A stretch of 64,000 nt of DNA from Roseospira goensis. GTDB taxonomy: Bacteria; Pseudomonadota; Alphaproteobacteria; Rhodospirillales; Rhodospirillaceae. The DNA lies in assembly GCF_014197795.1 (NCBI RefSeq), contig NZ_JACIGI010000011.1, positions 62,001-126,000 on the forward strand, in the 5' to 3' direction. Below are positions 1 through 64,000 of this stretch, piece after piece (the first letter of the stretch is position 1; each line of letters starts with the position of its first letter). The notes under the pieces were generated by a model, which was given only the letters and a program-made list of their open reading frames with translations, did no database searches and was not told the DNA's origin. A program made the position numbers and the translations under genes.

Positions 1-1773
1 CGGCGCGCCCACCAGCGTCTCGGCGATGCCGATCACGGGCAGGTCGAGCAGCGGCTGGCGGCCCTCGCGCACGTCGACGGTCAGGGCGTCGCCGGGCGCG
101 ATCTCCAGAATGTCGGCCAGCGCCACGGCCAGGATCACGCCCTCCTCGCGCAACCGGATGGGGCGGCTGTCCTGGTCCAGGGCGCGGTTCAGGCGCGGCG
201 CCCCGACCAGGCCGTGCACCGCGCCCCGGTAGGTGTTCAGGCCGTGCCGCAGCACCGCCGGCACCACCCGCATCGGCTCCACCGCGATCACACCCGGGAG
301 GCGCTGCAACTCCAGGATGGTCTTGTCGCCCTGGGCCTCGACGAAGGTGACGGTCACGTCGCTGCGGTCGGCAAGGTCGAAGGTGATGTCCATCACGCGG
401 TTGAAGCTGTCCAGGATCGACAGCAGGCCGGCGCACAGCGCCAGCCCCGCGGCGATGCCGACCACCGCCCCGGCCATGCGGCCCGGCTGGCGCGTGATGC
501 GGCGCAGCACCATGCGGCTCGGCTGGTCGAGCCAGGCGCCGAGCCCGGCGGCGATGCGGCCGGCGCGCGCGTAGTTCGGCGGGGTGGGCGGGCGCATGGC
601 GGTCGCGGGGGTGAGCGCGAACACGCCGCGCAGCACGACCAGCCCGCCGGCCGAGGCGGCCAGCACGCTGACCAGAACGCCCAGGACAAAGGCGGCCGGG
701 TCGGTCTGGAACACCAGGAAGGGGAACTTGAAGAACGTGAGATAGAACTCCACCATCGACCGCCCGGCGGCGACCCCCAGCAGGCAGCCCGCCAGCGCGC
801 CGGCGGTGGCGATGGCCAGGATCATCTTGAAGTAGTGCACGGTCACGGCGAGGTTGCTGTAGCCGAACGCCTTGAGGAGGCCGATCTGTTCACGCTCGGC
901 CTGCACCATGCGCGAGATCACGATGGTCAGCAAAAAGGCCGCCACCGCCAGGAAGATCGGCGGCACCACGGTGGTGGTGGTGCGCAGCCCGGCGATCTCC
1001 TCGCTGACGAAGCGGTTGGAGACGTGATCCTCCAGGCCGTAGGCGCCCTGGCCGCCATAGGGCGCAAGCAGGCGGTCGACGGCGGCCCGCACCGCCGCGG
1101 CGTTGGCGCGCGGCCCCAGCGACAAGAGCGCCTCGTTGAACGCGCCCTCCATGTCGTAGGCGGCGGCGAGCGCCGTGCGGCTCATCCAGATCACGCCGAA
1201 GCGGGCGTCGTCCGGCGCCAGCTCGCCCGGCGGGGTGGTGTAGAGGAACTCCGGCGACTGCGCCAGCCCCACCACCCGGAAGGTGCGCCGTGCCCCCTTC
1301 ATGGTGGCCGACAGGGTGTCACCGGGGCGCAGGCCCTGGGCGCGCGCGAAGCTGGTCAGCAGCAGGATCTCGTCGGCCCGATCGGGGTCCAGGCGGCGGC
1401 CGTCGGTCAGGTAGACGTCGTTGACCCGTGGGGCGCCGAAGTCGGGCAGCGAGACCGCCTGCGCCTGCAACGGCAGATCCGCGCCGGGCAGGTCGATGAG
1501 GGCACCACCGGCGACCCGGCCCTCGGCGGCGGCGACGCCGGGAATCGCGGCCAACTCGGTCATCACCCGGTCGGGCGCCCGGGTCAGCGGCGCGAACACG
1601 TCGGCCAGGCGATAGCGCTCGTAGTAGGTGCGCCGCGTCTCGTCGAGCGAGGTGACCAGCCCGGTCATCATCACCAGCAGCAGCACGCCCACGGCGATGA
1701 CCGCGCCGATGGCGATGGCCTGGCCCTTGATGCGCCACAGGTCGCGCAGCAGTTTCCGGTCCAGCGGGCGCAT
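1..1773 (-). CDS. ABC exporter permease, FtsX/MacB-like (3' end beyond window)
   Basis: Membrane permease of a type VII-like (MacB/LolCE) ABC system, open from its ATG at 1773 to the window edge, 591 residues seen. An N-terminal membrane segment lies at about residues 17-40. A long periplasmic-type region follows, with repeated 'GVAAAEGRV' and 'VVGLAQSPEF' style strands. A cluster of FtsX-type membrane segments then sits at about residues 295-400, and a second membrane segment starts the second FtsX half near 455-480. This doubled layout is typical of ~800-residue permeases, so roughly 200 residues are missing. It starts 5 bp after the stop of the partner ATPase, so the two are one transcript. 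The substrate cannot be read; lipids, peptides and drugs are all known for the family. Confidence 0.85.
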   Translation of the reverse strand, partial: MRPLDRKLLRDLWRIKGQAIAIGAVIAVGVLLLVMMTGLVTSLDETRRTYYERYRLADVFAPLTRAPDRVMTELAAIPGVAAAEGRVAGGALIDLPGADLPLQAQAVSLPDFGAPRVNDVYLTDGRRLDPDRADEILLLTSFARAQGLRPGDTLSATMKGARRTFRVVGLAQSPEFLYTTPPGELAPDDARFGVIWMSRTALAAAYDMEGAFNEALLSLGPRANAAAVRAAVDRLLAPYGGQGAYGLEDHVSNRFVSEEIAGLRTTTTVVPPIFLAVAAFLLTIVISRMVQAEREQIGLLKAFGYSNLAVTVHYFKMILAIATAGALAGCLLGVAAGRSMVEFYLTFFKFPFLVFQTDPAAFVLGVLVSVLAASAGGLVVLRGVFALTPATAMRPPTPPNYARAGRIAAGLGAWLDQPSRMVLRRITRQPGRMAGAVVGIAAGLALCAGLLSILDSFNRVMDITFDLADRSDVTVTFVEAQGDKTILELQRLPGVIAVEPMRVVPAVLRHGLNTYRGAVHGLVGAPRLNRALDQDSRPIRLREEGVILAVALADILEIAPGDALTVDVREGRQPLLDLPVIGIAETLVGAP

Positions 1774-1777
1774 GCGG

Positions 1778-2512
<735 letters not shown>

Positions 2513-2741
2513 GCCGCCCTCGCGTGAGTCGCGACGGGCGGCGACCGCGCCCGTCTCCGGTCATCAGGATGACCCGGTGCTGCGGCGCACGCAAGCGAGG
2601 GACGTCGCCACGGAGCCCCCGACGGTGGCAAAGGCCGCACCGTGGTCCTACGTGGGGGGCAGACCGGGACCGGCGCGCGGCCGGACCGTCCGTGTCCGCG
2701 CCGCCGGCCCGCTTCCCCTGCTTCACCAATCGAGAGGCGAG

Positions 2742-3692
2742 ATGACGACCCTGACATTTGCCAACGGCGATGCGATGCCCCAGTTCGGCCTCGGCACCTG
2801 GAAGGCCGAACCCGGCGCCGTCGGCGCCGCGGTGACCGAGGCCCTGCGGCTGGGCTACCGTCACATCGACTGCGCGCGCATCTACGGCAACGAGGCCGAG
2901 GTCGGGCAGGCCCTGGCCGAGGCCTTCAAGGGTGGCCTGCGGCGCGAGGACGTGTGGATCACCTCCAAGCTGTGGAACGATGCCCATCGGCCCGAGGACG
3001 TGCGCCCGGCCCTGGAGCAGACCCTGGCCGACCTGGGCCTGTCGTATCTGGACCTGTACCTGATGCACTGGCCGATCGCGCACAAGCCGGGTGTGACCCT
3101 GCCGCAGACGACCGACGAGATGTTCATGCCGGACGAACTGCCGCCGTCCGAGACCTGGGCCGCCATGGAGGCGCTGGTGGACGCCGGTCTGACGCGGCAT
3201 ATCGGGGTCAGCAACTTCAACGTGCCGCGCCTGAAGGCCCTGATGGAGAGCGCCCGTATCACGCCGGAGATGAACCAGATCGAGCTGCACCCGTACCTCC
3301 AGCAGCCCGAGATGCTGGCCTTCTGCCGGGAGGCCGGGGTGCATCTGACGGCCTACTCGCCGCTGGGCTCGCGCGACCGGCCGGCCGTTCTGCGCCAGGA
3401 GAACGAGCCGACGCTGCTGGACGACCCGACCGTGGCCGAGATCGCCGCCCGTCACGGCGCGACGCCGGCCCAGGTGCTGATCGCCTGGGCGCTGCACCGG
3501 GGCACGGCGGTGATCCCGAAGTCGGTGACCCCGGAGCGGCTGGCGCAGAACCTGGCGGCGACCGAGGTCCGGCTGTCCGACGACGACATGGCGGCGCTGG
3601 GCACGCTCGACCGTGACGCCCGCTACGTCAGCGGCAATTTCTGGTTCCTGCCCGGCAGCCCGTACACCATGGAGACCCTGTGGGCGGCGTGA
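2742..3692 (+). CDS. Aldo/keto reductase
   Basis: NADPH-dependent cytosolic oxidoreductase of the aldo/keto reductase superfamily (2,5-diketo-gluconate reductase-like), 316 residues. The catalytic tetrad is visible: D43 and Y48 in HIDCARIYGNE, K76 in WITSKLW, and H109 in LYLMHWP. HIGVSNF and the C-terminal IPKSVTP cofactor motif are also present. The frame is open 294 bases further upstream, but the ATG at 2742 is preceded by GAGAGGCGAG and the family N-terminus begins here. It is monocistronic: the previous gene diverges and copA converges, with a strong hairpin between. The physiological substrate is not predictable from sequence. Confidence 0.93.
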   Translation: MTTLTFANGDAMPQFGLGTWKAEPGAVGAAVTEALRLGYRHIDCARIYGNEAEVGQALAEAFKGGLRREDVWITSKLWNDAHRPEDVRPALEQTLADLGLSYLDLYLMHWPIAHKPGVTLPQTTDEMFMPDELPPSETWAAMEALVDAGLTRHIGVSNFNVPRLKALMESARITPEMNQIELHPYLQQPEMLAFCREAGVHLTAYSPLGSRDRPAVLRQENEPTLLDDPTVAEIAARHGATPAQVLIAWALHRGTAVIPKSVTPERLAQNLAATEVRLSDDDMAALGTLDRDARYVSGNFWFLPGSPYTMETLWAA

Positions 3693-3720
3693 GACCCCTC
3701 GGGTGCGTTCGGATGAGCGT

Positions 3721-3756
3721 CACCGGCCGGGTGGGCGACGACCCGCCCGGCCGGTG
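3721..3756. terminator. Bidirectional hairpin terminator between the aldo/keto reductase gene and copA
   Basis: A near-perfect 15-bp inverted repeat (CACCGGCCGGGTGGG against CCCGCCCGGCCGGTG, one wobble position) with a 6-base loop lies in the 78-bp gap between two converging genes. There is no long T-run on either side, so the terminator role is inferred from position and stem strength. Confidence 0.6.
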
Positions 3757-3770
3757 CGCGGTGAGCCCCA

Positions 3771-6158
3771 TCAGGCCGAGCGGCGCCGGTCGTCGATGCG
3801 GACCGTGCGCAGTCGCAGCGCGTTGCCGATGACCGACACCGACGACAGGCTCATGGCCGCCGCCGCGAAGATCGGCGAGATCAGGATGCCGAACACCGGA
3901 TACAGCACCCCGGCCGCCACCGGCACCCCGGCCGCGTTGTAGACCATCGCGAAGAACAGGTTCTGACGGATGTTGCGCATGGTGGCCTTGGCCAGCCGGC
4001 GCGCCCGCACGATGCCGTCCAGGTCACCCTTGACCAGGGTGAAGCCGGCACTTTCGATCGCCACGTCGGCGCCGGTGCCCATGGCGATGCCGACGTCGGC
4101 CTGGGCCAGGGCGGGGGCATCGTTGACGCCGTCGCCGGCCATCGCCACCCGGCGGCCCTCGGCCTGAAGGGCGCGGATCAGGTCGGCCTTGTCCTCCGGC
4201 AGCACGCCGGCGCGGATGTCGTCGATGCCGAGCCGGCCGGCCACCGCGCGCGCCGTGCGCTCGGAGTCGCCGGTCGCCATGATGATCGACAGGCCGAGCC
4301 GGTGCAGCGCCCGGATGGCGTCCGGCGTGGTCGCCTTGACCGGGTCGGCGACGCTGACCAGGCCGGCCACGGCGCCGTCCAACACCACGCTCATGACGGT
4401 CTCGCCACGGTCGCGGCGGTCGTCGGCCATCGCCTGGGTCTCCGCGTCCTCCAGGCCCAACTCGGCCAGCAGGCGGGCGTTGCCCAGGGCCACGCGCCGG
4501 CCCTCGACCACGCCGCGCACGCCGCGTCCGGTCAGGGCTTCGAAGTCCGACGCCGCGGCGGGCGCGATGCCGCGCGCCTCGGCGCCGCTCACGATGGCCT
4601 CGGCCAGCGGATGTTCCGAGCCCCGCTCCAGGCTGGCCGCCAGCCGCAGCACCTCGGCCTCGTCGTGGCCGTCACGCGGCAGCACGGCGACCAGCCGGGG
4701 CTTGCCCTCGGTCAGGGTGCCGGTCTTGTCGACCACCAGGGTATCGACCTTGGCGAAGCCCTCCAGGGCCTCGGCGTCCTTGACCAGGACGCCGGCCTGG
4801 GCGCCGCGCCCGGTGGCGGTCATGATCGACATCGGCGTCGCCAGCCCGAGCGCGCAGGGGCAGGCGATGATGAGCACGGCGATGGCGGAGACCAGGGCGT
4901 AGGCATAGGCCGGCGCCGGCCCCCAGACCGACCAGGCGATGAACGACAGCACGGCGATGGCGATCACCGCCGGCACGAACAGCCCGGCCACGGCGTCCGC
5001 CACCTTCTGGATCGGGGCGCGCGAGCGCTGCGCGGCGGCGACCATCTCGACGATCCGGCTGAGCGTGGTCTCGGCGCCGACCCGGGTGGCTTCCATGATC
5101 AGGCTGCCGCTGCCGTTCAGGGTGGCGCCGGTGACCGCGTCGCCGGTCTCCTTCTCCACCGGGATGGGCTCGCCGGAGATCATCGACTCGTCGACCGCCG
5201 AGCGGCCCTCGACCACCACGCCGTCGACCGGGATCTTCTCGCCCGGGCGCACCCGCAGGCGGTCGCCGGTCTGCACGTCGTCGACCGGGATGTCGTCCTC
5301 GCGGCCGTCGGGACGCACGATACGCGCGGTCTTGGCGGCCAGCCCCATCAGGGCGCGGATCGCCGAACCGGTGCGTTCGCGCGCCGCCAGTTCCAGGATC
5401 TGGCCCAGCAGCACCAGGACCACGATCACCGCGCCGGCTTCGAAGTAGACGCCGACGGTGCCGTCGGCGTTGCGGAAGCCGGCCGGGAACAGGCCCGGCG
5501 CGACCACGGCCACGACACTGAAGGCATAGGCGGCCGCTACCCCCATGCCGATGAGGCTGAACATGTTGAGCTTGAGGGTGCGGAACGAAACCGCGCCACG
5601 CACCAGGAACGGCCAGCCGGACCACAGGATGACGGGGGTGGCCAGCACCAGCTCGATCCACAACGCCAGGCGGTGGCCGATCCACTCGCGCACGGGCAGG
5701 CCGATGTACGGCCCCATGGCGATGACCACCAGCGGCACCGTCAGCACCGCGCCGACGGCGAAGCGGCGGCGGAAATCCACCAGTTCCGGGTTGGGACCGC
5801 TGTCCTCGGCCGGCCTCCCCTTGGGCTCCAGGGCCATGCCGCACAGCGGGCAGGAGCCGGGGCCGACCTGTTCGATCTCGGGATGCATCGGGCAGGTGTA
5901 AATGGCGTCGGCGGGCGCCTCGTCGCGGGGGCCGGCGGGCGGTGGCGCGCCCGACTCGTCCGCCACATATCGGTCGGGGTCGGCCTCGAACCGCGTGCGA
6001 CACCGCTCCGAGCAGAAGTGGAAACGCTCGCCGCGATAGACAGCGGTGTGGGCGCCGCGTGTCGTATCCACCGACATGCCGCACACGGGGTCGGTGGCCG
6101 TGCCCGGCGTGTCTGCGGGGGCGGCCGCGCGGGCCGCATGGGAAGGGGCGTGGGCCAT
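3771..6158 (-). CDS. copA: Copper-exporting P1B-type ATPase with YHS and heavy-metal-binding N-terminal domains
   Basis: Inner-membrane pump that exports Cu(I), 795 residues from the chosen ATG. The N-terminus carries a YHS domain (about 22-64, starting DPVCGMSV) and then a short metal-binding module with YTCPMHP and CPLCGM (about 87-112), instead of the usual HMA domains. The membrane metal site is C433-P-C435 in IACPCALG, the phosphorylated aspartate is D477 in DKTGTLT, and SEHPLAEA and [10 protein letters not shown] follow. The frame extends 14 codons further, but the ATG at 6158 has GAGGAGGT five bases upstream and is preferred. A CueR-type operator lies 44-75 bp upstream, and cueR is encoded divergently. 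The HP, CPC and domain make-up fit copper or silver rather than zinc. Confidence 0.94.
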
Positions 6159-6201
6159 GATGACCTCCTCGTCCGGAGTCCCTTGGGGACGGTATAGCAC
6201 G

Positions 6202-6232
6202 ACGGTGGGGGTTCCCCGTGCTGGAAGGTCAA
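6202..6232 (-). promoter_or_regulatory. CueR-type promoter of copA
   Basis: On the minus strand TTGACC (6232-6227) is followed by a 19-bp spacer and a weak -10 (CACCGT). The spacer contains the half-sites CCTTCC and GGAACC around AGCACGG. The overlong 19-bp spacer with a central dyad is the hallmark of MerR-family promoters, and TTGACCTTCC is the known CueR/HmrR start. The right half-site is imperfect. Confidence 0.72.
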
Positions 6233-6260
6233 GGGCGCGTTGGGCGCGATGCGCGGCCTC

Positions 6261-6291
6261 TTGACCTTCCCCCTGCTGGAAGCCCCATCGT
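6261..6291 (+). promoter_or_regulatory. CueR-type promoter of the SHOCT gene and cueR
   Basis: TTGACC (6261-6266), a 19-bp spacer and CATCGT at 6286-6291. The spacer reads TTCCCCCTGCTGGAAGCCC, almost the classical CueR dyad (ACCTTCC-N7-GGAAGGT). It faces away from the copA site 28 bp to the left, so one regulator could switch both arms. Confidence 0.78.
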
Positions 6292-6374
6292 CGGAGCCAT
6301 CACCGAGAACGCGGGTGCGGAGCGGGCTTGATCGCGTGGTCCGCGCCGCCCCACATCCGAGAAGGAGAGGACCA

Positions 6375-6734
6375 ATGACACCGATCCGCAGGATCCTGAC
6401 CACGACGGCCACTGCGGCGCCGCTCGTCGCCCTCGCGCCGCTGGCGGCGGCCGACACCGGCACCGGCACCGGCGGCTACGGCCACGGCAGCATGATGGAC
6501 GGCATGATGGGATGGGGCGGCGGCTGGTTCGGCGGCCCGTTCATGATGGTGATCTGGGTGCTGCTGTTCATCGCCCTGGCGGTGTTCGTGGCCCGGCTGA
6601 TCGGCGGCAGCGGCCCCGGCGGCGGCCGGCCCAGCGAGCGCGACCAGGCGCTGGATGCGCTGCGCACCCGGTTCGCCCGCGGCGACATCGACCGCGACGA
6701 GTACGAGACGCGCCGCAAGGCTCTCGAAAGCTGA
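6375..6734 (+). CDS. Small membrane-anchored SHOCT-domain protein, Met/His/Gly-rich
   Basis: A 119-residue protein of unknown function. It has a signal-like N-terminus (residues 1-26, ending LAAAD), then a short Gly/His/Met segment (GHGSMMDGMMGWGG, about 36-49). A membrane helix follows at about 55-76, and a C-terminal SHOCT domain at about 88-117 contains the conserved ALDALRTRFARGDID pattern. The ATG at 6375 has GGAGAGG six bases upstream. It sits between a CueR-type promoter and cueR with a 45-bp gap, so copper-dependent co-expression is likely. The Met/His patch could bind copper at the periplasmic face; that is inference. SHOCT domains are short modules usually attached to membrane proteins. 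Confidence 0.85.
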   Translation: MTPIRRILTTTATAAPLVALAPLAAADTGTGTGGYGHGSMMDGMMGWGGGWFGGPFMMVIWVLLFIALAVFVARLIGGSGPGGGRPSERDQALDALRTRFARGDIDRDEYETRRKALES

Positions 6735-6779
6735 CGCGCCGCACCGCGGCGCGCCACCCCCGACCGGAGGATCTCCGCC

Positions 6780-7205
6780 ATGAACATCGGCACCGTGGCC
6801 GAACGCAGCAGCCTGCCGGCCAAGACCATCCGCTACTACGAGGAGATCGGCCTGGTGCGGCCGGCCCGGGACTCCAACGGCTACCGGGCCTTCTCGGACA
6901 CCGACCTGCACAAGCTGGCGTTCCTGGCCCGCGCCCGCTCGCTCGGGTTCACCCTGGAGGACTGCCGCTCGCTGCTGCGGCTGTACGAGGACCGCAGCCG
7001 CGCCAGCGCCGACGTGCAGGCCGTGGCCCAGGAGCATCTGGACCGCATCACCCGCAAGATCGCCGATCTGGAGCTGATGCGGGCGACCCTGCGCCACCTC
7101 GTGGACCGCTGCCAGGGCGACGAGCGCCCGGACTGTCCGATCCTGGCGGACCTGGCCGGGAGCGATGCGGCGGCGGCCGAGGCCGCACCGGCGGAGCGGC
7201 ATTGA
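6780..7205 (+). CDS. cueR: MerR-family Cu(I)-responsive regulator CueR
   Basis: Cytoplasmic transcriptional activator of copper export, 141 residues. The MerR winged helix is at 1-70 (TIRYYEEIGLVRP, NGYRAFSDTDL). A dimerisation helix follows, then the metal loop C111-X7-C119 (RCQGDERPDCPIL). S76 in RASADV marks the monovalent-metal class, equivalent to S77 of E. coli CueR. GGAGGATCTCC precedes the ATG. It is the second gene after the CueR-type promoter at 6261, so it probably regulates its own synthesis as well as the divergent copA. The alternative, HmrR/ActP-type naming, describes the same function in alphaproteobacteria. Confidence 0.93.
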   Translation: MNIGTVAERSSLPAKTIRYYEEIGLVRPARDSNGYRAFSDTDLHKLAFLARARSLGFTLEDCRSLLRLYEDRSRASADVQAVAQEHLDRITRKIADLELMRATLRHLVDRCQGDERPDCPILADLAGSDAAAAEAAPAERH

Positions 7206-7207
7206 GA

Positions 7208-7227
7208 CGACGCACCGGGACGCGTCG
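7208..7227. terminator. Short hairpin between cueR and kdgK
   Basis: CGACGC and GCGTCG pair around an 8-base loop in the 66-bp gap between two converging genes. There is no T-run, so this is a weak terminator candidate based on position. Confidence 0.35.
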
Positions 7228-7271
7228 GCGTTGGGCGAGGAAGGCCGGGCGCCCCGCGTCGAGGCCGTCCG

Positions 7272-8180
7272 TCAGGTCAGCGCGGCTTCGACCGCGGCGC
7301 GGTGCGGCATCGGCGCCACCGCGCCATAGCCCTGGGTCGACAGCGCCGCCGCCACATTGGCGGTGCGCGCCGCCTCGACCGGATCGCGGCCGGCCGCGAG
7401 CGCGGCGAGGAAGGCCCCATCGAAGGTGTCGCCCGCCCCGGTGGCGTCGACGGGCGTCACCGGGTGCACGGGCAGCCGGGTGCGCGCCTGGGGTGTCGCC
7501 ACCAGGGTTCCGGCCGCGCCCATGGTCAGCGCCACGATGGACGCTCCGAGGCCCAGGTAGACGTCGACGATGGCGTCGGGGTCGGACAGGCCGGTCAGGT
7601 GCTCGGCATCCTCCAGGCCGGGCAGCGCGATATCGCACAGCGCCATGGCGGCATGAATCAGCGCCCTTGCCCGCGCCAGCGGCCATAGGCCCAGGCGCAG
7701 ATTGGTGTCGCAGGAGACGCGCACCCCGGCCGCGCGGGCGAGGTCGATGGCGGCGAACACGGCGTCGGCGGCGCTGTCGGAGATCGCGAGGCTGATGCCG
7801 GAGACGTGCAGGATCCCGGCCTCCCGGATCACGTCCGCGGGCAGGGTCGCGGGCGACAGGCGGCTGGCGGCGGAGCCGGCGCGGCGGTAGCTGAACCGGT
7901 GGCCGTCCGGGCCGTGGCTGACGAAGTAGAGGCCGGTCGGCGCCGTCGGATCGCGGACGACGCCGCGCGCGTCCACCCCCTCGGTGGCCCACAGGTCCAG
8001 GAACGCGTCGCCGAACGGGTCGGTGCCCAGGCGGGTGACCATGCCCACGCGCGCGCCCTGGCGCGCCGCCGCCACCGCGACGTTGGCGGTGTCGCCGCCG
8101 AAGCCGCGCAGGTAGCGGCCGTCGGGCTGTTCGTTGAACTCGATCAACGGTTCGCCCAGGCAGACCAGGTCCAGGGTCAT
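7272..8180 (-). CDS. kdgK: PfkB-family 2-keto-3-deoxygluconate kinase
   Basis: Cytosolic sugar kinase that phosphorylates 2-keto-3-deoxygluconate (KDG) to KDPG, 302 residues. It starts LDLVCLGEPLIEFNE and contains RGFGGDTANVAVAAARQG, the substrate-binding signature of the PfkB/ribokinase fold. VDATGAGDTFDGAFLAAL carries the catalytic aspartate and anion hole near the C-terminus. The frame is open upstream, but the ATG at 8180 overlaps the dgoK stop by 4 bases (ATGA) and is the natural start. It is the last gene of the sugar-acid operon. KDG against ketodeoxygalactonate preference cannot be settled from sequence; having dgoK next to it argues for KDG here. Confidence 0.88.
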   Translation of the reverse strand: MTLDLVCLGEPLIEFNEQPDGRYLRGFGGDTANVAVAAARQGARVGMVTRLGTDPFGDAFLDLWATEGVDARGVVRDPTAPTGLYFVSHGPDGHRFSYRRAGSAASRLSPATLPADVIREAGILHVSGISLAISDSAADAVFAAIDLARAAGVRVSCDTNLRLGLWPLARARALIHAAMALCDIALPGLEDAEHLTGLSDPDAIVDVYLGLGASIVALTMGAAGTLVATPQARTRLPVHPVTPVDATGAGDTFDGAFLAALAAGRDPVEAARTANVAAALSTQGYGAVAPMPHRAAVEAALT

Positions 8181-9103
8181 CTCTCTCCCACCTCCATCAG
8201 CGCCGCCACCGCCTGCACCCCGGCCAGGGTGGCGCGGTCGGCCGGCACCCACACCCCGTCGAGGCCGCGGGCCGCCAGCGCCCGCTCGTAGGGCGTCCGC
8301 AGCGCCGCCCCGCCGACCAGGATCACCGGCCCGTCACGAATCGACGGATCGCGCGCCAGGGCACCGTCCAACTCGGCCCCGATCAGCACGCCCGACAGGA
8401 AGCTGGCGATGCCGGTTGCCGGCAGCGTGCCGTAGAGGTGCCGACCGCGCGCCGAGAACACATGATGGAGCACCCCGTCCGGTCCCGCAGCCTGCGTCAG
8501 CCCGGCGTCGAAGGCGGCCGGGTCGAAGGCGACGCCCGACTGCGCCGGCTGGCCCAGGATCGTGTGGCGCATGAGGACGGCGTGCATCTCGCCGGTCAGG
8601 AAGGTGGCGAAGTCTACCACCCGGTTCGCCTCGGCGCGCGCCCACTTGGCGTGGGTTCCGGGCAGGCAGAAGCGCCCGCCCGGGCGGTCCAGCAGCGCCA
8701 GCGCGCCCAGGATCTGCACCTCCTCGCCGCGCATCACGTCGACGTCGCCAGAGGCGTTGCGGCGGTGCGTGCCGGGCAGGATCCAGGCGTTGGACAGGCC
8801 CTCCGCGGCCACCGCGCCCGCGGCCAGGTCGACCGCACCGACCGGCACCGAGGGTTGCCCGGCCTTCAGCCAGCCCGACGGCGCGCCCACCATGCCGGCC
8901 ATCAGCACCGGCGGCGCGCCCCGGCCCGATTCGCGCCAGGGCGCCAGGCGGGCGGCGCAGTACTCCGGGAACGACAGCCCGGCCATGGCCGTCAACCCGC
9001 GGCCCTCGGGGATGGTCTCCATAACCTGCCCACTCACCCGGTCCACCAGCCAGGCCCGGAAGCTGGTCGTGCCCCAGTCGATGACGATCAGACGCTCGCT
9101 CAT
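8177..9103 (-). CDS. dgoK: 2-dehydro-3-deoxygalactonokinase
   Basis: Phosphorylates 2-keto-3-deoxygalactonate to the 6-phosphate (De Ley-Doudoroff galactonate route), 308 residues. It has the DgoK N-terminus LIVIDWGTTSFRAWLVD and GMVGAPSGW. The middle portion reads FCLPGTHAKWA and FLTGEMHAVLMRH, and the C-terminal part LVGGAALRTPYERAL, all typical of this hexokinase-fold family. The ATG at 9103 follows a GAGGGAGGGGG ribosome site; the upstream GTG/ATG option would add only 8 residues. Its stop overlaps the kdgK start, so translation is coupled. Confidence 0.93.
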   Translation of the reverse strand: MSERLIVIDWGTTSFRAWLVDRVSGQVMETIPEGRGLTAMAGLSFPEYCAARLAPWRESGRGAPPVLMAGMVGAPSGWLKAGQPSVPVGAVDLAAGAVAAEGLSNAWILPGTHRRNASGDVDVMRGEEVQILGALALLDRPGGRFCLPGTHAKWARAEANRVVDFATFLTGEMHAVLMRHTILGQPAQSGVAFDPAAFDAGLTQAAGPDGVLHHVFSARGRHLYGTLPATGIASFLSGVLIGAELDGALARDPSIRDGPVILVGGAALRTPYERALAARGLDGVWVPADRATLAGVQAVAALMEVGER

Positions 9104-9151
9104 CCTGCCCCCCTCCCTCGCCCGCACGGCGCCGAACGCCGCCGCGCCGCC

Positions 9152-9805
9152 TCACCCCGCCGTCAGGCGGCGCCACTCCGCCACCAGGTCGCGCGCGATG
9201 GCGCCCACCTCGGCGGCCGGGCGACCCGGCTTGTACAGGTTGGAGCCCATGCCCAGGCCGTCGGCCCCGGCGGCGTGGAAGGCGGCCATGCGGGAGACGT
9301 CGATGCCGCCCAGGGGGATCAGCCGGGTGCCCCGGGGCAGCACCGCCCGGATGTCCTTCAGGTAATCCGGCCCCAGCCGCGCGGCCGGGAACACCTTCAG
9401 CACGGTGGCGCCGTGGCGGGTCGCCAGCAGCGCCTCGGTCGGCGTCATGCAGCCGATCAGGGGCACCAGCCCGGCCCGCACGCCGGCGTCGATCACCCCC
9501 GGATCCGTGTTCGGGGTCACCATCAGGCCGGCGCCGAGCGCGGCCAGGCGGCCGGCGTCCTCCGGCGTCAGCACGGTGCCGGCGCCGACCATCACCCCCG
9601 GCGGACAGTGGGCCAGCAGGCGGGCGATGCTCTCGAACGGTTCGGGTGAGTTGAGCGGCACCTCCAGCAGGGTGAAGCCGGCGTCCACCAGTGCATCGGC
9701 GACCGGCAGCGCCTCGTCCGGCGTGAGGCCGCGCAGCACGGCGACCAGCGGCATGGCGGCGAACGCGGCCTCGAAGGCGGCGTCATGGGTGGGATCAGCG
9801 GTCAT
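9152..9805 (-). CDS. dgoA: 2-dehydro-3-deoxy-6-phosphogalactonate aldolase
   Basis: Class I aldolase of the KDPG/KDPGal family that yields pyruvate and glyceraldehyde 3-phosphate, 217 residues. The Schiff-base lysine is K137 in VLKVFPA, with E48 in LLEVPLNSPEP, GAGTVLTPEDA at 74-84 and VTPNT at 96-100. LGPDYLKDIRAVLP and GGIDVSRMAAF are typical of DgoA rather than Eda. It overlaps the dehydratase upstream by 4 bases. It is the only aldolase in the operon, so it must serve both kinase products if both branches run; members of this family often accept both epimers. Confidence 0.92.
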   Translation of the reverse strand: MTADPTHDAAFEAAFAAMPLVAVLRGLTPDEALPVADALVDAGFTLLEVPLNSPEPFESIARLLAHCPPGVMVGAGTVLTPEDAGRLAALGAGLMVTPNTDPGVIDAGVRAGLVPLIGCMTPTEALLATRHGATVLKVFPAARLGPDYLKDIRAVLPRGTRLIPLGGIDVSRMAAFHAAGADGLGMGSNLYKPGRPAAEVGAIARDLVAEWRRLTAG

Positions 9806-12039
9806 GTCTTCGTGGCCTTCGGCACGGGGTAGGGTCTCTTGGCGCGGCGGTCGACGGCCATCGGCACCACGCCGCGGCTGGCATCGGAGACGCCGTCCAT
9901 GACATTGCAGGCGGCGATCTCCAGCCGGCGCGCCTCCATGCGGTCCCAGCGTTCGGTGAACAGGGCGGTGCGGCCGGCGTCGGTGTGCGGATCCATCGGC
10001 TCCAGGCGGCCGGCCCGGAAGGCGGCCGGCGCCAGCAGGTCGAGCCGGCCGGCGCTCAGGTCCAGGCGCAGCGCGTCGCCGTCGCGCAGGTAGCCGATGC
10101 CGCCGCCCTGGTAAGCCTCGGGCACCATGTGGCCCAGGCAGGGTCCCTTGGTCACCCCGGAATAACGGCCGTCGGTCACCAGGATCGAGGACGCCTCCAG
10201 CAGGCGGTGATGGCGCAGGTTCTGCGACGGGGCGAACATCTCCGGCATGCCATAGGCCAGCGGCCCCTGGCCGGCGATGACGAAGGCGAAGGCGAGCAGC
10301 CCCTGGCCCACCAGGTCACCGAACAGGGCCGGGTCCTCGGCCGCCTGGCGGCCCTGGGCGGCGGCGCCGCCGTTGGCCGCCACCGCCGCGCCCAGCAGGG
10401 CGGCGTCCAGGCTCTCGGTCCGGCGCAGGCGCTCCATCAGGTCGGCGGCGGCGAAGTCGGCGCTGCACGCGTGCTCGTTCTCGTAATGGCGCACCAGCAG
10501 CACGCGGCCGTCGAAGTGGGCGATCTGGTCGTCGCTGAGGCCCGAGATCTTGACCACGCAGGACTCGAAGAAGCTGCCGTCCAGCACTTCGACGCCGGAG
10601 CGGGTGCGGATCGGCCGCGCCCGGATCACGGCCGACTCGCCCAGGCTCTCGTCCACCGGATGGTCGCGCAGGTCGGCGATGCGCGCGGCCCAGGTGCCGC
10701 CGGTCACCGTCGGTGCGTCCAGGTCCAGCGGCACACCCAACCGGGCCAGCACGGCGTAGAGGCTTTCCATGCCGCGGTTGGCGCCCTGGGCGAACTGCCG
10801 GGCCAGGGCGAAGGTGTCGCGGCCCTCCGTCAGGCTGTGGGCGAACACCTCGGGGACCGGGGTGGCGTCGCGGATCGCGCGGTAGGTGTCGATGGTCACG
10901 TCGAAGCCGGCATGGCGCATGATCGACGGCAGGTGCAAGAGCATGTTGGACGACGAGCCGGTGGCGCCGTGCATCCGGACCACGTTGGCGAAGTTGGCCG
11001 CCAGCAGCGAGACCACGCTGTATTCGGGCTTGTTGAACAGGGCGAACAGGCCGTCGATCCCCTTGGCCACGCCCTCCTGGGGCGGCAGCCCGGTCAGCAG
11101 CTCCAGCTCTGGCGGGGTCAGGCCGAGCGCCGCCATCATCGTCCGCGACGAGTTGCCGGTGCCGTTGAAGGCGCAGATGCCGCCGTCCTCGTGGCAGGTG
11201 GCGGCGGCGAGTTGGTCGAGCAGGCGGCGCTTGGCCACCGGCTTGATGAGGTCCAGGTTGACGGCGCGTTCGAGCTGGCCGGCGAAGGCCTCGTCGGAGG
11301 AGCATTGCAGGATGTAGCGCAGGGTCTCGCGCAGGTCGGCGCCCAGGTCGTGGTGACCGGCGGCGTCGGCGGCCTCCGCCACGTCCAGCAGGGCGCGCCG
11401 GGTGCCCTCCGGCACCGTGCCGCCGCGCAGCACGTGCTCGGGCGCGAACACCGCCCACACCGGCGCCTGGTTGCCGCGCGCGCGGCGCGCCACCTCGGCC
11501 GCCGCCAGCGCGGCGATGATGGCCGACGGCGACTTGTCGCAGCCCGCCAGCACGTAGGCGGCATGGTACGAGTGGCCCTCGAAATTGATGTTGACCGCCG
11601 CCGACGTGTGATTGCGCGAGGCCAGCGAATAGCTCTGGCCGATGTTGCTCTGCGCCGTGCCGTCGCAGATCACCGGCACCGAGAAGTGGAACGGCACGCC
11701 GCCGTTCTGCCACACCCGCGCCGCCGCCATCAGGGCATGGGCGCGGTCCAGCAGGTGCGCCGGGTGGTCGGGTGAGCCGGCGATGATGGCCACGCGCGGC
11801 CGGTTGGCGACCAGGCGGCTGACCACCTCGGGCAGGGTGACGGTTTCCAGCCGGGTCAGCGGCGAGCCGGGGGGCAGCGCCTCGACCGCGTCGCGCAGCA
11901 GGCGCACCACGGTGATGGGTTCGTTGGCGAGCCCCTGGATGCAGTCGCGATAGGGGTTGTGGGCTTCGTCGATGACGATCGGGGTGTTGTGACCGGGCGG
12001 GGGTGTGCCCGGCCCGGTGGGGGACGCCTCGTCTACCAT
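9802..12039 (-). CDS. IlvD/Edd-family Fe-S sugar-acid dehydratase, unusually long
   Basis: Predicted iron-sulfur dehydratase of aldonic acids, 745 residues against about 550-660 for most IlvD/Edd proteins. Landmarks align in order: CDGTAQSN with C125, GCDKSP with C167, GGICAFNGTGNSSR with C289, GATGSSSNMLLHLP, FESCVVKISGL, and the C-terminal ILVTDGRYSG plus GHMVPEA. C125 stands where the common motif has Asp (DDG). Extra length is mostly in the second half, between VLLVRHYENEHAC and the TDGRYSG motif. It sits between dgoD (7-bp overlap) and dgoA (4-bp overlap). The ATG at 12039 is taken because of that overlap. Gluconate, arabinonate or galactarate could be substrates; none can be chosen from sequence. 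Confidence 0.85.
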   Translation of the reverse strand: MVDEASPTGPGTPPPGHNTPIVIDEAHNPYRDCIQGLANEPITVVRLLRDAVEALPPGSPLTRLETVTLPEVVSRLVANRPRVAIIAGSPDHPAHLLDRAHALMAAARVWQNGGVPFHFSVPVICDGTAQSNIGQSYSLASRNHTSAAVNINFEGHSYHAAYVLAGCDKSPSAIIAALAAAEVARRARGNQAPVWAVFAPEHVLRGGTVPEGTRRALLDVAEAADAAGHHDLGADLRETLRYILQCSSDEAFAGQLERAVNLDLIKPVAKRRLLDQLAAATCHEDGGICAFNGTGNSSRTMMAALGLTPPELELLTGLPPQEGVAKGIDGLFALFNKPEYSVVSLLAANFANVVRMHGATGSSSNMLLHLPSIMRHAGFDVTIDTYRAIRDATPVPEVFAHSLTEGRDTFALARQFAQGANRGMESLYAVLARLGVPLDLDAPTVTGGTWAARIADLRDHPVDESLGESAVIRARPIRTRSGVEVLDGSFFESCVVKISGLSDDQIAHFDGRVLLVRHYENEHACSADFAAADLMERLRRTESLDAALLGAAVAANGGAAAQGRQAAEDPALFGDLVGQGLLAFAFVIAGQGPLAYGMPEMFAPSQNLRHHRLLEASSILVTDGRYSGVTKGPCLGHMVPEAYQGGGIGYLRDGDALRLDLSAGRLDLLAPAAFRAGRLEPMDPHTDAGRTALFTERWDRMEARRLEIAACNVMDGVSDASRGVVPMAVDRRAKRPYPVPKATKT

Positions 12040-13184
12040 TCCGACACACTCCCGTCCTCGTGGCGCCACACCGGGTTGCGCCAGCGATGGCCCTCGGCGG
12101 CGCGTTCGATCACCACCGCCTCGTTGATCTCCACCCCCAGCCCCGGCCCCTCCGGCACCGGCAGGAACCCGTCCGCGCCCACGGTCAGGGGGGCCGGGTC
12201 CACCAGGTAGTCGAGGATGTCGGAGTTGACGTTGTAGTGGATGCCGAGGCTGAACTCCTGGATGAAGGCGTTGTAGGCCACCGCGTCAAGCTGGAGCGAG
12301 GCCGCCAGGGTCAGCGGTCCGAGCGGGCAGTGCGGCGCCACCGCGATGTCGTAGGTCTCGGCCAGGGCGGCGATCTTGCGCCCTTCGGTCAGGCCGCCGC
12401 AGTGCGACAGGTCGGGCTGGATGATGTCCACGGCACCGGAGTCCAGCACCGGCTTGACCTGGGTGCGGTGGTACAGGCGCTCGCCGGTGGCGATGGGGTA
12501 GCCCAGGCCCTGGGTGATCGCCGGCAACTGGTCCAGGTGGTCGGGCAGCACCGGTTCCTCGACGAACAGCGGGTGGAACGGCGCCAGCTCGCGCAGCAGC
12601 ACCTTCGCCATCGGCCGGTGCACGCGGCCATGGAAGTCGATGGCGATGCCGATGTCCGGTCCCACGGCCGCGCGCGCCTCGGCCACGCGGGCGACGGCGG
12701 CGTCGATCCTGGCGTGGCTGTCGACGATGGCCAGTTCGGCGGTGCCGTTCATCTTGAAGGCGGTGAAGCCCTGCGCGACCACGGCCCGGGCCTGGGCGCC
12801 GACGTCGGCCGGGCGGTCGCCGCCGATCCACGCGTACATGCGCACGCGGTCGCGCACCCGCCCGCCCATCAGGGCGTGCACCGGCGCGCCCAGGGCCTTG
12901 CCGGTGATGTCCCACAGCGCCTGGTCGATGCCGGCCATGGCGCTCATCAGCACCGGTCCGCCCCGGTAGAAGCCGCCCCGGTACAGGGTCTGCCAGATGT
13001 CCTCGATGCGGCGCGGGTCGCGCCCAATCAGGTAGTCCGACAGCTCCTCCACCGCGGCCGCGACGGTGGCGGCGCGGCCCTCGATGACGGGTTCGCCCCA
13101 GCCGACGAGGCCGGCGTCGGTCTCCACCTTCAGGAACAGCCAGCGCGGCGGCACGGGGTAGGTCTTCAGGGCGGTAATGCGCAT
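12033..13184 (-). CDS. dgoD: D-galactonate dehydratase (enolase superfamily)
   Basis: Dehydrates D-galactonate to 2-keto-3-deoxygalactonate, 383 residues, colinear with E. coli DgoD. Strongly conserved stretches include GWGEPVIEGRA, FYRGGPVLMSA, AGIDQALWDI, GGDRPADV and the ending WRNPVWRHEDGS. The metal/acid-base pair D183-H185 is in DFHGRV, the second histidine is in APHCPLGPL, and further ligands are in FVEEPV and ATGERL. The frame remains open for 265 codons further upstream, but MRITALKTYPVPPRW is the family N-terminus. It confirms that the operon degrades galactonate. Confidence 0.96.
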   Translation of the reverse strand: MRITALKTYPVPPRWLFLKVETDAGLVGWGEPVIEGRAATVAAAVEELSDYLIGRDPRRIEDIWQTLYRGGFYRGGPVLMSAMAGIDQALWDITGKALGAPVHALMGGRVRDRVRMYAWIGGDRPADVGAQARAVVAQGFTAFKMNGTAELAIVDSHARIDAAVARVAEARAAVGPDIGIAIDFHGRVHRPMAKVLLRELAPFHPLFVEEPVLPDHLDQLPAITQGLGYPIATGERLYHRTQVKPVLDSGAVDIIQPDLSHCGGLTEGRKIAALAETYDIAVAPHCPLGPLTLAASLQLDAVAYNAFIQEFSLGIHYNVNSDILDYLVDPAPLTVGADGFLPVPEGPGLGVEINEAVVIERAAEGHRWRNPVWRHEDGSVSEW

Positions 13185-13237
13185 GATGTCACGTCCCAGG
13201 AGGGCCGGCGCGCCGTGGGTCCGGCGCGCCGCCCGAC

Positions 13238-14566
13238 TCAATCCACCAGCCACATCGCGATCTGCGGCTGGAACAGCAGCAGGGCCAGAACGACGATCTG
13301 GATCGCCATGAACGGCAGCACGGAGCGGTAGATATCCACGAGGGTGATGTTCGGCGGCGCCACGCCCTTCAGGTAGAACGCGGCGGGTCCGAACGGCGGC
13401 GACAGGAACGACACCTGCATGTTCACGGCGAACAGGATGCCGAACCAGATCGGGTCGTAGCCCAGTTGCTCGACGATCGGCACGAAGATCGGCAGACACA
13501 GCATGGCGATGCCGATCCAGTCCAGGAACAGGCCCAGGATCAGCAGGATCAGCATCATCACCATCAGGATCAGCACCGGGGCCATGTCCAGGCCCAGAAT
13601 GGTGCCGGAGACGAAGCGGTTGCCGCCCATCAGGTTGTAGACACCCACCAGGGTGGCGGCGCCGACGCCGATCCAGATGATCATGCCGCAGGTGTTGATG
13701 GTCTGGGTGACGGCCTGCTGCATCAGGGCGAACGAGAACTCGCGCCGCAGCACGATGCCCACCAGCACACCGAACACCCCCATCGCCGCCGCTTCGGTCA
13801 CCGAGGCCACGCCGCCGTAGATCGACCCCAGCACCATGAAGGCGATGATCGCCGGCAGCACGATGTGGCGCATCTCGCGCAGCTTCTCGCGCCACGGCAT
13901 GTGCGCTTCCTCTTCCGGCACCGGCGGCCCCATGGCCGGGTTCCAGAAGCAGCGGCTCAGCACGTAGGCCATGTAGCACAGCATCAGGATCACCGCCGGG
14001 GTGATCGCGGCCGTGAACAGGTCGGCGATGGAGACGCTGGCGATCAGGCCGTAGATGATCAGCACGATCGACGGCGGCATCATGGTGCCGAGCGAGCCGC
14101 CGGCGCAGACCACGCCGATCGACAGGTGCTTGTTGTAGCCCAGGCGCAGCATCTGCGGCAGCGCCAGCAGGCCGAGCAGCACGATCTCGCCGCCGATGAT
14201 GCCGGACATGGCGGCCAGGAAGAAGGCCACCACCAGCGTCTGCACGGCCACGCCGCCGGGCACGCGCCCGGCCAGCACGCGCATGCCGTTGAACAGGTCG
14301 CGGGCGATGCCGGAGCGGTCCAGCAGCGAAGCCATGAAGACGAACATGGGCACGGCCACCAGCGAGTATTCGGTGATGAAGCCGTAGACCCGGCTCGTGA
14401 CCAGCGGCAGCGCGTTGGGGCCGAACCAGCCGAAGGTGAAGACCAGCGCCACCATGCCGGTGGTGAAGGCCAGGGGGAGCCCGGTCAGCAGCAACAGGAA
14501 GATGCTGCCCACCAGAATATAGGTGCCGAGCTCGATGCCCATGTCGCTCATGCCGAGGCCGCCCAT
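13238..14566 (-). CDS. TRAP transporter large permease (DctM family)
   Basis: Twelve-helix membrane subunit of a tripartite ATP-independent (sodium-coupled) importer, 442 residues. It shows the DctM pattern: YSLVAVPMFVFMASLL, MSGIIGGEIVLLG, the conserved GGSLGTMMPPSIVLIIYG and TEAAAMGVFGVLVG. The C-terminal half ends LSPPFGPAAFYLKGVAPP. The ATG at 14566 has GGAGGA nine bases upstream and lies one base from the DctQ stop. It is predicted to move a sugar acid, because galactonate catabolic genes follow in the same operon. Confidence 0.94.
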   Translation of the reverse strand: MGGLGMSDMGIELGTYILVGSIFLLLLTGLPLAFTTGMVALVFTFGWFGPNALPLVTSRVYGFITEYSLVAVPMFVFMASLLDRSGIARDLFNGMRVLAGRVPGGVAVQTLVVAFFLAAMSGIIGGEIVLLGLLALPQMLRLGYNKHLSIGVVCAGGSLGTMMPPSIVLIIYGLIASVSIADLFTAAITPAVILMLCYMAYVLSRCFWNPAMGPPVPEEEAHMPWREKLREMRHIVLPAIIAFMVLGSIYGGVASVTEAAAMGVFGVLVGIVLRREFSFALMQQAVTQTINTCGMIIWIGVGAATLVGVYNLMGGNRFVSGTILGLDMAPVLILMVMMLILLILGLFLDWIGIAMLCLPIFVPIVEQLGYDPIWFGILFAVNMQVSFLSPPFGPAAFYLKGVAPPNITLVDIYRSVLPFMAIQIVVLALLLFQPQIAMWLVD

Positions 14567-14567
14567 G

Positions 14568-15176
14568 TCACCGTTCCTCCCCGTCGCGCGGCATGCTGTG
14601 GCCGCGCAGGCTCTGGATCAGGTGCAACGCGGCCTGGAGCGTCATCAGGGCCACCGCGAACAGGATGAAGCCCTTGGTGAAGGCCGGGAACGGCGGGTTC
14701 CACGAGGTGCCCGAGCGTTCGAGCTGGATCGCGCCGGTCGGGCTGTGGCTGGCGCGGTAGAACAGCTGCCAGGCGGCATAGGTCATGCCGATGCAGAACG
14801 CCAGGATCACGCTGTTGTTGAACACGTCCAGCCAGCGCCGCACGCGGGGGGGCACCGCGTCGTAGATCACCCGCACCCGGATGTGCTTGTCGCGGGCCAG
14901 CGCCACCGGTCCACCCAGGGCGAACAGCGCCGCGATCAGCATGACCGTGCTCTCGTGCACCCACGACGTGGGGGCGTGGAACACATAGCGCATGATGACC
15001 TCGAAGACGCTGATCGCCATGGCGATGAAGACCAGCCAGGCCACGCCGTCGGCGCTGCGCGCGATGAGGCGGTCGAGGGGCGTGCGGATGATCCCCTCGG
15101 CGGCGCGATGCGGGTCGGGCTCCGGGGTTTCCGGGATGTGGACGGATTTGGGCGGGAACGACGATGGGTCGGACAT
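14568..15176 (-). CDS. TRAP transporter small permease (DctQ family)
   Basis: Four-helix subunit that pairs with the large permease, 202 residues. The hydrophobic segments are at about 51-70, 86-106, 126-150 and 167-190. The motif MRYVFHAPTSWVHESTV in the first half is the typical DctQ 'RY-F..P..W..E' signature. An N-terminal soluble stretch of about 45 residues (PPKSVHIPETPEPD) is longer than usual. The ATG at 15176 was chosen; an upstream in-frame ATG would add 15 Cys/His-containing residues without a ribosome site. It is directly coupled to the large permease gene. Confidence 0.92.
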   Translation of the reverse strand: MSDPSSFPPKSVHIPETPEPDPHRAAEGIIRTPLDRLIARSADGVAWLVFIAMAISVFEVIMRYVFHAPTSWVHESTVMLIAALFALGGPVALARDKHIRVRVIYDAVPPRVRRWLDVFNNSVILAFCIGMTYAAWQLFYRASHSPTGAIQLERSGTSWNPPFPAFTKGFILFAVALMTLQAALHLIQSLRGHSMPRDGEER

Positions 15177-15362
15177 GACCGAGCCCCCGTGACAAAGGTG
15201 GGGCGCGCACCGACGCGGCACGGCATCCGGCGCGCGGGTCGGACCCCGGGCGGCGCGCGACGGGCCACCCGGGACCGGCCGGAGGATCGCGCCGCGCGCC
15301 GAACGACACCCTTCGTTCGGTCGGCCACCGGCGCGACCGCGCCGGCGCCACGCCGCGGCGGA

Positions 15363-15395
15363 GGCCCTGATCCGGACTCGGTCCGGGTCAGGGCC
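15363..15395. terminator. Strong hairpin between the TRAP binding-protein gene and the small permease gene
   Basis: GGCCCTGA-CCGGAC and GTCCGG-TCAGGGCC pair with a single bulge position on each side and a 3-base loop, starting 9 bp beyond the binding-protein stop. There is no T-run. In transporter operons such intercistronic stems commonly stabilise the upstream mRNA or attenuate read-through, giving excess binding protein. Confidence 0.6.
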
Positions 15396-15403
15396 GATGG
15401 GGT

Positions 15404-16438
15404 CTACAGAAGGTTACGGGCCTTCAGGAAGGCGACCACGGACTCGTAGACCTTGCCGGTCAGCTCGTTGCGCTCGGCCCAGTTGGCCCATTCCTGCTGA
15501 GCGATAGCGCGGAACTTCTTGCGCTCCTCGGCCGGCAGGTCGACCACCGTGATCTCGGGATCGGCGCGGGCTTCCTGCACCGCCTCCAGGTCCAGGGCCT
15601 TCAGGTTGAACACCAGGTCATAGGCCAGGGCGTCCGTGGCGGTCTCCAGGATCGCCTTCAGGTCGTCGGGCAGGCCGTCCCAGATGTCCTTGTTGATCGA
15701 CACCGCCACCATCGGCAGCGAGTGGAAGCCCGGATAGCTGGGATACTGCGCGAAGCTGTGCAGGCCCTGACTGTGGTTGGTGGAGAACACGGTGTAGTCG
15801 GCGGCGTCGATGACGCCCTTTTCCAGGCCGGTATAGACCTCGGAGCCGGGCAGGTTCACCGGGGTGGCGCCGGCCTTGGAGAAGATGTCGTAGACCATGC
15901 CCTCGGGCGCGCGCAGCTTGAGGCCCTCCAGGTCCTCGACCGAGCGGATCGGCTTCTTGGAGACGAACGCCTCCAGGCCCGTCGCGGCGGCGCCGATGAG
16001 CTGCACGTTGTAGGGGTTGACCAGCTCGTTATACAGCTCTTCCCCGCCGCCGTACTGCATGTACTCCAGGAACTCCAGCGGATCGCCCCAGGCGCCCACC
16101 AGGTTGCCCAGCATGGAGAAGGCCGGGTTCAGGCCGGAGAAGTAGCTCGGGTCGGTCAGGTGGCCCTGCAGGATGCCGCTGCCGACGGCGTCCAGGGTCT
16201 GGTTGTGCGGCACCACCGCGCCGGTGGGCAGGATCTCGATCTTGATGCGACCGCCGGACATCACGCCGACGTTTTCGGCCCACTGCTGCTTGATCTTGTA
16301 CTGCGGCTCGCCGGCGGTCTCGGAGGTCTGGAAGGTCCACTCGTAGTCGGCGGCGCCGGCCGGGGCGGCCAGCAGCGCCGCGCCCAGGACGGCGCCGGCG
16401 GCGCCCTTCAGGAGCGGGGTCACGGTGCGCACGGTCAT
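15404..16438 (-). CDS. TRAP transporter periplasmic substrate-binding protein (DctP family)
   Basis: Periplasmic solute receptor of the TRAP importer, 344 residues. A Sec signal peptide (about 1-28, ending APAGAAD) precedes YEWTFQTSE. The DctP landmarks VSMSGGRIKIEILPTGA-like core, LKLRAPEG, VNLPGSEVYTGLEKGVIDAADYT and the C-terminal WANWAERNELTGKVYESV are present. The arginine in LRAPEG normally binds the substrate carboxylate. Two adjacent ATGs occur at 16441 and 16438. GGGAGG is better spaced for the second, which was chosen. The frame runs on upstream, antisense-free but out of register with gntR, and is not coding there. Ligand inferred as a sugar acid from the operon. Confidence 0.94.
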   Translation of the reverse strand: MTVRTVTPLLKGAAGAVLGAALLAAPAGAADYEWTFQTSETAGEPQYKIKQQWAENVGVMSGGRIKIEILPTGAVVPHNQTLDAVGSGILQGHLTDPSYFSGLNPAFSMLGNLVGAWGDPLEFLEYMQYGGGEELYNELVNPYNVQLIGAAATGLEAFVSKKPIRSVEDLEGLKLRAPEGMVYDIFSKAGATPVNLPGSEVYTGLEKGVIDAADYTVFSTNHSQGLHSFAQYPSYPGFHSLPMVAVSINKDIWDGLPDDLKAILETATDALAYDLVFNLKALDLEAVQEARADPEITVVDLPAEERKKFRAIAQQEWANWAERNELTGKVYESVVAFLKARNLL

Positions 16439-16515
16439 CATGTCCTCCCATGGAGATGGTGCACGGTTCGGGACCCGGGGCGCGACCACCGGCCGGCGGT
16501 CGCGGTCCGGCTCCC

Positions 16516-17352
16516 TTATGCCTCGGGCCTGTCGGCGCCGGGGGCCGGGCTCGCCCAGGCGCGGGCGAGCAGGGCGGCGTCCGCGGTCGTGCCCCCGTCC
16601 TCCAGGCCCAGATCCTGTCCGGTCCGGGCCATGACGTGGACGGCCGCCGTGAAGGCGGCCTCGGGCTGACGCAGGCGGATGCATTCCAGCAGGCGGCGGT
16701 GGCGCTCCAGGCTGTCGCGCAGTTCCGCCGCGGTGTCGTTGGTCTTGCGGATGACGATCAGGATGGTCGGACGCAGGATGTGGGCGAGCTGCGACCAGAC
16801 CAGGTTGTGCGTGGCGCGGTAGATGGCCGCGTGAAACCCCACGTCGTGCTCGGTGAAGGCGCGCGACAGCGGCTGGCCCGGCGCGGCCTCGGCCAGGGCG
16901 CGCTCCATGCCCAGGAACTCTTCCTCGATCGCGGCCAGGTCGCGCGCGCTCGCCCGTTCGGCCGCCTGGGCCGAGATGAAGGGCTCGGTGGCGCGGCGGA
17001 ACTCGAAGATCTGGCGCAGGATCTCGGGGTTGGGGGCGGCGTAGTCCGCCATCCAGCGGGTCACCAGCGGGTCCAGGATGTTCCAGTCGCCGTACTCGCG
17101 CACCACCGTGCCGAGGCCGGCGTGGCGGCTGATGATGCCCAGCGCGGTCAGGCTTTGCAGACCGGCGCGCACGCTGGCGCGGCTGACGCCGAAGCTCTCG
17201 GCCAGATCCACTTCGCGCGGCAGCAGGTCGCCCGGGTGCAGCGCCCCGCTGAACAGCTCGCGGGCCAGATGCTCGGCCACGCGGCTGCCCTGGTTGCGGG
17301 CGGCGGGCCCGGTCTCGGTGGGATCGGTGGCGCTGGACTCGGGGCGGGCCAT
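16516..17352 (-). CDS. GntR-family regulator, FadR/FCD subfamily
   Basis: DNA-binding regulator, 278 residues, that probably controls the sugar-acid operon. The N-terminal winged helix is at about 20-95 (GALHPGDLLPREVDLAESFGVSRASVRAGLQSLTALG). A C-terminal all-helical FCD ligand domain covers about 105-255, with metal-type residues in FRRATEPFIS, HDVGFHAAIY and ERHRRLLECI. FCD members of this type typically respond to sugar acids such as galactonate or gluconate (DgoR, LgoR). The ATG at 17352 has GGGGAG eight bases upstream; an ATG 69 bases earlier has none. It is the first gene of the minus-strand operon, 77 bp ahead of the binding-protein gene. Confidence 0.9.
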   Translation of the reverse strand: MARPESSATDPTETGPAARNQGSRVAEHLARELFSGALHPGDLLPREVDLAESFGVSRASVRAGLQSLTALGIISRHAGLGTVVREYGDWNILDPLVTRWMADYAAPNPEILRQIFEFRRATEPFISAQAAERASARDLAAIEEEFLGMERALAEAAPGQPLSRAFTEHDVGFHAAIYRATHNLVWSQLAHILRPTILIVIRKTNDTAAELRDSLERHRRLLECIRLRQPEAAFTAAVHVMARTGQDLGLEDGGTTADAALLARAWASPAPGADRPEA

Positions 17353-17443
17353 GACCGCGTCTCCCCGTTCGGCCGGCCCCCCTGCGGGGCGGCGCCGCGC
17401 GGATCGCGGCGGGCCGGCCATGAACCATGGCAGAAACGGTACC

Positions 17444-17458
17444 CCATGTCTGACATGG
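17444..17458. promoter_or_regulatory. Perfect 15-bp palindrome upstream of gntR, candidate operator
   Basis: CCATGTCTGACATGG is a perfect inverted repeat around a central T, 92 bp upstream of the regulator's start codon. Its position in front of a FadR-type regulator suggests autoregulation. FCD-family sites are often short, symmetric and AT-centred, so this is plausible but unproven. Confidence 0.45.
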
Positions 17459-17469
17459 CCGCAATCAGC

Positions 17470-17508
17470 TCATACTTATGAACCATGCAAGTCTATCTTG
17501 CACTGCAA
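17470..17508. promoter_or_regulatory. Cluster of overlapping inverted repeats upstream of gntR
   Basis: Three short dyads lie within 39 bp: TCATACTTATGA (17470-17481), GCAAG-N5-CTTGC (17487-17501) and TTGCACTGCAA (17498-17508). The stretch is AT-rich against its surroundings. Together with the 15-bp palindrome 11 bp away it looks like the control region of the sugar-acid operon; no convincing -35/-10 pair was found. The rest of the 317-bp gap 17353-17669 shows no gene. Confidence 0.4.
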
Positions 17509-17669
17509 CATGTCTGCTCTAATGGGATCCGGGTCCGTGACGACCCGCCCAATGCGCGCGCGGCCGCCCGCCCCATGGCGGGCCGACGGGGCGCGGGCGC
17601 GACCAAGCCGGGCTGCGACTCGGATCGCCGATGGCATCGAAGGAAGGAGAGGGCCGCCGGCCGGGGCGG

Positions 17670-18494
17670 TCAGGCGATCGGGGCCGCCGTGTCGCCGCCG
17701 GGGTGGCCGTAGAGCGCCGCCGCGCGCACGATGTCGCGCCCCTCGGCGGCCGTCACCAGGCTGCTGCGGACGCGACCGCCGGTGCCGGCGTCGCGCCGGG
17801 CCTCGATGACGCCGTGGGGCGGGCATTCGCCCCGGAAGGCAATGATCAGCTCGTCCGGCTGGAACGGCGCCGCGGTCACCGCGCCGGCCTCGCCCAGGGC
17901 CCAGGCGACCAGATGGGTGTGGTTGACGTGACCGTAGACGTCGACCTGCGCCGGGTGCACCGGATAACGCGCGGTCGCCGCCACGGCGTCGGCCGGCAGC
18001 GGGGCCGGCACGGCCGGTGCCGGCAGCAGTGCGGGACCCGGCGCGGGCAGCGCGCGCAGCACGGCGTCGGGATGGGCCAGCGGCCGGCGCGTGGCCAGAT
18101 CGAACAGCGACCACACGGAGACCGCCGCGCCCACCACGCCACCGCCCTCGACGGCGAGACGGTAGTGGCGCACCGCGCCGCGCCGTTCCACCGCCCCGGG
18201 CCAGGTCTCCACGCTCACGGTCTCGCCCAGGCGCGGGTAGCGCCGCAGCGCATAGCGGGCGCGGTTGAGCACCCAGACCCCGCCGCGCGCCATCGTGTCG
18301 GCCAGGCCTTCGCCGAACCGGTCGGCATTGGCGGCGGCGGCCTCCTGGCACAGGTCGGCCAGCGCCGGCAGGCCGATACGGCCGTCGGGCGTGGCCTCGC
18401 GCACGCGCACAGGAAAGCGAAGCCGGCTTGCCAGCGCGGGCGCGGCGGCGTCGGTGATCGTGGTCCAGACGGGGGGCTGGAGGGAGTCCGCCAT
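17670..18494 (-). CDS. Acyl-ACP thioesterase-like double hotdog protein
   Basis: Predicted cytosolic acyl-thioester hydrolase, 274 residues. The N-terminal hotdog (about 20-140) shows LADLCQEAAAANADRFGEGL, VWVLNRARYALRRYPRLGETVSVETWP and AAVSVWSLFDLATRRP. The second hotdog (about 165-265) carries VHPAQVDVYGHVNHTHLVAWAL, in which the D-x-x-x-H-V-N-x-x-x-Y/L pattern matches the 4HBT active-site helix. This two-domain layout fits the plant-FatA-like acyl-ACP thioesterase family. The ATG at 18494 is used (GGAGACGG upstream); the open frame continues much further but is noncoding. It is alone on the minus strand and separated from gntR by 317 bp. Confidence 0.78.
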   Translation of the reverse strand: MADSLQPPVWTTITDAAAPALASRLRFPVRVREATPDGRIGLPALADLCQEAAAANADRFGEGLADTMARGGVWVLNRARYALRRYPRLGETVSVETWPGAVERRGAVRHYRLAVEGGGVVGAAVSVWSLFDLATRRPLAHPDAVLRALPAPGPALLPAPAVPAPLPADAVAATARYPVHPAQVDVYGHVNHTHLVAWALGEAGAVTAAPFQPDELIIAFRGECPPHGVIEARRDAGTGGRVRSSLVTAAEGRDIVRAAALYGHPGGDTAAPIA

Positions 18495-18692
18495 CGGTCG
18501 GCCGTCTCCGGGGCAGAGGATGGGTGTCGGAGCGCCGTCATACAGCGTCCGCGCCGGCGGGGCCAGAGGCGCGCCTGTTTCGGTCGGCACCCGGATTGCA
18601 CCGTCCGTATCATCCGAACGGCATAGCCTCTCCCCTGACCTTCGTGTGGCTATCCTTCCGGGGGCAGATACACTAATAATAGCGAATGCGGT

Positions 18693-18719
18693 TTGAGACT
18701 GCGCTACGTTAGTTATACG
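18693..18719 (+). promoter_or_regulatory. Possible sigma-70 promoter of the diguanylate cyclase gene
   Basis: TTGAGA (18693-18698) and TATACG (18714-18719) are separated by 15 bp in an AT-rich island (18661-18720) upstream of the cyclase gene. The spacing is shorter than ideal, so this is tentative. Confidence 0.3.
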
Positions 18720-18759
18720 TGTGGTCTCGGGCCGCACTCGCGACAGGACGCCGCGCGCC

Positions 18760-20754
18760 ATGGACAGGATGATTGCGGACGAGGCCTCGGCAGGCGGCGC
18801 CGACGGGACGCTGGCAGCGGTGTTCCGACAGAGCCGATGGCCGGTGGCGGAGGTGGACGACAGGCTGGTCTTGCGGCGGGCGAACTCCGCGTTCGCGGCC
18901 CTGGCGGCCGGCACGCCGCCGCGCGTCGCCGGCTGCCGCCTGTCCGACCTCGCCCTGCCCGAGGCCGTGGTCACGATGGCCCGCGACGTGGTGCGCACCG
19001 GCCTGTCGGGCGAGGTCGTGACCGGGCGCGGGGACGTCGCGGGGACCGACGGCGGCTCGGGTGGGGAGACCTTCCTTCTGGAGCCGATCGTTGGGACCGA
19101 CGGGACCACCAGCGGGGTGCTCCTGTTGGGCGACGGTGCGCCGCAGCACGGGCGCAGCGCCTCGCCGCGACGTCCCGGCGAGACCGACTACCGGCTGATC
19201 GCGGAGAACCAGGCCGCCCTGATCGTCAAGGTCGATGCCGAGAACCGCTTCCTGTACGTCAACCCGGCCTACTGCGCGCTGTTCGGCCGCAGCGCCGGCG
19301 AGTTGACAGGTGAGACCTTCATGCCGCTGGTGCACGAGGCCGACCGGGCCGCCACGGCGGCGGCGATGGACCGCCTGCGCGAACCGCCCCACACCGCTTA
19401 CCTGGAGCAGCGCGCCCTCACCGTGCGGGGCTGGCGCTGGCTGGCGTGGCAGGACACCGCGGTGCTGGACGATCAGGGGCGCATCACCGCCATCATCGGC
19501 GTCGGGCACGACATCACCGAGCGCCGCACCGCGCAGATGCGGCAGCGCCGCACCCTGGAGAACCTCAAGGCGTTCTTCGAACTCTCCCAGGATCTGCTGC
19601 TCGTGCTCGACGAGCGCGGCCGCATCCGCGAGATCAACGCCGCGGTCACCGGCCGCCTGGGGTGGACGCGGCCCCAGTTGATCGGGCGCAGCGTCATCCG
19701 GCTGCTGTCGCGCCATCATCGGTATCAGCAGCGCCACCGCATTCGCGCCATCCTGGATGGGCGCTCGCAGTCGGAGCCGTTCACACTCGGCGATCGGGCC
19801 GGCCGACCGGTGCCGGTGGAGACCCGGGTCGTACGGGGCACCTGGGACGATGCGCCGGCGCTGTTCACCTCCAGCCGGGATCTCTCCGAACTGTCCCTGC
19901 TGCGCGAGAAGTTCGAGCGCGTGTTCCTCGACAACGCCACGCTGATGGCCATCACCGAGCCGGAGACCGGGCGCTTCATCGACGTGAATATGGCGTTCCT
20001 GCGCGCGCTGGGCCTGGAGCGCGCGCAGGTCATCGGCCGCAACACCGTCGACCTGGGGTTCTTCCAGACCCAGGAGGCGCGCCGCCAGGTCCTCGCCGAC
20101 GTGGAGGCGCGCTCCCCCGGCGAGCCGACCGAGATGGGCTTCCGGCTGACGGACGGGCGCACCCTGGTCTGCCAGTGGACCAGCACCCGCTTCACCAGCG
20201 GCGGCGCCGAGTACATGCTGACGATGCTGACCGATATCACCCGCCAGCACGAACTGATGGCCGAACTCGAACGCAAGGCCAATCACGATGCCCTGACCGG
20301 CGCGCTCAGCCGGCAGAAGGGCGCCGAGGAGCTGGAGCGGGAGATCCTGCGGTGCCGCCGGCACACCGGGCCGCTGTCCCTGATCCTCGCCGACGTGGAC
20401 GACTTCAAGCGGGTCAACGACCGCCACGGCCACATCGCCGGAGACCGCGTCCTCCAGGCTCTGGCCACCCGGCTGCGCGATCGTATCCGCCAGACCGACC
20501 GGCTGGTGCGCTGGGGCGGCGAGGAGTTCCTGGTCATCCTGCCCAGCACCGACCTGGACGGCGCTCTCCGCCTGGCGGAGGCGTTGCGCGGTACCGTGGG
20601 CGATGCCCTGTTCGACGGCGTCGGACGGGTGACCATGAGCATGGGCGTGGCGCGCTGGCGGGTGGGCGATTCGCTGGAGACGTGGATCAACCGGGCCGAC
20701 GAGGCGCTGTACCGGGCCAAGCGGACCGGCCGCAACCGGGTGATCCCCGACTGA
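18760..20754 (+). CDS. Multi-PAS diguanylate cyclase
   Basis: Makes c-di-GMP from two GTP. It is a soluble protein of 664 residues with no membrane segment. Four PAS-like modules precede the catalytic domain, at about 18-100 (degenerate), 135-255 (with FLYVNPAYCALFG and VGHDITERR), 262-375 and 380-490 (with FIDVNMAFLRALGL and LTDITRQHE). The GGDEF domain occupies about 500-664. Its active loop is GGEEF at 586-590, a competent variant, and RQTD at 577-580 forms the inhibitory I-site five residues before it. Start: a GTG at 18721 is also in frame; the ATG at 18760 is preferred though its ribosome site is weak. The ligand sensed by the PAS domains is unknown. Confidence 0.9.
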   Translation: MDRMIADEASAGGADGTLAAVFRQSRWPVAEVDDRLVLRRANSAFAALAAGTPPRVAGCRLSDLALPEAVVTMARDVVRTGLSGEVVTGRGDVAGTDGGSGGETFLLEPIVGTDGTTSGVLLLGDGAPQHGRSASPRRPGETDYRLIAENQAALIVKVDAENRFLYVNPAYCALFGRSAGELTGETFMPLVHEADRAATAAAMDRLREPPHTAYLEQRALTVRGWRWLAWQDTAVLDDQGRITAIIGVGHDITERRTAQMRQRRTLENLKAFFELSQDLLLVLDERGRIREINAAVTGRLGWTRPQLIGRSVIRLLSRHHRYQQRHRIRAILDGRSQSEPFTLGDRAGRPVPVETRVVRGTWDDAPALFTSSRDLSELSLLREKFERVFLDNATLMAITEPETGRFIDVNMAFLRALGLERAQVIGRNTVDLGFFQTQEARRQVLADVEARSPGEPTEMGFRLTDGRTLVCQWTSTRFTSGGAEYMLTMLTDITRQHELMAELERKANHDALTGALSRQKGAEELEREILRCRRHTGPLSLILADVDDFKRVNDRHGHIAGDRVLQALATRLRDRIRQTDRLVRWGGEEFLVILPSTDLDGALRLAEALRGTVGDALFDGVGRVTMSMGVARWRVGDSLETWINRADEALYRAKRTGRNRVIPD

Positions 20755-20890
20755 TCCCGGCCGGCTCGTGCCGCGCCGCGGCGCCGGTGGGGTCGCATCG
20801 GCCGGCCGACGGAGAAAGCGCGTTCGTCGGTCGGGATGGCGCGGGCGCGGATGCCTCCGGGGGGCGATGCCGCGCGTGTCGACCCAGCAT

Positions 20891-20952
20891 ACAGCCGATT
20901 GCGACAAGCCGGAATCGCGGCGCGATTTCGGTTTGTGGCGATAATCGGCTGT
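20891..20952. repeat. Long imperfect palindrome (BIME/REP-like element, arm 1)
   Basis: ACAGCCGATT at 20891 pairs with AATCGGCTGT ending at 20952. The inner arms also pair in blocks: GCGACAA with TTGTGGC, and AATCGC with GCGATT around a GGC loop. The whole can fold as a hairpin of about 62 nt. It shares its terminal AGCCGATT/AATCGGCT with the neighbouring element and with the one at 43981. Confidence 0.7.
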
Positions 20953-20965
20953 AAAATCAATAATG

Positions 20966-20996
20966 TAGAGCCGATTCACGTTCGAAATCGGCTCTA
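20966..20996. repeat. Palindromic repeat (REP-like element, arm 2)
   Basis: TAGAGCCGATT and AATCGGCTCTA are perfect inverted arms around a 9-base centre. Read on the minus strand, the core of this element (about 27 nt, 20965-20991) is identical to positions 44017-44043 of the palindrome after rplS. It is thus a dispersed, not a local, repeat. Confidence 0.75.
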
Positions 20997-21240
20997 ATAT
21001 ATAGTCTTGATTGTAAATACACAGTAAGGCACGCAGAAGAGCAGAGCGCGTCCAAGACCGATCGGAGATGGTGCAAACAGGCGGTGATTGTGAGACGCGA
21101 TCTTCCCGTGTCTCAATTTGCCTGTCATGATCCGGCCCTGGACGGCAACGGAGCGAAGCCTGCGGCGGAGCGCCGGATACCGCGTGAGGGGCGCCCCGCC
21201 ATCTCCCGGGACCCGCCGTGTTCTTCTTCGGAGACCCGGT

Positions 21241-22308
21241 ATGAGTACCTATGTCCAGATTCACGCGCTCACCTTCTACCCGGCCGCCAATCTGAGCAGC
21301 GACCACACCGGACGGCCGGCCCGCATGATGATGGGCGGGGTGCCGCGGCTGCGCATCTCCAGCCAGTGCCTGACGCGGGCGTGGCGCACGTCGCCGACCT
21401 TCGCCGAGACCCTGGCGGGGCACCTGGAGGAGCGGCGCGAGCGCCTGGGCGAGGAGGTGCATGCCTACCTGACGGCCAAGAACATGGCCGAGGACCGGGC
21501 GCATGAGGTCACGCGGGCCATCGTCAACGTCTTCGGACGCATGGAGGCCGGCGACAACGGCACCGCGCCGAGCGTGCGCCGGCTGTCCTCGATCAGTTCC
21601 CAGGAGACGGCCGGGGCGTTCGCGCTGGCCGATCGGGCGCTGGCCGGCGAGACCATCGACGCCTCGGCCGCGTCCGCGCTGCGTCGCACCGACGTGGCCG
21701 CCGACATGGCGGTGTTCGGGCGCATGAAGGAGGACGACCCCGCCTACACCCGCGAGCCGGCCGCCCAGGTGGCCCATGCCGTGACCACCCACCGGGCACT
21801 GGTGGAACGCGACCTGACGTCCGCGCCCGAGGAGCCCGACGCGCCCGACGCGCCGCCGGGCGACGCCGCCGCCCATCCCCAGGTGCTGCCCGAGACGGCG
21901 TTCGGCGCCGGGGTCTACTACCTCTATGTCTGCCTCAACCGCGACCAGCTCCGCGACAACCTGAAGGGGCACGACGGCATCGCCCAGGCCGCCAGCGCGG
22001 CCCTTGTGCGGGCCGTCGCCACCGTGGCGCCGCGCGGTCACATCGCGTCCTTCGCCCACCACGCCCTGGCCGGCTTCGTGCTGGTGGAGCGCGGCCCCGC
22101 CCCGCCGCGCGGCCTGTCGCTGGCGTTCCTGCGGCCGGTGCCGCCCGGCAACTACCTGGCGCAGTCGGTGCGGGCGCTGGCCACCACCCGGGATGCCCTC
22201 TCGGCGGCCTACAACGATACCCCGGACGCACTGGCGCTGGACATCACCGGAACCTGGCGTGGTCGCAAGGGCTGTCTGGACGAGCTGGCCGCCTTCGCCG
22301 CCGGGTAG
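21241..22308 (+). CDS. cas7e: Orphan Cas7e (CasC/Cse4), type I-E Cascade backbone protein
   Basis: RNA-binding protein that forms the crRNA-covering backbone of type I-E Cascade; 355 residues, full length (E. coli Cas7e has 363). The N-terminus TYVQIHALTFYPAANLSSDHTGRP, split here only by residue numbering 3-26, and the RLRISSQCLTRAWR block at 36-49 are diagnostic. FGRM at 159-162, QVAHAVTTH at 176-184 and FGAGVYYLYVCLN follow in the family order. In the SSQ motif the usual SLKRAWR reads CLTRAWR, so a lysine is replaced by threonine. The ATG at 21241 starts the homologous region; the ribosome site is poor. No cas3, cas8e, cas11, cas5e, cas6e, cas1 or cas2 and no CRISPR array is in the window. 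Codon use matches neighbours and the frame is intact, arguing against recent decay. Confidence 0.88.
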   Translation: MSTYVQIHALTFYPAANLSSDHTGRPARMMMGGVPRLRISSQCLTRAWRTSPTFAETLAGHLEERRERLGEEVHAYLTAKNMAEDRAHEVTRAIVNVFGRMEAGDNGTAPSVRRLSSISSQETAGAFALADRALAGETIDASAASALRRTDVAADMAVFGRMKEDDPAYTREPAAQVAHAVTTHRALVERDLTSAPEEPDAPDAPPGDAAAHPQVLPETAFGAGVYYLYVCLNRDQLRDNLKGHDGIAQAASAALVRAVATVAPRGHIASFAHHALAGFVLVERGPAPPRGLSLAFLRPVPPGNYLAQSVRALATTRDALSAAYNDTPDALALDITGTWRGRKGCLDELAAFAAG

Positions 22309-22340
22309 CGCCGACCCCGAGACCCCGCCGATACACGACG

Positions 22341-25130
22341 TCAGCGAGACGGGTCGGGAGGGCCCGATGCGGCCGTCTCGCCGGGGCGGCGGCGTGGCCC
22401 CAGGATCCGGGTCTCGATCCGCTTTTCCACCTCCACGATGCCGAACACCGCCACCCCGGCCAACGCGGTCGCGCCCCAGGCCGCCGCACTCAGCGGTTGG
22501 GTATCGAACAGCAGGTCCAGGCCCGGCAGATAGGTGAAGGCGACCTGTAAGCCGAGCACCGTGGCCACGGCGGCGCCGACGGGCAGGGTGATCGGCGGCA
22601 CGCCGCGTCCCGGCCCGGCGCGTCCGAAGCGCCGCACGTTGAACAGGTAGGCGATCTCGAACACCACCAGGGTATTGGTCGCCAGGGTGCGCGCCTCTGG
22701 AATGGTCGCGCCCAGGCCGCGCGCGATCCGATAGATCGCCAGAACGCCGATCAGGAACAGGACCGAGACGAAGGCGATGCGCCAGACCAGGCGGCCCGGC
22801 AGGATCGGCTCCTTCATCGGGCGCGGCGGGCGCGCCATGATGGTCTGTTCGCCCGGCTCGAAGGCCAGGGTCAGCGCCAGCGTGACGGCGGTCACCAGGT
22901 TGACCCACAGGATCTGCACCGGCGTGATCGGCATCGAGAAGCCCATCAGGACCGAGGCGATCAGCACCAGCGCCTCGCCGCCGTTGGTGGGGAGCATGAA
23001 CTGGATGGTCTTGATGAGGTTGTCGTAGACCCGCCGGCCCTCGCGCACCGCCGCCGCGATGGTGGCGAAGTTGTCGTCGGCGAGGACGAGATCGGACGCC
23101 TCCTTGGCCGCCTCGCTGCCCTTGCAGCCCATCGCCACCCCGATGTCGGCGCGCTTCAGCGCCGGCGAGTCGTTGACGCCATCGCCGGTCATGGCGATGA
23201 CGGCGCCGTCGGCCTGCAACGCCTCCACCAGCCGCAGCTTGTTTTCCGGGCTGGTGCGGGCGAACACGTCGACGTCGGCGACCGCGCGCCGCAGCGCATC
23301 GGGGCTCATGGCGTCCAGCTCGGCGCCGGTCAGCGCGCGGTCCACCGCGACAAGGCCCAGCTCGCGGGCGATGGCGCGGGCGGTCACGGCGTGGTCGCCG
23401 GTGATCATCTTGACGCGGATGCCGGCGCGCTGGCACTCGGCGATGGCCGCCACCGCCTCCGGCCGCGGCGGGTCCTGCAACCCCACCAGGCCCAGCAGCA
23501 CCAAGTCCCGTTCGGCGTCGGCCTCGGTCAGGTGCGTGCGGTGGCCGTCCAGCCGGCGCAGGGCGACGGCGAGCACCCGCTGGCCCTCGGCCGCGATGGC
23601 CTCGATGCGCGCGGTCCAGCGGTCACGGTCGAGCGGCCGGTCCCCGGTCGCGGTGCGTTCGGCGTGGCACAGATCCAGCAGGCGGTCGGGCGCGCCCTTG
23701 ACCAGCACCTCGCTGTCGCCGTCGTGATGGTCGTGCAGGCTGGCCATGTAGCGCCGTTCGCTGGTGAAGGGGATGCCGTCCACGCGCGGCTCGGCCCGGC
23801 GCAGCGCCGCCACGTCGATGCCGGCCTTGCGCGCCAGCACCACCAGGGCGCCCTCCATGGGGTCGCCGTGCACGCGCCAGCCGTCGCCGTCCGGATGCAC
23901 GCCGGCATCGCTGGCCAGCACGCCGGCGCGGGCCAGCGCCTCCAGGATCGGCAGGGTCTTGGCGTGGCTCTCGACACCGTCCACGTAAAAGGTGCCGGCG
24001 TGGTCGTAGCCGGCCCCGGTGACGGCGATGTCGTGGTCGGCGGTGGCGACATGGGCCACCATCATCTCGTTCTTGGTCAGGGTGCCGGTCTTGTCGGTGC
24101 AGATGACGGAAACCGAGCCCAGGGTCTCGATCGCGGGCAGGCGCCGGGCGATGGCGTTGCGCCGGGCCATCACCTGCGCCCCCAGGGCCAGGGTGATGGT
24201 CAGCACCGCCGGTAGGCCCTCGGGGATGGCCGCGACCGCCATCCCGACCACGGCCATGAAGATGTCGACGAAGGCGTAGTCGCGCACCAGCCAGCCGAAC
24301 AGGAACATGGCGACGGCGATGGCCAGGATGGCGATGGTCAGGCGCACGCCGAAGCGGTCGATGGTGCGCAGCAGGGGCGAGGTCAGCGTGCGCACGCCCG
24401 AGACCAGGTCGCTGATGCGGCCGATCTCGGTGGCCGCGCCGGTGGCGACGACCACCCCGCGCGCCGTGCCGGCGGTGACATAGGTGCCGGAGAACGCCAT
24501 GCTGGTGCGGTCGCCCAGGGACGCACCCGGGGCCACCGGGGCGGGGGCCTTGGCGGTGGCCACACTCTCACCGGTCAACACCGCTTCCTGCATCCGCGGC
24601 TCGCGCCCGCCCACGATGCGCAGGTCGGCCGGGACGCGGTCGCCGCCCTCCAGGTGCACGATATCGCCGGGCACCAGATCCTCGGCCGGCATGGTCAGGC
24701 GCTCGCCGTCGCGCACCACGGTGCACGACGGCGCCAGCATGGTGCGGATGGCGTCCAGCGCCTGTTCGGCCTTGCCCTCCTGGATGAAGCCGATGATGGC
24801 GTTGCCGACCACCACGGCCAGGATGACGCCGGCGTCGATCCAGTGCTGCAACAGCAGCGTGACCGCGGCCGCGACCAGCAAGACGTAGATCAGGACGTTG
24901 TTGAACTGGGCCAGGAAGCGCATCAGCGCCGTGCGGCGCCGCGGTTCCGGCAGCGCGTTGCGACCATAGCGGGCGCGCCGGGTCTCGACCTCCGCGGGCG
25001 ACAGGCCGGTGGCGGGGTCCGTGTTCAGGCGGGCGAGCACGGCGGCCGTGTCCAGGGCGGCCCAGTCGGGCGTCTCGGGTCGTTCGGAGGACTCCGCCGC
25101 GACGGCGCGTCGGGGCGATGAGGTGTCCAT
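22341..25130 (-). CDS. P2-type cation-transporting ATPase (calcium-pump-like)
   Basis: Integral membrane ion pump, 929 residues, of the SERCA/PMA-like P2 group. Order: N-terminal cation-ATPase domain (about 20-85, LSPAEVETRRARYGRNALPEP), two membrane helices, and an actuator with LVPGDIVHLEGGDRVPAD and the TGES loop in VLTGESVA. D346 lies in DKTGTLTKNEM. GDGVNDSPALKRADIGVAMG and a six-helix C-terminal block with LWVNLVTAVTLALTLAFEP follow. There are no N-terminal metal-binding cysteines, and CPC is absent, excluding the heavy-metal class. The ATG at 25130 has GAGGGAGAG upstream. Calcium is the common ion for the family; magnesium or sodium/potassium cannot be excluded. Confidence 0.9.
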   Translation of the reverse strand: MDTSSPRRAVAAESSERPETPDWAALDTAAVLARLNTDPATGLSPAEVETRRARYGRNALPEPRRRTALMRFLAQFNNVLIYVLLVAAAVTLLLQHWIDAGVILAVVVGNAIIGFIQEGKAEQALDAIRTMLAPSCTVVRDGERLTMPAEDLVPGDIVHLEGGDRVPADLRIVGGREPRMQEAVLTGESVATAKAPAPVAPGASLGDRTSMAFSGTYVTAGTARGVVVATGAATEIGRISDLVSGVRTLTSPLLRTIDRFGVRLTIAILAIAVAMFLFGWLVRDYAFVDIFMAVVGMAVAAIPEGLPAVLTITLALGAQVMARRNAIARRLPAIETLGSVSVICTDKTGTLTKNEMMVAHVATADHDIAVTGAGYDHAGTFYVDGVESHAKTLPILEALARAGVLASDAGVHPDGDGWRVHGDPMEGALVVLARKAGIDVAALRRAEPRVDGIPFTSERRYMASLHDHHDGDSEVLVKGAPDRLLDLCHAERTATGDRPLDRDRWTARIEAIAAEGQRVLAVALRRLDGHRTHLTEADAERDLVLLGLVGLQDPPRPEAVAAIAECQRAGIRVKMITGDHAVTARAIARELGLVAVDRALTGAELDAMSPDALRRAVADVDVFARTSPENKLRLVEALQADGAVIAMTGDGVNDSPALKRADIGVAMGCKGSEAAKEASDLVLADDNFATIAAAVREGRRVYDNLIKTIQFMLPTNGGEALVLIASVLMGFSMPITPVQILWVNLVTAVTLALTLAFEPGEQTIMARPPRPMKEPILPGRLVWRIAFVSVLFLIGVLAIYRIARGLGATIPEARTLATNTLVVFEIAYLFNVRRFGRAGPGRGVPPITLPVGAAVATVLGLQVAFTYLPGLDLLFDTQPLSAAAWGATALAGVAVFGIVEVEKRIETRILGPRRRPGETAASGPPDPSR

Positions 25131-25508
25131 GTCCGCTCTCCCTCGCGGCGGCGCCGCCAACCAGAGCCCTGACGGGACCCCAGGGGCCGCCACCCTCCAC
25201 GGTACCACCGGTCTGGGCGCGGGCGAAGGACATCCTGAGCCGTTCCACCGCCGGTCCAAGATCCTGGCGGCGCCCTGGCGCCGGGTGCCGTGCCGGCGGC
25301 GCGGGGGGCCGATGGGTGCGACTCCAAGGCGATCCGACGGCCGGGACTGGGCCTATTGGATGAACGGGCCGGCGGTCGCACCCAGGGCGTCAAAGTCACC
25401 GCGGTGTCGGGACCGATCGCATCCGGGTCGCGCCGGACCATGGGGCCTGGGGCCGCCTAGATCTTCGCCGCCCGCGCAAGGCGGCGGCGCGTGAAGAACC
25501 CATTTCAA

Positions 25509-25538
25509 CTTGTTAATCAACAAGGTGTTTCGTACGAT
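25509..25538 (+). promoter_or_regulatory. Probable promoter of the Pel operon with an overlapping palindrome
   Basis: TTGTTA (25510-25515) and TACGAT (25533-25538) are separated by exactly 17 bp. The perfect inverted repeat CTTGTTAATCAACAAG (25509-25524) covers the -35 box, a natural repressor position. The start codon of the first pel gene lies 48 bp downstream of the -10. The remaining 455-bp gap 25131-25508 is GC-rich and shows nothing else. Confidence 0.6.
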
Positions 25539-25585
25539 TATGGCTGATTGTATGGGGTCGTTTTCTCGTCGCTCGGGGTTCAGCG

Positions 25586-26497
25586 ATGACCGTCCGATTT
25601 GATCGCCGGGCGTTTCTGGTCGGCGGCACCATCGGTGTCGCGGCGAGTGCGTGCCCCTGGTCGGGGCTCCGACCGGGACCGGCCGCGATGTCTGCGGCCG
25701 CCGCCGCGCCGGACGGCGAGGGCGGGCGCTGGGTGGTCTACTACGGGGCCGAGGCGCCGATGTCAGCCTTCGCGCCCTATGATCTGGTGGTGCTCGACAG
25801 CGCGGTGACCGAGATCGTCCGGCCGCTGCGCAAGCGCGACAAGGACGTGCTCGGCTACCTGTCGCTGGGCGAGGTCGATCGCTACCGACCCTGGGCCGAC
25901 GACCTGGAGGCCGCCGGCCTGCTCGGGCCGGTGAATCCCAACTGGCCCGACAGCCGCCTGATCGACCTGCGCGATCCCGCCTGGACCCGCATGGTGGTCG
26001 AGCGACTGGTGCCGCGCATCCTGCGGCACGGCTTCAGTGGCGTGTTCCTGGACACGCTCGATACGGCCATTCACCGCGAGGAGACCGACCCCGCCCGCCA
26101 CGCCGGCATGATCGACGCCGCCGCGGGGCTGGTGCGCACGCTGCGCCGGCACTATCCCGCCATGCGCATCGCCGTGAACCGGGCCTACACGCTGTTGCCC
26201 CGCATCGTCGATCAGATCGACATCCTGCTGGGCGAGGCGGTGGTGGCCTCGTTCGACTTCGAGTCCCGCACCTACCGCCGGGTGGACGACGACGCCTACC
26301 GCTGGCAGGTGGAGCGCCTGGTGGCCGCCCGCCGGGCCAATCCCGCCCTGCGCGTGCTGACGCTGGACTACTGGCCGTCCGGCGAGGCCGAGGTGATCGC
26401 GAAGATCTACCAGGCCCAGCGGCGCAACGGCTTCGATCCCTACGTGGCGACCATCGCGCTCGACACCATCGTGCCGGAACCGGGGAGGTCGCCATGA
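25586..26497 (+). CDS. PelA-like glycoside hydrolase (GH114/GH166-type TIM barrel), stand-alone
   Basis: Secreted or membrane-attached hydrolase expected to cleave galactosamine-containing polymers such as Pel, 303 residues. A twin-arginine-like signal is seen at the N-terminus (DRRAFLVGG then a hydrophobic stretch, about 6-40). The barrel shows WVVYYGAEAP, YDLVVLDS, VLGYLSLGEVDRYR, HGFSGVFLDTLDT (catalytic acid region) and a terminal LRVLTLDYWPSGE. In Pseudomonas PelA this domain is the N-terminal third of a 950-residue protein; here it is a separate gene overlapping the deacetylase gene by 4 bases. First gene of the operon, 48 bp behind the predicted promoter. Confidence 0.87.
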   Translation: MTVRFDRRAFLVGGTIGVAASACPWSGLRPGPAAMSAAAAAPDGEGGRWVVYYGAEAPMSAFAPYDLVVLDSAVTEIVRPLRKRDKDVLGYLSLGEVDRYRPWADDLEAAGLLGPVNPNWPDSRLIDLRDPAWTRMVVERLVPRILRHGFSGVFLDTLDTAIHREETDPARHAGMIDAAAGLVRTLRRHYPAMRIAVNRAYTLLPRIVDQIDILLGEAVVASFDFESRTYRRVDDDAYRWQVERLVAARRANPALRVLTLDYWPSGEAEVIAKIYQAQRRNGFDPYVATIALDTIVPEPGRSP

Positions 26498-28737
26498 CCG
26501 CGCCGCCCGCCGCGATGCCCCGGACCGTCCTGGCCCTGTACCATCCGGCGGGCAACGAGATCCGCTATCACTTGCTGCATGCCGTCGCCGAGTTTCCCAT
26601 GAATCACCTCGGCATGGTGGTGCGCTATCACAACGTGCTGGAGCCGTTGCCCGATCCCGACACGCTGCCCGGCCTGCGGGCGGTCGTCACCTGGTTCCGC
26701 GGTGCGCGTCTGGACGATCCGGCGGCATTTCTGGCCTGGGCGGGGGGCCTCCAGGCGCGCGGCGTGCGGTTCGTGGTCCTGGGCGATCTTCTGTTCGCCG
26801 GGTCACCGGACGACCCCGCGATCCGGGCGCCGCTGGCGGGTTTCCTTGCCGGCCTCGGCCTGCGCTACGGCGACCGCTGGATCTCCGCCAGTTACGGCGT
26901 AACCTTTCCGGTGCGCGATGCGCGCATGATGGACTACGAACGCGCGCTCGGCGGCATGCTCCAGGAGTATCCGGTGGTGCGGCCGACCGATCCGACCGAT
27001 CCGGCCGTGCGGTCGTGGCTGGTGGCGCGCTACGACGACGACCCCGACCTGGACAGCCACCTGGTGGTCACCGGCCCGGCGGGCGGGTTCGCGGCCGCCG
27101 GCTACGAGGTGTTCACCGAGGATTCCGGCTACAACCCGGCGTCGGAGGACCTGGACCCGGACGGCCTGCGCGCCTGGCTGCTGGATCCGTTCCTGTTCTT
27201 CGGTCAGGCGTTGGGCCTGGACGGTCTGCCGCGCCCGGACATCACCACCCTGACCGGACGGCGGATGTACTTCAGCCATATCGACGGCGACGGCTGGAAC
27301 AGCAAGGCTGAACTGCCGGGCTACGAGGAGCGCGGCGCCATCGCGTCCGAGGTCGTGATGCGCGAGGCCATCGAGCCGTTCCCCGATCTGCCGGTGACGG
27401 TGGCGCCGATCGCGGCGGAACTGGATCCGGATTGGCGGGCCGTGCCGCAGTCGCAGGACATGGCCCGGGCGCTGTTCGCGCTGCCGCAGGTCGAGACCGC
27501 CAGCCACACCTATACCCACCCGTTCCACTGGGACTTCTTCGCCGACTACACGCCGGAGAAGGAGGCGCCGTTCGTCGCCGCCCTGGAGGCGAGTGGACAA
27601 CTCAACACCTACGGCAGCGCCGCGCTCGATCAGGAGATCCTGGACATCGGCGAGGCGGACCTCAGCAAGAAGTACTCGCGCCCGCGGGCCTTCCTGGACC
27701 AGCCGTTCGATCTCGACCGGGAGATGGGCGGCGCCGCCGCCTTCATCGACCGGTTCGCGCCGGCGGACAAGCCCGTGCGGCTGGTGCAGTGGTCCGGCGA
27801 CACCAAGCCCTATCCGGAGGCGCTGACCGCCGCCCGCGAGGCGGGCCTGCTGAACATCAACGGCGGCGACACCCGCTTCGACGGGGCGTTTCCGTCCGTG
27901 GCCTGGGTCTCCCCGAACGGCCGGCTGGTCGGGCCGCCCGACCAGGAAGAGCGCCAGATCTACACCGCCGCCAGCAACGAGAACACCTACACCGACCTGT
28001 GGCGCGGGCGCTTCTTCGGGTTCCGGTTCCTCACCGAGACGCTGGACCGCTGCGAGTCGCCGATGCGTCTCAAGCCGATCAACGTCTACTACCACATGTA
28101 TTCGGGCAGCAAGGTGGCGAGCCTCAACGCGCTGCTGCATAACCTCTACTATGCCCGCGCCCACCCCGTTTGCCCGGTCACCACGACGCACTTCGTCACC
28201 ATCGTCGACGGCTTCTACGATACCCTCTTGATCCCGCTCGGACCGGACCGCTGGCGCGTCTCCGGCCGGGGTGCCCTCCAGACCATCCGCTTCGACGCGG
28301 CCACCCATCGGGCGGTCGACATGGTGGCCTCCGAGGGCGTGCTCGGCCAGCGGCATTACCAGGGCAGCCTGTACGTGGCGTTGGACCCGGCGGTCGCGGC
28401 GCCCGAGATCGCGCTCATGGACTGGCCGACCCCGGACCGGGCGCCACCCGGGACGCCGCGGCCGTACCTGATCGAAAGCCGCTGGCCGCTGCGCGCGCTG
28501 CGCCGCGACGGTGACGGCGACGGCCTGACGGTGCAGGCGCAGGGCTTCGGCGACGGCGCGATGGCCTGGCAGGTGCCACCCGAGGCCGAGGCGCGCGTCA
28601 CCGCCCGGGATGCCGGTGGCGCGGCGGTGGCGCGCCTGTCGGCCCGGGCCGACCGCACCGGCCGCCTCGCCTATGCGCTGCCGCCGGTCGGTCTCGACGC
28701 GGTGGAGGTGCATCTCGCCCTGGCGAGGCCGTCATGA
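26494..28737 (+). CDS. PelA-like polysaccharide deacetylase, stand-alone
   Basis: Predicted periplasmic N-deacetylase of the Pel polymer, 747 residues. It begins with a Rossmann-like region (about 8-230, ALYHPAGNEIRYHLLHAVAEFPMNHLG, given here as residues 15-41). The catalytic NodB-like barrel follows with SHIDGDGWN near 262 and TASHTYTHPFHWDF near 333, which supply the metal-binding Asp and His residues. SNENTYTDLW and the conserved INVYYHMYSG come later, and the C-terminus is beta-rich. No signal peptide is evident, unlike the hydrolase gene before it; export could be non-classical or the start could be upstream. It overlaps its neighbours by 4 bases on both sides, so translation is coupled. 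Confidence 0.87.
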   Translation: MTAPPAAMPRTVLALYHPAGNEIRYHLLHAVAEFPMNHLGMVVRYHNVLEPLPDPDTLPGLRAVVTWFRGARLDDPAAFLAWAGGLQARGVRFVVLGDLLFAGSPDDPAIRAPLAGFLAGLGLRYGDRWISASYGVTFPVRDARMMDYERALGGMLQEYPVVRPTDPTDPAVRSWLVARYDDDPDLDSHLVVTGPAGGFAAAGYEVFTEDSGYNPASEDLDPDGLRAWLLDPFLFFGQALGLDGLPRPDITTLTGRRMYFSHIDGDGWNSKAELPGYEERGAIASEVVMREAIEPFPDLPVTVAPIAAELDPDWRAVPQSQDMARALFALPQVETASHTYTHPFHWDFFADYTPEKEAPFVAALEASGQLNTYGSAALDQEILDIGEADLSKKYSRPRAFLDQPFDLDREMGGAAAFIDRFAPADKPVRLVQWSGDTKPYPEALTAAREAGLLNINGGDTRFDGAFPSVAWVSPNGRLVGPPDQEERQIYTAASNENTYTDLWRGRFFGFRFLTETLDRCESPMRLKPINVYYHMYSGSKVASLNALLHNLYYARAHPVCPVTTTHFVTIVDGFYDTLLIPLGPDRWRVSGRGALQTIRFDAATHRAVDMVASEGVLGQRHYQGSLYVALDPAVAAPEIALMDWPTPDRAPPGTPRPYLIESRWPLRALRRDGDGDGLTVQAQGFGDGAMAWQVPPEAEARVTARDAGGAAVARLSARADRTGRLAYALPPVGLDAVEVHLALARPS

Positions 28738-31700
28738 AACTGCACGTCGTCTTCGTCTTTCTGCTGGTCTCGCTGATCACCGCCGCCGCGCTGCTGCTGG
28801 TGCCGGGCGAGGACGATCTCGGGCAGATGTACTTCCGCGACAAGCAGTACGCCGAGGCCGAGGCGGCGCTGGAGGCCCAACTCGCCGAGGGCAACTGGAC
28901 CTCGTTCGTGGTCACCCCGCTGGTCAAGCTGCATCTCCAGGCCGGCGATGTCGACGCCGCCATTGCCGTGATGGAGCGCTACACCGACCGGCGCCCGCGC
29001 GACGTGGCGGCGCTGGAGCGGCTGGCGACCTACTACCGCTACGCCCAGCGTTACACCGACTTCCGCCTGACACTGGAGCGGGTGCGGGCCATCGACAGCA
29101 CCCCGCCCCTCTTGCGGACGCTGTCCGCGCTGTACAACCGCGCCGGCCGGCTCGACGCCCAGGTGGACGCGATGGCGGAACTGGTGGCGCGGGGCTGGGC
29201 GACGAAACAGGAGGCGCTCGGCCTGTCCTACATCCAGGTGGCGCTGGGCCGCTTCGATGCCGCCGTCGAGACCCTGGACCGCCTGGCCAGGCTGTCGCCC
29301 CGCGCGGTGAACGCGGATGTCACCAATCTGCGCGTGTTCGCGCTGGCCGCCGGCGGGGATACAGCCGTGGCGGCGCGCACGGCGCGGGCGTGGATCGCCG
29401 GCGGGGGCACGCTGAAGACGGCGATGCAGCACGCCATCTACCTGGAGCAGTTCGGGCGTCCCGATCTGGCCCTCGATGTGCTGGCGCGCTTCGACGCGCT
29501 GGCCGGGGTGAGTCCGGACCTGCTCAGTCAGGTGGCGCGCCTGCTGCGGGCGACGGGGGCGCCGGAGGCGGCGCGCCTGCGGTTGACCCGCCTGTACGAC
29601 CAGGGCCGCCTGGAGCCCTGGATGGTCGAGACCCTGATGGATCTGGCGCTGACCACGGGCCATCTCGATCAGGCGCTGTCGATTCTCGCGGGCGCCGCGC
29701 CGCCGGCCCTGATCCCCGACTGGATGGTCGCCTCCCTGATCGAGAAGGCGTTGCTCGACGGTCGGCCGGCGTTCCTGGAGCGGCTGCTGGCGCACCTTGA
29801 CGCCGCGGATCTGGAGCCCGTGCCGCTGCTGGCCGCGCGCCTGATGCACGCCGTCGGGCGCCCGGCGATGGCGCGCCAGTGGGCGATGACGGCGCATGCC
29901 CATTGGCGCGACCTGTCGGGGGACCAGCAACTCGCGCTGGCGTCGCTGCTCGGCGCCATCGGGGATGACGCGGCCTCGCTGGCCATGTTCCGTCAGGTTG
30001 CGGCCCAGCCGTCGCCACCGCCGGACGTCTGGCCCGGCCTGTCCTGGGCCTACGTCCGCCAGGGCCGGGTTGCGGAGGGACTTGCCGACTTCCGTCAGCG
30101 TGGTGCCGCCACCGGCGCCGATCCGGACATGACGCTCGGGTGGCTGGTACTGGCGGTCAACGCCGGCCGCACCGACGTGGTGGCGGACTGGGTGCAGAGC
30201 GACGCCTTCGGTCGCCTCGACGTTGCCACCCTGGAGCGGATCCGGACGCTGGGCGGCGAGGCCGGGTCCTGGCGGCTTCATCTGGCGGCCGGCGAACGCC
30301 TGGTGGCGGTGCGCGATTCGCCCGAGGACCGCGCTGAACTGACCGTCGCGATGGCGATGGCGGCGGTGACACGGCCGGACCTGGCGGCGCTGCGGCCCTT
30401 CATCCTGGCCCGGCCCGACACCGCCGCCGGCCTGGCCGCCCTGGCCGATCCCGCACCCCGCCTGGCGGCGACGCTGGCGCGCACCCTGGGGGTGGCGGTG
30501 CCGGCGCCGGCCGCGCGCGGCCTGTCGCCCGAGGCCCGGGAGGCGGTCGCCGCCGCCGAGGCGGCGGTGCTCGGCGATCCGTCGGCGGCGGCGGAGGCGG
30601 CCGCGGCGGTGCTGGGCGGTCTGCGGCCGCTGCTGCCGAACGCCGAGCCGGCCCTGGCGGCCGCCTACGCGAGCGCGGTCGTGGTGGCGACGCGGGCCGA
30701 CCAGCCGCCGGCGGTGGTGGCCCGCCGCACCGCGGAGCGGCGCGTCGCGGCCGACGACCCGGCCCGGGCCGAGCAGTGGCTGGCGACGCTGGCGCGGCTG
30801 GGCGGTCTGGAGACGGCCGCCCCCCGGCTGGAACGGCTGGCCCGGCGCGAGCCCGACCGCTGGCTCTATCCCTATCTGGAGATCCTGGCCGAACTGGGCC
30901 GCTCGGAGGAAATCACGCGCTTCCTGCTGGCCGAGCTGGAGCGGCCGGACCTGTCCACCGAACAACGCGAGGCGCGGCTGTACGCGCTGCTCGACAAGGG
31001 CGATCCGGCGGCGGCCGGGTCGCGGCTGCGCGACATGGCGGTGCGCCAGGGACCGCCATGGTCGGACATCTACGCCGAGCAGTTGCGCCGCAGCGGTCAG
31101 ACCCAGGCCCTGGCCCGGTTCTGGCGGGCGCGCGCGGCGCGGCCGGATCTGGGGGCGCCGGAGCGCGCGCAACTGGCCTACAAGCTGCTGGAGATCGGCG
31201 ACAAGGCGGCCGCGGAACCGCTGTTCCGGCGCCTCGCCGAGGGGGCGCCACCGACCGCCGATGCGGTCTCGAACCTGCTGTACCTGTGGGGGCCGCGCCC
31301 CCGTGCCGACGAACTGGCGTGGCTGGAGCAGCGCGCCCGTGCCGCCGGCGCCGACGATCTGGGCGGCTGGTTGGCGCACCTCGTGGACCGGGGCGCGGCG
31401 GGCCGGGCGCTCGCCCTGCTGGACGACCGCCCCGACGCGCTGGCCGACCCGGCGGTGTTGGACGTGGCGGTGCGGGCGGCCGAGCGCGACGGCGACGGCA
31501 TGGCCCTGCGCCGCTTCCTGGCGCTGTCGCTGGATCCGTCGCAGCCCGTGGCGCTGGACGCCGATGCGCTCCTCGGCCACGCCCGCATCGCCCTGTGGCG
31601 CGGACTGCCGCGGCTGGCGCAGGCCGGGTTCCAGACCGTGCTGAACCGCCGGCCCAACGACGCCGAGGCCCTGGCGGGTCTGGGCAAGGCCGCCTACGCG

Positions 31701-32093
31701 GCCGAGGACTGGCGGGCGGCCCAGGCGGCGCTGGGTCAGGTCATGCGGGGCGGGGGGGCCGACTGGGAGAGCACGCTGTATTATGCCGACGTGTTGCGCC
31801 GGAGCGGCGGCGAGCGGGCCGCCCGCGCCTACGACGCGCGCGCCCTGGCCGCCCTGGACCGCGTCGAGGATGGCGACAGCCTCGCCATCCAGCGCACCCG
31901 GGCCATGCTGCTGGCCCGGCTCGGCCGCACCGAGGAGGCGGAACGCCTCTATACCCGCCTGATCGCCCTGCATCCGGGCGATGTGACGCTGCGCACGGCA
32001 TACGCCAACAGCCTGCTCGACCGGGGCGAGATCGCCCGCGCCGAGGCGGTGCTGGACGGCCCGCGCCTGCGCACCTCGCAGGTGGCGCGATGA
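28734..32093 (+). CDS. PelB-like N-terminal half: membrane-anchored TPR protein
   Basis: A 1119-residue scaffold with one N-terminal membrane anchor (about 4-22, FVFLLVSLITAAALLLV) and about thirty TPR-type helical repeats. Examples are MYFRDKQYAEAEAALEAQL, GDVDAAIAVMERYTDRRP, GRPDLALDVLARF and GRTEEAERLYTRLIALHPGD. In Pseudomonas the equivalent repeats are fused to the outer-membrane pore as one ~1190-residue PelB; there they bind and activate the PelA deacetylase. Here the pore is a separate downstream gene joined by an ATGA overlap. The gene is strikingly rich in alanine and GC, with open antisense frames that are artefacts. Confidence 0.85.
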   Translation: MKLHVVFVFLLVSLITAAALLLVPGEDDLGQMYFRDKQYAEAEAALEAQLAEGNWTSFVVTPLVKLHLQAGDVDAAIAVMERYTDRRPRDVAALERLATYYRYAQRYTDFRLTLERVRAIDSTPPLLRTLSALYNRAGRLDAQVDAMAELVARGWATKQEALGLSYIQVALGRFDAAVETLDRLARLSPRAVNADVTNLRVFALAAGGDTAVAARTARAWIAGGGTLKTAMQHAIYLEQFGRPDLALDVLARFDALAGVSPDLLSQVARLLRATGAPEAARLRLTRLYDQGRLEPWMVETLMDLALTTGHLDQALSILAGAAPPALIPDWMVASLIEKALLDGRPAFLERLLAHLDAADLEPVPLLAARLMHAVGRPAMARQWAMTAHAHWRDLSGDQQLALASLLGAIGDDAASLAMFRQVAAQPSPPPDVWPGLSWAYVRQGRVAEGLADFRQRGAATGADPDMTLGWLVLAVNAGRTDVVADWVQSDAFGRLDVATLERIRTLGGEAGSWRLHLAAGERLVAVRDSPEDRAELTVAMAMAAVTRPDLAALRPFILARPDTAAGLAALADPAPRLAATLARTLGVAVPAPAARGLSPEAREAVAAAEAAVLGDPSAAAEAAAAVLGGLRPLLPNAEPALAAAYASAVVVATRADQPPAVVARRTAERRVAADDPARAEQWLATLARLGGLETAAPRLERLARREPDRWLYPYLEILAELGRSEEITRFLLAELERPDLSTEQREARLYALLDKGDPAAAGSRLRDMAVRQGPPWSDIYAEQLRRSGQTQALARFWRARAARPDLGAPERAQLAYKLLEIGDKAAAEPLFRRLAEGAPPTADAVSNLLYLWGPRPRADELAWLEQRARAAGADDLGGWLAHLVDRGAAGRALALLDDRPDALADPAVLDVAVRAAERDGDGMALRRFLALSLDPSQPVALDADALLGHARIALWRGLPRLAQAGFQTVLNRRPNDAEALAGLGKAAYAAEDWRAAQAALGQVMRGGGADWESTLYYADVLRRSGGERAARAYDARALAALDRVEDGDSLAIQRTRAMLLARLGRTEEAERLYTRLIALHPGDVTLRTAYANSLLDRGEIARAEAVLDGPRLRTSQVAR

Positions 32094-33892
32094 GGGTCCG
32101 CCGCGTCCGGCCACCGGTCAGCGTCCTCCTGGGGCTCGTCTGTGCGGGGCTGCTGGCCGCCGGCGCCACGCCGCCGGCCCGGGCCGAGGCTCCACCGCCG
32201 GGACCGAAGCCGGCGGCCCCCGGGGTCGTGGGCGCGCCGGCCCGGCCCGCCGCGGGCTCCCTCAACCGGTTCGGGGTGCTGATGCGGCGGACCGCCGCGA
32301 CGGCGCCGCTGCTGGCCCAGGCCGATGTCGACGCGGGCGGCGGGGGCGGCGGGCCGGCGGGCCGCGTCACGGTACTGCGGGGCGACGACGAGACCCGCGT
32401 GGACCTGCGCTTCCCGCGCCCGGTCACCGTCACCTGGACCTACGAGAACCGCGATTTGGTGCTGCGCCTCGACCAGCCGGTTGGCAGGCTGGACGTCGCG
32501 GACCTGCCGGCCCGCGCCCCCGATGTCATCGCCGGGGCGCAGGCGGGCTATGACAGCGTCCTGATCGAGACGGTGACGCCGCGGGTGGTCGCGGTGACCA
32601 GCGACGGCGCCCAGGTGACGGTGCGCTTCGGGCCGCCGACGGTCGCCACGGGCGCAGCCGGCGGCGGGGACGCGCAGGCCGCGCCGGACGGCGCCGCCAC
32701 CGCCTCCGCCGCGGCCCTGCGGCGCGCCGCCATCCTGCGGGCGCGGGCGCAGGTGGAGTCCGGGGACCTGGAAGCGGCCCGCGCGAGCCTCCAGGACCTG
32801 CTGGCCCAGGCCCCCGACAACGCGGAGATCCTGGCCCTGCTGGGGTCGGTGGAAGAGCGCCTGAACCGCCCGCGGCGCGCGCTGGCCTTCTACGAGCGAG
32901 CGCTGGCGCAGACGCCCGATGACCGCTTCCTGCACCAGGATCGCCGCCGCCTGGCCCGCCAGGTGCAGCCCGGTGTCGAGGTCGGCTTCAGCGTCATCCA
33001 GGTCGAGGACGGCGAGACTCAGGTCGTGGTCCCGGTCACCGCCGGCCCGCTGTTCTGGCGCGACGTCAAGATCACCACCGGGCTGGAGACGCGCCTCGTC
33101 GACGCGCCGGACGCCCGCCGCACCGACGGCCGCATCGAGGACTTCTCGGACACCCTGAACCGGCTGGACGTCGACGCCGCGTTCCCGGTCACCGGCCGGC
33201 TCCTGGGCCCGGTCCTGGGCCGGGTCGGCCTCAGCGGCACGCGCCGCGGCACCGTCGGCCTGGAGCTGGGCGCCAGCGCCGACACGCCGATCGGCCGTCT
33301 GGCCGCCACGCTCGCCCTGCACGAGCCCTACTGGGGCTTCGTCGAGGCGCTGGTGGGTGATGGCTGGCGCGACCGCGTCGCCGTGACCGCCACCCACGAG
33401 CTGACCCCCGACACGATCCTGCGCGCCGGTGCCGGCTACAATCGGTACGGGCTCGGTGGTGACTCGTACGAGGTCCTGACCGAGACCGCGACCGCCACGC
33501 TCGGCGTGACACAAGTGCTGGTGCGGCGCTACGGGGCCTGGGCCATCGAGTACACCATGGACGCCGAGTATGCGCTGTCCCGGGCGGAAAAGCCGATCCG
33601 CGGGCTGCCGGGCGCGGTCTTCGAGCCGATCCCCATCGAGACGCGCGAGAACCACACCGTGCTCGCGACCTGGAACAAGACCTGGCCGGAGGCCACCGAG
33701 GCCAGCGCCTATGCCGGCTACACGCTGGACCGCTTCGGCGACAACGGGGTCGTGTTCGGCGGCCGCGTCGCGGTGCCGCTCACCGAGCGGATCGACATCA
33801 CCGGCGAGGCCGCGCGCAGCATGGTGAACACCACCAGCACGTCGGGGGGGGTGACGGACCGGTTCGGCGTGGCGGTGCGGGTGCGCTGGTAG
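32090..33892 (+). CDS. PelB-like C-terminal half: outer-membrane beta-barrel porin
   Basis: Predicted outer-membrane export pore for Pel, 600 residues. A Sec signal peptide (about 1-31, ending PPARAEA) is followed by an extracellular or periplasmic beta region (about 75-180) and a short TPR pair (about 205-290: AQVESGDLEAARASLQDLLAQAPDN region and RRALAFYERALAQ). The rest is a barrel of amphipathic strands ending in the C-terminal FGVAVRVRW, with the terminal aromatic typical of BAM substrates. The start overlaps the TPR gene's stop by 4 bases. A translation frame open far upstream is not used. Confidence 0.84.
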   Translation: MRVRRVRPPVSVLLGLVCAGLLAAGATPPARAEAPPPGPKPAAPGVVGAPARPAAGSLNRFGVLMRRTAATAPLLAQADVDAGGGGGGPAGRVTVLRGDDETRVDLRFPRPVTVTWTYENRDLVLRLDQPVGRLDVADLPARAPDVIAGAQAGYDSVLIETVTPRVVAVTSDGAQVTVRFGPPTVATGAAGGGDAQAAPDGAATASAAALRRAAILRARAQVESGDLEAARASLQDLLAQAPDNAEILALLGSVEERLNRPRRALAFYERALAQTPDDRFLHQDRRRLARQVQPGVEVGFSVIQVEDGETQVVVPVTAGPLFWRDVKITTGLETRLVDAPDARRTDGRIEDFSDTLNRLDVDAAFPVTGRLLGPVLGRVGLSGTRRGTVGLELGASADTPIGRLAATLALHEPYWGFVEALVGDGWRDRVAVTATHELTPDTILRAGAGYNRYGLGGDSYEVLTETATATLGVTQVLVRRYGAWAIEYTMDAEYALSRAEKPIRGLPGAVFEPIPIETRENHTVLATWNKTWPEATEASAYAGYTLDRFGDNGVVFGGRVAVPLTERIDITGEAARSMVNTTSTSGGVTDRFGVAVRVRW

Positions 33893-33974
33893 CGCCCGCG
33901 CCACGCCGGCGCACGGGGCGCCAGCACGGCGCGGGCCGACCACGCCACCGGCCCGGCGCATCCAGGGGGGAGTC

Positions 33975-35444
33975 ATGCGGGACGGCGACAGGGGCACGGA
34001 CAGGGCCATGGACAGGGCCAGGGCCACGGACAGGGACAGGACCGCGACGCCGCCGGGCGGCGACGATGCGGTGCTGCCCCGGCTCGGCCGTCGCTTCGAC
34101 GTGCTGCCGGACCTGCGTCACATGATGCGTTGGGTGGCGGTGCTGGAGACGGGCCTGTTCCTGGGGGTGGTGCTGGCGCTGGATCTGCTGGTGTTCGACG
34201 GCACGCGCTTCCGCGATGTGGCGCCGCATCCGTTCTGGCTGCCGGTGCTGTTCATCGCGCTGCGCTACGGCTCCACAGAGGCGCTGGTGACGGTGGCCGC
34301 CTGCACGGCCGCCCTGCTGATCGGCAACATGCCGCCGCAGCACATCGACCAGGACGTGTTCGCCTATACCTTCGCGGTGGCGCGGCTGCCGTTGCTGTGG
34401 CTGGTGGTCGGCGTGCTGGTGGGCGAGTTACGCAACCGCCAGATCGCGGAGCGCGACCAGCTGCGCGATCGGGTGCGCGCCCTGGAAACCCAGGCCGCCA
34501 CGCTGACCGATGCCTACGAGGCGCAAAGCCGCGTCAATGAGGCCCTCGAAGTGCGGGTCGCGGGCCAGTTGCGGACCGTCTTGTCCACCTACGAGGCGGC
34601 CCGCGCCATGGAGCGCCTGGGCCGCCAGGACGTGCTCGAGGGCATCGCGGCCCTGGTGCAGACCCTGCTGGCGCCGGAAAAGTTCTCGGTCTTCCTCCTG
34701 GAGGAGGGCGGCGGGCTGCGCGCCGCGGTCACCGAGGGCTGGGCCGAGGGCGACCGCTACCCGCGCGCCTACGGGCTGGAAAGCCTGCTGTATCAGGACA
34801 TCGTGGGGCGGCGCCGGGTGCTGTGCGCGGCTGACCGCGACGACGCGTCGGTCTCCCAGCACGGACTCCTGGCCGGCCCCCTGGTCAACGCCCGCAGCGG
34901 CGAGACCGTCGGCATGCTGAAGATCGAGGCCATGCCCTTCCTCGACTTCAACCCCGGGCTGGTCGACAACTTCCGCGCCGTCTGCGACTGGATCGGCACC
35001 GCCTACGCCAATGCCAGCCTGTACGAGGCGGCCCGCGACCAGAGCGTGCTGAACCCGGAGGTCAACCTGCTGACCGCCAGCTTCCTGGAGCGGCAGAGCC
35101 GCTTCCTGGTCACCCTGGCCGACCGGATCGGCTTTCCGGTCACCGAGATCACCCTGCGGGTGGAGGGCCGCAAGGCCGCCGCACCGGCGGAGGCGGCGCG
35201 GATCGGCCGGGCGCTGTCGGCGTGCGTCGAGGAGGCCCTGCGCACCACCGACCTGGCCTTCGACCGGCGCAACGCCGACGACAGCTATGTGCTGCTGTTG
35301 CCCAACACGCCGCTCGACGGGGCCGAGGTCGTGGCCGGCAAGCTGCGCGAGAGCCTGGCGCCGCAGCTGGCCGACCTCGATCCCGACCTGCGGTTGTCGA
35401 TCGCCGTCGTCTCCCTCCACGACCCCGGGACGGATCCGGCATGA
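33975..35444 (+). CDS. pelD: PelD-like c-di-GMP receptor
   Basis: Inner-membrane activator of Pel synthesis, 489 residues. The N-terminus is a low-complexity Arg/Asp stretch (1-30) arising from short GGACAGGG-like repeats at 33985-34040. Four hydrophobic segments (about 52-75, 83-101, 103-117 and 130-150) and a coiled coil (153-190) lead to a GAF domain (about 205-345). A degenerate GGDEF domain (about 360-489) follows. The catalytic loop reads NADDSY instead of GGDEF, so it is not an enzyme, but R423-T-T-D426 preserves the RxxD I-site by which PelD binds c-di-GMP. Clear GGGGGGAG ribosome site. Confidence 0.9.
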   Translation: MRDGDRGTDRAMDRARATDRDRTATPPGGDDAVLPRLGRRFDVLPDLRHMMRWVAVLETGLFLGVVLALDLLVFDGTRFRDVAPHPFWLPVLFIALRYGSTEALVTVAACTAALLIGNMPPQHIDQDVFAYTFAVARLPLLWLVVGVLVGELRNRQIAERDQLRDRVRALETQAATLTDAYEAQSRVNEALEVRVAGQLRTVLSTYEAARAMERLGRQDVLEGIAALVQTLLAPEKFSVFLLEEGGGLRAAVTEGWAEGDRYPRAYGLESLLYQDIVGRRRVLCAADRDDASVSQHGLLAGPLVNARSGETVGMLKIEAMPFLDFNPGLVDNFRAVCDWIGTAYANASLYEAARDQSVLNPEVNLLTASFLERQSRFLVTLADRIGFPVTEITLRVEGRKAAAPAEAARIGRALSACVEEALRTTDLAFDRRNADDSYVLLLPNTPLDGAEVVAGKLRESLAPQLADLDPDLRLSIAVVSLHDPGTDPA

Positions 35445-36619
35445 CCGCCGCCGCCGAGACCGCACCGACGCCGGCGCCGACGCCGGCGCGCCGGGCGACG
35501 GCGGACCCCGAGGCCGCCGGCCCGCTGCTGCGCCGGGTGGCCGCGGTCGAACTGGCGCTGACCGCGGTGGCGCTGCTGATGCCGGCGACCCTGCCGGCCG
35601 TGCTGTTGATGCATGCCGCGGTCGCGGCGGGGGTGGTGGCCTGGCTGTCCTGGCGCTGGCGCCAGGGCCGCGTGACGGCGGTCGGGCTGCTGCTGGGCGT
35701 GCTGCTGCCGGTGCTCGGTCCGGTGGCGGCGGTCGGGGCGCTGGCGACCATGGCCCTGGCCGCGCGCTGGCGCCGCGACGCGCTGACCGTCGACGAGTGG
35801 TACGTCGCCCTGTTCCCGGACGAGGACCGCAGCCGCGCCGAGGCCCTGTACGAGGCCATCGTCAGCGGCCGCGAGACGGTGGGCACCGACAGCGTGGTGT
35901 CGTTCATGGACGTGCTGGACCACGGTGCGCTGGCCCAGAAACAGGCCATGCTGTCGCTGCTGACGACCCACTTCCGGCCGCCGTTCGCGCCCGTCCTGCG
36001 GCGCGCCCTCGACGACGACCTGGCCGCCATCCGGGTCCAGGCGGCCTCGGCGGTGGCCGAGATCGAGGGCCGCTTCCAGGACCGCCTGATGGCCCTGCAG
36101 GACGCCGTCGAGGCAGCGCCGGAGGCCGCCGACCGCTGGACGGCGCTGGCCCGCCACCTTGACGACTACGCCTATACCGGGCTGCTCGACCCCGGCCGCG
36201 AGGCCGACAACCGCGAGCGGGCCTTGGACGCCTACCTCAAGGCCATCGACCTGGACCCGGGCGCCCCCGGCCCGCGCATCGCCGTGGCCCGGCTGCTGAT
36301 GCGCCAGCACCGACCGGCGGAGGCGCGGGTGTGGATCACGACCTTCCGCGAGACGGCCGGGGTCCGGGCGCCCGAACTGGACGACTGGTACGCGGAATGC
36401 CTGTACGCCCTGCGGGAGTACGACACGCTGCGGGACGTGGCGGCGCTGCGCCTGACCGAGGCCGCCCACGGCACGCCGGTGCGGGCGGCGGTCCTGCCCG
36501 CGCTGGGGCTGTGGTCGGGCCGGCCGGATTGGGACCGGCTGCCGGTGGCGGACCCGGCGGCGGTGGCGGCGGTGGAGTCGGCCTGGGCGGGCACGCCGGC
36601 CGAGGGGGCCGCGCGATGA
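35441..36619 (+). CDS. pelE: PelE-like membrane protein with helical repeats
   Basis: Inner-membrane partner of the Pel synthase complex, 392 residues. Two hydrophobic hairpins at about 30-70 and 75-110 (AAVELALTAVALLMPATLPA and VGLLLGVLLPVLGPVAAVG regions) anchor a long alpha-helical HEAT/TPR-like domain. That domain contains FPDEDRSRAEALYEAIVSGRE, LLTTHFRPPFAPVLRRAL and RALDAYLKAIDLDPGAPGP. Family assignment rests on position between pelD and pelF and on the membrane-plus-TPR layout, since PelE proteins are poorly conserved. It overlaps pelD and pelF by 4 bases each. Confidence 0.8.
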   Translation: MTAAAETAPTPAPTPARRATADPEAAGPLLRRVAAVELALTAVALLMPATLPAVLLMHAAVAAGVVAWLSWRWRQGRVTAVGLLLGVLLPVLGPVAAVGALATMALAARWRRDALTVDEWYVALFPDEDRSRAEALYEAIVSGRETVGTDSVVSFMDVLDHGALAQKQAMLSLLTTHFRPPFAPVLRRALDDDLAAIRVQAASAVAEIEGRFQDRLMALQDAVEAAPEAADRWTALARHLDDYAYTGLLDPGREADNRERALDAYLKAIDLDPGAPGPRIAVARLLMRQHRPAEARVWITTFRETAGVRAPELDDWYAECLYALREYDTLRDVAALRLTEAAHGTPVRAAVLPALGLWSGRPDWDRLPVADPAAVAAVESAWAGTPAEGAAR

Positions 36620-38148
36620 TGATCGGGCGCCGCCAGCGGGTCCCCGAGGCCGACGTCTGCCTGATGCTGGAGGGCACGTATCCGTTCGTGGCCGGGGGCG
36701 TGTCGACCTGGGTGCACGACCTGATCCGGGCCCAGTCCCCTCTGACCTTCCACCTGGTCAGCGTGCTGGCCAAGGGGCCGGCGCCGGCGGCCCGCTACGA
36801 CCTGCCGGACAACGTGGTCGGGCACACCCTGGTGTTCCTGCACGAGATGCCGGGCGGCCCGCGCCAGGCGCCGACCCGGCTGGATCCCCTCATGCGGCGT
36901 CTCGGCGTCACCCTGGAGCGCCTGTTCACCGGGGCCGACCTGTCCGATCTGGCGCGCTTTCAGGCCCTGATCGCGCCGTGGCGCCGGCGTCTCGGACGGC
37001 GCCAGCTCATGGACAGCAAGGCGGCGTGGGCGGTCATCCTGGACATGTACGAACGCGCCATGCCGGCGGCCTCGTTCTCGGACTACTTCTGGACCTGGCG
37101 CAGCCTGTGCGGCAGCATCTTCGCCTGCATGCTGGCGGAGCTGCCGCCGGCGCGGGTCTATCATGCGCTGTCGACCGGCTACGGCGGCCTGCTGGCGGCG
37201 CGCGCCGGCCTGGAGACCGGGCGTCCGGTGCTGCTGACCGAGCACGGCATCTACACCAACGAACGCCGCATCGAGGTGGCCGCCGCCGACTGGCTGTACG
37301 AGACCCGGCGCGGCAGCCTGAGCCTGGAGCAGACCGGCCACGACCTGCGCGAGGTCTGGATCCGGACCTTCGTGAGCCTGTCGCGCCTCTGCTACGACGC
37401 CTGCGATCAGATCATCACGCTGTACGCCGGCAACCAGGTGCTGCAACGCGAGGACGGCGCCGCGCCGGAGCGTCAGCGCATCATCCCGAACGGCATCGAC
37501 TACGCCCGCCTGTCCGCGCTGCCACGCGAGACCGACCCTGGCCGGCGGCCGACCATCGCGCTCATCGGCCGGGTGGTGCCGATCAAGGACGTCAAGACCT
37601 ACATCCGCGCCGCCGCCATGCTGCGCGAGCACATCGCCGACGTCGAGGCGCTGGTGCTGGGACCCTACGACGAGGATCCGGACTATCACGCCGAGTGCCT
37701 GGCGATGGTGCGGCACCTGCGGCTGGAGGAGACGGTGCGCTTCACCGGCCGGGTGCCGATGCATACGTGGTTGCCGCGCATCGACGTGGTGGTGCTGACC
37801 AGCATTTCCGAGGCCCAGCCGCTGGTGATCCTGGAGGCCGGCGCCGCCGGCATTCCCACGGTCGCGACCAATGTCGGCGCGTGCAGCGAGATGATCCTGG
37901 GGCGTCCGGAGGAGGACCCGCCGCTGGGGCCGGGCGGGGCCATCACGCCGCTGGCCAACCCGGCGGCGACGTCGCGGGCGCTGCTGGGCCTGCTGGCCGA
38001 TCCGGACTGGCGCGCGGCCTGCGGGGCGGCGATCCGCCGACGGGTCGAGCGGCTGTACAACAAGACCGACATCGACCGGGCCTACGCCGACCTCTACGCC
38101 GGCATGATCGCGCAACCCGATCGGCCGTCCGTTCGGGCCTCGGCCTGA
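36616..38148 (+). CDS. pelF: PelF glycosyltransferase (GT4)
   Basis: Cytosolic polymerase of the Pel polysaccharide using UDP-sugars, 510 residues. The PelF-specific N-terminus DVCLMLEGTYPFVAGGVSTW (residues 14-33) is present, along with EHGIYTNERRIEVAAADWL and IIPNGIDYARL. The GT-B donor domain reads IALIGRVVPIKDVKTYIRA. The retaining-GT4 E-X7-E motif is in SEAQPLVILEAG, followed by IPTVATNVGACSEMI. Two ATGs (36616 and 36619) are adjacent; the first overlaps the pelE stop. This is the most confidently identified member of the cluster. Confidence 0.95.
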   Translation: MMIGRRQRVPEADVCLMLEGTYPFVAGGVSTWVHDLIRAQSPLTFHLVSVLAKGPAPAARYDLPDNVVGHTLVFLHEMPGGPRQAPTRLDPLMRRLGVTLERLFTGADLSDLARFQALIAPWRRRLGRRQLMDSKAAWAVILDMYERAMPAASFSDYFWTWRSLCGSIFACMLAELPPARVYHALSTGYGGLLAARAGLETGRPVLLTEHGIYTNERRIEVAAADWLYETRRGSLSLEQTGHDLREVWIRTFVSLSRLCYDACDQIITLYAGNQVLQREDGAAPERQRIIPNGIDYARLSALPRETDPGRRPTIALIGRVVPIKDVKTYIRAAAMLREHIADVEALVLGPYDEDPDYHAECLAMVRHLRLEETVRFTGRVPMHTWLPRIDVVVLTSISEAQPLVILEAGAAGIPTVATNVGACSEMILGRPEEDPPLGPGGAITPLANPAATSRALLGLLADPDWRAACGAAIRRRVERLYNKTDIDRAYADLYAGMIAQPDRPSVRASA

Positions 38149-38187
38149 GGGGCGGCGGCCGGCGGCGAGACGAGGGAGAACGCAGGC

Positions 38188-39573
38188 ATGGCGGGGATCG
38201 GATTCACCCTGCGGCACCTGACCGAGCAGGACAACCTGCTGGGCATCGTGCAGGGTTACGTCTATGCCGCCTTCATCACGGTGGGGCCGTGGCTGTTCAC
38301 CATCCTGTGCCTGGCGACCGTCAACGCGCTGGCGCAGGTGTTCGTGGACATGCGGGCGCTGTCGCTGTTCCGGCTGGTGGTGATCTACAACTTCTCGTTC
38401 TCGCTGGTGCTGTGCGGGCCGATCACCATCATCGTCACCCGCTACCTGGCCGACCGCACCTACGACAGGCAGCCCGAGACTGCGCCGGGCGCCCTGCTGG
38501 GCGGGCTGGCGCTGATCGTGGCCAGTCAGACGCCGCTGGCCGTGCTGCTGTACGGCTGGTACGCCGACCTGACGCTGCTGGAGCGGGTGGCGGCGATCTG
38601 GAACTACGTGCTGGTGGCGGGAATCTGGCTGGTCGGCGTGTTCCTGACCGCGCTCAAGGACTACAAGGCGGTCTCCCTGGCCTTCGCCGGCGGCATGGCG
38701 GTGGCGGCCGGGGCGGCGTGGCTGCTGGTGCAGCCGCTCGGCATGGCCGGCCTGCTGCTCGGCTTCGACGTCGGGCTGGCGGTGATCCTGTTCGTCCTGG
38801 TGGCCCGGGTCTTCGGCGAGTACCCCTATCCGCCGGTGCGGCCGTTCGCCTTCCTGCCGTACTTCCGGCTCTACCCCACGCTGGCCTTCAGCGGCCTGAT
38901 CGGCAACGCCGCCCTGTGGGTCGACAAGTGGGTGATGTGGCTGGCGCCGAACGGCGTCACCCTGGCCGGGCTGCGCTACAATCCGATCTACGACAGCGGC
39001 ATGTTCCTGGCCTACCTGACCGTCATCCCGGCCATGGCGCTGTTCGTGCTGCACGTGGAGACGCGGTTCTTCAGCGCCTACCAGGCGTTCTTCAGCGGCA
39101 TCCGCCATCATGCACCCTACCGCCGCATCGCCCGCGACCACCGCACGATGGTGGCCGAAGCGATGGTCGGCCTGCGCAACGTCGCCATCCTCCAGGGGGC
39201 GCTGGCGGCGGCGGTGGTCATGCTGGCGCCCAAGATCTTCGACCTGCTCGGGCTGCCCTACCTGATGATCGGCATCTTCCGCTTCGGGGTGATCGCCGCG
39301 CTGTTGCAGGTGCTGATGCTGTTCATGGCCACGGTGCTGACCTACCTCGACCTGCGCCGCCACACCCTGACCCTGCACATCCTGTTCTTCCTGCTCAACG
39401 GGGTGCTGACCTGGTGGACCATGGGCCTGGGGCTGCCGTACTACGGACTGGGCGCGCTGATCGCGGCGGCGGTGATGCTGGTGATCGCCTACACCGTGAC
39501 GTTCGGCAACCTGATCCAGGTGCCCTATCTGGTGTTCATCGCCAACAACCCGTCGGTGCGCGGATCGCCGTAG
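38188..39573 (+). CDS. pelG: PelG, Wzx-like membrane transporter of the Pel system
   Basis: Inner-membrane protein of twelve predicted helices, 461 residues, proposed to move the growing polymer across the membrane. The N-terminus AGIGFTLRHLTEQDNLLG and the block YVYAAFITVGPWLFTI are typical PelG features, as are FSLVLCGPITIIVTRYLADR, WVDKWVMWLAP, YDSGMFLAYLTVIPAMA and VETRFFSAYQAFF. AGGGAGAACGCAGGC precedes the ATG. It is the last gene; a 240-bp gap with its own promoter candidate separates it from ffh. Confidence 0.94.
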   Translation: MAGIGFTLRHLTEQDNLLGIVQGYVYAAFITVGPWLFTILCLATVNALAQVFVDMRALSLFRLVVIYNFSFSLVLCGPITIIVTRYLADRTYDRQPETAPGALLGGLALIVASQTPLAVLLYGWYADLTLLERVAAIWNYVLVAGIWLVGVFLTALKDYKAVSLAFAGGMAVAAGAAWLLVQPLGMAGLLLGFDVGLAVILFVLVARVFGEYPYPPVRPFAFLPYFRLYPTLAFSGLIGNAALWVDKWVMWLAPNGVTLAGLRYNPIYDSGMFLAYLTVIPAMALFVLHVETRFFSAYQAFFSGIRHHAPYRRIARDHRTMVAEAMVGLRNVAILQGALAAAVVMLAPKIFDLLGLPYLMIGIFRFGVIAALLQVLMLFMATVLTYLDLRRHTLTLHILFFLLNGVLTWWTMGLGLPYYGLGALIAAAVMLVIAYTVTFGNLIQVPYLVFIANNPSVRGSP

Positions 39574-39604
39574 CGCCCGACCCGCCGGACGCGCGCGGAG
39601 ATGG

Positions 39605-39634
39605 TTGACTCCGGCGCGGCGGCGGGCGTACAAG
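39605..39634 (+). promoter_or_regulatory. Candidate sigma-70 promoter of the ffh operon
   Basis: TTGACT (39605-39610) and TACAAG (39629-39634) are separated by 18 bp in the gap between pelG and ffh, about 180 bp ahead of the ffh start. The match is good to the -35 and fair to the -10. Confidence 0.5.
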
Positions 39635-39813
39635 GCACGCTTCCGGCGGGGCGCGCCCGCGCCGGACCGTTCATGCACCGCATTCGGTTGCCTGTCCCGC
39701 CGCCACGGCGGCCCGCCAGTCCGCGAGGGTTCGCGCACTGGCGCCAGACGCGTTGGCGTGACGTGGGGGCGAGGGCAGGGCAGGCCGGACGCGCGACGCG
39801 CGTGGGGTTTGGG

Positions 39814-41478
39814 ATGTTCGAAGGGCTGTCCGGTCGTCTCGGCGACGTTCTCGAGAAGCTGCGCGGCAAGGGCAGTCTCTCCCAGGACGACGTGAACGAG
39901 GCCATGCGCGAGGTGCGCGTGGCGCTGCTGGAGGCCGACGTTGCCCTGCCGGTGGTCAAGGACTTCATCGCCAAGGTGAAGACCCGCGCCGTCGGTCAGG
40001 AGGTCATCCAGTCGGTGACCCCGGGGCAGATGGTCATCAAGATCGTCCACGACGCCCTGGTGGAGATGCTGGCCGGACAGGTCGGGACGCCCGACGAGGG
40101 CGAGGCCGACCGCGACCGCACCGCCGAGATTCTCAACCTGAACGTCACGCCGCCGGTGCCGATCCTGATGGTCGGCCTGCAGGGGTCGGGCAAGACCACC
40201 ACCTCGGCCAAGATCGCGCTGCGCCTGAAGACCACCCAGCGCAAGAAGGTGCTGATGGCCTCGCTGGACGTGCAGCGCCCGGCCGCCCAGCACCAGCTCG
40301 CCGTCCTGGGCGAGCAGACCGGCGTCGACACCCTGCCCATCATCATGGGCCAGAAGCCGGTCCAGATCGCCAAGCGCGCGATGGACGAGGGCCGCAAGGG
40401 CGGCTACGACGTCGTGATTCTGGACACCGCCGGCCGCCTCGCCATCGACGAAGAGCTGATGGTCGAGGTCGCCGAGGTGCGCAAGGTCACCAACCCGGCC
40501 GAGACCCTGCTGGTCACCGATGCGATGATCGGCCAGGACGCCGTGACGGTGGCCACCGAGTTCAACGACCGCGTCGGCATCACCGGCATCGTGCTGACCC
40601 GTGTCGACGGCGACGCCCGCGGCGGGGCCGCCCTGTCCATGCGCGCCATCACCGGGCGGCCCATCAAGCTGATGGGTGTCGGCGAGAAGATGGATGCCCT
40701 GGAGGACTTCCAGGCCGAGCGCATCGCCGGGCGCATCCTGGGCATGGGCGACGTCGTCAGTCTGGTCGAGAAGGCCGCCCGCACCATCGAGATGGACGAG
40801 GCGGAGAAAATCGCCCGCCGCATGGAGAAGGGCAAATTCGACCTGGAGGACATGCTCAGCCAGCTCAAGCAGGTGCGCCGCATGGGCGACATCAAGGGCC
40901 TGCTGGGGCTGATGCCGGGTGTCGCCAAGATGAAGAAGCAGATCGAGGCGGCCAACATCGACGATTCCCTGATCAAGCGTCAGGAAGCCATCATCCTGTC
41001 CATGACGCCGCGCGAGCGGCGCCACCCCGAGATCATCAAGGCGTCGCGCAAGAAGCGCATCGCCGCCGGCTCGGGCACCGCCGTGCCGGAGGTCAACAAG
41101 CTGCTGAAACAGCATCAGCAGATGGGCCAGATGATGAAGCAGATGAAGAAGATGGGCGGCATGAAGGGCATGGCCGAGCGCATGGGCGGCCTGTTCGGCG
41201 GCGGGGGCGGGATGCCCGACGGCCTCGGCGACATGGATCCGAAGATGCTGGCCGAGATGGCCAAGAAGGGCGAGCTGCCGCCCGAACTGTCCAAGGGCCT
41301 GTCCAAGGGGTCGGGAGACGGCGCGCTGCCGCCGGGCCTGGGCGCGCCCGGCGGCGCCCCGGGCGGGGGCAGTCCGGCCCTGCCGCCGGGGCTCGGCGCC
41401 CCGGGGGGCGGTGGGCCCGGCCGCTCCGGCTTGCCGGCCAACCTCATGACCCAGCGACCCAAGGGCCGCAAACGTTAG
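39814..41478 (+). CDS. ffh: Signal recognition particle protein Ffh
   Basis: GTPase that binds signal sequences and 4.5S RNA for co-translational membrane targeting, 554 residues. N helix bundle 1-100, G1 loop GLQGSGKTT at 121-129, DVQRPAA, DTAGRL (G3) and TRVDGDARGG (G4). The M domain follows from about 320 to 460 (SQLKQVRRMGDIKGLLGLMPG, SMTPRERRHPEIIKASRKKRIAAGSG). It is about 100 residues longer than E. coli Ffh because of a Met/Gly- then Gly/Pro-rich tail (about 470-554, ending RPKGRKR). The ATG at 39814 starts MFEGLSGRL, the family N-terminus; the upstream open frame is noncoding. First gene of the translation-related operon. Confidence 0.97.
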   Translation: MFEGLSGRLGDVLEKLRGKGSLSQDDVNEAMREVRVALLEADVALPVVKDFIAKVKTRAVGQEVIQSVTPGQMVIKIVHDALVEMLAGQVGTPDEGEADRDRTAEILNLNVTPPVPILMVGLQGSGKTTTSAKIALRLKTTQRKKVLMASLDVQRPAAQHQLAVLGEQTGVDTLPIIMGQKPVQIAKRAMDEGRKGGYDVVILDTAGRLAIDEELMVEVAEVRKVTNPAETLLVTDAMIGQDAVTVATEFNDRVGITGIVLTRVDGDARGGAALSMRAITGRPIKLMGVGEKMDALEDFQAERIAGRILGMGDVVSLVEKAARTIEMDEAEKIARRMEKGKFDLEDMLSQLKQVRRMGDIKGLLGLMPGVAKMKKQIEAANIDDSLIKRQEAIILSMTPRERRHPEIIKASRKKRIAAGSGTAVPEVNKLLKQHQQMGQMMKQMKKMGGMKGMAERMGGLFGGGGGMPDGLGDMDPKMLAEMAKKGELPPELSKGLSKGSGDGALPPGLGAPGGAPGGGSPALPPGLGAPGGGGPGRSGLPANLMTQRPKGRKR

Positions 41479-41564
41479 GACCCGCGGCCCAAGGGCCGCA
41501 AACGCTGACCCGCGGCCGAAGGGCCGCAAACGCTGACCCGCGGCCGAAGGGCCGCAAACGCAGA
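41453..41564 (+). repeat. Four tandem 28-bp repeats beginning in the 3' end of ffh
   Basis: Units lie at 41453-41480 (encodes the last Ffh residues and stop), 41481-41508, 41509-41536 and 41537-41564. Units 2-4 differ at one to two positions; unit 1 is more diverged. Each of units 3 and 4 contains the hairpin GCGGCC-GAAG-GGCCGC. The array looks like a tandem duplication of the gene's own terminal codons into the 151-bp gap before rpsP. Confidence 0.85.
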
Positions 41565-41629
41565 GGGGCTGCCCCCGGGCCGCCCCCACCCATCACCGAC
41601 GAAGAACACCAAAAGGAGAGACCCCGGTC

Positions 41630-42007
41630 ATGTCCCTGAAAATCCGTCTGGCGCGCGGCGGCGCCAAGAAGCGGCCGGTCTACCGCATCGTTCTGGCCGA
41701 TTCGCGTTCGCCCCGTGACGGCCGGTTCATCGAAAAGCTGGGCACCTACAACCCGCTGCTGCCGCGCGAGCACGAGGAGCGCGTGCGCCTCAAGGAGGAG
41801 CGCATCCGGCACTGGATGTCCAATGGCGCCCAGCCGACCGACCGAGTGGCGAAGTTCCTGGCCGAGGCCGGCCTGATGGACGCGCGCCCGCGCACCGAGC
41901 AGACCAAGAAGAGCCAGCCCAAGGCCAAGGCCCAGGAGCGCCTGCGCGAGGCCCAGGAGCGGGCGGCGGCGGCCGCCGAGGCGGCCGAGGCCGAGTCCGC
42001 CGAGTAG
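41630..42007 (+). CDS. rpsP: 30S ribosomal protein S16
   Basis: Small-subunit protein that stabilises 16S rRNA folding, 125 residues. The conserved core (1-80) contains [35 protein letters not shown] and a lysine/arginine-rich RNA-binding face. A C-terminal Ala/Glu/Lys extension of about 40 residues follows ([16 protein letters not shown]), common in alphaproteobacteria. AAAAGGAGAG precedes the ATG. It lies in the standard order between ffh and rimM. Confidence 0.97.
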
Positions 42008-42041
42008 CGGCGGCGGCGCGGCGCCAGCCGGAGGAACGGGC

Positions 42042-42620
42042 ATGGCCGGGCACGAGGGCCGTCACGTCTGTCTGGGCGTCGTGGTCGGCGCCCACGGGGT
42101 GCGCGGGGCGGTGCGGGTGAAGAGCTTCACCGCCGATCCCGCCGACGTGGCCGCCTACGGTCCGGTCTCGACCGAGGACGGCGCGCGCACCTGGCCGATC
42201 CGGCGGATCGGGACGGCCAAGGGCGTGGTGCTCTGCCACCTCGACGGTGTCACCGACCGCGACACCGCCGAGGCCCTGAAAGGGGTGCGGTTGTGCGTGC
42301 CGCGCGCGGCGTTGCCGCAAAGCGATGGTGAGGACGGTGAATTCTACCATGCCGACCTCATCGGCCTGCGGGTGGAGCGCGAAGACGGGACACCGGTCGG
42401 CACCGTGCGCGCGGTCTACGACTTCGGGGCCGGCGACATGCTGGAGGTGAGCCCGCAGGATGGCGGGCGGGGGGCCCTGGTGCCCTTCACCCGGGCCGCG
42501 GTGCCGGTCGTGGACCTGGACGGTGCCCGGGTCGTGGTGGCCGACGGTCCCGGCCTGCTGGACGCGGACGCGTCGGCCGCGGGCGACACTGAGGCTGCTC
42601 CCGAGCATGCCAATGGCTGA
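42042..42620 (+). CDS. rimM: Ribosome maturation factor RimM
   Basis: Assists 16S rRNA processing and 30S assembly by binding S19, 192 residues. The N-terminal barrel has [21 protein letters not shown]-type motif (about 8-27) and the C-terminal PRC barrel has [12 protein letters not shown] and [15 protein letters not shown], both family signatures. The last residues are a variable acidic/alanine tail. It starts 34 bp after rpsP and its end overlaps the trmD start by about 14 bases. Confidence 0.95.
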
Positions 42621-43440
42621 GGGCGCGACGGTCGGTGTGGACGCGGACGCCGGCACGGTCTGGACGGCGGTGGTGCTGACCCTGTTCCCGGCCATGTTCC
42701 CGGGGCCGCTCGGGTTGTCGCTGGCCGGCAAGGCGCTGGCCGAGGGGCGTTGGGCGCTGCGGTCCGTGGACATCCGGGACTTCGCCCGCGACCGCCACCG
42801 CACCGTCGACGACAGCCCGTTCGGCGGCGGCGCCGGCATGGTGATGCGGCCGGACGTGGTGAGCGACGCCCTGGAGGCGAGCCATGATCCGGCGAGCGGG
42901 CGGCGGCTGATCTACCTGTCCCCGCGCGGGCGGGTGCTGGACCAGCCGCTGGTGCGCGACCTGGCGGCCGGGCCGGGGGTGACCCTGGTGTGCGGCCGCT
43001 ACGAGGGCCTGGACCAGCGCGTGATCGACGCCTGGGCCATGGACGAGGTCAGCGTCGGCGACGTCATCCTGTCCGGGGGCGAGCCGGCGGCGCTGGTGCT
43101 GCTGGACGCGGTGGCGCGGCTGCTGCCCGGGGTCACGGGCAAGGCCGAGTCGCTGGCGGAGGAGAGTTTCGAGACCGGGCTGCTGGAGTATCCCCATTAC
43201 ACCCGGCCGCAGGACTGGAACGGCATGACGGTGCCGGAGGTGCTGGTGTCCGGCCATCACGCCCGCGTCGCCCAGTGGCGGCGGGATCAGGCGGAGGCCC
43301 TCACCCGCGAACGCCGGCCCGACCTGTGGGCGCGTCATGTGCAATCCCACTGTGAGGCCCCGGAGTCCCTGGATCCCCCGAACGGCGGCGCCAAGACCGT
43401 CGGACAACACCCTGAGCCAATGAAGACCAACCAAGATTGA
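42607..43440 (+). CDS. trmD: tRNA (guanine-N1)-methyltransferase TrmD
   Basis: SPOUT-class enzyme that methylates G37 of tRNAs, 277 residues. The trefoil-knot motifs are visible: [42 protein letters not shown] (SAM-binding) and [15 protein letters not shown]. The catalytic [14 protein letters not shown] region is followed by a C-terminal DNA/RNA-binding helix bundle. Two in-frame ATGs (42607 and 42613) both overlap the rimM stop; the first is taken. A C-terminal tail of about 25 residues (after LWARHVQ) is longer than in E. coli. Confidence 0.96.
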
Positions 43441-43459
43441 CGCGAAAGGACATCCGACC

Positions 43460-43897
43460 ATGAACATCATCGAACAGCTCGAAAAAGAGCAGATCGACAA
43501 GGCGCTGGCCCAGCGCGGCGTGCCCGAGTTCACCCCCGGCGATACGGTCAAGGTCCACCTCAAGGTGGTCGAGGGCACCCGCAGCCGAATCCAGGTGTTC
43601 GAGGGCGTGGTGATCGGGCGCCGCAACGCCGGCATCAACAGCACCTTCACCGTGCGCAAGATCTCCTTCGGCGAGGGCGTGGAGCGCGTGTTCCCGCTCT
43701 ATGCGCCGACCATCGACCGCATCGAGGTGGTCCGCCGCGGCAAGGTCCGCCGCGCCAAGCTGTACTACCTGCGCGGCCGTCGCGGCCGTTCGGCCCGCAT
43801 CGTCGAGGACGGCACCGCGACCCAGAAGGCGCTCAGCCACGAGCGCGAGGTCTCCAAGGCCCGCAAGGCTGCCGCCGAGGCCGCCAAGGGCGAGTAG
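43460..43897 (+). CDS. rplS: 50S ribosomal protein L19
   Basis: Ribosomal protein at the 30S/50S interface, 145 residues. Signatures: [53 protein letters not shown] (residue range about 37-60), [11 protein letters not shown] and [15 protein letters not shown] basic/alanine tail of about 25 residues extends the C-terminus. GAAAGGACATCC lies upstream. It ends the ffh-rpsP-rimM-trmD-rplS operon and is followed by a palindromic element. Confidence 0.97.
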
Positions 43898-43980
43898 CCG
43901 GGCGGTCCCGCAGTACGCCGACAGCGCGCATGGGCGCGGCGTCCCGAGGGAAGCCGCGCCCGGTCGCGTTTTGGGGGCTG

Positions 43981-44042
43981 AGAGCCGAGTGTTCGAAATC
44001 GGAACCGCAGATGCGGTCCGATTTCGAACGTGAATCGGCTCT
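43981..44042. repeat. Dispersed palindromic element between rplS and tgt
   Basis: A long hairpin can form: AGAGCCGA-GTGTTCGAAATCGG pairs with CCGATTTCGAACGTGAATCGGCT (right arm about 44018-44040), and ACCGC with GCGGT, around a 4-base loop. The right arm is identical over about 27 nt to the palindrome at 20965-20991, in inverse orientation. Lying between two converging genes (rplS ends 83 bp left, tgt ends 30 bp right) it may also act as terminator. Confidence 0.75.
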
Positions 44043-44072
44043 ACCGTCCGTCGATCAGCCGAGCGCCGAGTC

Positions 44073-46001
<1,929 letters not shown>

Positions 46002-46114
46002 GGGCCGCCCGGCGCGCCCGCCCGTTCCCCTCCCGCCCGTCACACCGTTTCCCCCCCCCTGACCCCGCCGGTCGCCGGCCGGCGGGCCGACCGCAGACGA
46101 AGGACATGAGGCCG

Positions 46115-48712
46115 ATGGCCGCCGCCGAGCGTTACAACGTCAAGGATACCGAAGCCCACTGGCAGCGCGTGTGGGCGGAGCGCGACTGCTTCCGCGCCAC
46201 CGAGGACCCGGACCGCCCGAAGTACTACGTGCTGGAGATGTTCCCCTATCCGTCGGGGCGCATCCACATGGGCCACCTGCGCAACTACACCATGGGTGAT
46301 CTGGTGGCGCGCTATCGGCGGGCGCGCGGCTTCAACGTGCTGCATCCGATGGGCTGGGACGCCTTCGGCCTGCCGGCGGAGAACGCGGCGATCCAGCGCG
46401 GTGTCCATCCAGCCAAGTGGACGCGCGAGAACATCGCCGCCATGCGCGCGCAGTTCCAGCCCATGGGCCTGTCCATCGACTGGTCGCGCGAGATCTCGAC
46501 CTGCGAGCCGGACTACTACCGCCACGAACAGAAGATGTTCCTGGACTTCCTCAAGGCCGGGCTGGCCACCCGCACCGAAGCCTGGGTCAACTGGGATCCG
46601 GTCGAGCATACCGTTCTGGCCAACGAACAGGTGATCGACGGCAAGGGCTGGCGCTCGGGCGCGCCGGTGGAACGGCGCAAGTTGGCGCAGTGGTCGTTCC
46701 GCATCACCCGCTACGCCGACGACCTGCTGGCCGCCATCAAGGACCTGGAACGCTGGCCCGACAAGGTGCGGCTGATGCAGACCAACTGGATCGGCCGGTC
46801 GGAGGGGGCGCGGTTGCGCTGGGATATCGCCGGCCGCGACGACACCCTGGAGGTGTTCACCACCCGGCCCGATACGCTTTACGGTGCCTCGTTCTGTGCC
46901 CTGTCGCCGAACCATCCGCTGGCCGCCGAGCTGGCCGAGTCCAGTCCCGACCTGGCCGCCTTCATCGCAGACTGCGCCCGCATCGGCACCAGTGAAGAGG
47001 CCATCGAGACCGCCGAGAAGAAGGGCTTCGACACCGGCCTGCGGGCCGTGCACCCGTTCGATCCCGACTGGACGGTGCCGGTCTACGTCGCCAACTTCGT
47101 GCTGATGGAATACGGCACCGGCGCCATCTTCGGCTGCCCGGCCCACGATCAGCGCGACTTCGACTTCGCTAAGAAGTACGGCCTGCCGATCATGCCCGTG
47201 GTGGCACCGAAGGACGCCGACGTCGAAGCCTTCTCCGCCGAGCTGGTGGCCGGAGACGAGGCGTTCGTGGGCGACGGTGTCGCGGTGCACTCGGATTTCC
47301 TGAACGGGCTCGCCGTCACCGAGGCCAAGCGCGCCGCCATCGACCGCATCGAGGCCCTGGGCAAGGGCGAGGGCACGGTGCAGTTCCGCCTGCGCGACTG
47401 GGGTGTTTCGCGGCAACGCTACTGGGGCTGCCCGATCCCGGTGATCCACTGCGACGCCTGCGGTATCGTGCTGGTGCCGGAGGACCAGCTTCCGGTGGTG
47501 CTGCCGGAGGACGTCGACTTCTCCGTGGCCGGCAATCCGCTGGACCATCACCCGACCTGGAAGCACGTGGACTGTCCGTCCTGTGGCAAACCGGCGCGGC
47601 GCGAGACCGACACCTTCGACACCTTCGTGGAGTCGTCGTGGTACTTCGCGCGCTTCTGCGCGCCGTGGAGCGAAACCGAGGCGTTCGACCGCGCGGCGGT
47701 GGACTACTGGCTGCCGGTCGATCAGTACATCGGCGGTGTCGAACACGCCGTGCTCCACCTGCTGTATTCGCGCTTCTTCACCCGCGCCCTGCGCGACTGC
47801 GGCTATCTGGGGGTGGCCGAGCCGTTCGCCGGTCTGTTCACCCAGGGCATGGTGCTGCACGAGACCTACAAGGCGCCGGACGGATCCTGGGTCGAGCCGG
47901 CCGAGGTGGAGATCGCCGAGGACGGCAGCGCCCGGCGCCGCGGCGACGGCGCGTCGGTGACCGTCGGCCGGCCCGAGAAGATGTCCAAATCGAAGCGCAA
48001 CACGGTCGACCCGGAGCAGATCCTGGACACCTACGGCGCCGATGCGGCGCGGCTGTTCATCGTCTCCGACAACCCGCCCGACGGCGACATGGAGTGGTCC
48101 GAAGCCGGACTGGAAGGCGCCTGGCGCTACGTCAACCGGGTCTGGCGCCTGATCGCCGACCCGCCGGTGGCGCTGCCCGCCGCCGGCGCGGCGGTGCCGG
48201 TGGGCGACCTGGACAAGCCGACCCTGACCCTGTTCCGGGAGGTGCACAAGACCATCGCCGGGGTGACCGAGGATCTGGAGCGGTTCCGCTTCAACACCGC
48301 GGTGGCGCGCATCCGCGCGCTGACCAATGCGCTGGCGGACCTCGATTGCGACGCGCCGGGCGCCGGCGCGGTCTGCCGCTTTGCGCTGGAGACCACGGTG
48401 CGGCTGCTCAACCCGATGGTGCCGCACGTCACCGAAGCCTGCTGGGCGCGGCTGGGGCATGCGACCATCCTGGCCGAGAGCCCCTGGCCGGAGGCCGACC
48501 CGGCCCATGTCGTGGACGACACCGTGACGCTGGCGGTCCAGGTCAACGGCAAGCTGCGCGGCAACATCGAGGTGCCCAAGGACTGCCCGCGCGAGGACGC
48601 CGAGAAGGCGGCCCTGGCGGTGGAGAACGTGCGCGCGCACACCGACGGCAAGACCATCCGCAAGGTGGTCGTGGTGCCGAACCGCATCGTCAATATCGTC
48701 GTCGCGGCGTGA
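46115..48712 (+). CDS. leuS: Leucyl-tRNA synthetase
   Basis: Charges tRNA-Leu, 865 residues from the chosen start. Class I motifs: HMGH within [19 protein letters not shown] (HIGH motif) and KMSKS in [14 protein letters not shown]. The CP1 editing domain contains [13 protein letters not shown] and [15 protein letters not shown]. The anticodon-binding domain and the C-terminal [16 protein letters not shown] and VPNRIVNIV complete it. An ATG nine bases earlier (46106) lies only one base from AAGGA; the second ATG, giving MAAAERYN, is better spaced. It is followed after 10 bp by lptE. Confidence 0.97.
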
Positions 48713-48722
48713 CGGGGGCGGT

Positions 48723-49319
48723 GTGAGCAGGCGTCGGACCATCGGCGGCGGGTCCATGCGGGAGCGTGACCCCGAGGGGATGGCTCTCGCGCCCGCACTC
48801 CCGCGGGGGCGCGGCCGGTCGGTGGCCCGCCGCGCCGTTCTGGTGTCGGCCGCCGTCGGGCTGCTGGCGGCCTGCGGGTTCCGGCCCATGTACGGCCGCG
48901 GCGGCGCCGGCGGCCCGGCGCTGTCGTCGGTGGCGGTGGCCCCGATCCCGGAGCGGTTCGGCCAGCTCTTGCGCAACGCCCTGCTGGACCGCCTGCGGCC
49001 GGGGCCGGAGCCGCGCCATGAGCTCCAGGTCTCGCTGTCGCTCCTGGATCAGGACCTCGGGGTGCAGCGGGACGACCGCGCCACCCTCGCCAACCTCCAG
49101 GCGACGGCGACCTGGCGGCTGCTGACCCGGGTCGACGACGGCCGCCAGCGTCTGGACGCCGAGGGTACGGCGCGCGCCGCCGTCACCTACAACATCCTCG
49201 ACAATCAGTACGCCACCGAGGCCAGCCGTCGCGCCGCGCAGCGCGACATGGCGGAGCACCTCGCCGCCGATATCGAGACCCGCCTGGCCGCCCTGTTCGC
49301 CGGCCGTCGCGGCCTCTGA
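48723..49319 (+). CDS. lptE: LPS assembly lipoprotein LptE
   Basis: Outer-membrane lipoprotein that plugs LptD during lipopolysaccharide export, up to 198 residues. The signal region is SVARRAVLVSAAVGLLAAC, with the lipidated cysteine at residue 51 if the GTG at 48723 is used. That GTG gives an unusually long arginine-rich lead. ATGs at 48756 and 48780 give more normal signal peptides, and the start remains open. The mature protein has GFRPMYGRG, ELQVSLSLLDQDLGVQRDD and the YNILDNQYATEASRRAAQRDMAEHLA helix typical of alphaproteobacterial LptE. The usual next gene holA is absent. Confidence 0.88.
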   Translation: MSRRRTIGGGSMRERDPEGMALAPALPRGRGRSVARRAVLVSAAVGLLAACGFRPMYGRGGAGGPALSSVAVAPIPERFGQLLRNALLDRLRPGPEPRHELQVSLSLLDQDLGVQRDDRATLANLQATATWRLLTRVDDGRQRLDAEGTARAAVTYNILDNQYATEASRRAAQRDMAEHLAADIETRLAALFAGRRGL

Positions 49320-49379
49320 TCCGGGCGGCCGCGCGGCGCCGCGCGGTGCCGCGCCCGTTCGCCCGCAAGGATCCCGCCC

Positions 49380-50357
49380 GTGCCCGACTCCGGTCCCGTT
49401 TCCGCTGCTCCGGCCCCGCCGGCGGCGCCCTCCGGCCCCCGGGCACCGTCCCAGGGAGACGCCGCCCGCCGCCGCGCCGGCCTGTCGGCGGCCATCGGCG
49501 CCTACGTGTTCTGGGGCCTGTCGCCGATCCTGTACCACCTGCTGGGCCACGTGCCGCCGCTGGAGGTGATGGCCCATCGCATCGTCTGGGCGCTGCTGTT
49601 CGCGCTGCCGCTGGTGGTGGCGTTCGGCCAGTGGACCACCCTGCTGTCGGTGCTGGCGCGGCCGCGCCAGTTGGCGGTGTTCCTGGGCAGCGCGCTGGCG
49701 ATCTCGATCAACTGGTTGACCTTCATTCACGCCACCGGCAGCGGCCAGAAGCTGGACGCCAGCATGGGCTATTACATCTTCCCGCTGGCGACGGTGCTGC
49801 TGGGGGCGCTGGTGCTGCGCGAGCGGCCCAGCCGCCGGCAGTGGCTGGCGGTCGGGCTGGCGGCGCTGGGCGTGGTGGTGATGGTGATCGGGCTGGGCCA
49901 ACTGCCCTGGATCGCTTTGGTGATCGCCGTCAGCTTCGGGCTCTACGGCCTGCTGCGCAAAATCGCGCCGGCCGAGTCCCTGGTCGGCTTCACCCTGGAG
50001 GTGCTGGTGCTGGCCCCGATCGCGGCCGCCGGCCTGCTGTGGTGGGCCTGGGCCGGCGCCGGGGCGATGCCGTTCGGCAGCGGCGTGGACATGGCCCTGC
50101 TGGTGATCGCCGGGCCGGCGACGGCGGTCCCGCTGCTGTTGTTCGCGATGGGGGCGCGGCGGCTGACGCTGGGCACGCTGGGCATGCTCCAGTACATCAA
50201 CCCGACGATCCAGTTCGGGATGGCGGTGCTGGTCTACGGCGAATCGTTCACCGCCGGTCATGCGCTCAGCTTCGGACTGATCTGGACCGCCGTGGCCCTG
50301 TACGCCATCGAGCCCGGCCGCTGGCGCCGCCGCGGCGCCGGCCCCACCGCCACCTGA
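49380..50357 (+). CDS. rarD: RarD-like EamA-family permease
   Basis: Inner-membrane protein with ten predicted helices, 325 residues, of the drug/metabolite transporter superfamily. AAIGAYVFWGLSPILYHLLGHVPPLE, the WGL start of the RarD group (about residues 38-63), leads on to EVMAHRIVWALLF, AISINWLTFIHATGSGQ, MGYYIFPLATVLLGALVLRERPS and a second EamA half with LGTLGMLQYINPTIQF. The N-terminus has 33 disordered Pro/Ala residues. The start is GTG, without a strong ribosome site. Transported compound unknown. Confidence 0.87.
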   Translation: MPDSGPVSAAPAPPAAPSGPRAPSQGDAARRRAGLSAAIGAYVFWGLSPILYHLLGHVPPLEVMAHRIVWALLFALPLVVAFGQWTTLLSVLARPRQLAVFLGSALAISINWLTFIHATGSGQKLDASMGYYIFPLATVLLGALVLRERPSRRQWLAVGLAALGVVVMVIGLGQLPWIALVIAVSFGLYGLLRKIAPAESLVGFTLEVLVLAPIAAAGLLWWAWAGAGAMPFGSGVDMALLVIAGPATAVPLLLFAMGARRLTLGTLGMLQYINPTIQFGMAVLVYGESFTAGHALSFGLIWTAVALYAIEPGRWRRRGAGPTAT

Positions 50358-50363
50358 TGCCGG

Positions 50364-50385
50364 GCCCCCGCGCGCGGTCGGGGGC
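50364..50385. terminator. Hairpin between the converging rarD and coiled-coil genes
   Basis: GCCCCCG (50364-50370) pairs with CGGGGGC (50379-50385) around an 8-base loop in a 27-bp gap between converging genes. No T-run. Confidence 0.45.
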
Positions 50386-53300
50386 TACTCGTCCAGGCGG
50401 CCCAGGGCCTTGGCCAGCACCATGTAGACCTTGCCCAGGTCGGAGCCGATGAACAGCGCCGTGAGGATGTCGGCGCGGGCGGTCTGGCGCACCTGCTCCA
50501 GCAGGCTCTCGTAGTCGGTGACGAACTGGGTCACGTAGCCGCGGAACTCGCGGTCGCTGTCGAACACCTCGCGCACGGCGCCGTGCTGCTTGACCGTCAT
50601 GACGCGGGCGAGGTGGCGCAGGAACACGCCGTGGTCGCCCTTCTGGTAGCGCCGCCACAGCTCCTCGTCGCGCACCGGGTTGAAGATGCGCGCGATGTCC
50701 ACGGCCGCGCTCTCCAGGCGTTCGATCATGAAACTGGCCTGGTGCAGGAAGGTGGTGACGTCGGTGCGTTCCATCTCGACGCGCAGCGAGCCGGCACGCT
50801 CCTCCGCCTTGTCGGCGGCGGCCACCAGGGTATCCGTGTGGCGGCCGAACTCGACCCCCAGGCGCTTGGTGGTCTCGGACAGCTTCTCGCCCGACAGCGC
50901 CATGCCGTCCACCTCCTGGCGGATGGCGGCGGCGGTCTTCTCCAGCAGTGGCACCAGGGCGCGGGCGCGCTCGTCGGCGTCCTCCAGCGACCCGCCGAGC
51001 AGGCTGGCGGCGCCGCGCACCGTCTCGGCGGCCTTCTCGGCGGCGGCCTGGATGCCGTCGGTGGATTGGCGCAGCCGGTTGCCGGCCACCGTGGCCTGCG
51101 ACAGGCCGCGCCCGGTGATCTCCTCGAACTGGCGGGCGTGCTGGTCGAGCGCGCTGCCGACCTCGCCGAGTCGGCCGAGGGCGCGGCTGACCACCGCCTC
51201 CATGTGACCGGTGCGGTCGTCCAGCAGCCCGGCCGTGCCGGTCAGTGCCTGGTCGGCCTGCTCCGCGCTGTCGGAGATGACCCGGGCCTTGCCTTCGATC
51301 ACCTGGGCGGTTTCGGTCAGGCGGGCGTCGGCGCTCTCGGCGGCGCGGCTGATGGCGAGGTTGCGCGCCGCCAGGGTCTCCTCCAGGCCCTCGAGCGCGC
51401 CATGCACCTTGCCGACCAGGCGTTGCAGGTTCTCGGTCTCGGCGCGCACCGACTCGGCGGCGGCGCGGGTGTGCTCCACGGTGCGGGCCCCGGTGGATTC
51501 CAGGGACGCGGCCTGATCGGTGAGCTTCTGGCCGACCGAGTCCAGCTCCGCGTTCACCTGGCTGGAGACCCCGGACAGCTCGCTCAGGCGCTGGCGCAGC
51601 GAGTCCACGGTGTCCTCGATGCGGCCGACGGCGCCGTTGGCGGCGTCGCCCAGGTGGCGGGCCTGCTGGGCCAGGGCGCTTTGCACCAGTTCGAGCTGGT
51701 GGCCGATGAGGCGGGCGCCGTCCGCCAGTTCCTGGGTCTGGGCGGCGATCTGCTCGCGGATGAAGCCGGCCTGGCGGCTGGCCTCGGTGGTGTGGTCCTC
51801 CAGGCCCTCGGCCTGTTCCTTGACCGCGGCGCCGGCATCGCGGGCGCGCTGTTCGGCCCGCTGCACGGCGCTGGAGAGGGTGCGCAGCATGTCGTCCAGG
51901 GTGCCGGCGGCGCGCTCCAGGGTTTCGGTGGCGGAGCCGGTGGCGGCGGCCGCCTCCTGGCCGCGCTGCGCCACCATCAGCGAGGCATCGGACAGCTTGC
52001 CGGTGGCCTCGTCGACGGCGCTGTTCATGGTCTGCACGCGCCGGGTGAACAGGCCCTCCATCTCCTTCAGCCGGGCCATCGACTGGTCCGAGGCGCTCAT
52101 CAGCGCGTCGGTCTGGCGGCCGATGGTGCCCTCGATCACCTGGGTGCGGCTGAGCAGGCGTTCGCTGACCTGGTCGATGCTCTGGGCGCGCTGGCCCATG
52201 CCCTCCATGACGGTGTGGCTGGTCTTCTCCCAGCGGCCGCGCAGGTCGTCGAGGTGCTCCTGCTGGCCGCCGAGGTGGTCGTCCACCTCGCGCAACAGCG
52301 CCGACAGCTCCTCGCCCAGCGAGCGGCCCTCCAGCAGCGACTTGGCGATGCTGTCGTTGACGGCGCGGATGCCGGATCCGTGCTCGCGCGCCTGCTGGCC
52401 CACCAGGGTCAGGTCCTGGACGTGCTTGCGCAGGCTGTCGTCGAGGGTGCGGGTCTGCGCCAGCATGGTCTCGGCGGCCTGGCTCAGCGTGCTGCTCTGC
52501 CGTTCCAGGGTGGTGCCGGCGTCGCGGGCGCGGCTGACGGCGCGCTCGGTGGCGTCCTCCAGGCCGTAGACCTGGCTCTCGGTGTCACGGATGACCTGGG
52601 CGATGTCCTCGCGGAACTTGTCGGCGAGGGCGCTCAGCGCCACCACCTCGTTGCGCAGGCCGTCGCGCACCTCGCGGGCCTCGGACAGGGCCTGGCGCGA
52701 GGCATCGGTCAGCAGCCGCGCCTGTTCGGTCAGCGAGCGGGCGACGTCGCTCATCTGGCCGCGCGCGGTGTCGGTCGGGTACGACAGCTTGCGCAACTGG
52801 TCGCGCAGCACCAGGGCCTCGCGGCCGTAGCGGCCGTCGCGCGAGAACACCGCCACCAGCGCCCAGGCCAGCGCCACCGGGATGAGGGCGCCGGCGGCGA
52901 AGCCGGCGAACTCGTGCGGCAGCAGCATGAACAGGTTGCCCCAACCCACGCTCTGCTGGATGTAGAAGGCGAAGAAGGCAAGCCAGAACAGCGACACCCC
53001 GGCCGCGATCCACGCCGGCCAATTGAGGCTGCGCGGCACCGACAGGGGGGGATCGGGGGGCAGGGGCGGCAGCGGCGGGGCGTCGTCGTCCGGGCCGGCC
53101 GCGCCGGTATGGTCGGGGGTATCGGTCATGGTGTTGGTCCGCCGTCGGGCCTGGGCCGACGCGGGCGCGGGCCGCAACCCGGCACGGCGGGCCGGTGCAG
53201 ACGCCGGCTCGGCGGCGCGGCCGAATCCCCGGGGGCGGGGGGCGGCCGCGTCGGCGTCCCCGGTGGCGTCGTCCGCCGCGGGCGGCGCGGCGGCGGCGGT

Positions 53301-53447
53301 GTCCTCGGTGGACCCGGCGGCGGCGGATGACGCGGCGTTATCCGCCACCAGCCACGGGGCACGCGGCCGGCGCGGACGCTCCCCCGCGGCGCCAGACGGG
53401 CCGCCACGGGTGGTGTCGTCATCCGGGTCGATCTCTCGGGTAGCCAT
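50385..53447 (-). CDS. Large coiled-coil membrane protein of unknown function
   Basis: A 1020-residue protein not recognised as a named family. It has a disordered Pro/Ala/Asp N-terminus (1-140), two membrane helices at about 145-163 and 180-201, then about 700 residues of almost continuous coiled coil (205-890) with MCP-like Ala/Gln/Glu heptads and no HAMP or kinase-control tip. A conserved-looking C-terminal helical domain follows (900-1020) with IARIFNPVRDEELWRRYQKGD and VFLRHLARVMTVKQHGAVRE. The two-helix anchor plus giant coiled coil recalls polarity scaffolds such as TipN of Caulobacter, a low-confidence comparison. AGGGG lies nine bases before the ATG; an in-frame ATG at 53129 lacks a ribosome site. 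It is upstream-isolated by a 131-bp gap. Confidence 0.82.
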   Translation of the reverse strand: MATREIDPDDDTTRGGPSGAAGERPRRPRAPWLVADNAASSAAAGSTEDTAAAAPPAADDATGDADAAAPRPRGFGRAAEPASAPARRAGLRPAPASAQARRRTNTMTDTPDHTGAAGPDDDAPPLPPLPPDPPLSVPRSLNWPAWIAAGVSLFWLAFFAFYIQQSVGWGNLFMLLPHEFAGFAAGALIPVALAWALVAVFSRDGRYGREALVLRDQLRKLSYPTDTARGQMSDVARSLTEQARLLTDASRQALSEAREVRDGLRNEVVALSALADKFREDIAQVIRDTESQVYGLEDATERAVSRARDAGTTLERQSSTLSQAAETMLAQTRTLDDSLRKHVQDLTLVGQQAREHGSGIRAVNDSIAKSLLEGRSLGEELSALLREVDDHLGGQQEHLDDLRGRWEKTSHTVMEGMGQRAQSIDQVSERLLSRTQVIEGTIGRQTDALMSASDQSMARLKEMEGLFTRRVQTMNSAVDEATGKLSDASLMVAQRGQEAAAATGSATETLERAAGTLDDMLRTLSSAVQRAEQRARDAGAAVKEQAEGLEDHTTEASRQAGFIREQIAAQTQELADGARLIGHQLELVQSALAQQARHLGDAANGAVGRIEDTVDSLRQRLSELSGVSSQVNAELDSVGQKLTDQAASLESTGARTVEHTRAAAESVRAETENLQRLVGKVHGALEGLEETLAARNLAISRAAESADARLTETAQVIEGKARVISDSAEQADQALTGTAGLLDDRTGHMEAVVSRALGRLGEVGSALDQHARQFEEITGRGLSQATVAGNRLRQSTDGIQAAAEKAAETVRGAASLLGGSLEDADERARALVPLLEKTAAAIRQEVDGMALSGEKLSETTKRLGVEFGRHTDTLVAAADKAEERAGSLRVEMERTDVTTFLHQASFMIERLESAAVDIARIFNPVRDEELWRRYQKGDHGVFLRHLARVMTVKQHGAVREVFDSDREFRGYVTQFVTDYESLLEQVRQTARADILTALFIGSDLGKVYMVLAKALGRLDE

Positions 53448-53578
53448 GGCGACTCGCCCCTGCTGTCAAGGCCATCTCGACAGAAGGGTACTTTCTTTGA
53501 GTCAAGATTCCAACAGCTTGATGGCTAGTCTTCAGTCTTGAGTCCAAAAGTCGCCGATATCCTCGAAAGTCAAGCCTC

Positions 53579-54397
53579 TTACGCCTGGCGCCGCGCCACG
53601 ACCTTCTGATACAGGCCGCCGAAATAGGTCTCCTTGTGCCAGGAGAACTGCCCGGCAAGCTCGCTCGGGGCGTAGCTGGCGATCTCGTGATCGCTCAGGG
53701 CCAGGGCGTAGGGTTCCAGGAGGCGCCAGACCAGGATCATGATGGGCCGCAGCGGATGCGCCCAATGCGGCCCGTGGTAGTCCACGAACACGGCTTTGCC
53801 GCCGGGGCGGGTGGCCTCCAGCAGGTTGCGGACGATGCGGCGCTTGTAGTCCTCGGGCACTTCGTGCAGCAGGAAGAAGCAGCACACGCCGTCGTACTGG
53901 CGGTCGCGCGGGTCGGCGGCGTCGGCCAGGCCGACGCGGGCCGAGGGGAACCCGGCCAGCTTGTCGCGGCAGGCGTCGACCTGATTCGGCGCCACGTCGG
54001 TGACATGCAGCGCGCCCTTGGGTCCCAGCACCTCCGCCAGCTTGCGCGAGAACTGGCCGTAGACACAGGCCGGCTGCAACACGGTCTGGCCCGCCGCGAA
54101 TTCCGAGAATCCGGCCCGCATCAGGCGGTTGGCGTTGCCCCACAGGATGGCCGAGACGACCAGCGAGGTATCCAGATAGCGGCTGTAGGCCGGCGTCAGA
54201 TAGGCCCAGGTGTAGACCCGTTTCAGGTAGTCGGGCACCACCGGCGGGCGGGCCGGCGCGGCCGCCTCGGCCTTCAGCGGGGTGACCGTCGGGGCTGCCG
54301 CGGACACGGGCACGGGACGCGACGCCGGCAGGCCTGCATCGTCGTCCGACAGGGGATCAAGACGGAGCTTGGGCGCAACCGCATGGGGTTTGTTCAT
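53579..54397 (-). CDS. rquA: Rhodoquinone biosynthesis protein RquA
   Basis: Converts ubiquinone to rhodoquinone, the low-potential quinone used for anaerobic fumarate reduction, 272 residues. After a Pro/Ala-rich lead (1-50), the RquA core begins VPDYLKRVYTWAYLTP (54-69). It carries the group-specific ILWGN at 84-88 and LQPACVYG at 107-114, where an ordinary methyltransferase would have a glycine-rich SAM loop. FFLLHEVPEDYKRR, GKAVFVDYHGPHW and the C-terminal SWHKETYFGGLYQKVV complete it. AGGACAGG precedes the ATG. It stands next to a COQ10-like quinone-binding protein on the same strand. Confidence 0.92.
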   Translation of the reverse strand: MNKPHAVAPKLRLDPLSDDDAGLPASRPVPVSAAAPTVTPLKAEAAAPARPPVVPDYLKRVYTWAYLTPAYSRYLDTSLVVSAILWGNANRLMRAGFSEFAAGQTVLQPACVYGQFSRKLAEVLGPKGALHVTDVAPNQVDACRDKLAGFPSARVGLADAADPRDRQYDGVCCFFLLHEVPEDYKRRIVRNLLEATRPGGKAVFVDYHGPHWAHPLRPIMILVWRLLEPYALALSDHEIASYAPSELAGQFSWHKETYFGGLYQKVVARRQA

Positions 54398-54474
54398 GGA
54401 CCTGTCCTAAGACTGTTGACGCGGAGGAAGGGCACGGCGAGACGCCAGGGGCCACGAAGGAAGGAAGACGGGGC

Positions 54475-55032
54475 TTAACGAGGCCGCTCCTGCGCCCGCC
54501 GGGGCGGTGCGCCAGGACACCCGGGGGAGGAGGCGGCTGGGCCAGCCGCCGCGCCGGCACCCGGCTCCGCCCCGGGCCAGGCCGAGGGCGGGGGCGGGAT
54601 CTCCCCGCGGGCGACGGCGCGGGCCCGGGCCTCGAACGACGAGATCAGCTTGGGGGCCATCTCGCCGTAGGCGGCCATCAGCAGCTTCTGCAGCATCTTG
54701 GAATGCACCTCAACGACCAGGTCCAGGGCCACCTTGCACCGGTTCGGTCCCCGGTCCTCGAATTCCCAGAGCATGCGAAGCTGGCGGACCGGGCCGTCCT
54801 CCGCATTGACAATGATGCGGTCGGGGTAGTGCAGGGCCGTGCTCGACGTGAACTCGAGCTTGGCCGGGCCGATGCCCAGCCCCTGGCGGGTCCGGTAGCC
54901 GGTGGCGTCGCGCTCGAGGACGCGCGCGGCGCTCCACAGCGGCAGAAAGGACGGGTAGCGCTCCACATCCGCCACCAGGTCGAAGACCCGCTCCCGATCA
55001 TGGGGAACGACCCGTTGTACGGACTGTCTCAT
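54475..55032 (-). CDS. COQ10/RatA-like START-domain (ubiquinone-binding) protein
   Basis: A 185-residue polyketide-cyclase/START-fold protein of the coenzyme Q10-binding family. It shows FDLVADVERYPSFLPLW, LEFTSSTALHYPDRIIV and VALDLVVEVHSKMLQKLL, the ligand-pocket helix of the family. A 40-residue Pro/Ala tail ends it. Members act as a quinone chaperone in respiration; in E. coli the relative RatA is linked to ribosome association. The ATG at 55032 gives the correct fold start; upstream frame not used. Being 77 bp ahead of rquA in the same direction suggests a joint quinone role. In many alphaproteobacteria the gene is elsewhere, next to lipA. Confidence 0.87.
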   Translation of the reverse strand: MRQSVQRVVPHDRERVFDLVADVERYPSFLPLWSAARVLERDATGYRTRQGLGIGPAKLEFTSSTALHYPDRIIVNAEDGPVRQLRMLWEFEDRGPNRCKVALDLVVEVHSKMLQKLLMAAYGEMAPKLISSFEARARAVARGEIPPPPSAWPGAEPGAGAAAGPAASSPGCPGAPPRRAQERPR

Positions 55033-55395
55033 CGGCCGGCTCCACAACACTGCCCGGTCAGGCCGAAGAGCCTGGACCGCGCGCCGCATGATGCCTCTTC
55101 GCAATCGCACGGTAAACCGCCCCATGGCCCGAAAAACGACGATTCCGGCCGGGGGAGGGTGGAAACGGGGGGCGGCGCCCGACGCGACACACGCGACCCT
55201 GGGCAAACGGGATAGACGCGGCGGCCGAAAGCCGACGCCCGGGGCCGGCCGGAGCGGCGCCGATCGGGATCGCGGGGCCGGTCCCGGCGCACGCGGCGGG
55301 GGGCGCGGCGGCGAATCGGGGCGGCGGCCGGAGGGGCGCGGGCCGCCGCCCCGGCCGCCGTCCCGGCCGCCGTGCTGACCAGGGTCCCCGGCGGT
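55033..55395. other. 363-bp gene-free gap between the MCP and COQ10-like genes
   Basis: No gene is supported. The right part (about 55340-55378) has three imperfect copies of a CGGCCGCCGxCC unit just beyond the chemoreceptor stop on the minus strand. They could fold into a GC stem and terminate. The left part must carry the promoter of the COQ10-like gene, but no clear boxes are seen. Confidence 0.5.
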
Positions 55396-58300
55396 CTACG
55401 CGCGTGCCTGGCGGGCGCGAACGAACGCTTCGAGGGCCTGCATCTGTTCGTCCGTGGCGTCGATGCGGATGTGGGTGGTGGTGTCGGTGCGGGCCACGAT
55501 GTTGGCGGCCAACGCGTCCCCCTCGCCCATGTCGGGAAGGCGCAGCGTGATCGCCTGACCCCGGGTGCCCTCCACCGAGCGGTCGATGGTGGCCACGCCG
55601 CTGTAGGCCATGCGGTGCAGCGTGCAGGTCCGCTCGGTGCCGTCGCCCAGGTCGACGGTGACCGTCATGTCGATCGGTCGCAGCGCATGGGACTCGCGCT
55701 CGGCCGCGCTGCCGGCCTGGATGATCGCCTCCAACTCGTTCAGCATGTGTTCGACGCGCTGGTGCACCTCCTCGGCGGACTGTTGCACCTCGCGGGCATG
55801 GCGCCCCGTGACCTCGGTGCTCTGCGACAGGTCCTCGATGTTGCGCGAGGCATCCTGCGTGCTGTGGGCCGCCTGTTGGGCGTTCTGGCTGATCTCGCCG
55901 GTGGCGGCCGACTGCTCCTCGACGGCGGCCGAGACGGCGGTGGTGATCTGGTTGATCTCGTCGATCACGCCGACGATGCCCTTGATGGCGGCGACCGCGT
56001 CATTGGTGGCGCCCTGGATGCCGCCGATCTGGGAGGCGATGTCCTCGGTGGCCTTGGCGGTCTGGTTGGCCAGGGTCTTGACCTCGTTGGCGACCACCGC
56101 GAATCCCTTGCCGGCGTCGCCGGCGCGCGCCGCCTCGATCGTCGCGTTCAGGGCCAGCAGGTTGGTCTGCTTGGCGATGTCGCTGATAAGGTCGACCACC
56201 TCGCCGATCTGGCTGGCCGCGTTGGCCAGGCCCTGGATGCGGTCGTTGGTGGATTCGGCCTCGCGCGCCGCGCGGTGGGCGATGTCGGAGGCCCCGTTCA
56301 CCTGGCGGCTGATCTCGGCGATCGACGAGGCCATCTCCTCCGCGGCCGCCGCCACCGCTTCCACGCTGCTCGCGGAGTCCTGCGAGGCCCCCGAGGCGGC
56401 ATCGGCCCCGTGTTCGGTCTGCCCGACCGCCTGGGTCATTTCGACGGCGGCGTCGTGCATGACCTTGGACTGCTGCTGCACGATCCCGATGGCGGCCCGC
56501 ACCTCCTCGTCGAGCGCGTTGGTCAGCGCGAACATCTCGCTGGTCACGCGCCGCGCGTTGCGCCGGTGCTGGGCCTCCTGCTCGGCCTGCATGGTCTCGA
56601 TCTTCTGGCTGTTCTCCTTGAACACCTCGACGGTCGTCGCGATGGCGCCGATTTCGTCGCGCCGCGCCCGCCCCGGGACCTCCACCGTCAAATCGTTGTT
56701 GGCCAGGCGCTGCATCGCCGTGGTGATGGCGGTCAGCGGGCGGGTGATGGAGCGACCGATCAGGAGCGCCACGCCGACCCCCAGGACCAGCGCCAGGAAG
56801 GCGCCCCAGACCAGCAGGTCCTGCGCGAACAGGCGATCGGCGTCGGCCTGCGCCAGGGCGGCGGCGTGGGCGTCGTGCAGGGCGTCCTCCAGCGCCGCCC
56901 GGGCCTCCTCCATGCCGGCGGTGGCGCTCTCGATGGCGCGGGTGTTGCGCACCAGATCCTCGAAGGTGCCGGCCAGGGCTTGCAGCGTGTCACCGAACGC
57001 GGCCTTGAGGCCGTCCACGTTCCAGGGGTCGGTCTCGGCGACCCGCGCGACCAGGGCGTCGCGCGCGGCGGCGAGGGCGTCCAGGGCCGCCCGCACGCGG
57101 TCGGGGGAGACCGCCTGCGGATCGTCGATGAAGCCGAGGATGCCGTCCTTGGCGCTCTCGGCGGCGCCGCGCAGGTCGTCGGCCGCGTTGATGGTGCGTT
57201 GCGCGACGTCGAGGGTCCGGAAGGCGCGCGTGGTGGCCGTCAGCGCCTGATCGGCCATCACGTTGGCGGCCTCGACCGCCAGATCGGCGGTGGCGTCCAG
57301 CTCGCCCAGGGCCGCGTGCAACTGCTGCTCGGCGGCAAGGCCGGTCGTGTCCGCGTCCGCCTCCTTGGCGGCCAGGTCGAACAGGTGTTCCAGTGCGCGG
57401 CGATAGTCCTGCGTGGCCTGCGAGACCTGCCCGACCAGCGTGGCGGTGGGGCCACCGTCGGCCGCCCGACGCAGCGACAGCGTGGTCATGAACAGGCCCC
57501 GGGTGGCGGTTCCGGCGGCCTCGGCATCGGCGGCATCGCCGGTGCGCAGGAAGCGCTGCTCCAGGGCGCGGACCCGGGCCGCCGTGGTGTCCAGGTCCGC
57601 CAGCATCAGTTGGAGGTCGGTCAGGGTGTTCAGGACGGCGCGGCTGACCACGTTCTCGCGCGCCGCCGCCAGACGCGCGCGCTGATAGCGCATCAGCCGC
57701 TCCACCCTGCCGGCCAGGGCCTCCGAGGCCGTGGCCATCTCGGCGCGGGTGTCGGCCCTCTGGGCGGCCAGGGCGCGCTGGTCGGAGCGGGCGGTGTCGT
57801 AGAGCGCGAAGGCCGCCTCCAGCGAGGCCATGGTCATCACCAGGGTTTCCCGCTCGATGGCGTCGATCTGGTTGACCGCGGCAAGCAGGGGGCGCAGGCC
57901 CGCCGCCAGGCTCTGGATGGCGGCGCGGGCCTCCTCGGCACGCGCATCGGTGTTGGTCCGTCGATAGCCCTCGACGGCGAGCATGACCGCATGCACCGTG
58001 TCGCCGACGTTGCGGGCGGTCCCCAGAAGGGCGTCGGCCTGGTCGCGGTCGGCGACGGCCTCGTTGGCGTTCTCGCGGGCCTCGACCAGACGCTGGGCGC
58101 GCTCGGCCACCACGTCGTCGATGATCGCGCGCACCTCGTCGTCGACGCGAATCACGGCCGTGGTGGCCGCCGCCACGGCCGTCTGGTTGTCGACATAGCT
58201 CCGGTGGTTCTCCGCGTAAGCGGTGGTGGCGGCGCGCGCGGCCTCGACCTGGTCGCGCAGTTCCGGCCGGAGCGCCAGCACGTCCAGGTGCTCCTCGATG

Positions 58301-58530
58301 GCGGCGAGCCCCTGGGCCACCTCGGCGGCGGCCGCGTCGGTTTGTCCCAGGCGGCCGCGCAGCTCGTGCTTGACGGTCACGCCCAGGCGGACCAGCGCCG
58401 TCAGGCTGGCGCGTTCGGTGTCGAACCCGGCGTTGCTCTGTTCCAGGGCGCGCCAGCCGACAACCGCAACCGCGATGGTCAACAGGAGGACGACGACGAA
58501 TCCGGTCAGGATGCGGAATGAAACGGTCAC
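55396..58530 (-). CDS. Methyl-accepting chemotaxis protein with C-terminal PilZ-like domain
   Basis: Membrane chemoreceptor of 1044 residues. Helix 1 at about 7-27, a long all-helical periplasmic sensor (30-565, heptad-rich, containing several four-helix bundle repeats) and helix 2 at about 568-590 ([18 protein letters not shown]). A HAMP linker (590-645) and the signalling domain (about 690-925) follow. The tip, with [41 protein letters not shown] (given by its pieces [20 protein letters not shown] and [11 protein letters not shown]), is perfect. After it, residues 945-1040 resemble PilZ ([14 protein letters not shown] and [15 protein letters not shown]), although the D/N-x-S-x-x-G motif is degenerate. 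The next gene upstream encodes a Cache-type periplasmic protein. Confidence 0.93.
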
Positions 58531-58691
58531 GGGAAAGACGTCCTGTCTGGTCGGTCGGATCGAAGACGTGGGGTCTCCCGTCCGCCCGCGTCACGCGCGG
58601 CCGACGCGGCCCGCGCGCGCTGGCGCGGGCGGTCGAGTGAGCCGTCGCATCGGCCTTGGCGGAGGGAGACCAGGTGGGCGGCGGGGCGGTC

Positions 58692-59294
58692 TCAGAACAG
58701 GTTCTCGACGTTCACCCCGACGGTGATGGCGCCGATCGGCTCGCCGGTCTCCGGATCGACGAGGGTACGGCTGACCTGCGACAGGAAGGCTTCGCTGCTG
58801 TCGTCGAACTCGACCGCGTCGACGAACAAGGCGTCCGGGCCGGCCTGGAAGGTCTTCTGCCATTTGTCCTCGTCCCCCTGCCAATAGTCAGAGGTGACGT
58901 CGGACTGGCCCACGTTGAGCCCCCGATTGTCCATCACGAACATCTCGGAGACGAGGCCCTCCATGGCCGCCTTCTTCTCGCCGAGGTAGGCCGACAGCGG
59001 CGTCGCCATCACCCGCTCGATCAGCGGACCACCCCCGGCCTCCGCCTCGCGTCGCCACTGCTGGTCAAGGCTTTCGATGGCGGCCGCGTCGAGGTCGGCA
59101 TGCTCGGTGTTCTGCGCCTTCACGGCGGCGACGACCGTGTCGTCCGACAGCCAGGGCGTGACCTGCTCGGCCATCAGGCGCTCAAGCTGGGGCCGGAATT
59201 CGTTCTCGGCCGCCTGGGTGGCGGGAGCGGTGGCCAGGGCCAGGCCCAGGGCCGCGACGGAGGCCAGCGCGCCGGCCGACAGGAGTGTCCGCAT
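58692..59294 (-). CDS. Periplasmic Cache/PDC-type sensor protein, stand-alone
   Basis: A 200-residue secreted protein. Its signal peptide (about 1-28, ending ATQAAEN) is followed by a helical lead and a PAS-like Cache fold. The fold shows LVSEMFVMDNRGLNVGQSDVTSDYWQGDEDKW (about 130-161, quoted in pieces EMFVMDNRGLNVGQSD and DYWQGDEDKWQ) and then LSQVSRTLVDPETGEPIGAITVGVN, typical of the last strands of single Cache domains. There is no membrane helix or signalling domain. It lies 161 bp upstream of the chemoreceptor gene on the same strand. A role as ligand-binding partner for it is inferred from position. GAGGGGGAA precedes the ATG at 59294. Confidence 0.84.
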   Translation of the reverse strand: MRTLLSAGALASVAALGLALATAPATQAAENEFRPQLERLMAEQVTPWLSDDTVVAAVKAQNTEHADLDAAAIESLDQQWRREAEAGGGPLIERVMATPLSAYLGEKKAAMEGLVSEMFVMDNRGLNVGQSDVTSDYWQGDEDKWQKTFQAGPDALFVDAVEFDDSSEAFLSQVSRTLVDPETGEPIGAITVGVNVENLF

Positions 59295-59628
59295 GGTCAG
59301 TTTTCCCCCTCTGAGCCGCGGTGACGCCTGTGGACGTCGATGGTGCGGGCCGCGCCGACCGGGAAGGTCGGACGGGGCCGCCCGGGGCGTCACCGCCTGT
59401 TATTGCCGTGACACGAGCACAGGGTCCCGGCGTTGTAAAGACGCCCATCGGTAGATATAACTGCGTAGAAGTTGAGAGAGCCGGAAGGGTCGCGTTTTGG
59501 AGATTGTTGGGTACGGTGCTGGACCCGGTCGGGTCGGCGCCGGTCCGGCCCCGCCCGGTCGGTCTGAAGGCGAAACGAGGGGGAGGGGCGGTGAGGGGCG
59601 GCGAGGCGTGCCGAACCACCCGGTCCGA
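59295..59628. other. 334-bp gap between the DUF3426 and Cache-protein genes
   Basis: No gene. The stretch 59430-59475 is AT-rich (TAGATATAACTGCG on the plus strand) and probably contains the promoter for the minus-strand Cache/chemoreceptor pair, but no -35/-10 pair of acceptable spacing was found. Confidence 0.45.
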
Positions 59629-60753
59629 TCAGCCCGCGGGGCCGTTCGGCCCGGTGTCCGGGGCGGGCGCCCGCTCATCCGACGTCGCCGCGCCGCCGGT
59701 CGCGGGCGGGGTCATGATCGGCGCCGGCGGCCGGGCAGTGAAGGCGACCTCGATGGCCACCGCCTCGGGCAGGCGGTTGCGCAGGGTCATGCGGAAGTTG
59801 GTGGTCTCGGCCGGGGCCAGCGTGTCGGTGGGCGGCGGCGCGGTCATCTGCTGGACCATGTCGCCGTCGGCGTCGTTGAGCGTCAGGCGCAGGGCCGGCA
59901 CCGGCCGCGCGATCTCGCTGACGTTGGTGATGAAGCCGCGCACCACTAGGACTTCGGCATCCTCGACGATCTCGCGCGTCGGCACCACGTTCTCCAGCTT
60001 GAGGCCCAGCCCCGGCCGGCTCAGCGGAATGCCGAGCGCCCGGTAGGCCGTCTCGGCCTCGGGGACGACCCCGACAACACTGTCGCGCAGGAAGTAGAGG
60101 CCACCGGTCACGCCCGCCAGAAGCACCACCACGGCCATCAGCCAGGAGGCCCAGGCCGGTGGCCGGCGCCGCCCGCGACCGGCATCAAGCCGGTTGCGCA
60201 GGACGCCGGGCAGGTCGTCGTCGTCGCCGAAGTCGTCGGGCTCCGCCGTGCCCCGGTTTCGGCCGGAGCGCTCGCGCTCCTGACTCTCCAGTCGGGCCAG
60301 GATGTCGTCGAAGTCCGGGCCGTCGTCGTCGTCGCCGTCGCCGTCGCTGTCCCAGCCCGGCGCCGCGCCGCCGCCCGCCGGGGCCTTGTCCATCGGCACC
60401 AGATCGCCGGGGCCGCCATCCAGAAGGGTGCGGCCACGTCCCGGTGCCAGGGTCTCCTGGACCGGAGTCTCCTTTACCGGAGTCTCCTTTACCGGACTCT
60501 GGGGCTGAGTCGCCTCGGTGCCGTCGGTCGCGTCGTCCGTCGCCCGAGCCTGGAGATGCTCGGCCAGCGGTCCGTGGTCGCGCGCCGCTCCGGGCGCGCG
60601 TGCCGGGGCTGTCGCGTCGGCCGCCGGGGCCTCGGGCGGGGCCTGATGCCAGCGGTGGCCACAGCGGGCGCACTTCAGGGTGCGTCCGGTCGGGCCGAGC
60701 GCCTCGTCCGGGACGCTGAACCGGGTGGCGCAATGCGGACAGGAGATTTTCAT
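59629..60753 (-). CDS. MJ0042 zinc-ribbon / DUF3426 membrane protein
   Basis: A 374-residue protein with an N-terminal zinc ribbon (C5, C8, C28, C31 in CPHC and CARC). A long disordered acidic region follows (40-205, including a triple PVKET/PVQET repeat and an Asp-rich GDGDDDDGPDFDD stretch). One membrane helix lies at about 208-232, and a C-terminal beta DUF3426 domain contains LVVRGFITNVSEIARPVPALRL. Function unknown. Such genes sit beside ftsE-ftsX in many alphaproteobacteria, here divergently. A very good promoter ends about 33 bp before the start codon. Confidence 0.88.
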   Translation of the reverse strand: MKISCPHCATRFSVPDEALGPTGRTLKCARCGHRWHQAPPEAPAADATAPARAPGAARDHGPLAEHLQARATDDATDGTEATQPQSPVKETPVKETPVQETLAPGRGRTLLDGGPGDLVPMDKAPAGGGAAPGWDSDGDGDDDDGPDFDDILARLESQERERSGRNRGTAEPDDFGDDDDLPGVLRNRLDAGRGRRRPPAWASWLMAVVVLLAGVTGGLYFLRDSVVGVVPEAETAYRALGIPLSRPGLGLKLENVVPTREIVEDAEVLVVRGFITNVSEIARPVPALRLTLNDADGDMVQQMTAPPPTDTLAPAETTNFRMTLRNRLPEAVAIEVAFTARPPAPIMTPPATGGAATSDERAPAPDTGPNGPAG

Positions 60754-60785
60754 GCGGCCATCGGTTGGCGTCGAAAGCTATGATC

Positions 60786-60814
60786 GTTATAGAACCTGCC
60801 GGGAACGGGCACAA
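60786..60814 (-). promoter_or_regulatory. Sigma-70-type promoter of the DUF3426 gene
   Basis: On the minus strand TTGTGC (60814-60809), a 17-bp spacer and TATAAC (60791-60786) precede the start codon at 60753. This is the best sigma-70 match noticed in the window. The 150-bp intergenic region must also serve the divergent ftsE. Confidence 0.65.
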
Positions 60815-60903
60815 GCAAGCGGGCGCGGGGACCGGCCCGCGGCGGCCCTGACGGCGGGACCCGGCACCCGGCGCCCAGCAGAGCGGGGGACCCATCACCT
60901 GCC

Positions 60904-61665
60904 ATGACCCCAGCCATGCGTGACGACACCGACCCCTGGTGGGATCACGACGACCCCGGCGTCGAGACCGTGGTGCGGTTCGACCACGTGGGCCTGCGCT
61001 ACGACCTTGGGCCGGAGGTGTTCCGCGACATCACCTTCGCGTTGCCCACCGGCTCGTTCCATTTCCTCACCGGCGGCTCGGGGGCCGGAAAGTCGTCTGT
61101 GCTCGGGTTGTGCTACCTGGCGTTGCGCCCGACCCGCGGGGCCGTGACCCTGTTCGGCCACGAGGTCACGCGCGCGCCGCGGTCGGTGCTGCCGCGGCTG
61201 CGCCGCCGCATGGGGGTGGTGTTCCAGGACTTTCGCTTGATCAACCACCTCTCGGCCATGGACAATGTGGCCCTGCCCCTGCGCGTGGCGGGAGTCGGCG
61301 AGGGCGCCATCCGCCGCCACGTGCCGGAGCTGTTGGCCTGGGTCGGGCTGGCCGATCACCTGGACGCGCGCCCGCCCACCCTGTCCGGCGGCCAGAAGCA
61401 GCGGGTCGCCATTGCCCGCGCGGTCATCAACCGGCCCGACCTGCTGCTGGCGGACGAGCCGACGGGCAACGTCGACGACCGCATCGCCATGCGGCTGCTG
61501 CACCTGTTCGAGGAGCTGAACAAGATGGGCACTACGGTGCTGATCGCCACCCACAACGAGCAGCTCGTGGGCCGCTTTCCCTATCCCCGCCTGCACCTGG
61601 AGGACGGCCGTCTGACCTGGCACGCTCCCGAGGCGGCGCCCCTGGCGCCGCCGCCGGCGGGGTGA
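60904..61665 (+). CDS. ftsE: Cell division ATP-binding protein FtsE
   Basis: Cytosolic ATPase of the FtsEX complex, which controls peptidoglycan hydrolases at the septum, 253 residues. Walker A GGSGAGKSS at 57-65, MGVVFQDFRLINHLSAMDNVALPL-type Q loop (about 101-124), signature LSGGQKQR and Walker B LLLADEPTGNVD. It has a 25-residue acidic N-terminal extension (DDTDPWWDHDDPGVETV) not seen in E. coli FtsE; an alternative start at the ATG in MRDD lies four codons in. It is followed 25 bp later by ftsX. Confidence 0.93.
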   Translation: MTPAMRDDTDPWWDHDDPGVETVVRFDHVGLRYDLGPEVFRDITFALPTGSFHFLTGGSGAGKSSVLGLCYLALRPTRGAVTLFGHEVTRAPRSVLPRLRRRMGVVFQDFRLINHLSAMDNVALPLRVAGVGEGAIRRHVPELLAWVGLADHLDARPPTLSGGQKQRVAIARAVINRPDLLLADEPTGNVDDRIAMRLLHLFEELNKMGTTVLIATHNEQLVGRFPYPRLHLEDGRLTWHAPEAAPLAPPPAG

Positions 61666-61690
61666 GGCGCGCCGATCGGAGGCCGGCCCC

Positions 61691-62587
61691 GTGATGCGCA
61701 CCGACCTGCCCCTGGCCCGCGACCGCGCCGCCGTCCTGGTTCCCGTGCTGGTCGGGATCATGGTGTTCCTGGCCGTGCTGGCCGGGGCCGGGGCGCTGGC
61801 CCTGGACAACGTGCTGGACCGCTGGAAGCGGGACGTTTCCGGCAGCCTGACCGCCCAGGTGCCGCCGGTGCCCGGGATCGGCGAGGCGGCGCGCGCCGCC
61901 ACCGACGACCGGGTGGCGCGGGCCGTGGCGGCGCTGCGCGCCCAGCCGGGCGTGGCGGCGGTGCGGGCGCTGGACCGGGGGGAACTGACGGCCCTGGTGG
62001 AACCCTGGATCGGCAGCGGGGCGCTGTTGCAGGACCTGCCGATGCCGCGCCTGATCGACATCACCCTGCGTCCCGGGGCCGTCGATCGCGTCGATCCGGC
62101 GGCGATGGCGGCGGCGCTGCGGGCGGCCGTGCCGGAGGCGACGCTGGACGAGCACCGGCTGTGGCTGGCGCGGCTGATGGACCTCGGCGAGGCCATCGGC
62201 GGGCTGGCGCTGGCGGTGGTGCTGGTGGTGGGCGCGGCGACGGCGGTCGCGGTGGTGCACGCCACCCGGGCCGGCCTGGCGGTGCACCGGCCGGTGATCG
62301 AGATCCTGCACATGATCGGGGCCCAGGACGAATACATCGCGCGCCAGTTCGCGGGCCATGCGCTGCTTCAGGGGTTGAAAGGCGGGCTGGGCGGATTCAT
62401 GCTGGCCATCCCGGCGCTGGCCGGGGTCGGCCTGCTGGCGGACCGCATCGAGGGCGGTCTGGTGCCGCGCGTGGGGCTGTCGCCGCTCGACTGGGCCGTC
62501 CTGATGCTGCTCCCGCTGGGGGCCGCCGCGCTGGCCATGCTGACCGCCCGCCTGACGGTGCTGCACACCCTGGCCCGCATGCCGTGA
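61691..62587 (+). CDS. ftsX: Cell division protein FtsX
   Basis: Membrane subunit of FtsEX, 298 residues with four helices: about 20-42, 170-195, 222-250 and 265-290. The periplasmic loop contains VAALRAQPGVAAVRALDRGE, as usual. The cytoplasmic/membrane C-terminus has HRPVIEILHMIGAQDEYIARQFAGHALLQG, quoted here as VIEILHMIGAQDEYIARQF, the FtsX hallmark. GTG at 61691 and ATG at 61694 are both possible; GGAGG fits either. The end overlaps the next gene if that uses its GTG. Confidence 0.93.
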   Translation: MMRTDLPLARDRAAVLVPVLVGIMVFLAVLAGAGALALDNVLDRWKRDVSGSLTAQVPPVPGIGEAARAATDDRVARAVAALRAQPGVAAVRALDRGELTALVEPWIGSGALLQDLPMPRLIDITLRPGAVDRVDPAAMAAALRAAVPEATLDEHRLWLARLMDLGEAIGGLALAVVLVVGAATAVAVVHATRAGLAVHRPVIEILHMIGAQDEYIARQFAGHALLQGLKGGLGGFMLAIPALAGVGLLADRIEGGLVPRVGLSPLDWAVLMLLPLGAAALAMLTARLTVLHTLARMP

Positions 62588-62595
62588 CGCCGCTC

Positions 62596-63264
62596 ATGAC
62601 AGGGTCCGCCGTGGCACGCCCGATCTTTCGCTCCCTGACTGTCCGGGTCGTCCTGGTCCTGGCGCCGCCGCTGCTGCTGGCGGTCGCCTGGGTGGGGGGG
62701 CTGGTGTGGTACGCGGCGGCCATCCCGGTGCCCGAGACCGACGCGGCCGGCCGCCGGGCCGACGCCATCGTGGTCCTGACCGGGGGCAGCGAGCGGCTGC
62801 GGGCCGGGCTGGAGCTGCTGGAGCGGGGCTTGGGTGGGGTCCTGTTCATCAGTGGCGTGCCGGCCGCGGTGGCCCCGGACGACCTGTGGCGGGCGCTGGC
62901 GCGGGCGCCGTCCCCGGCCGTGGCCGGGCGCGTCGAACTGGGCCACGCCGCCGCCGACACCCTGGGCAACGCCGAGGAGACGGCGGCCTGGGTGCGCCGC
63001 CACGGGGTCCGCACCGTGCGGCTGGTGACGGCGGCCTATCACATGCGCCGCGCGCTGCTGGAGTTCCGGCCGCTGATGCCGGAGGTCCGGCTCATTCCCC
63101 ATCCGGTCTATCCCCCGCACGTCAAGCAGGAGGAGTGGTGGCGCTTCCCCGGCACCGCCAGCCTGCTGGCGAGCGAGTACTCGAAGTATCTGGTGGCGTG
63201 GTTGCGCCTGAACCTGGGGCTGTCCCTGCGCGCGCGCGCCCCTGCCACGGTGGAGTCGTCATGA
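62596..63264 (+). CDS. YdcF-like DUF218 membrane protein
   Basis: A 222-residue protein with one N-terminal helix (about 19-43) and a DUF218 domain. The DUF218 features are ADAIVVLTGGSERLRAGLELL, VLFISGV, TLGNAEETAAWVRRHGVRTVRLVTAAYHMRRALLEF (seen in pieces TLGNAEETAAW and LVTAAYHMRRALLEF) and LIPHPVYP. The family (YdcF, ElyC, SanA) is linked to envelope integrity, biochemical role unknown. A GTG at 62584 overlapping ftsX is an alternative start. It ends with ATGA overlap onto plsC. Confidence 0.86.
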   Translation: MTGSAVARPIFRSLTVRVVLVLAPPLLLAVAWVGGLVWYAAAIPVPETDAAGRRADAIVVLTGGSERLRAGLELLERGLGGVLFISGVPAAVAPDDLWRALARAPSPAVAGRVELGHAAADTLGNAEETAAWVRRHGVRTVRLVTAAYHMRRALLEFRPLMPEVRLIPHPVYPPHVKQEEWWRFPGTASLLASEYSKYLVAWLRLNLGLSLRARAPATVESS

Positions 63265-64000
63265 CGCTGGTCCGATCGGTGCTGTTCAACGTCCTCTATG
63301 TCATCTGGACGGCGGTCCTGGGCGTCCTCTACCTGCCGCTTCTGGCGGCGCCGCGGCGGGTGCTGGTGGCGGCGACCAAGGCGTGGCTGGCCGGTATGCG
63401 ATGGATGGCCTGGCACGTCGCCGGGGTCCGCACGCGGATCGAGGGACGCGAGAACCTCCCGCCAGGGCCGGTGATCGTCGCCGCCAAGCACCAGAGCGCG
63501 CTCGACACGTTCCTGTTCCACGGCCTGCTGGACGATCCGGCCTACGTGCTCAAGCGCGAGCTGTTCCGCATTCCCCTGGTCGGCTGGTACATGAAGGCGA
63601 CCGGCATGATCGGCATCGACCGCGCGGCCGGCGCCCAGGCGCTGCGCGCCATGCTCAAGGCCTGCGGTGAGACCCTGGCCGAGGGTCGGCAGATCATCAT
63701 CTTCCCGGAGGGCACCCGGGTGGCGCCGGGGCGCAGCCTGCCCTACCACCCGGGGGTGGCCGCCCTGTACGCCCGCTTTCCGGACGTGCCGCTGGTGCCG
63801 GTGACGCTCAACACCGGCCTGCTGTGGGGACGCAAGGCGTTCCTCAAGCGTCCGGGCACCGCCACCCTCAAGATCCTGCCGCCGGTGGAGCCGGGACTCG
63901 ACCGGCGGGCGTTCCTGGCGGCCCTGCACGATCGCATCGAAACGGCCGGGGCGGCGTTGCCGGCCCCGACCGGCGGGGAGGATCGGCCTGTGGATAAGTC
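63261..64000 (+). CDS. plsC: 1-acyl-sn-glycerol-3-phosphate acyltransferase PlsC (cut by window edge)
   Basis: Makes phosphatidic acid from lysophosphatidic acid at the inner membrane; 246 residues are visible and the frame is still open at 64000. The N-terminal membrane helix is at about 5-28. The HX4D motif is H77-QSAL-D82 in AAKHQSALDTF, and the acceptor motif FPEGTR is near 142-147, with VPLVPVTLNTG after it. The core domain is complete; only a C-terminal tail is missing. It overlaps the YdcF-like gene by 4 bases. Confidence 0.93.
   Translation, partial: MTLVRSVLFNVLYVIWTAVLGVLYLPLLAAPRRVLVAATKAWLAGMRWMAWHVAGVRTRIEGRENLPPGPVIVAAKHQSALDTFLFHGLLDDPAYVLKRELFRIPLVGWYMKATGMIGIDRAAGAQALRAMLKACGETLAEGRQIIIFPEGTRVAPGRSLPYHPGVAALYARFPDVPLVPVTLNTGLLWGRKAFLKRPGTATLKILPPVEPGLDRRAFLAALHDRIETAGAALPAPTGGEDRPVDK

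Follow-up and report, generated by a model that had tools for sequence, protein, structure and literature searches.

The window analysed here, a stretch of 64,000 nucleotides from Roseospira goensis, contains a solitary gene derived from cas7e, which encodes the backbone subunit of the type I-E CRISPR effector complex Cascade (Table 1). The genome is available as a draft of 81 contigs with a size of 4.18 Mb and a completeness of 98.6%. The reading frame of the gene stays open in the upstream direction as far as a TTG at position 21118, and the ATG at position 21241 is taken as the start codon because the relatives start there. According to the initial annotation, the gene is located between a diguanylate cyclase and a cation pump, and both neighbors were confirmed with Pfam. 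The gene begins 486 bases after the PAS-GGDEF cyclase gene. The P-type ATPase has a 56% paralog on contig 2 and only partial matches of 23-44% in the six congeneric genomes, and the best congener matches of the GGDEF protein are 57-59% in two genomes and 40-49% in the other four. Synteny within the genus was uninformative, as the cation pump and a 747-aa protein of the neighborhood are without close homologs in the six congeners. Among 14 neighboring proteins, no mobile-element family was found with Pfam, and PADLOC gave one weak match among five further neighboring proteins.

Table 1. Features of the orphan cas7e locus and of the other CRISPR-Cas loci of the genome. Positions refer to the window unless a contig is named.
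Feature	Position	Strand	Description and evidence
PAS-GGDEF diguanylate cyclase	18721..20754	+	upstream neighbor; Pfam
64-nt imperfect palindrome	20890..20953		repeat-family copy in the spacer upstream of cas7e; inverted repeats
Second hairpin of the same repeat element	20966..20996		terminator-like on the minus strand
Shine-Dalgarno-like GGAG	21230..21233	+	7 nt 5' of the ATG; direct sequence reading
Orphan Cas7e-derived gene	21241..22308	+	355 aa + stop, ATG; PF09344, PADLOC Cas7e, PDB 9uer_E, tree position among I-E Cas7e
Motif NRDD..PK changed to SSDH..PA	21295..21321	+	codons 19-27; N19S, R20S, D22H, K27A
K45T	21373..21375	+	codon 45; K in 108/108 other rows
Thumb D-D-aromatic-aromatic-T-A-V-D-D-L (near relatives) changed to RDLTSAPEEP	21808..21837	+	codons 190-199
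K266 of E. coli changed to H	22039..22041	+	codon 267; K in 106/108 other rows, R and M in one each
P-type cation ATPase	22341..25259	-	downstream neighbor, convergent; 32 bases between the two stop codons; Pfam
Type I-G locus	contig 13: 7,800-22,000 (L063, L064, L099)		cas4-cas1 fusion, cas3g, cas5-6g, cas7g, cas2, about 68 repeats GCTTCAATGAGGCCGGGGCATTACTGCCCCGGGAAG
Type II locus	contig 1: 17,560-23,810 (L065)		Cas9 of 1047 aa, weakly scoring Cas1, 8-repeat array

The spacer upstream of cas7e harbors a two-hairpin element that belongs to a palindromic repeat family of the REP or MITE kind. The half-site of the palindrome was found 73 times in the genome of R. goensis (41 forward and 32 reverse matches with at most 3 mismatches, some pairs of which belong to one copy) and not at all in the six congeners; a reversed-pattern control gave 0 matches here and 1 in one congener. 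In fuller copies the element is about 150 bases long, with further copies for example at loci L204, L205, L208 and L063 (at about 13494). A search with Rfam at gathering thresholds found nothing in the window. Recombination between copies of this palindromic repeat could have removed cas genes upstream of cas7e, and no repeat copy fits on its downstream side because only 32 bases are available there. Further downstream, genes for a GH114 protein, the 747-aa protein, which has no Pfam match, a 1119-aa TPR protein and a GAF protein are clustered at positions 25586-35444, a group that we take to resemble a pel exopolysaccharide cluster. A 71% copy of the 747-aa protein is encoded on contig 17, and the six congeners gave no match to it. 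At positions 44076-45410, a 445-aa protein is encoded that shows a weak PADLOC match to DpdA (22.8 bits, E = 8e-6) and is perhaps a relative of tRNA-guanine transglycosylases.

Full-length homology and placement in a phylogenetic tree assign the protein encoded at this locus to the Cas7e family. It matches the Pfam family PF09344 with 203 bits (cut-off 26) and three PADLOC models for Cas7e with 208-185 bits. Its matches among PDB sequences are solved Cascade Cas7/Cse4 chains, the best of which is 9uer_E (E = 7e-60, residues 1-335). The blocks RLRISSQ, FGRM, and QVAHAVTTH, by which the gene had originally been recognized as a full-length type I-E Cas7e, are all present in the 355-aa frame.

The nearest Cas7e, with 57% identity over the full length, is that of Roseospirillum parvum 930I (G040; NZ_FNCV01000010.1). 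In a maximum-likelihood tree of 29 rows the orphan Cas7e is the sister of the R. parvum protein (support 98/92), followed by the Cas7e of genome G030, which establishes its descent from type I-E Cas7e proteins as far as this can be read from sequences. A tree had been proposed in the initial annotation in order to see whether the gene clusters with other orphans; no other orphan was seen among the loci tested. The end branch of the orphan Cas7e is about five-fold longer than that of R. parvum (0.89 vs. 0.17). At positions at which the other two members of the trio consisting of the orphan, R. parvum and G030 agree, 82 of 247 residues are replaced in the orphan lineage compared with 16 of 181 in the sister lineage. 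Genome G030 also contains a second, distant operon of the I-E type (L036, G030:C1:1560001-1580000), whose Cas7, L014, groups with L090 at a branch length of 2.54.

A further claim of the initial annotation, that an intact cas7 is present here without other cas genes nearby, holds for the whole contig. When 13 I-E Cas proteins from the two closest relatives were searched by tblastn against all of its 131,382 bases, window included, no credible cas gene besides cas7 was detected. The best other match (E = 0.006 over 62 positions, window 17541-17723) is taken as chance, and the possibility that remnants of other I-E genes are located beside cas7e was rejected on the same basis. A repeat-spacer array, absent according to the initial annotation, was likewise not found: positions 15000-28000 contain none, and the repeat pattern of type I-E, searched with a tolerance of 3 mismatches, occurs 0 times in the genome compared with 13, 14, and 44 times in three relatives that have I-E systems. 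One of the congeners matches this pattern once, at 3 mismatches. The usual setting of a Cas7e gene, among further I-E cas genes and next to an array, is accordingly lacking.

The suggested search of the remaining genome for type I-E partners gave the same picture. PF09344 has a single match in the genome, which is the orphan Cas7e itself, so there is no second Cas7e. For the Cas5 family PF09704 there is no match in this genome, and for the Cse1 family PF09481 there is none in this genome or in the six congeners, while the two included relatives with I-E systems do match. A joined cas8e-cse2-cas5e-cas6e query from the closest system, which reaches close relatives only, found both I-E relatives and nothing in R. 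goensis. These searches of the genome found no Cas8e, no protein of the Cas5d family, and nothing closely related to Cse2 or Cas6e, and a complete I-E operon lacking its own cas7, which would have spoken against a solitary survivor, was not found in it. The Cas1 search matched in the E. coli control genome; PF09344, PF09704, and PF09481 had no match there, although strain K-12 carries casA, casC, and casD. Searches with these three families can therefore miss divergent members. Within the limits of the family and close-relative searches, the genome has no I-E partner for the orphan Cas7e.

Matches to Cas1 led to two other CRISPR-Cas systems in the genome, one of type I-G and one of type II. 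The type II locus is accompanied by what appears by eye to be an IS3-type transposase pair. The presence of two further systems counts in favor of the possibility, considered in the initial annotation, that the orphan gene provides Cas7 in trans for another locus. However, one of them is of type I-G and has its own Cas7g and the other is of type II, the searches of the genome found neither Cas8e nor Cas5e of type I-E, no Cse2 or Cas6e close to those of the nearest system and no I-E repeat, and the residues D22, K27, and K45 are lost from the orphan protein (see below). Supply in trans is thus disfavored as highly improbable. The cell has other CRISPR-Cas loci, but no type I-E system able to use the orphan Cas7e was found.

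The isolated position of the gene is exceptional among its relatives. In the family, 12 of 74 genomes including R. goensis match PF09344, none of the six congeners being among them, and in the order 30 of 318 genomes, again including R. goensis, match the orphan Cas7e. Twenty-nine other Cas7e loci of the order were examined, of which L097 was dropped from the neighborhood count as it has no cas7 match to the closest relatives. Each of the other 28 is accompanied by one or more additional I-E genes at a distance of up to 1.5 kb. Of these loci, 27 have cas5e, and the remaining one, L074, which is located at a contig edge, has cas8e and cse2. An earlier scan of genome contigs with the single protein as query had found no relatives; a second scan, directed at GTDB species genomes and using three aligned sequences as query, found 121, of which the best 80 were kept, and all 80 have cas5e within the fetched stretch (flanks up to 4 kb). 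The two counts overlap, because R. parvum recurs among the 80 (L109). Among all loci tested, the gene of R. goensis is the sole orphan. Relatives are also found on plasmids: 100 records of a plasmid collection match the orphan Cas7e, the best with 47% identity, and among the 30 matches listed most are annotated as cas7e, several of them beside casB or cas5e. Among the hosts of plasmids with genes annotated as type I-E cas7e are Roseomonas, Methylobacterium, and Acetobacter. A phage collection gave 3 matches with 30-35% identity, and two scans of viral contigs gave no relative. A phage or plasmid origin of the gene was rejected, since the best plasmid match has only 47% identity and the phage and viral collections gave nothing close.

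The orphan Cas7e deviates from its family at positions that are otherwise fixed. Conservation was evaluated in an alignment of the orphan with 108 other rows (107 of them distinct), in which residues are numbered according to E. coli; L096 and L098 are too distant and were not aligned, and L074, a truncated near-copy of L073, was left out of the conservation counts and the tree. The residues N19, R20, K27, K45, and G210 are invariant in all 108 other rows, and all five are changed in the orphan. D22 is an aspartate in 106 and a glutamate in 2 of the other rows and a histidine in the orphan. In the thumb, the positions of W199 and F200 are aromatic in all 108 other rows and are occupied by leucine and threonine, respectively, in the orphan. 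V203 is replaced by proline, and T201 by serine, a change that also occurs in 32 of the 108 other rows. The lysine-to-threonine change noted in the initial annotation is thus real and located at residue 45, and it is one of about ten losses at fixed or nearly fixed positions and no isolated variant. The orphan retains S40, Q42, and M166 together with the three arginines R38, R46, and R49.

Several of these residues have described functions. In the account given in PMC5965380, K27, S40, Q42, and K45 of the Cas7 palm contact the crRNA, M166 intercalates, W199, F200, T201, and V203 contact crRNA phosphates, and D22 together with W199 docks Cse1 and Cse2. Measured against these contacts, K27A, K45T, W199L, F200T, and V203P are lost and S40, Q42, and M166 are kept, and the docking site at D22 is occupied by histidine. 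Altogether, 12 of the 54 columns with at least 95% conservation are changed in the orphan Cas7e, against a median of 0 for the other rows. Some distant Cas7e rows reach comparable numbers (L094 12/54, L014 11/55, E. coli 10/54), but they keep N19, R20, K27, and K45. The excess of losses at contacts named in the literature is weak (3 of 6 vs. 9 of 48 other conserved columns, p = 0.12) and becomes more pronounced when thumb residues are added by class, an addition made after seeing the data (6 of 10 vs. 9 of 48, p = 0.013). The loss of contact and docking residues itself is established by the alignment. From these losses we infer that the orphan Cas7e is unable to assemble into a normal crRNA-bound backbone or to dock the subunits Cse1 and Cse2, and it probably no longer works in Cascade.

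A different view would be that the protein is a still-working Cas7e whose partner operon is unassembled, located on a lost plasmid or too divergent to be found, with the odd residues being tolerated by a co-evolved Cascade. The draft state and the completeness of the assembly would allow for this, as would the alphaproteobacterial plasmids carrying genes annotated as type I-E cas7e and the failure of the family searches to detect the genes of the E. coli control. However, a cas7 located apart from its operon would be an exception in its own right, with 0 of 28 and 0 of 80 cases among the loci tested, residues that are fixed in 108 other rows are lost, and the genome is without an I-E repeat. 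This view is therefore considered very unlikely.

A survivor of a lost I-E system that has been kept intact, which was among the readings put forward in the initial annotation, fits the data well, as all related loci tested adjoin I-E cas genes, the frame is open, and the codons are host-like. The question is then whether the gene is maintained or is a relic under relaxed selection, i.e., whether the I-E system was lost and cas7e survived by chance, drifting freely without having acquired a stop codon or a frameshift yet. Codon usage argues against the latter. The codon adaptation index (CAI) of the orphan gene is 0.728 compared with 0.738 for its sister and 0.18-0.29 for out-of-frame controls. 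It is 0.69-0.74 for four neighbors, which are themselves part of the five-gene reference set, and 50 frames picked from the same genome have a median of 0.715 with a 5-95% range of 0.545-0.805. The codon adaptation is thus demonstrably at host level, and the claim of an intact frame of 355 codons with neighbor-like codon use is borne out. In neutral simulations starting from an ancestor assumed to have the CAI of the sister (0.738), 20-24% extra replacement led to a mean CAI of 0.57-0.675, and at most 0.5% of 200 runs in each of four mutation-bias settings reached 0.728. When the extra replacement was only 10-15% and the GC bias was strongest, fractions of 0.08 and 0.045 reached this value, which is non-significant or barely significant. 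The GC3 of 0.93, which is as in the neighbors, is uninformative by itself at the strongest GC bias (0.31-0.44). Third codon positions have undergone G/C-to-A/T changes less often (7/186) than first and second positions (32/330, p = 0.015), which also speaks against decay.

Further evidence against decay comes from the frame and from the substitution rates. The gaps relative to the sister, of 8, 3, and 3 amino acids, are all in frame, and both ends of the gene are complete although the contig gave no trace of the rest of the operon. In a codon-based branch model, which is limited by saturation at synonymous sites and has one branch length at its bound, a free omega of 0.24 on the orphan branch (lnL -6765.7; background omega 0.047) fits better than an omega of 1 on the whole branch (lnL -6769.3). 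The value of 0.24 is, however, not significantly above that of a single-omega fit (lnL -6767.0).

The distribution of the replacements points in the opposite direction. When the columns are ranked by decreasing conservation, the changed fractions are 0.22, 0.26, 0.30, and 0.51 in the orphan lineage (12/54 conserved columns; 20/76 and 13/44 moderately conserved columns) and 0, 0.05, 0.03, and 0.25 in the sister lineage. Replacement in the orphan is thus nearly independent of column conservation, and this near-uniform addition of about a quarter across the column classes fits drift. The number of non-hydrophobic residues at hydrophobic columns, 8 of 73, is as drift predicts (neutral means 8.2-12.1), and under neutrality a frame without stop codons is not rare in such a GC-rich gene (probability 0.015-0.17). 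The presence of the gene in a single genome and in none of the six congeners is likewise consistent with a relic. In summary, long neutral drift is disfavored by the open frame, the in-frame indels, and the host-like codons and favored by the nearly even spread of changes over conserved and core positions. A relic drifting under relaxed selection is a serious possibility, to which we assign somewhat less than even chances. A translated and retained former Cas7e with a changed role has about an even chance of being correct and is regarded as slightly likelier than decay, on the evidence of one genome.

The gene started as a type I-E Cascade backbone gene, the sister of that of R. parvum, and now stands alone, having probably departed from Cascade. 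A protein that is unable to build the normal crRNA-bound backbone but is translated and kept would be expected to have a changed role. The proposal of a domesticated RNA-binding protein in the initial annotation is weakened, since K27, K45, three of the four thumb residues, N19, R20, K266, and D22 are gone; some RNA binding may persist because S40, Q42, and M166 remain. As the grip on RNA is damaged, the changed role may rest on the Cas7 fold, a modified RRM palm with fingers, contacting a protein partner.

A candidate for such a role is provided by AcrIB3, which is described as a viral Cas5 homolog of 38% identity that replaces Cas5 in the type I-B Cascade (PMC13131331, citing Katz et al. 2024). 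By analogy, a defective Cas7 subunit may poison I-E Cascades that arrive on plasmids, and an antagonist of incoming Cascades is conceivable because plasmids carry annotated type I-E cas7e. In this specific form, a host-domesticated, non-CRISPR Cas7e would possibly act as a dominant-negative subunit in plasmid-borne I-E Cascades, stopping filament growth or the docking of Cse1 and Cse2, which we consider unlikely. Like AcrIB3 as portrayed in that source, the orphan Cas7e is a lone homolog of a Cas subunit without the contacts needed by the complex. In contrast to AcrIB3, which is viral and acts on type I-B, it is a chromosomal Cas7e in a cell in which no I-E system was found, no mobile-element family was seen among the neighboring proteins scanned, and its antagonism would be conjectural.

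Its closest counterpart, the Cas7e of R. parvum 930I, shares with it the SSQ, FGRM, and HAxTxH motifs as well as R46, R49, and M166. The orphan differs from this protein by the lack of an operon and by N19S, R20S, D22H, K27A, K45T, the altered thumb, and K266H. To our knowledge, Cas7e is known only as part of the effector complex. Literature searches, with most subscription journals outside their coverage, found no paper on an orphan or solo cas7 and none on solo cas genes in connection with anti-CRISPR and Cas7. Other cas genes are described apart from complete systems. Isolated or orphan cas loci are cas genes left without an array (Zhang and Ye 2017, PMC5294841); a cas locus as defined there requires at least 3 cas genes, whereas one diverged gene is found alone here. 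Solo-Cas4 is encoded by a single cas gene outside CRISPR loci (PMC5704561), but Cas4 is a nuclease and Cas7e a backbone subunit.

The gene of R. goensis is a diverged former Cas7e of uncertain present use. Should it be no more than a relic, it still documents the loss of a CRISPR system and shows which constraints on Cas7e relax. If the changed role is true, a lone expressed Cas7e would represent a natural separation-of-function mutant that lacks the RNA grip and the docking site, and it would test the co-option of effector subunits after the loss of a CRISPR system. Viruses are reported to have co-opted homologs of Cas5 and Cas8 (PMC13131331), and if domestication is true, the orphan Cas7e would be a host-encoded counterpart of the viral Cas5 mimic AcrIB3.
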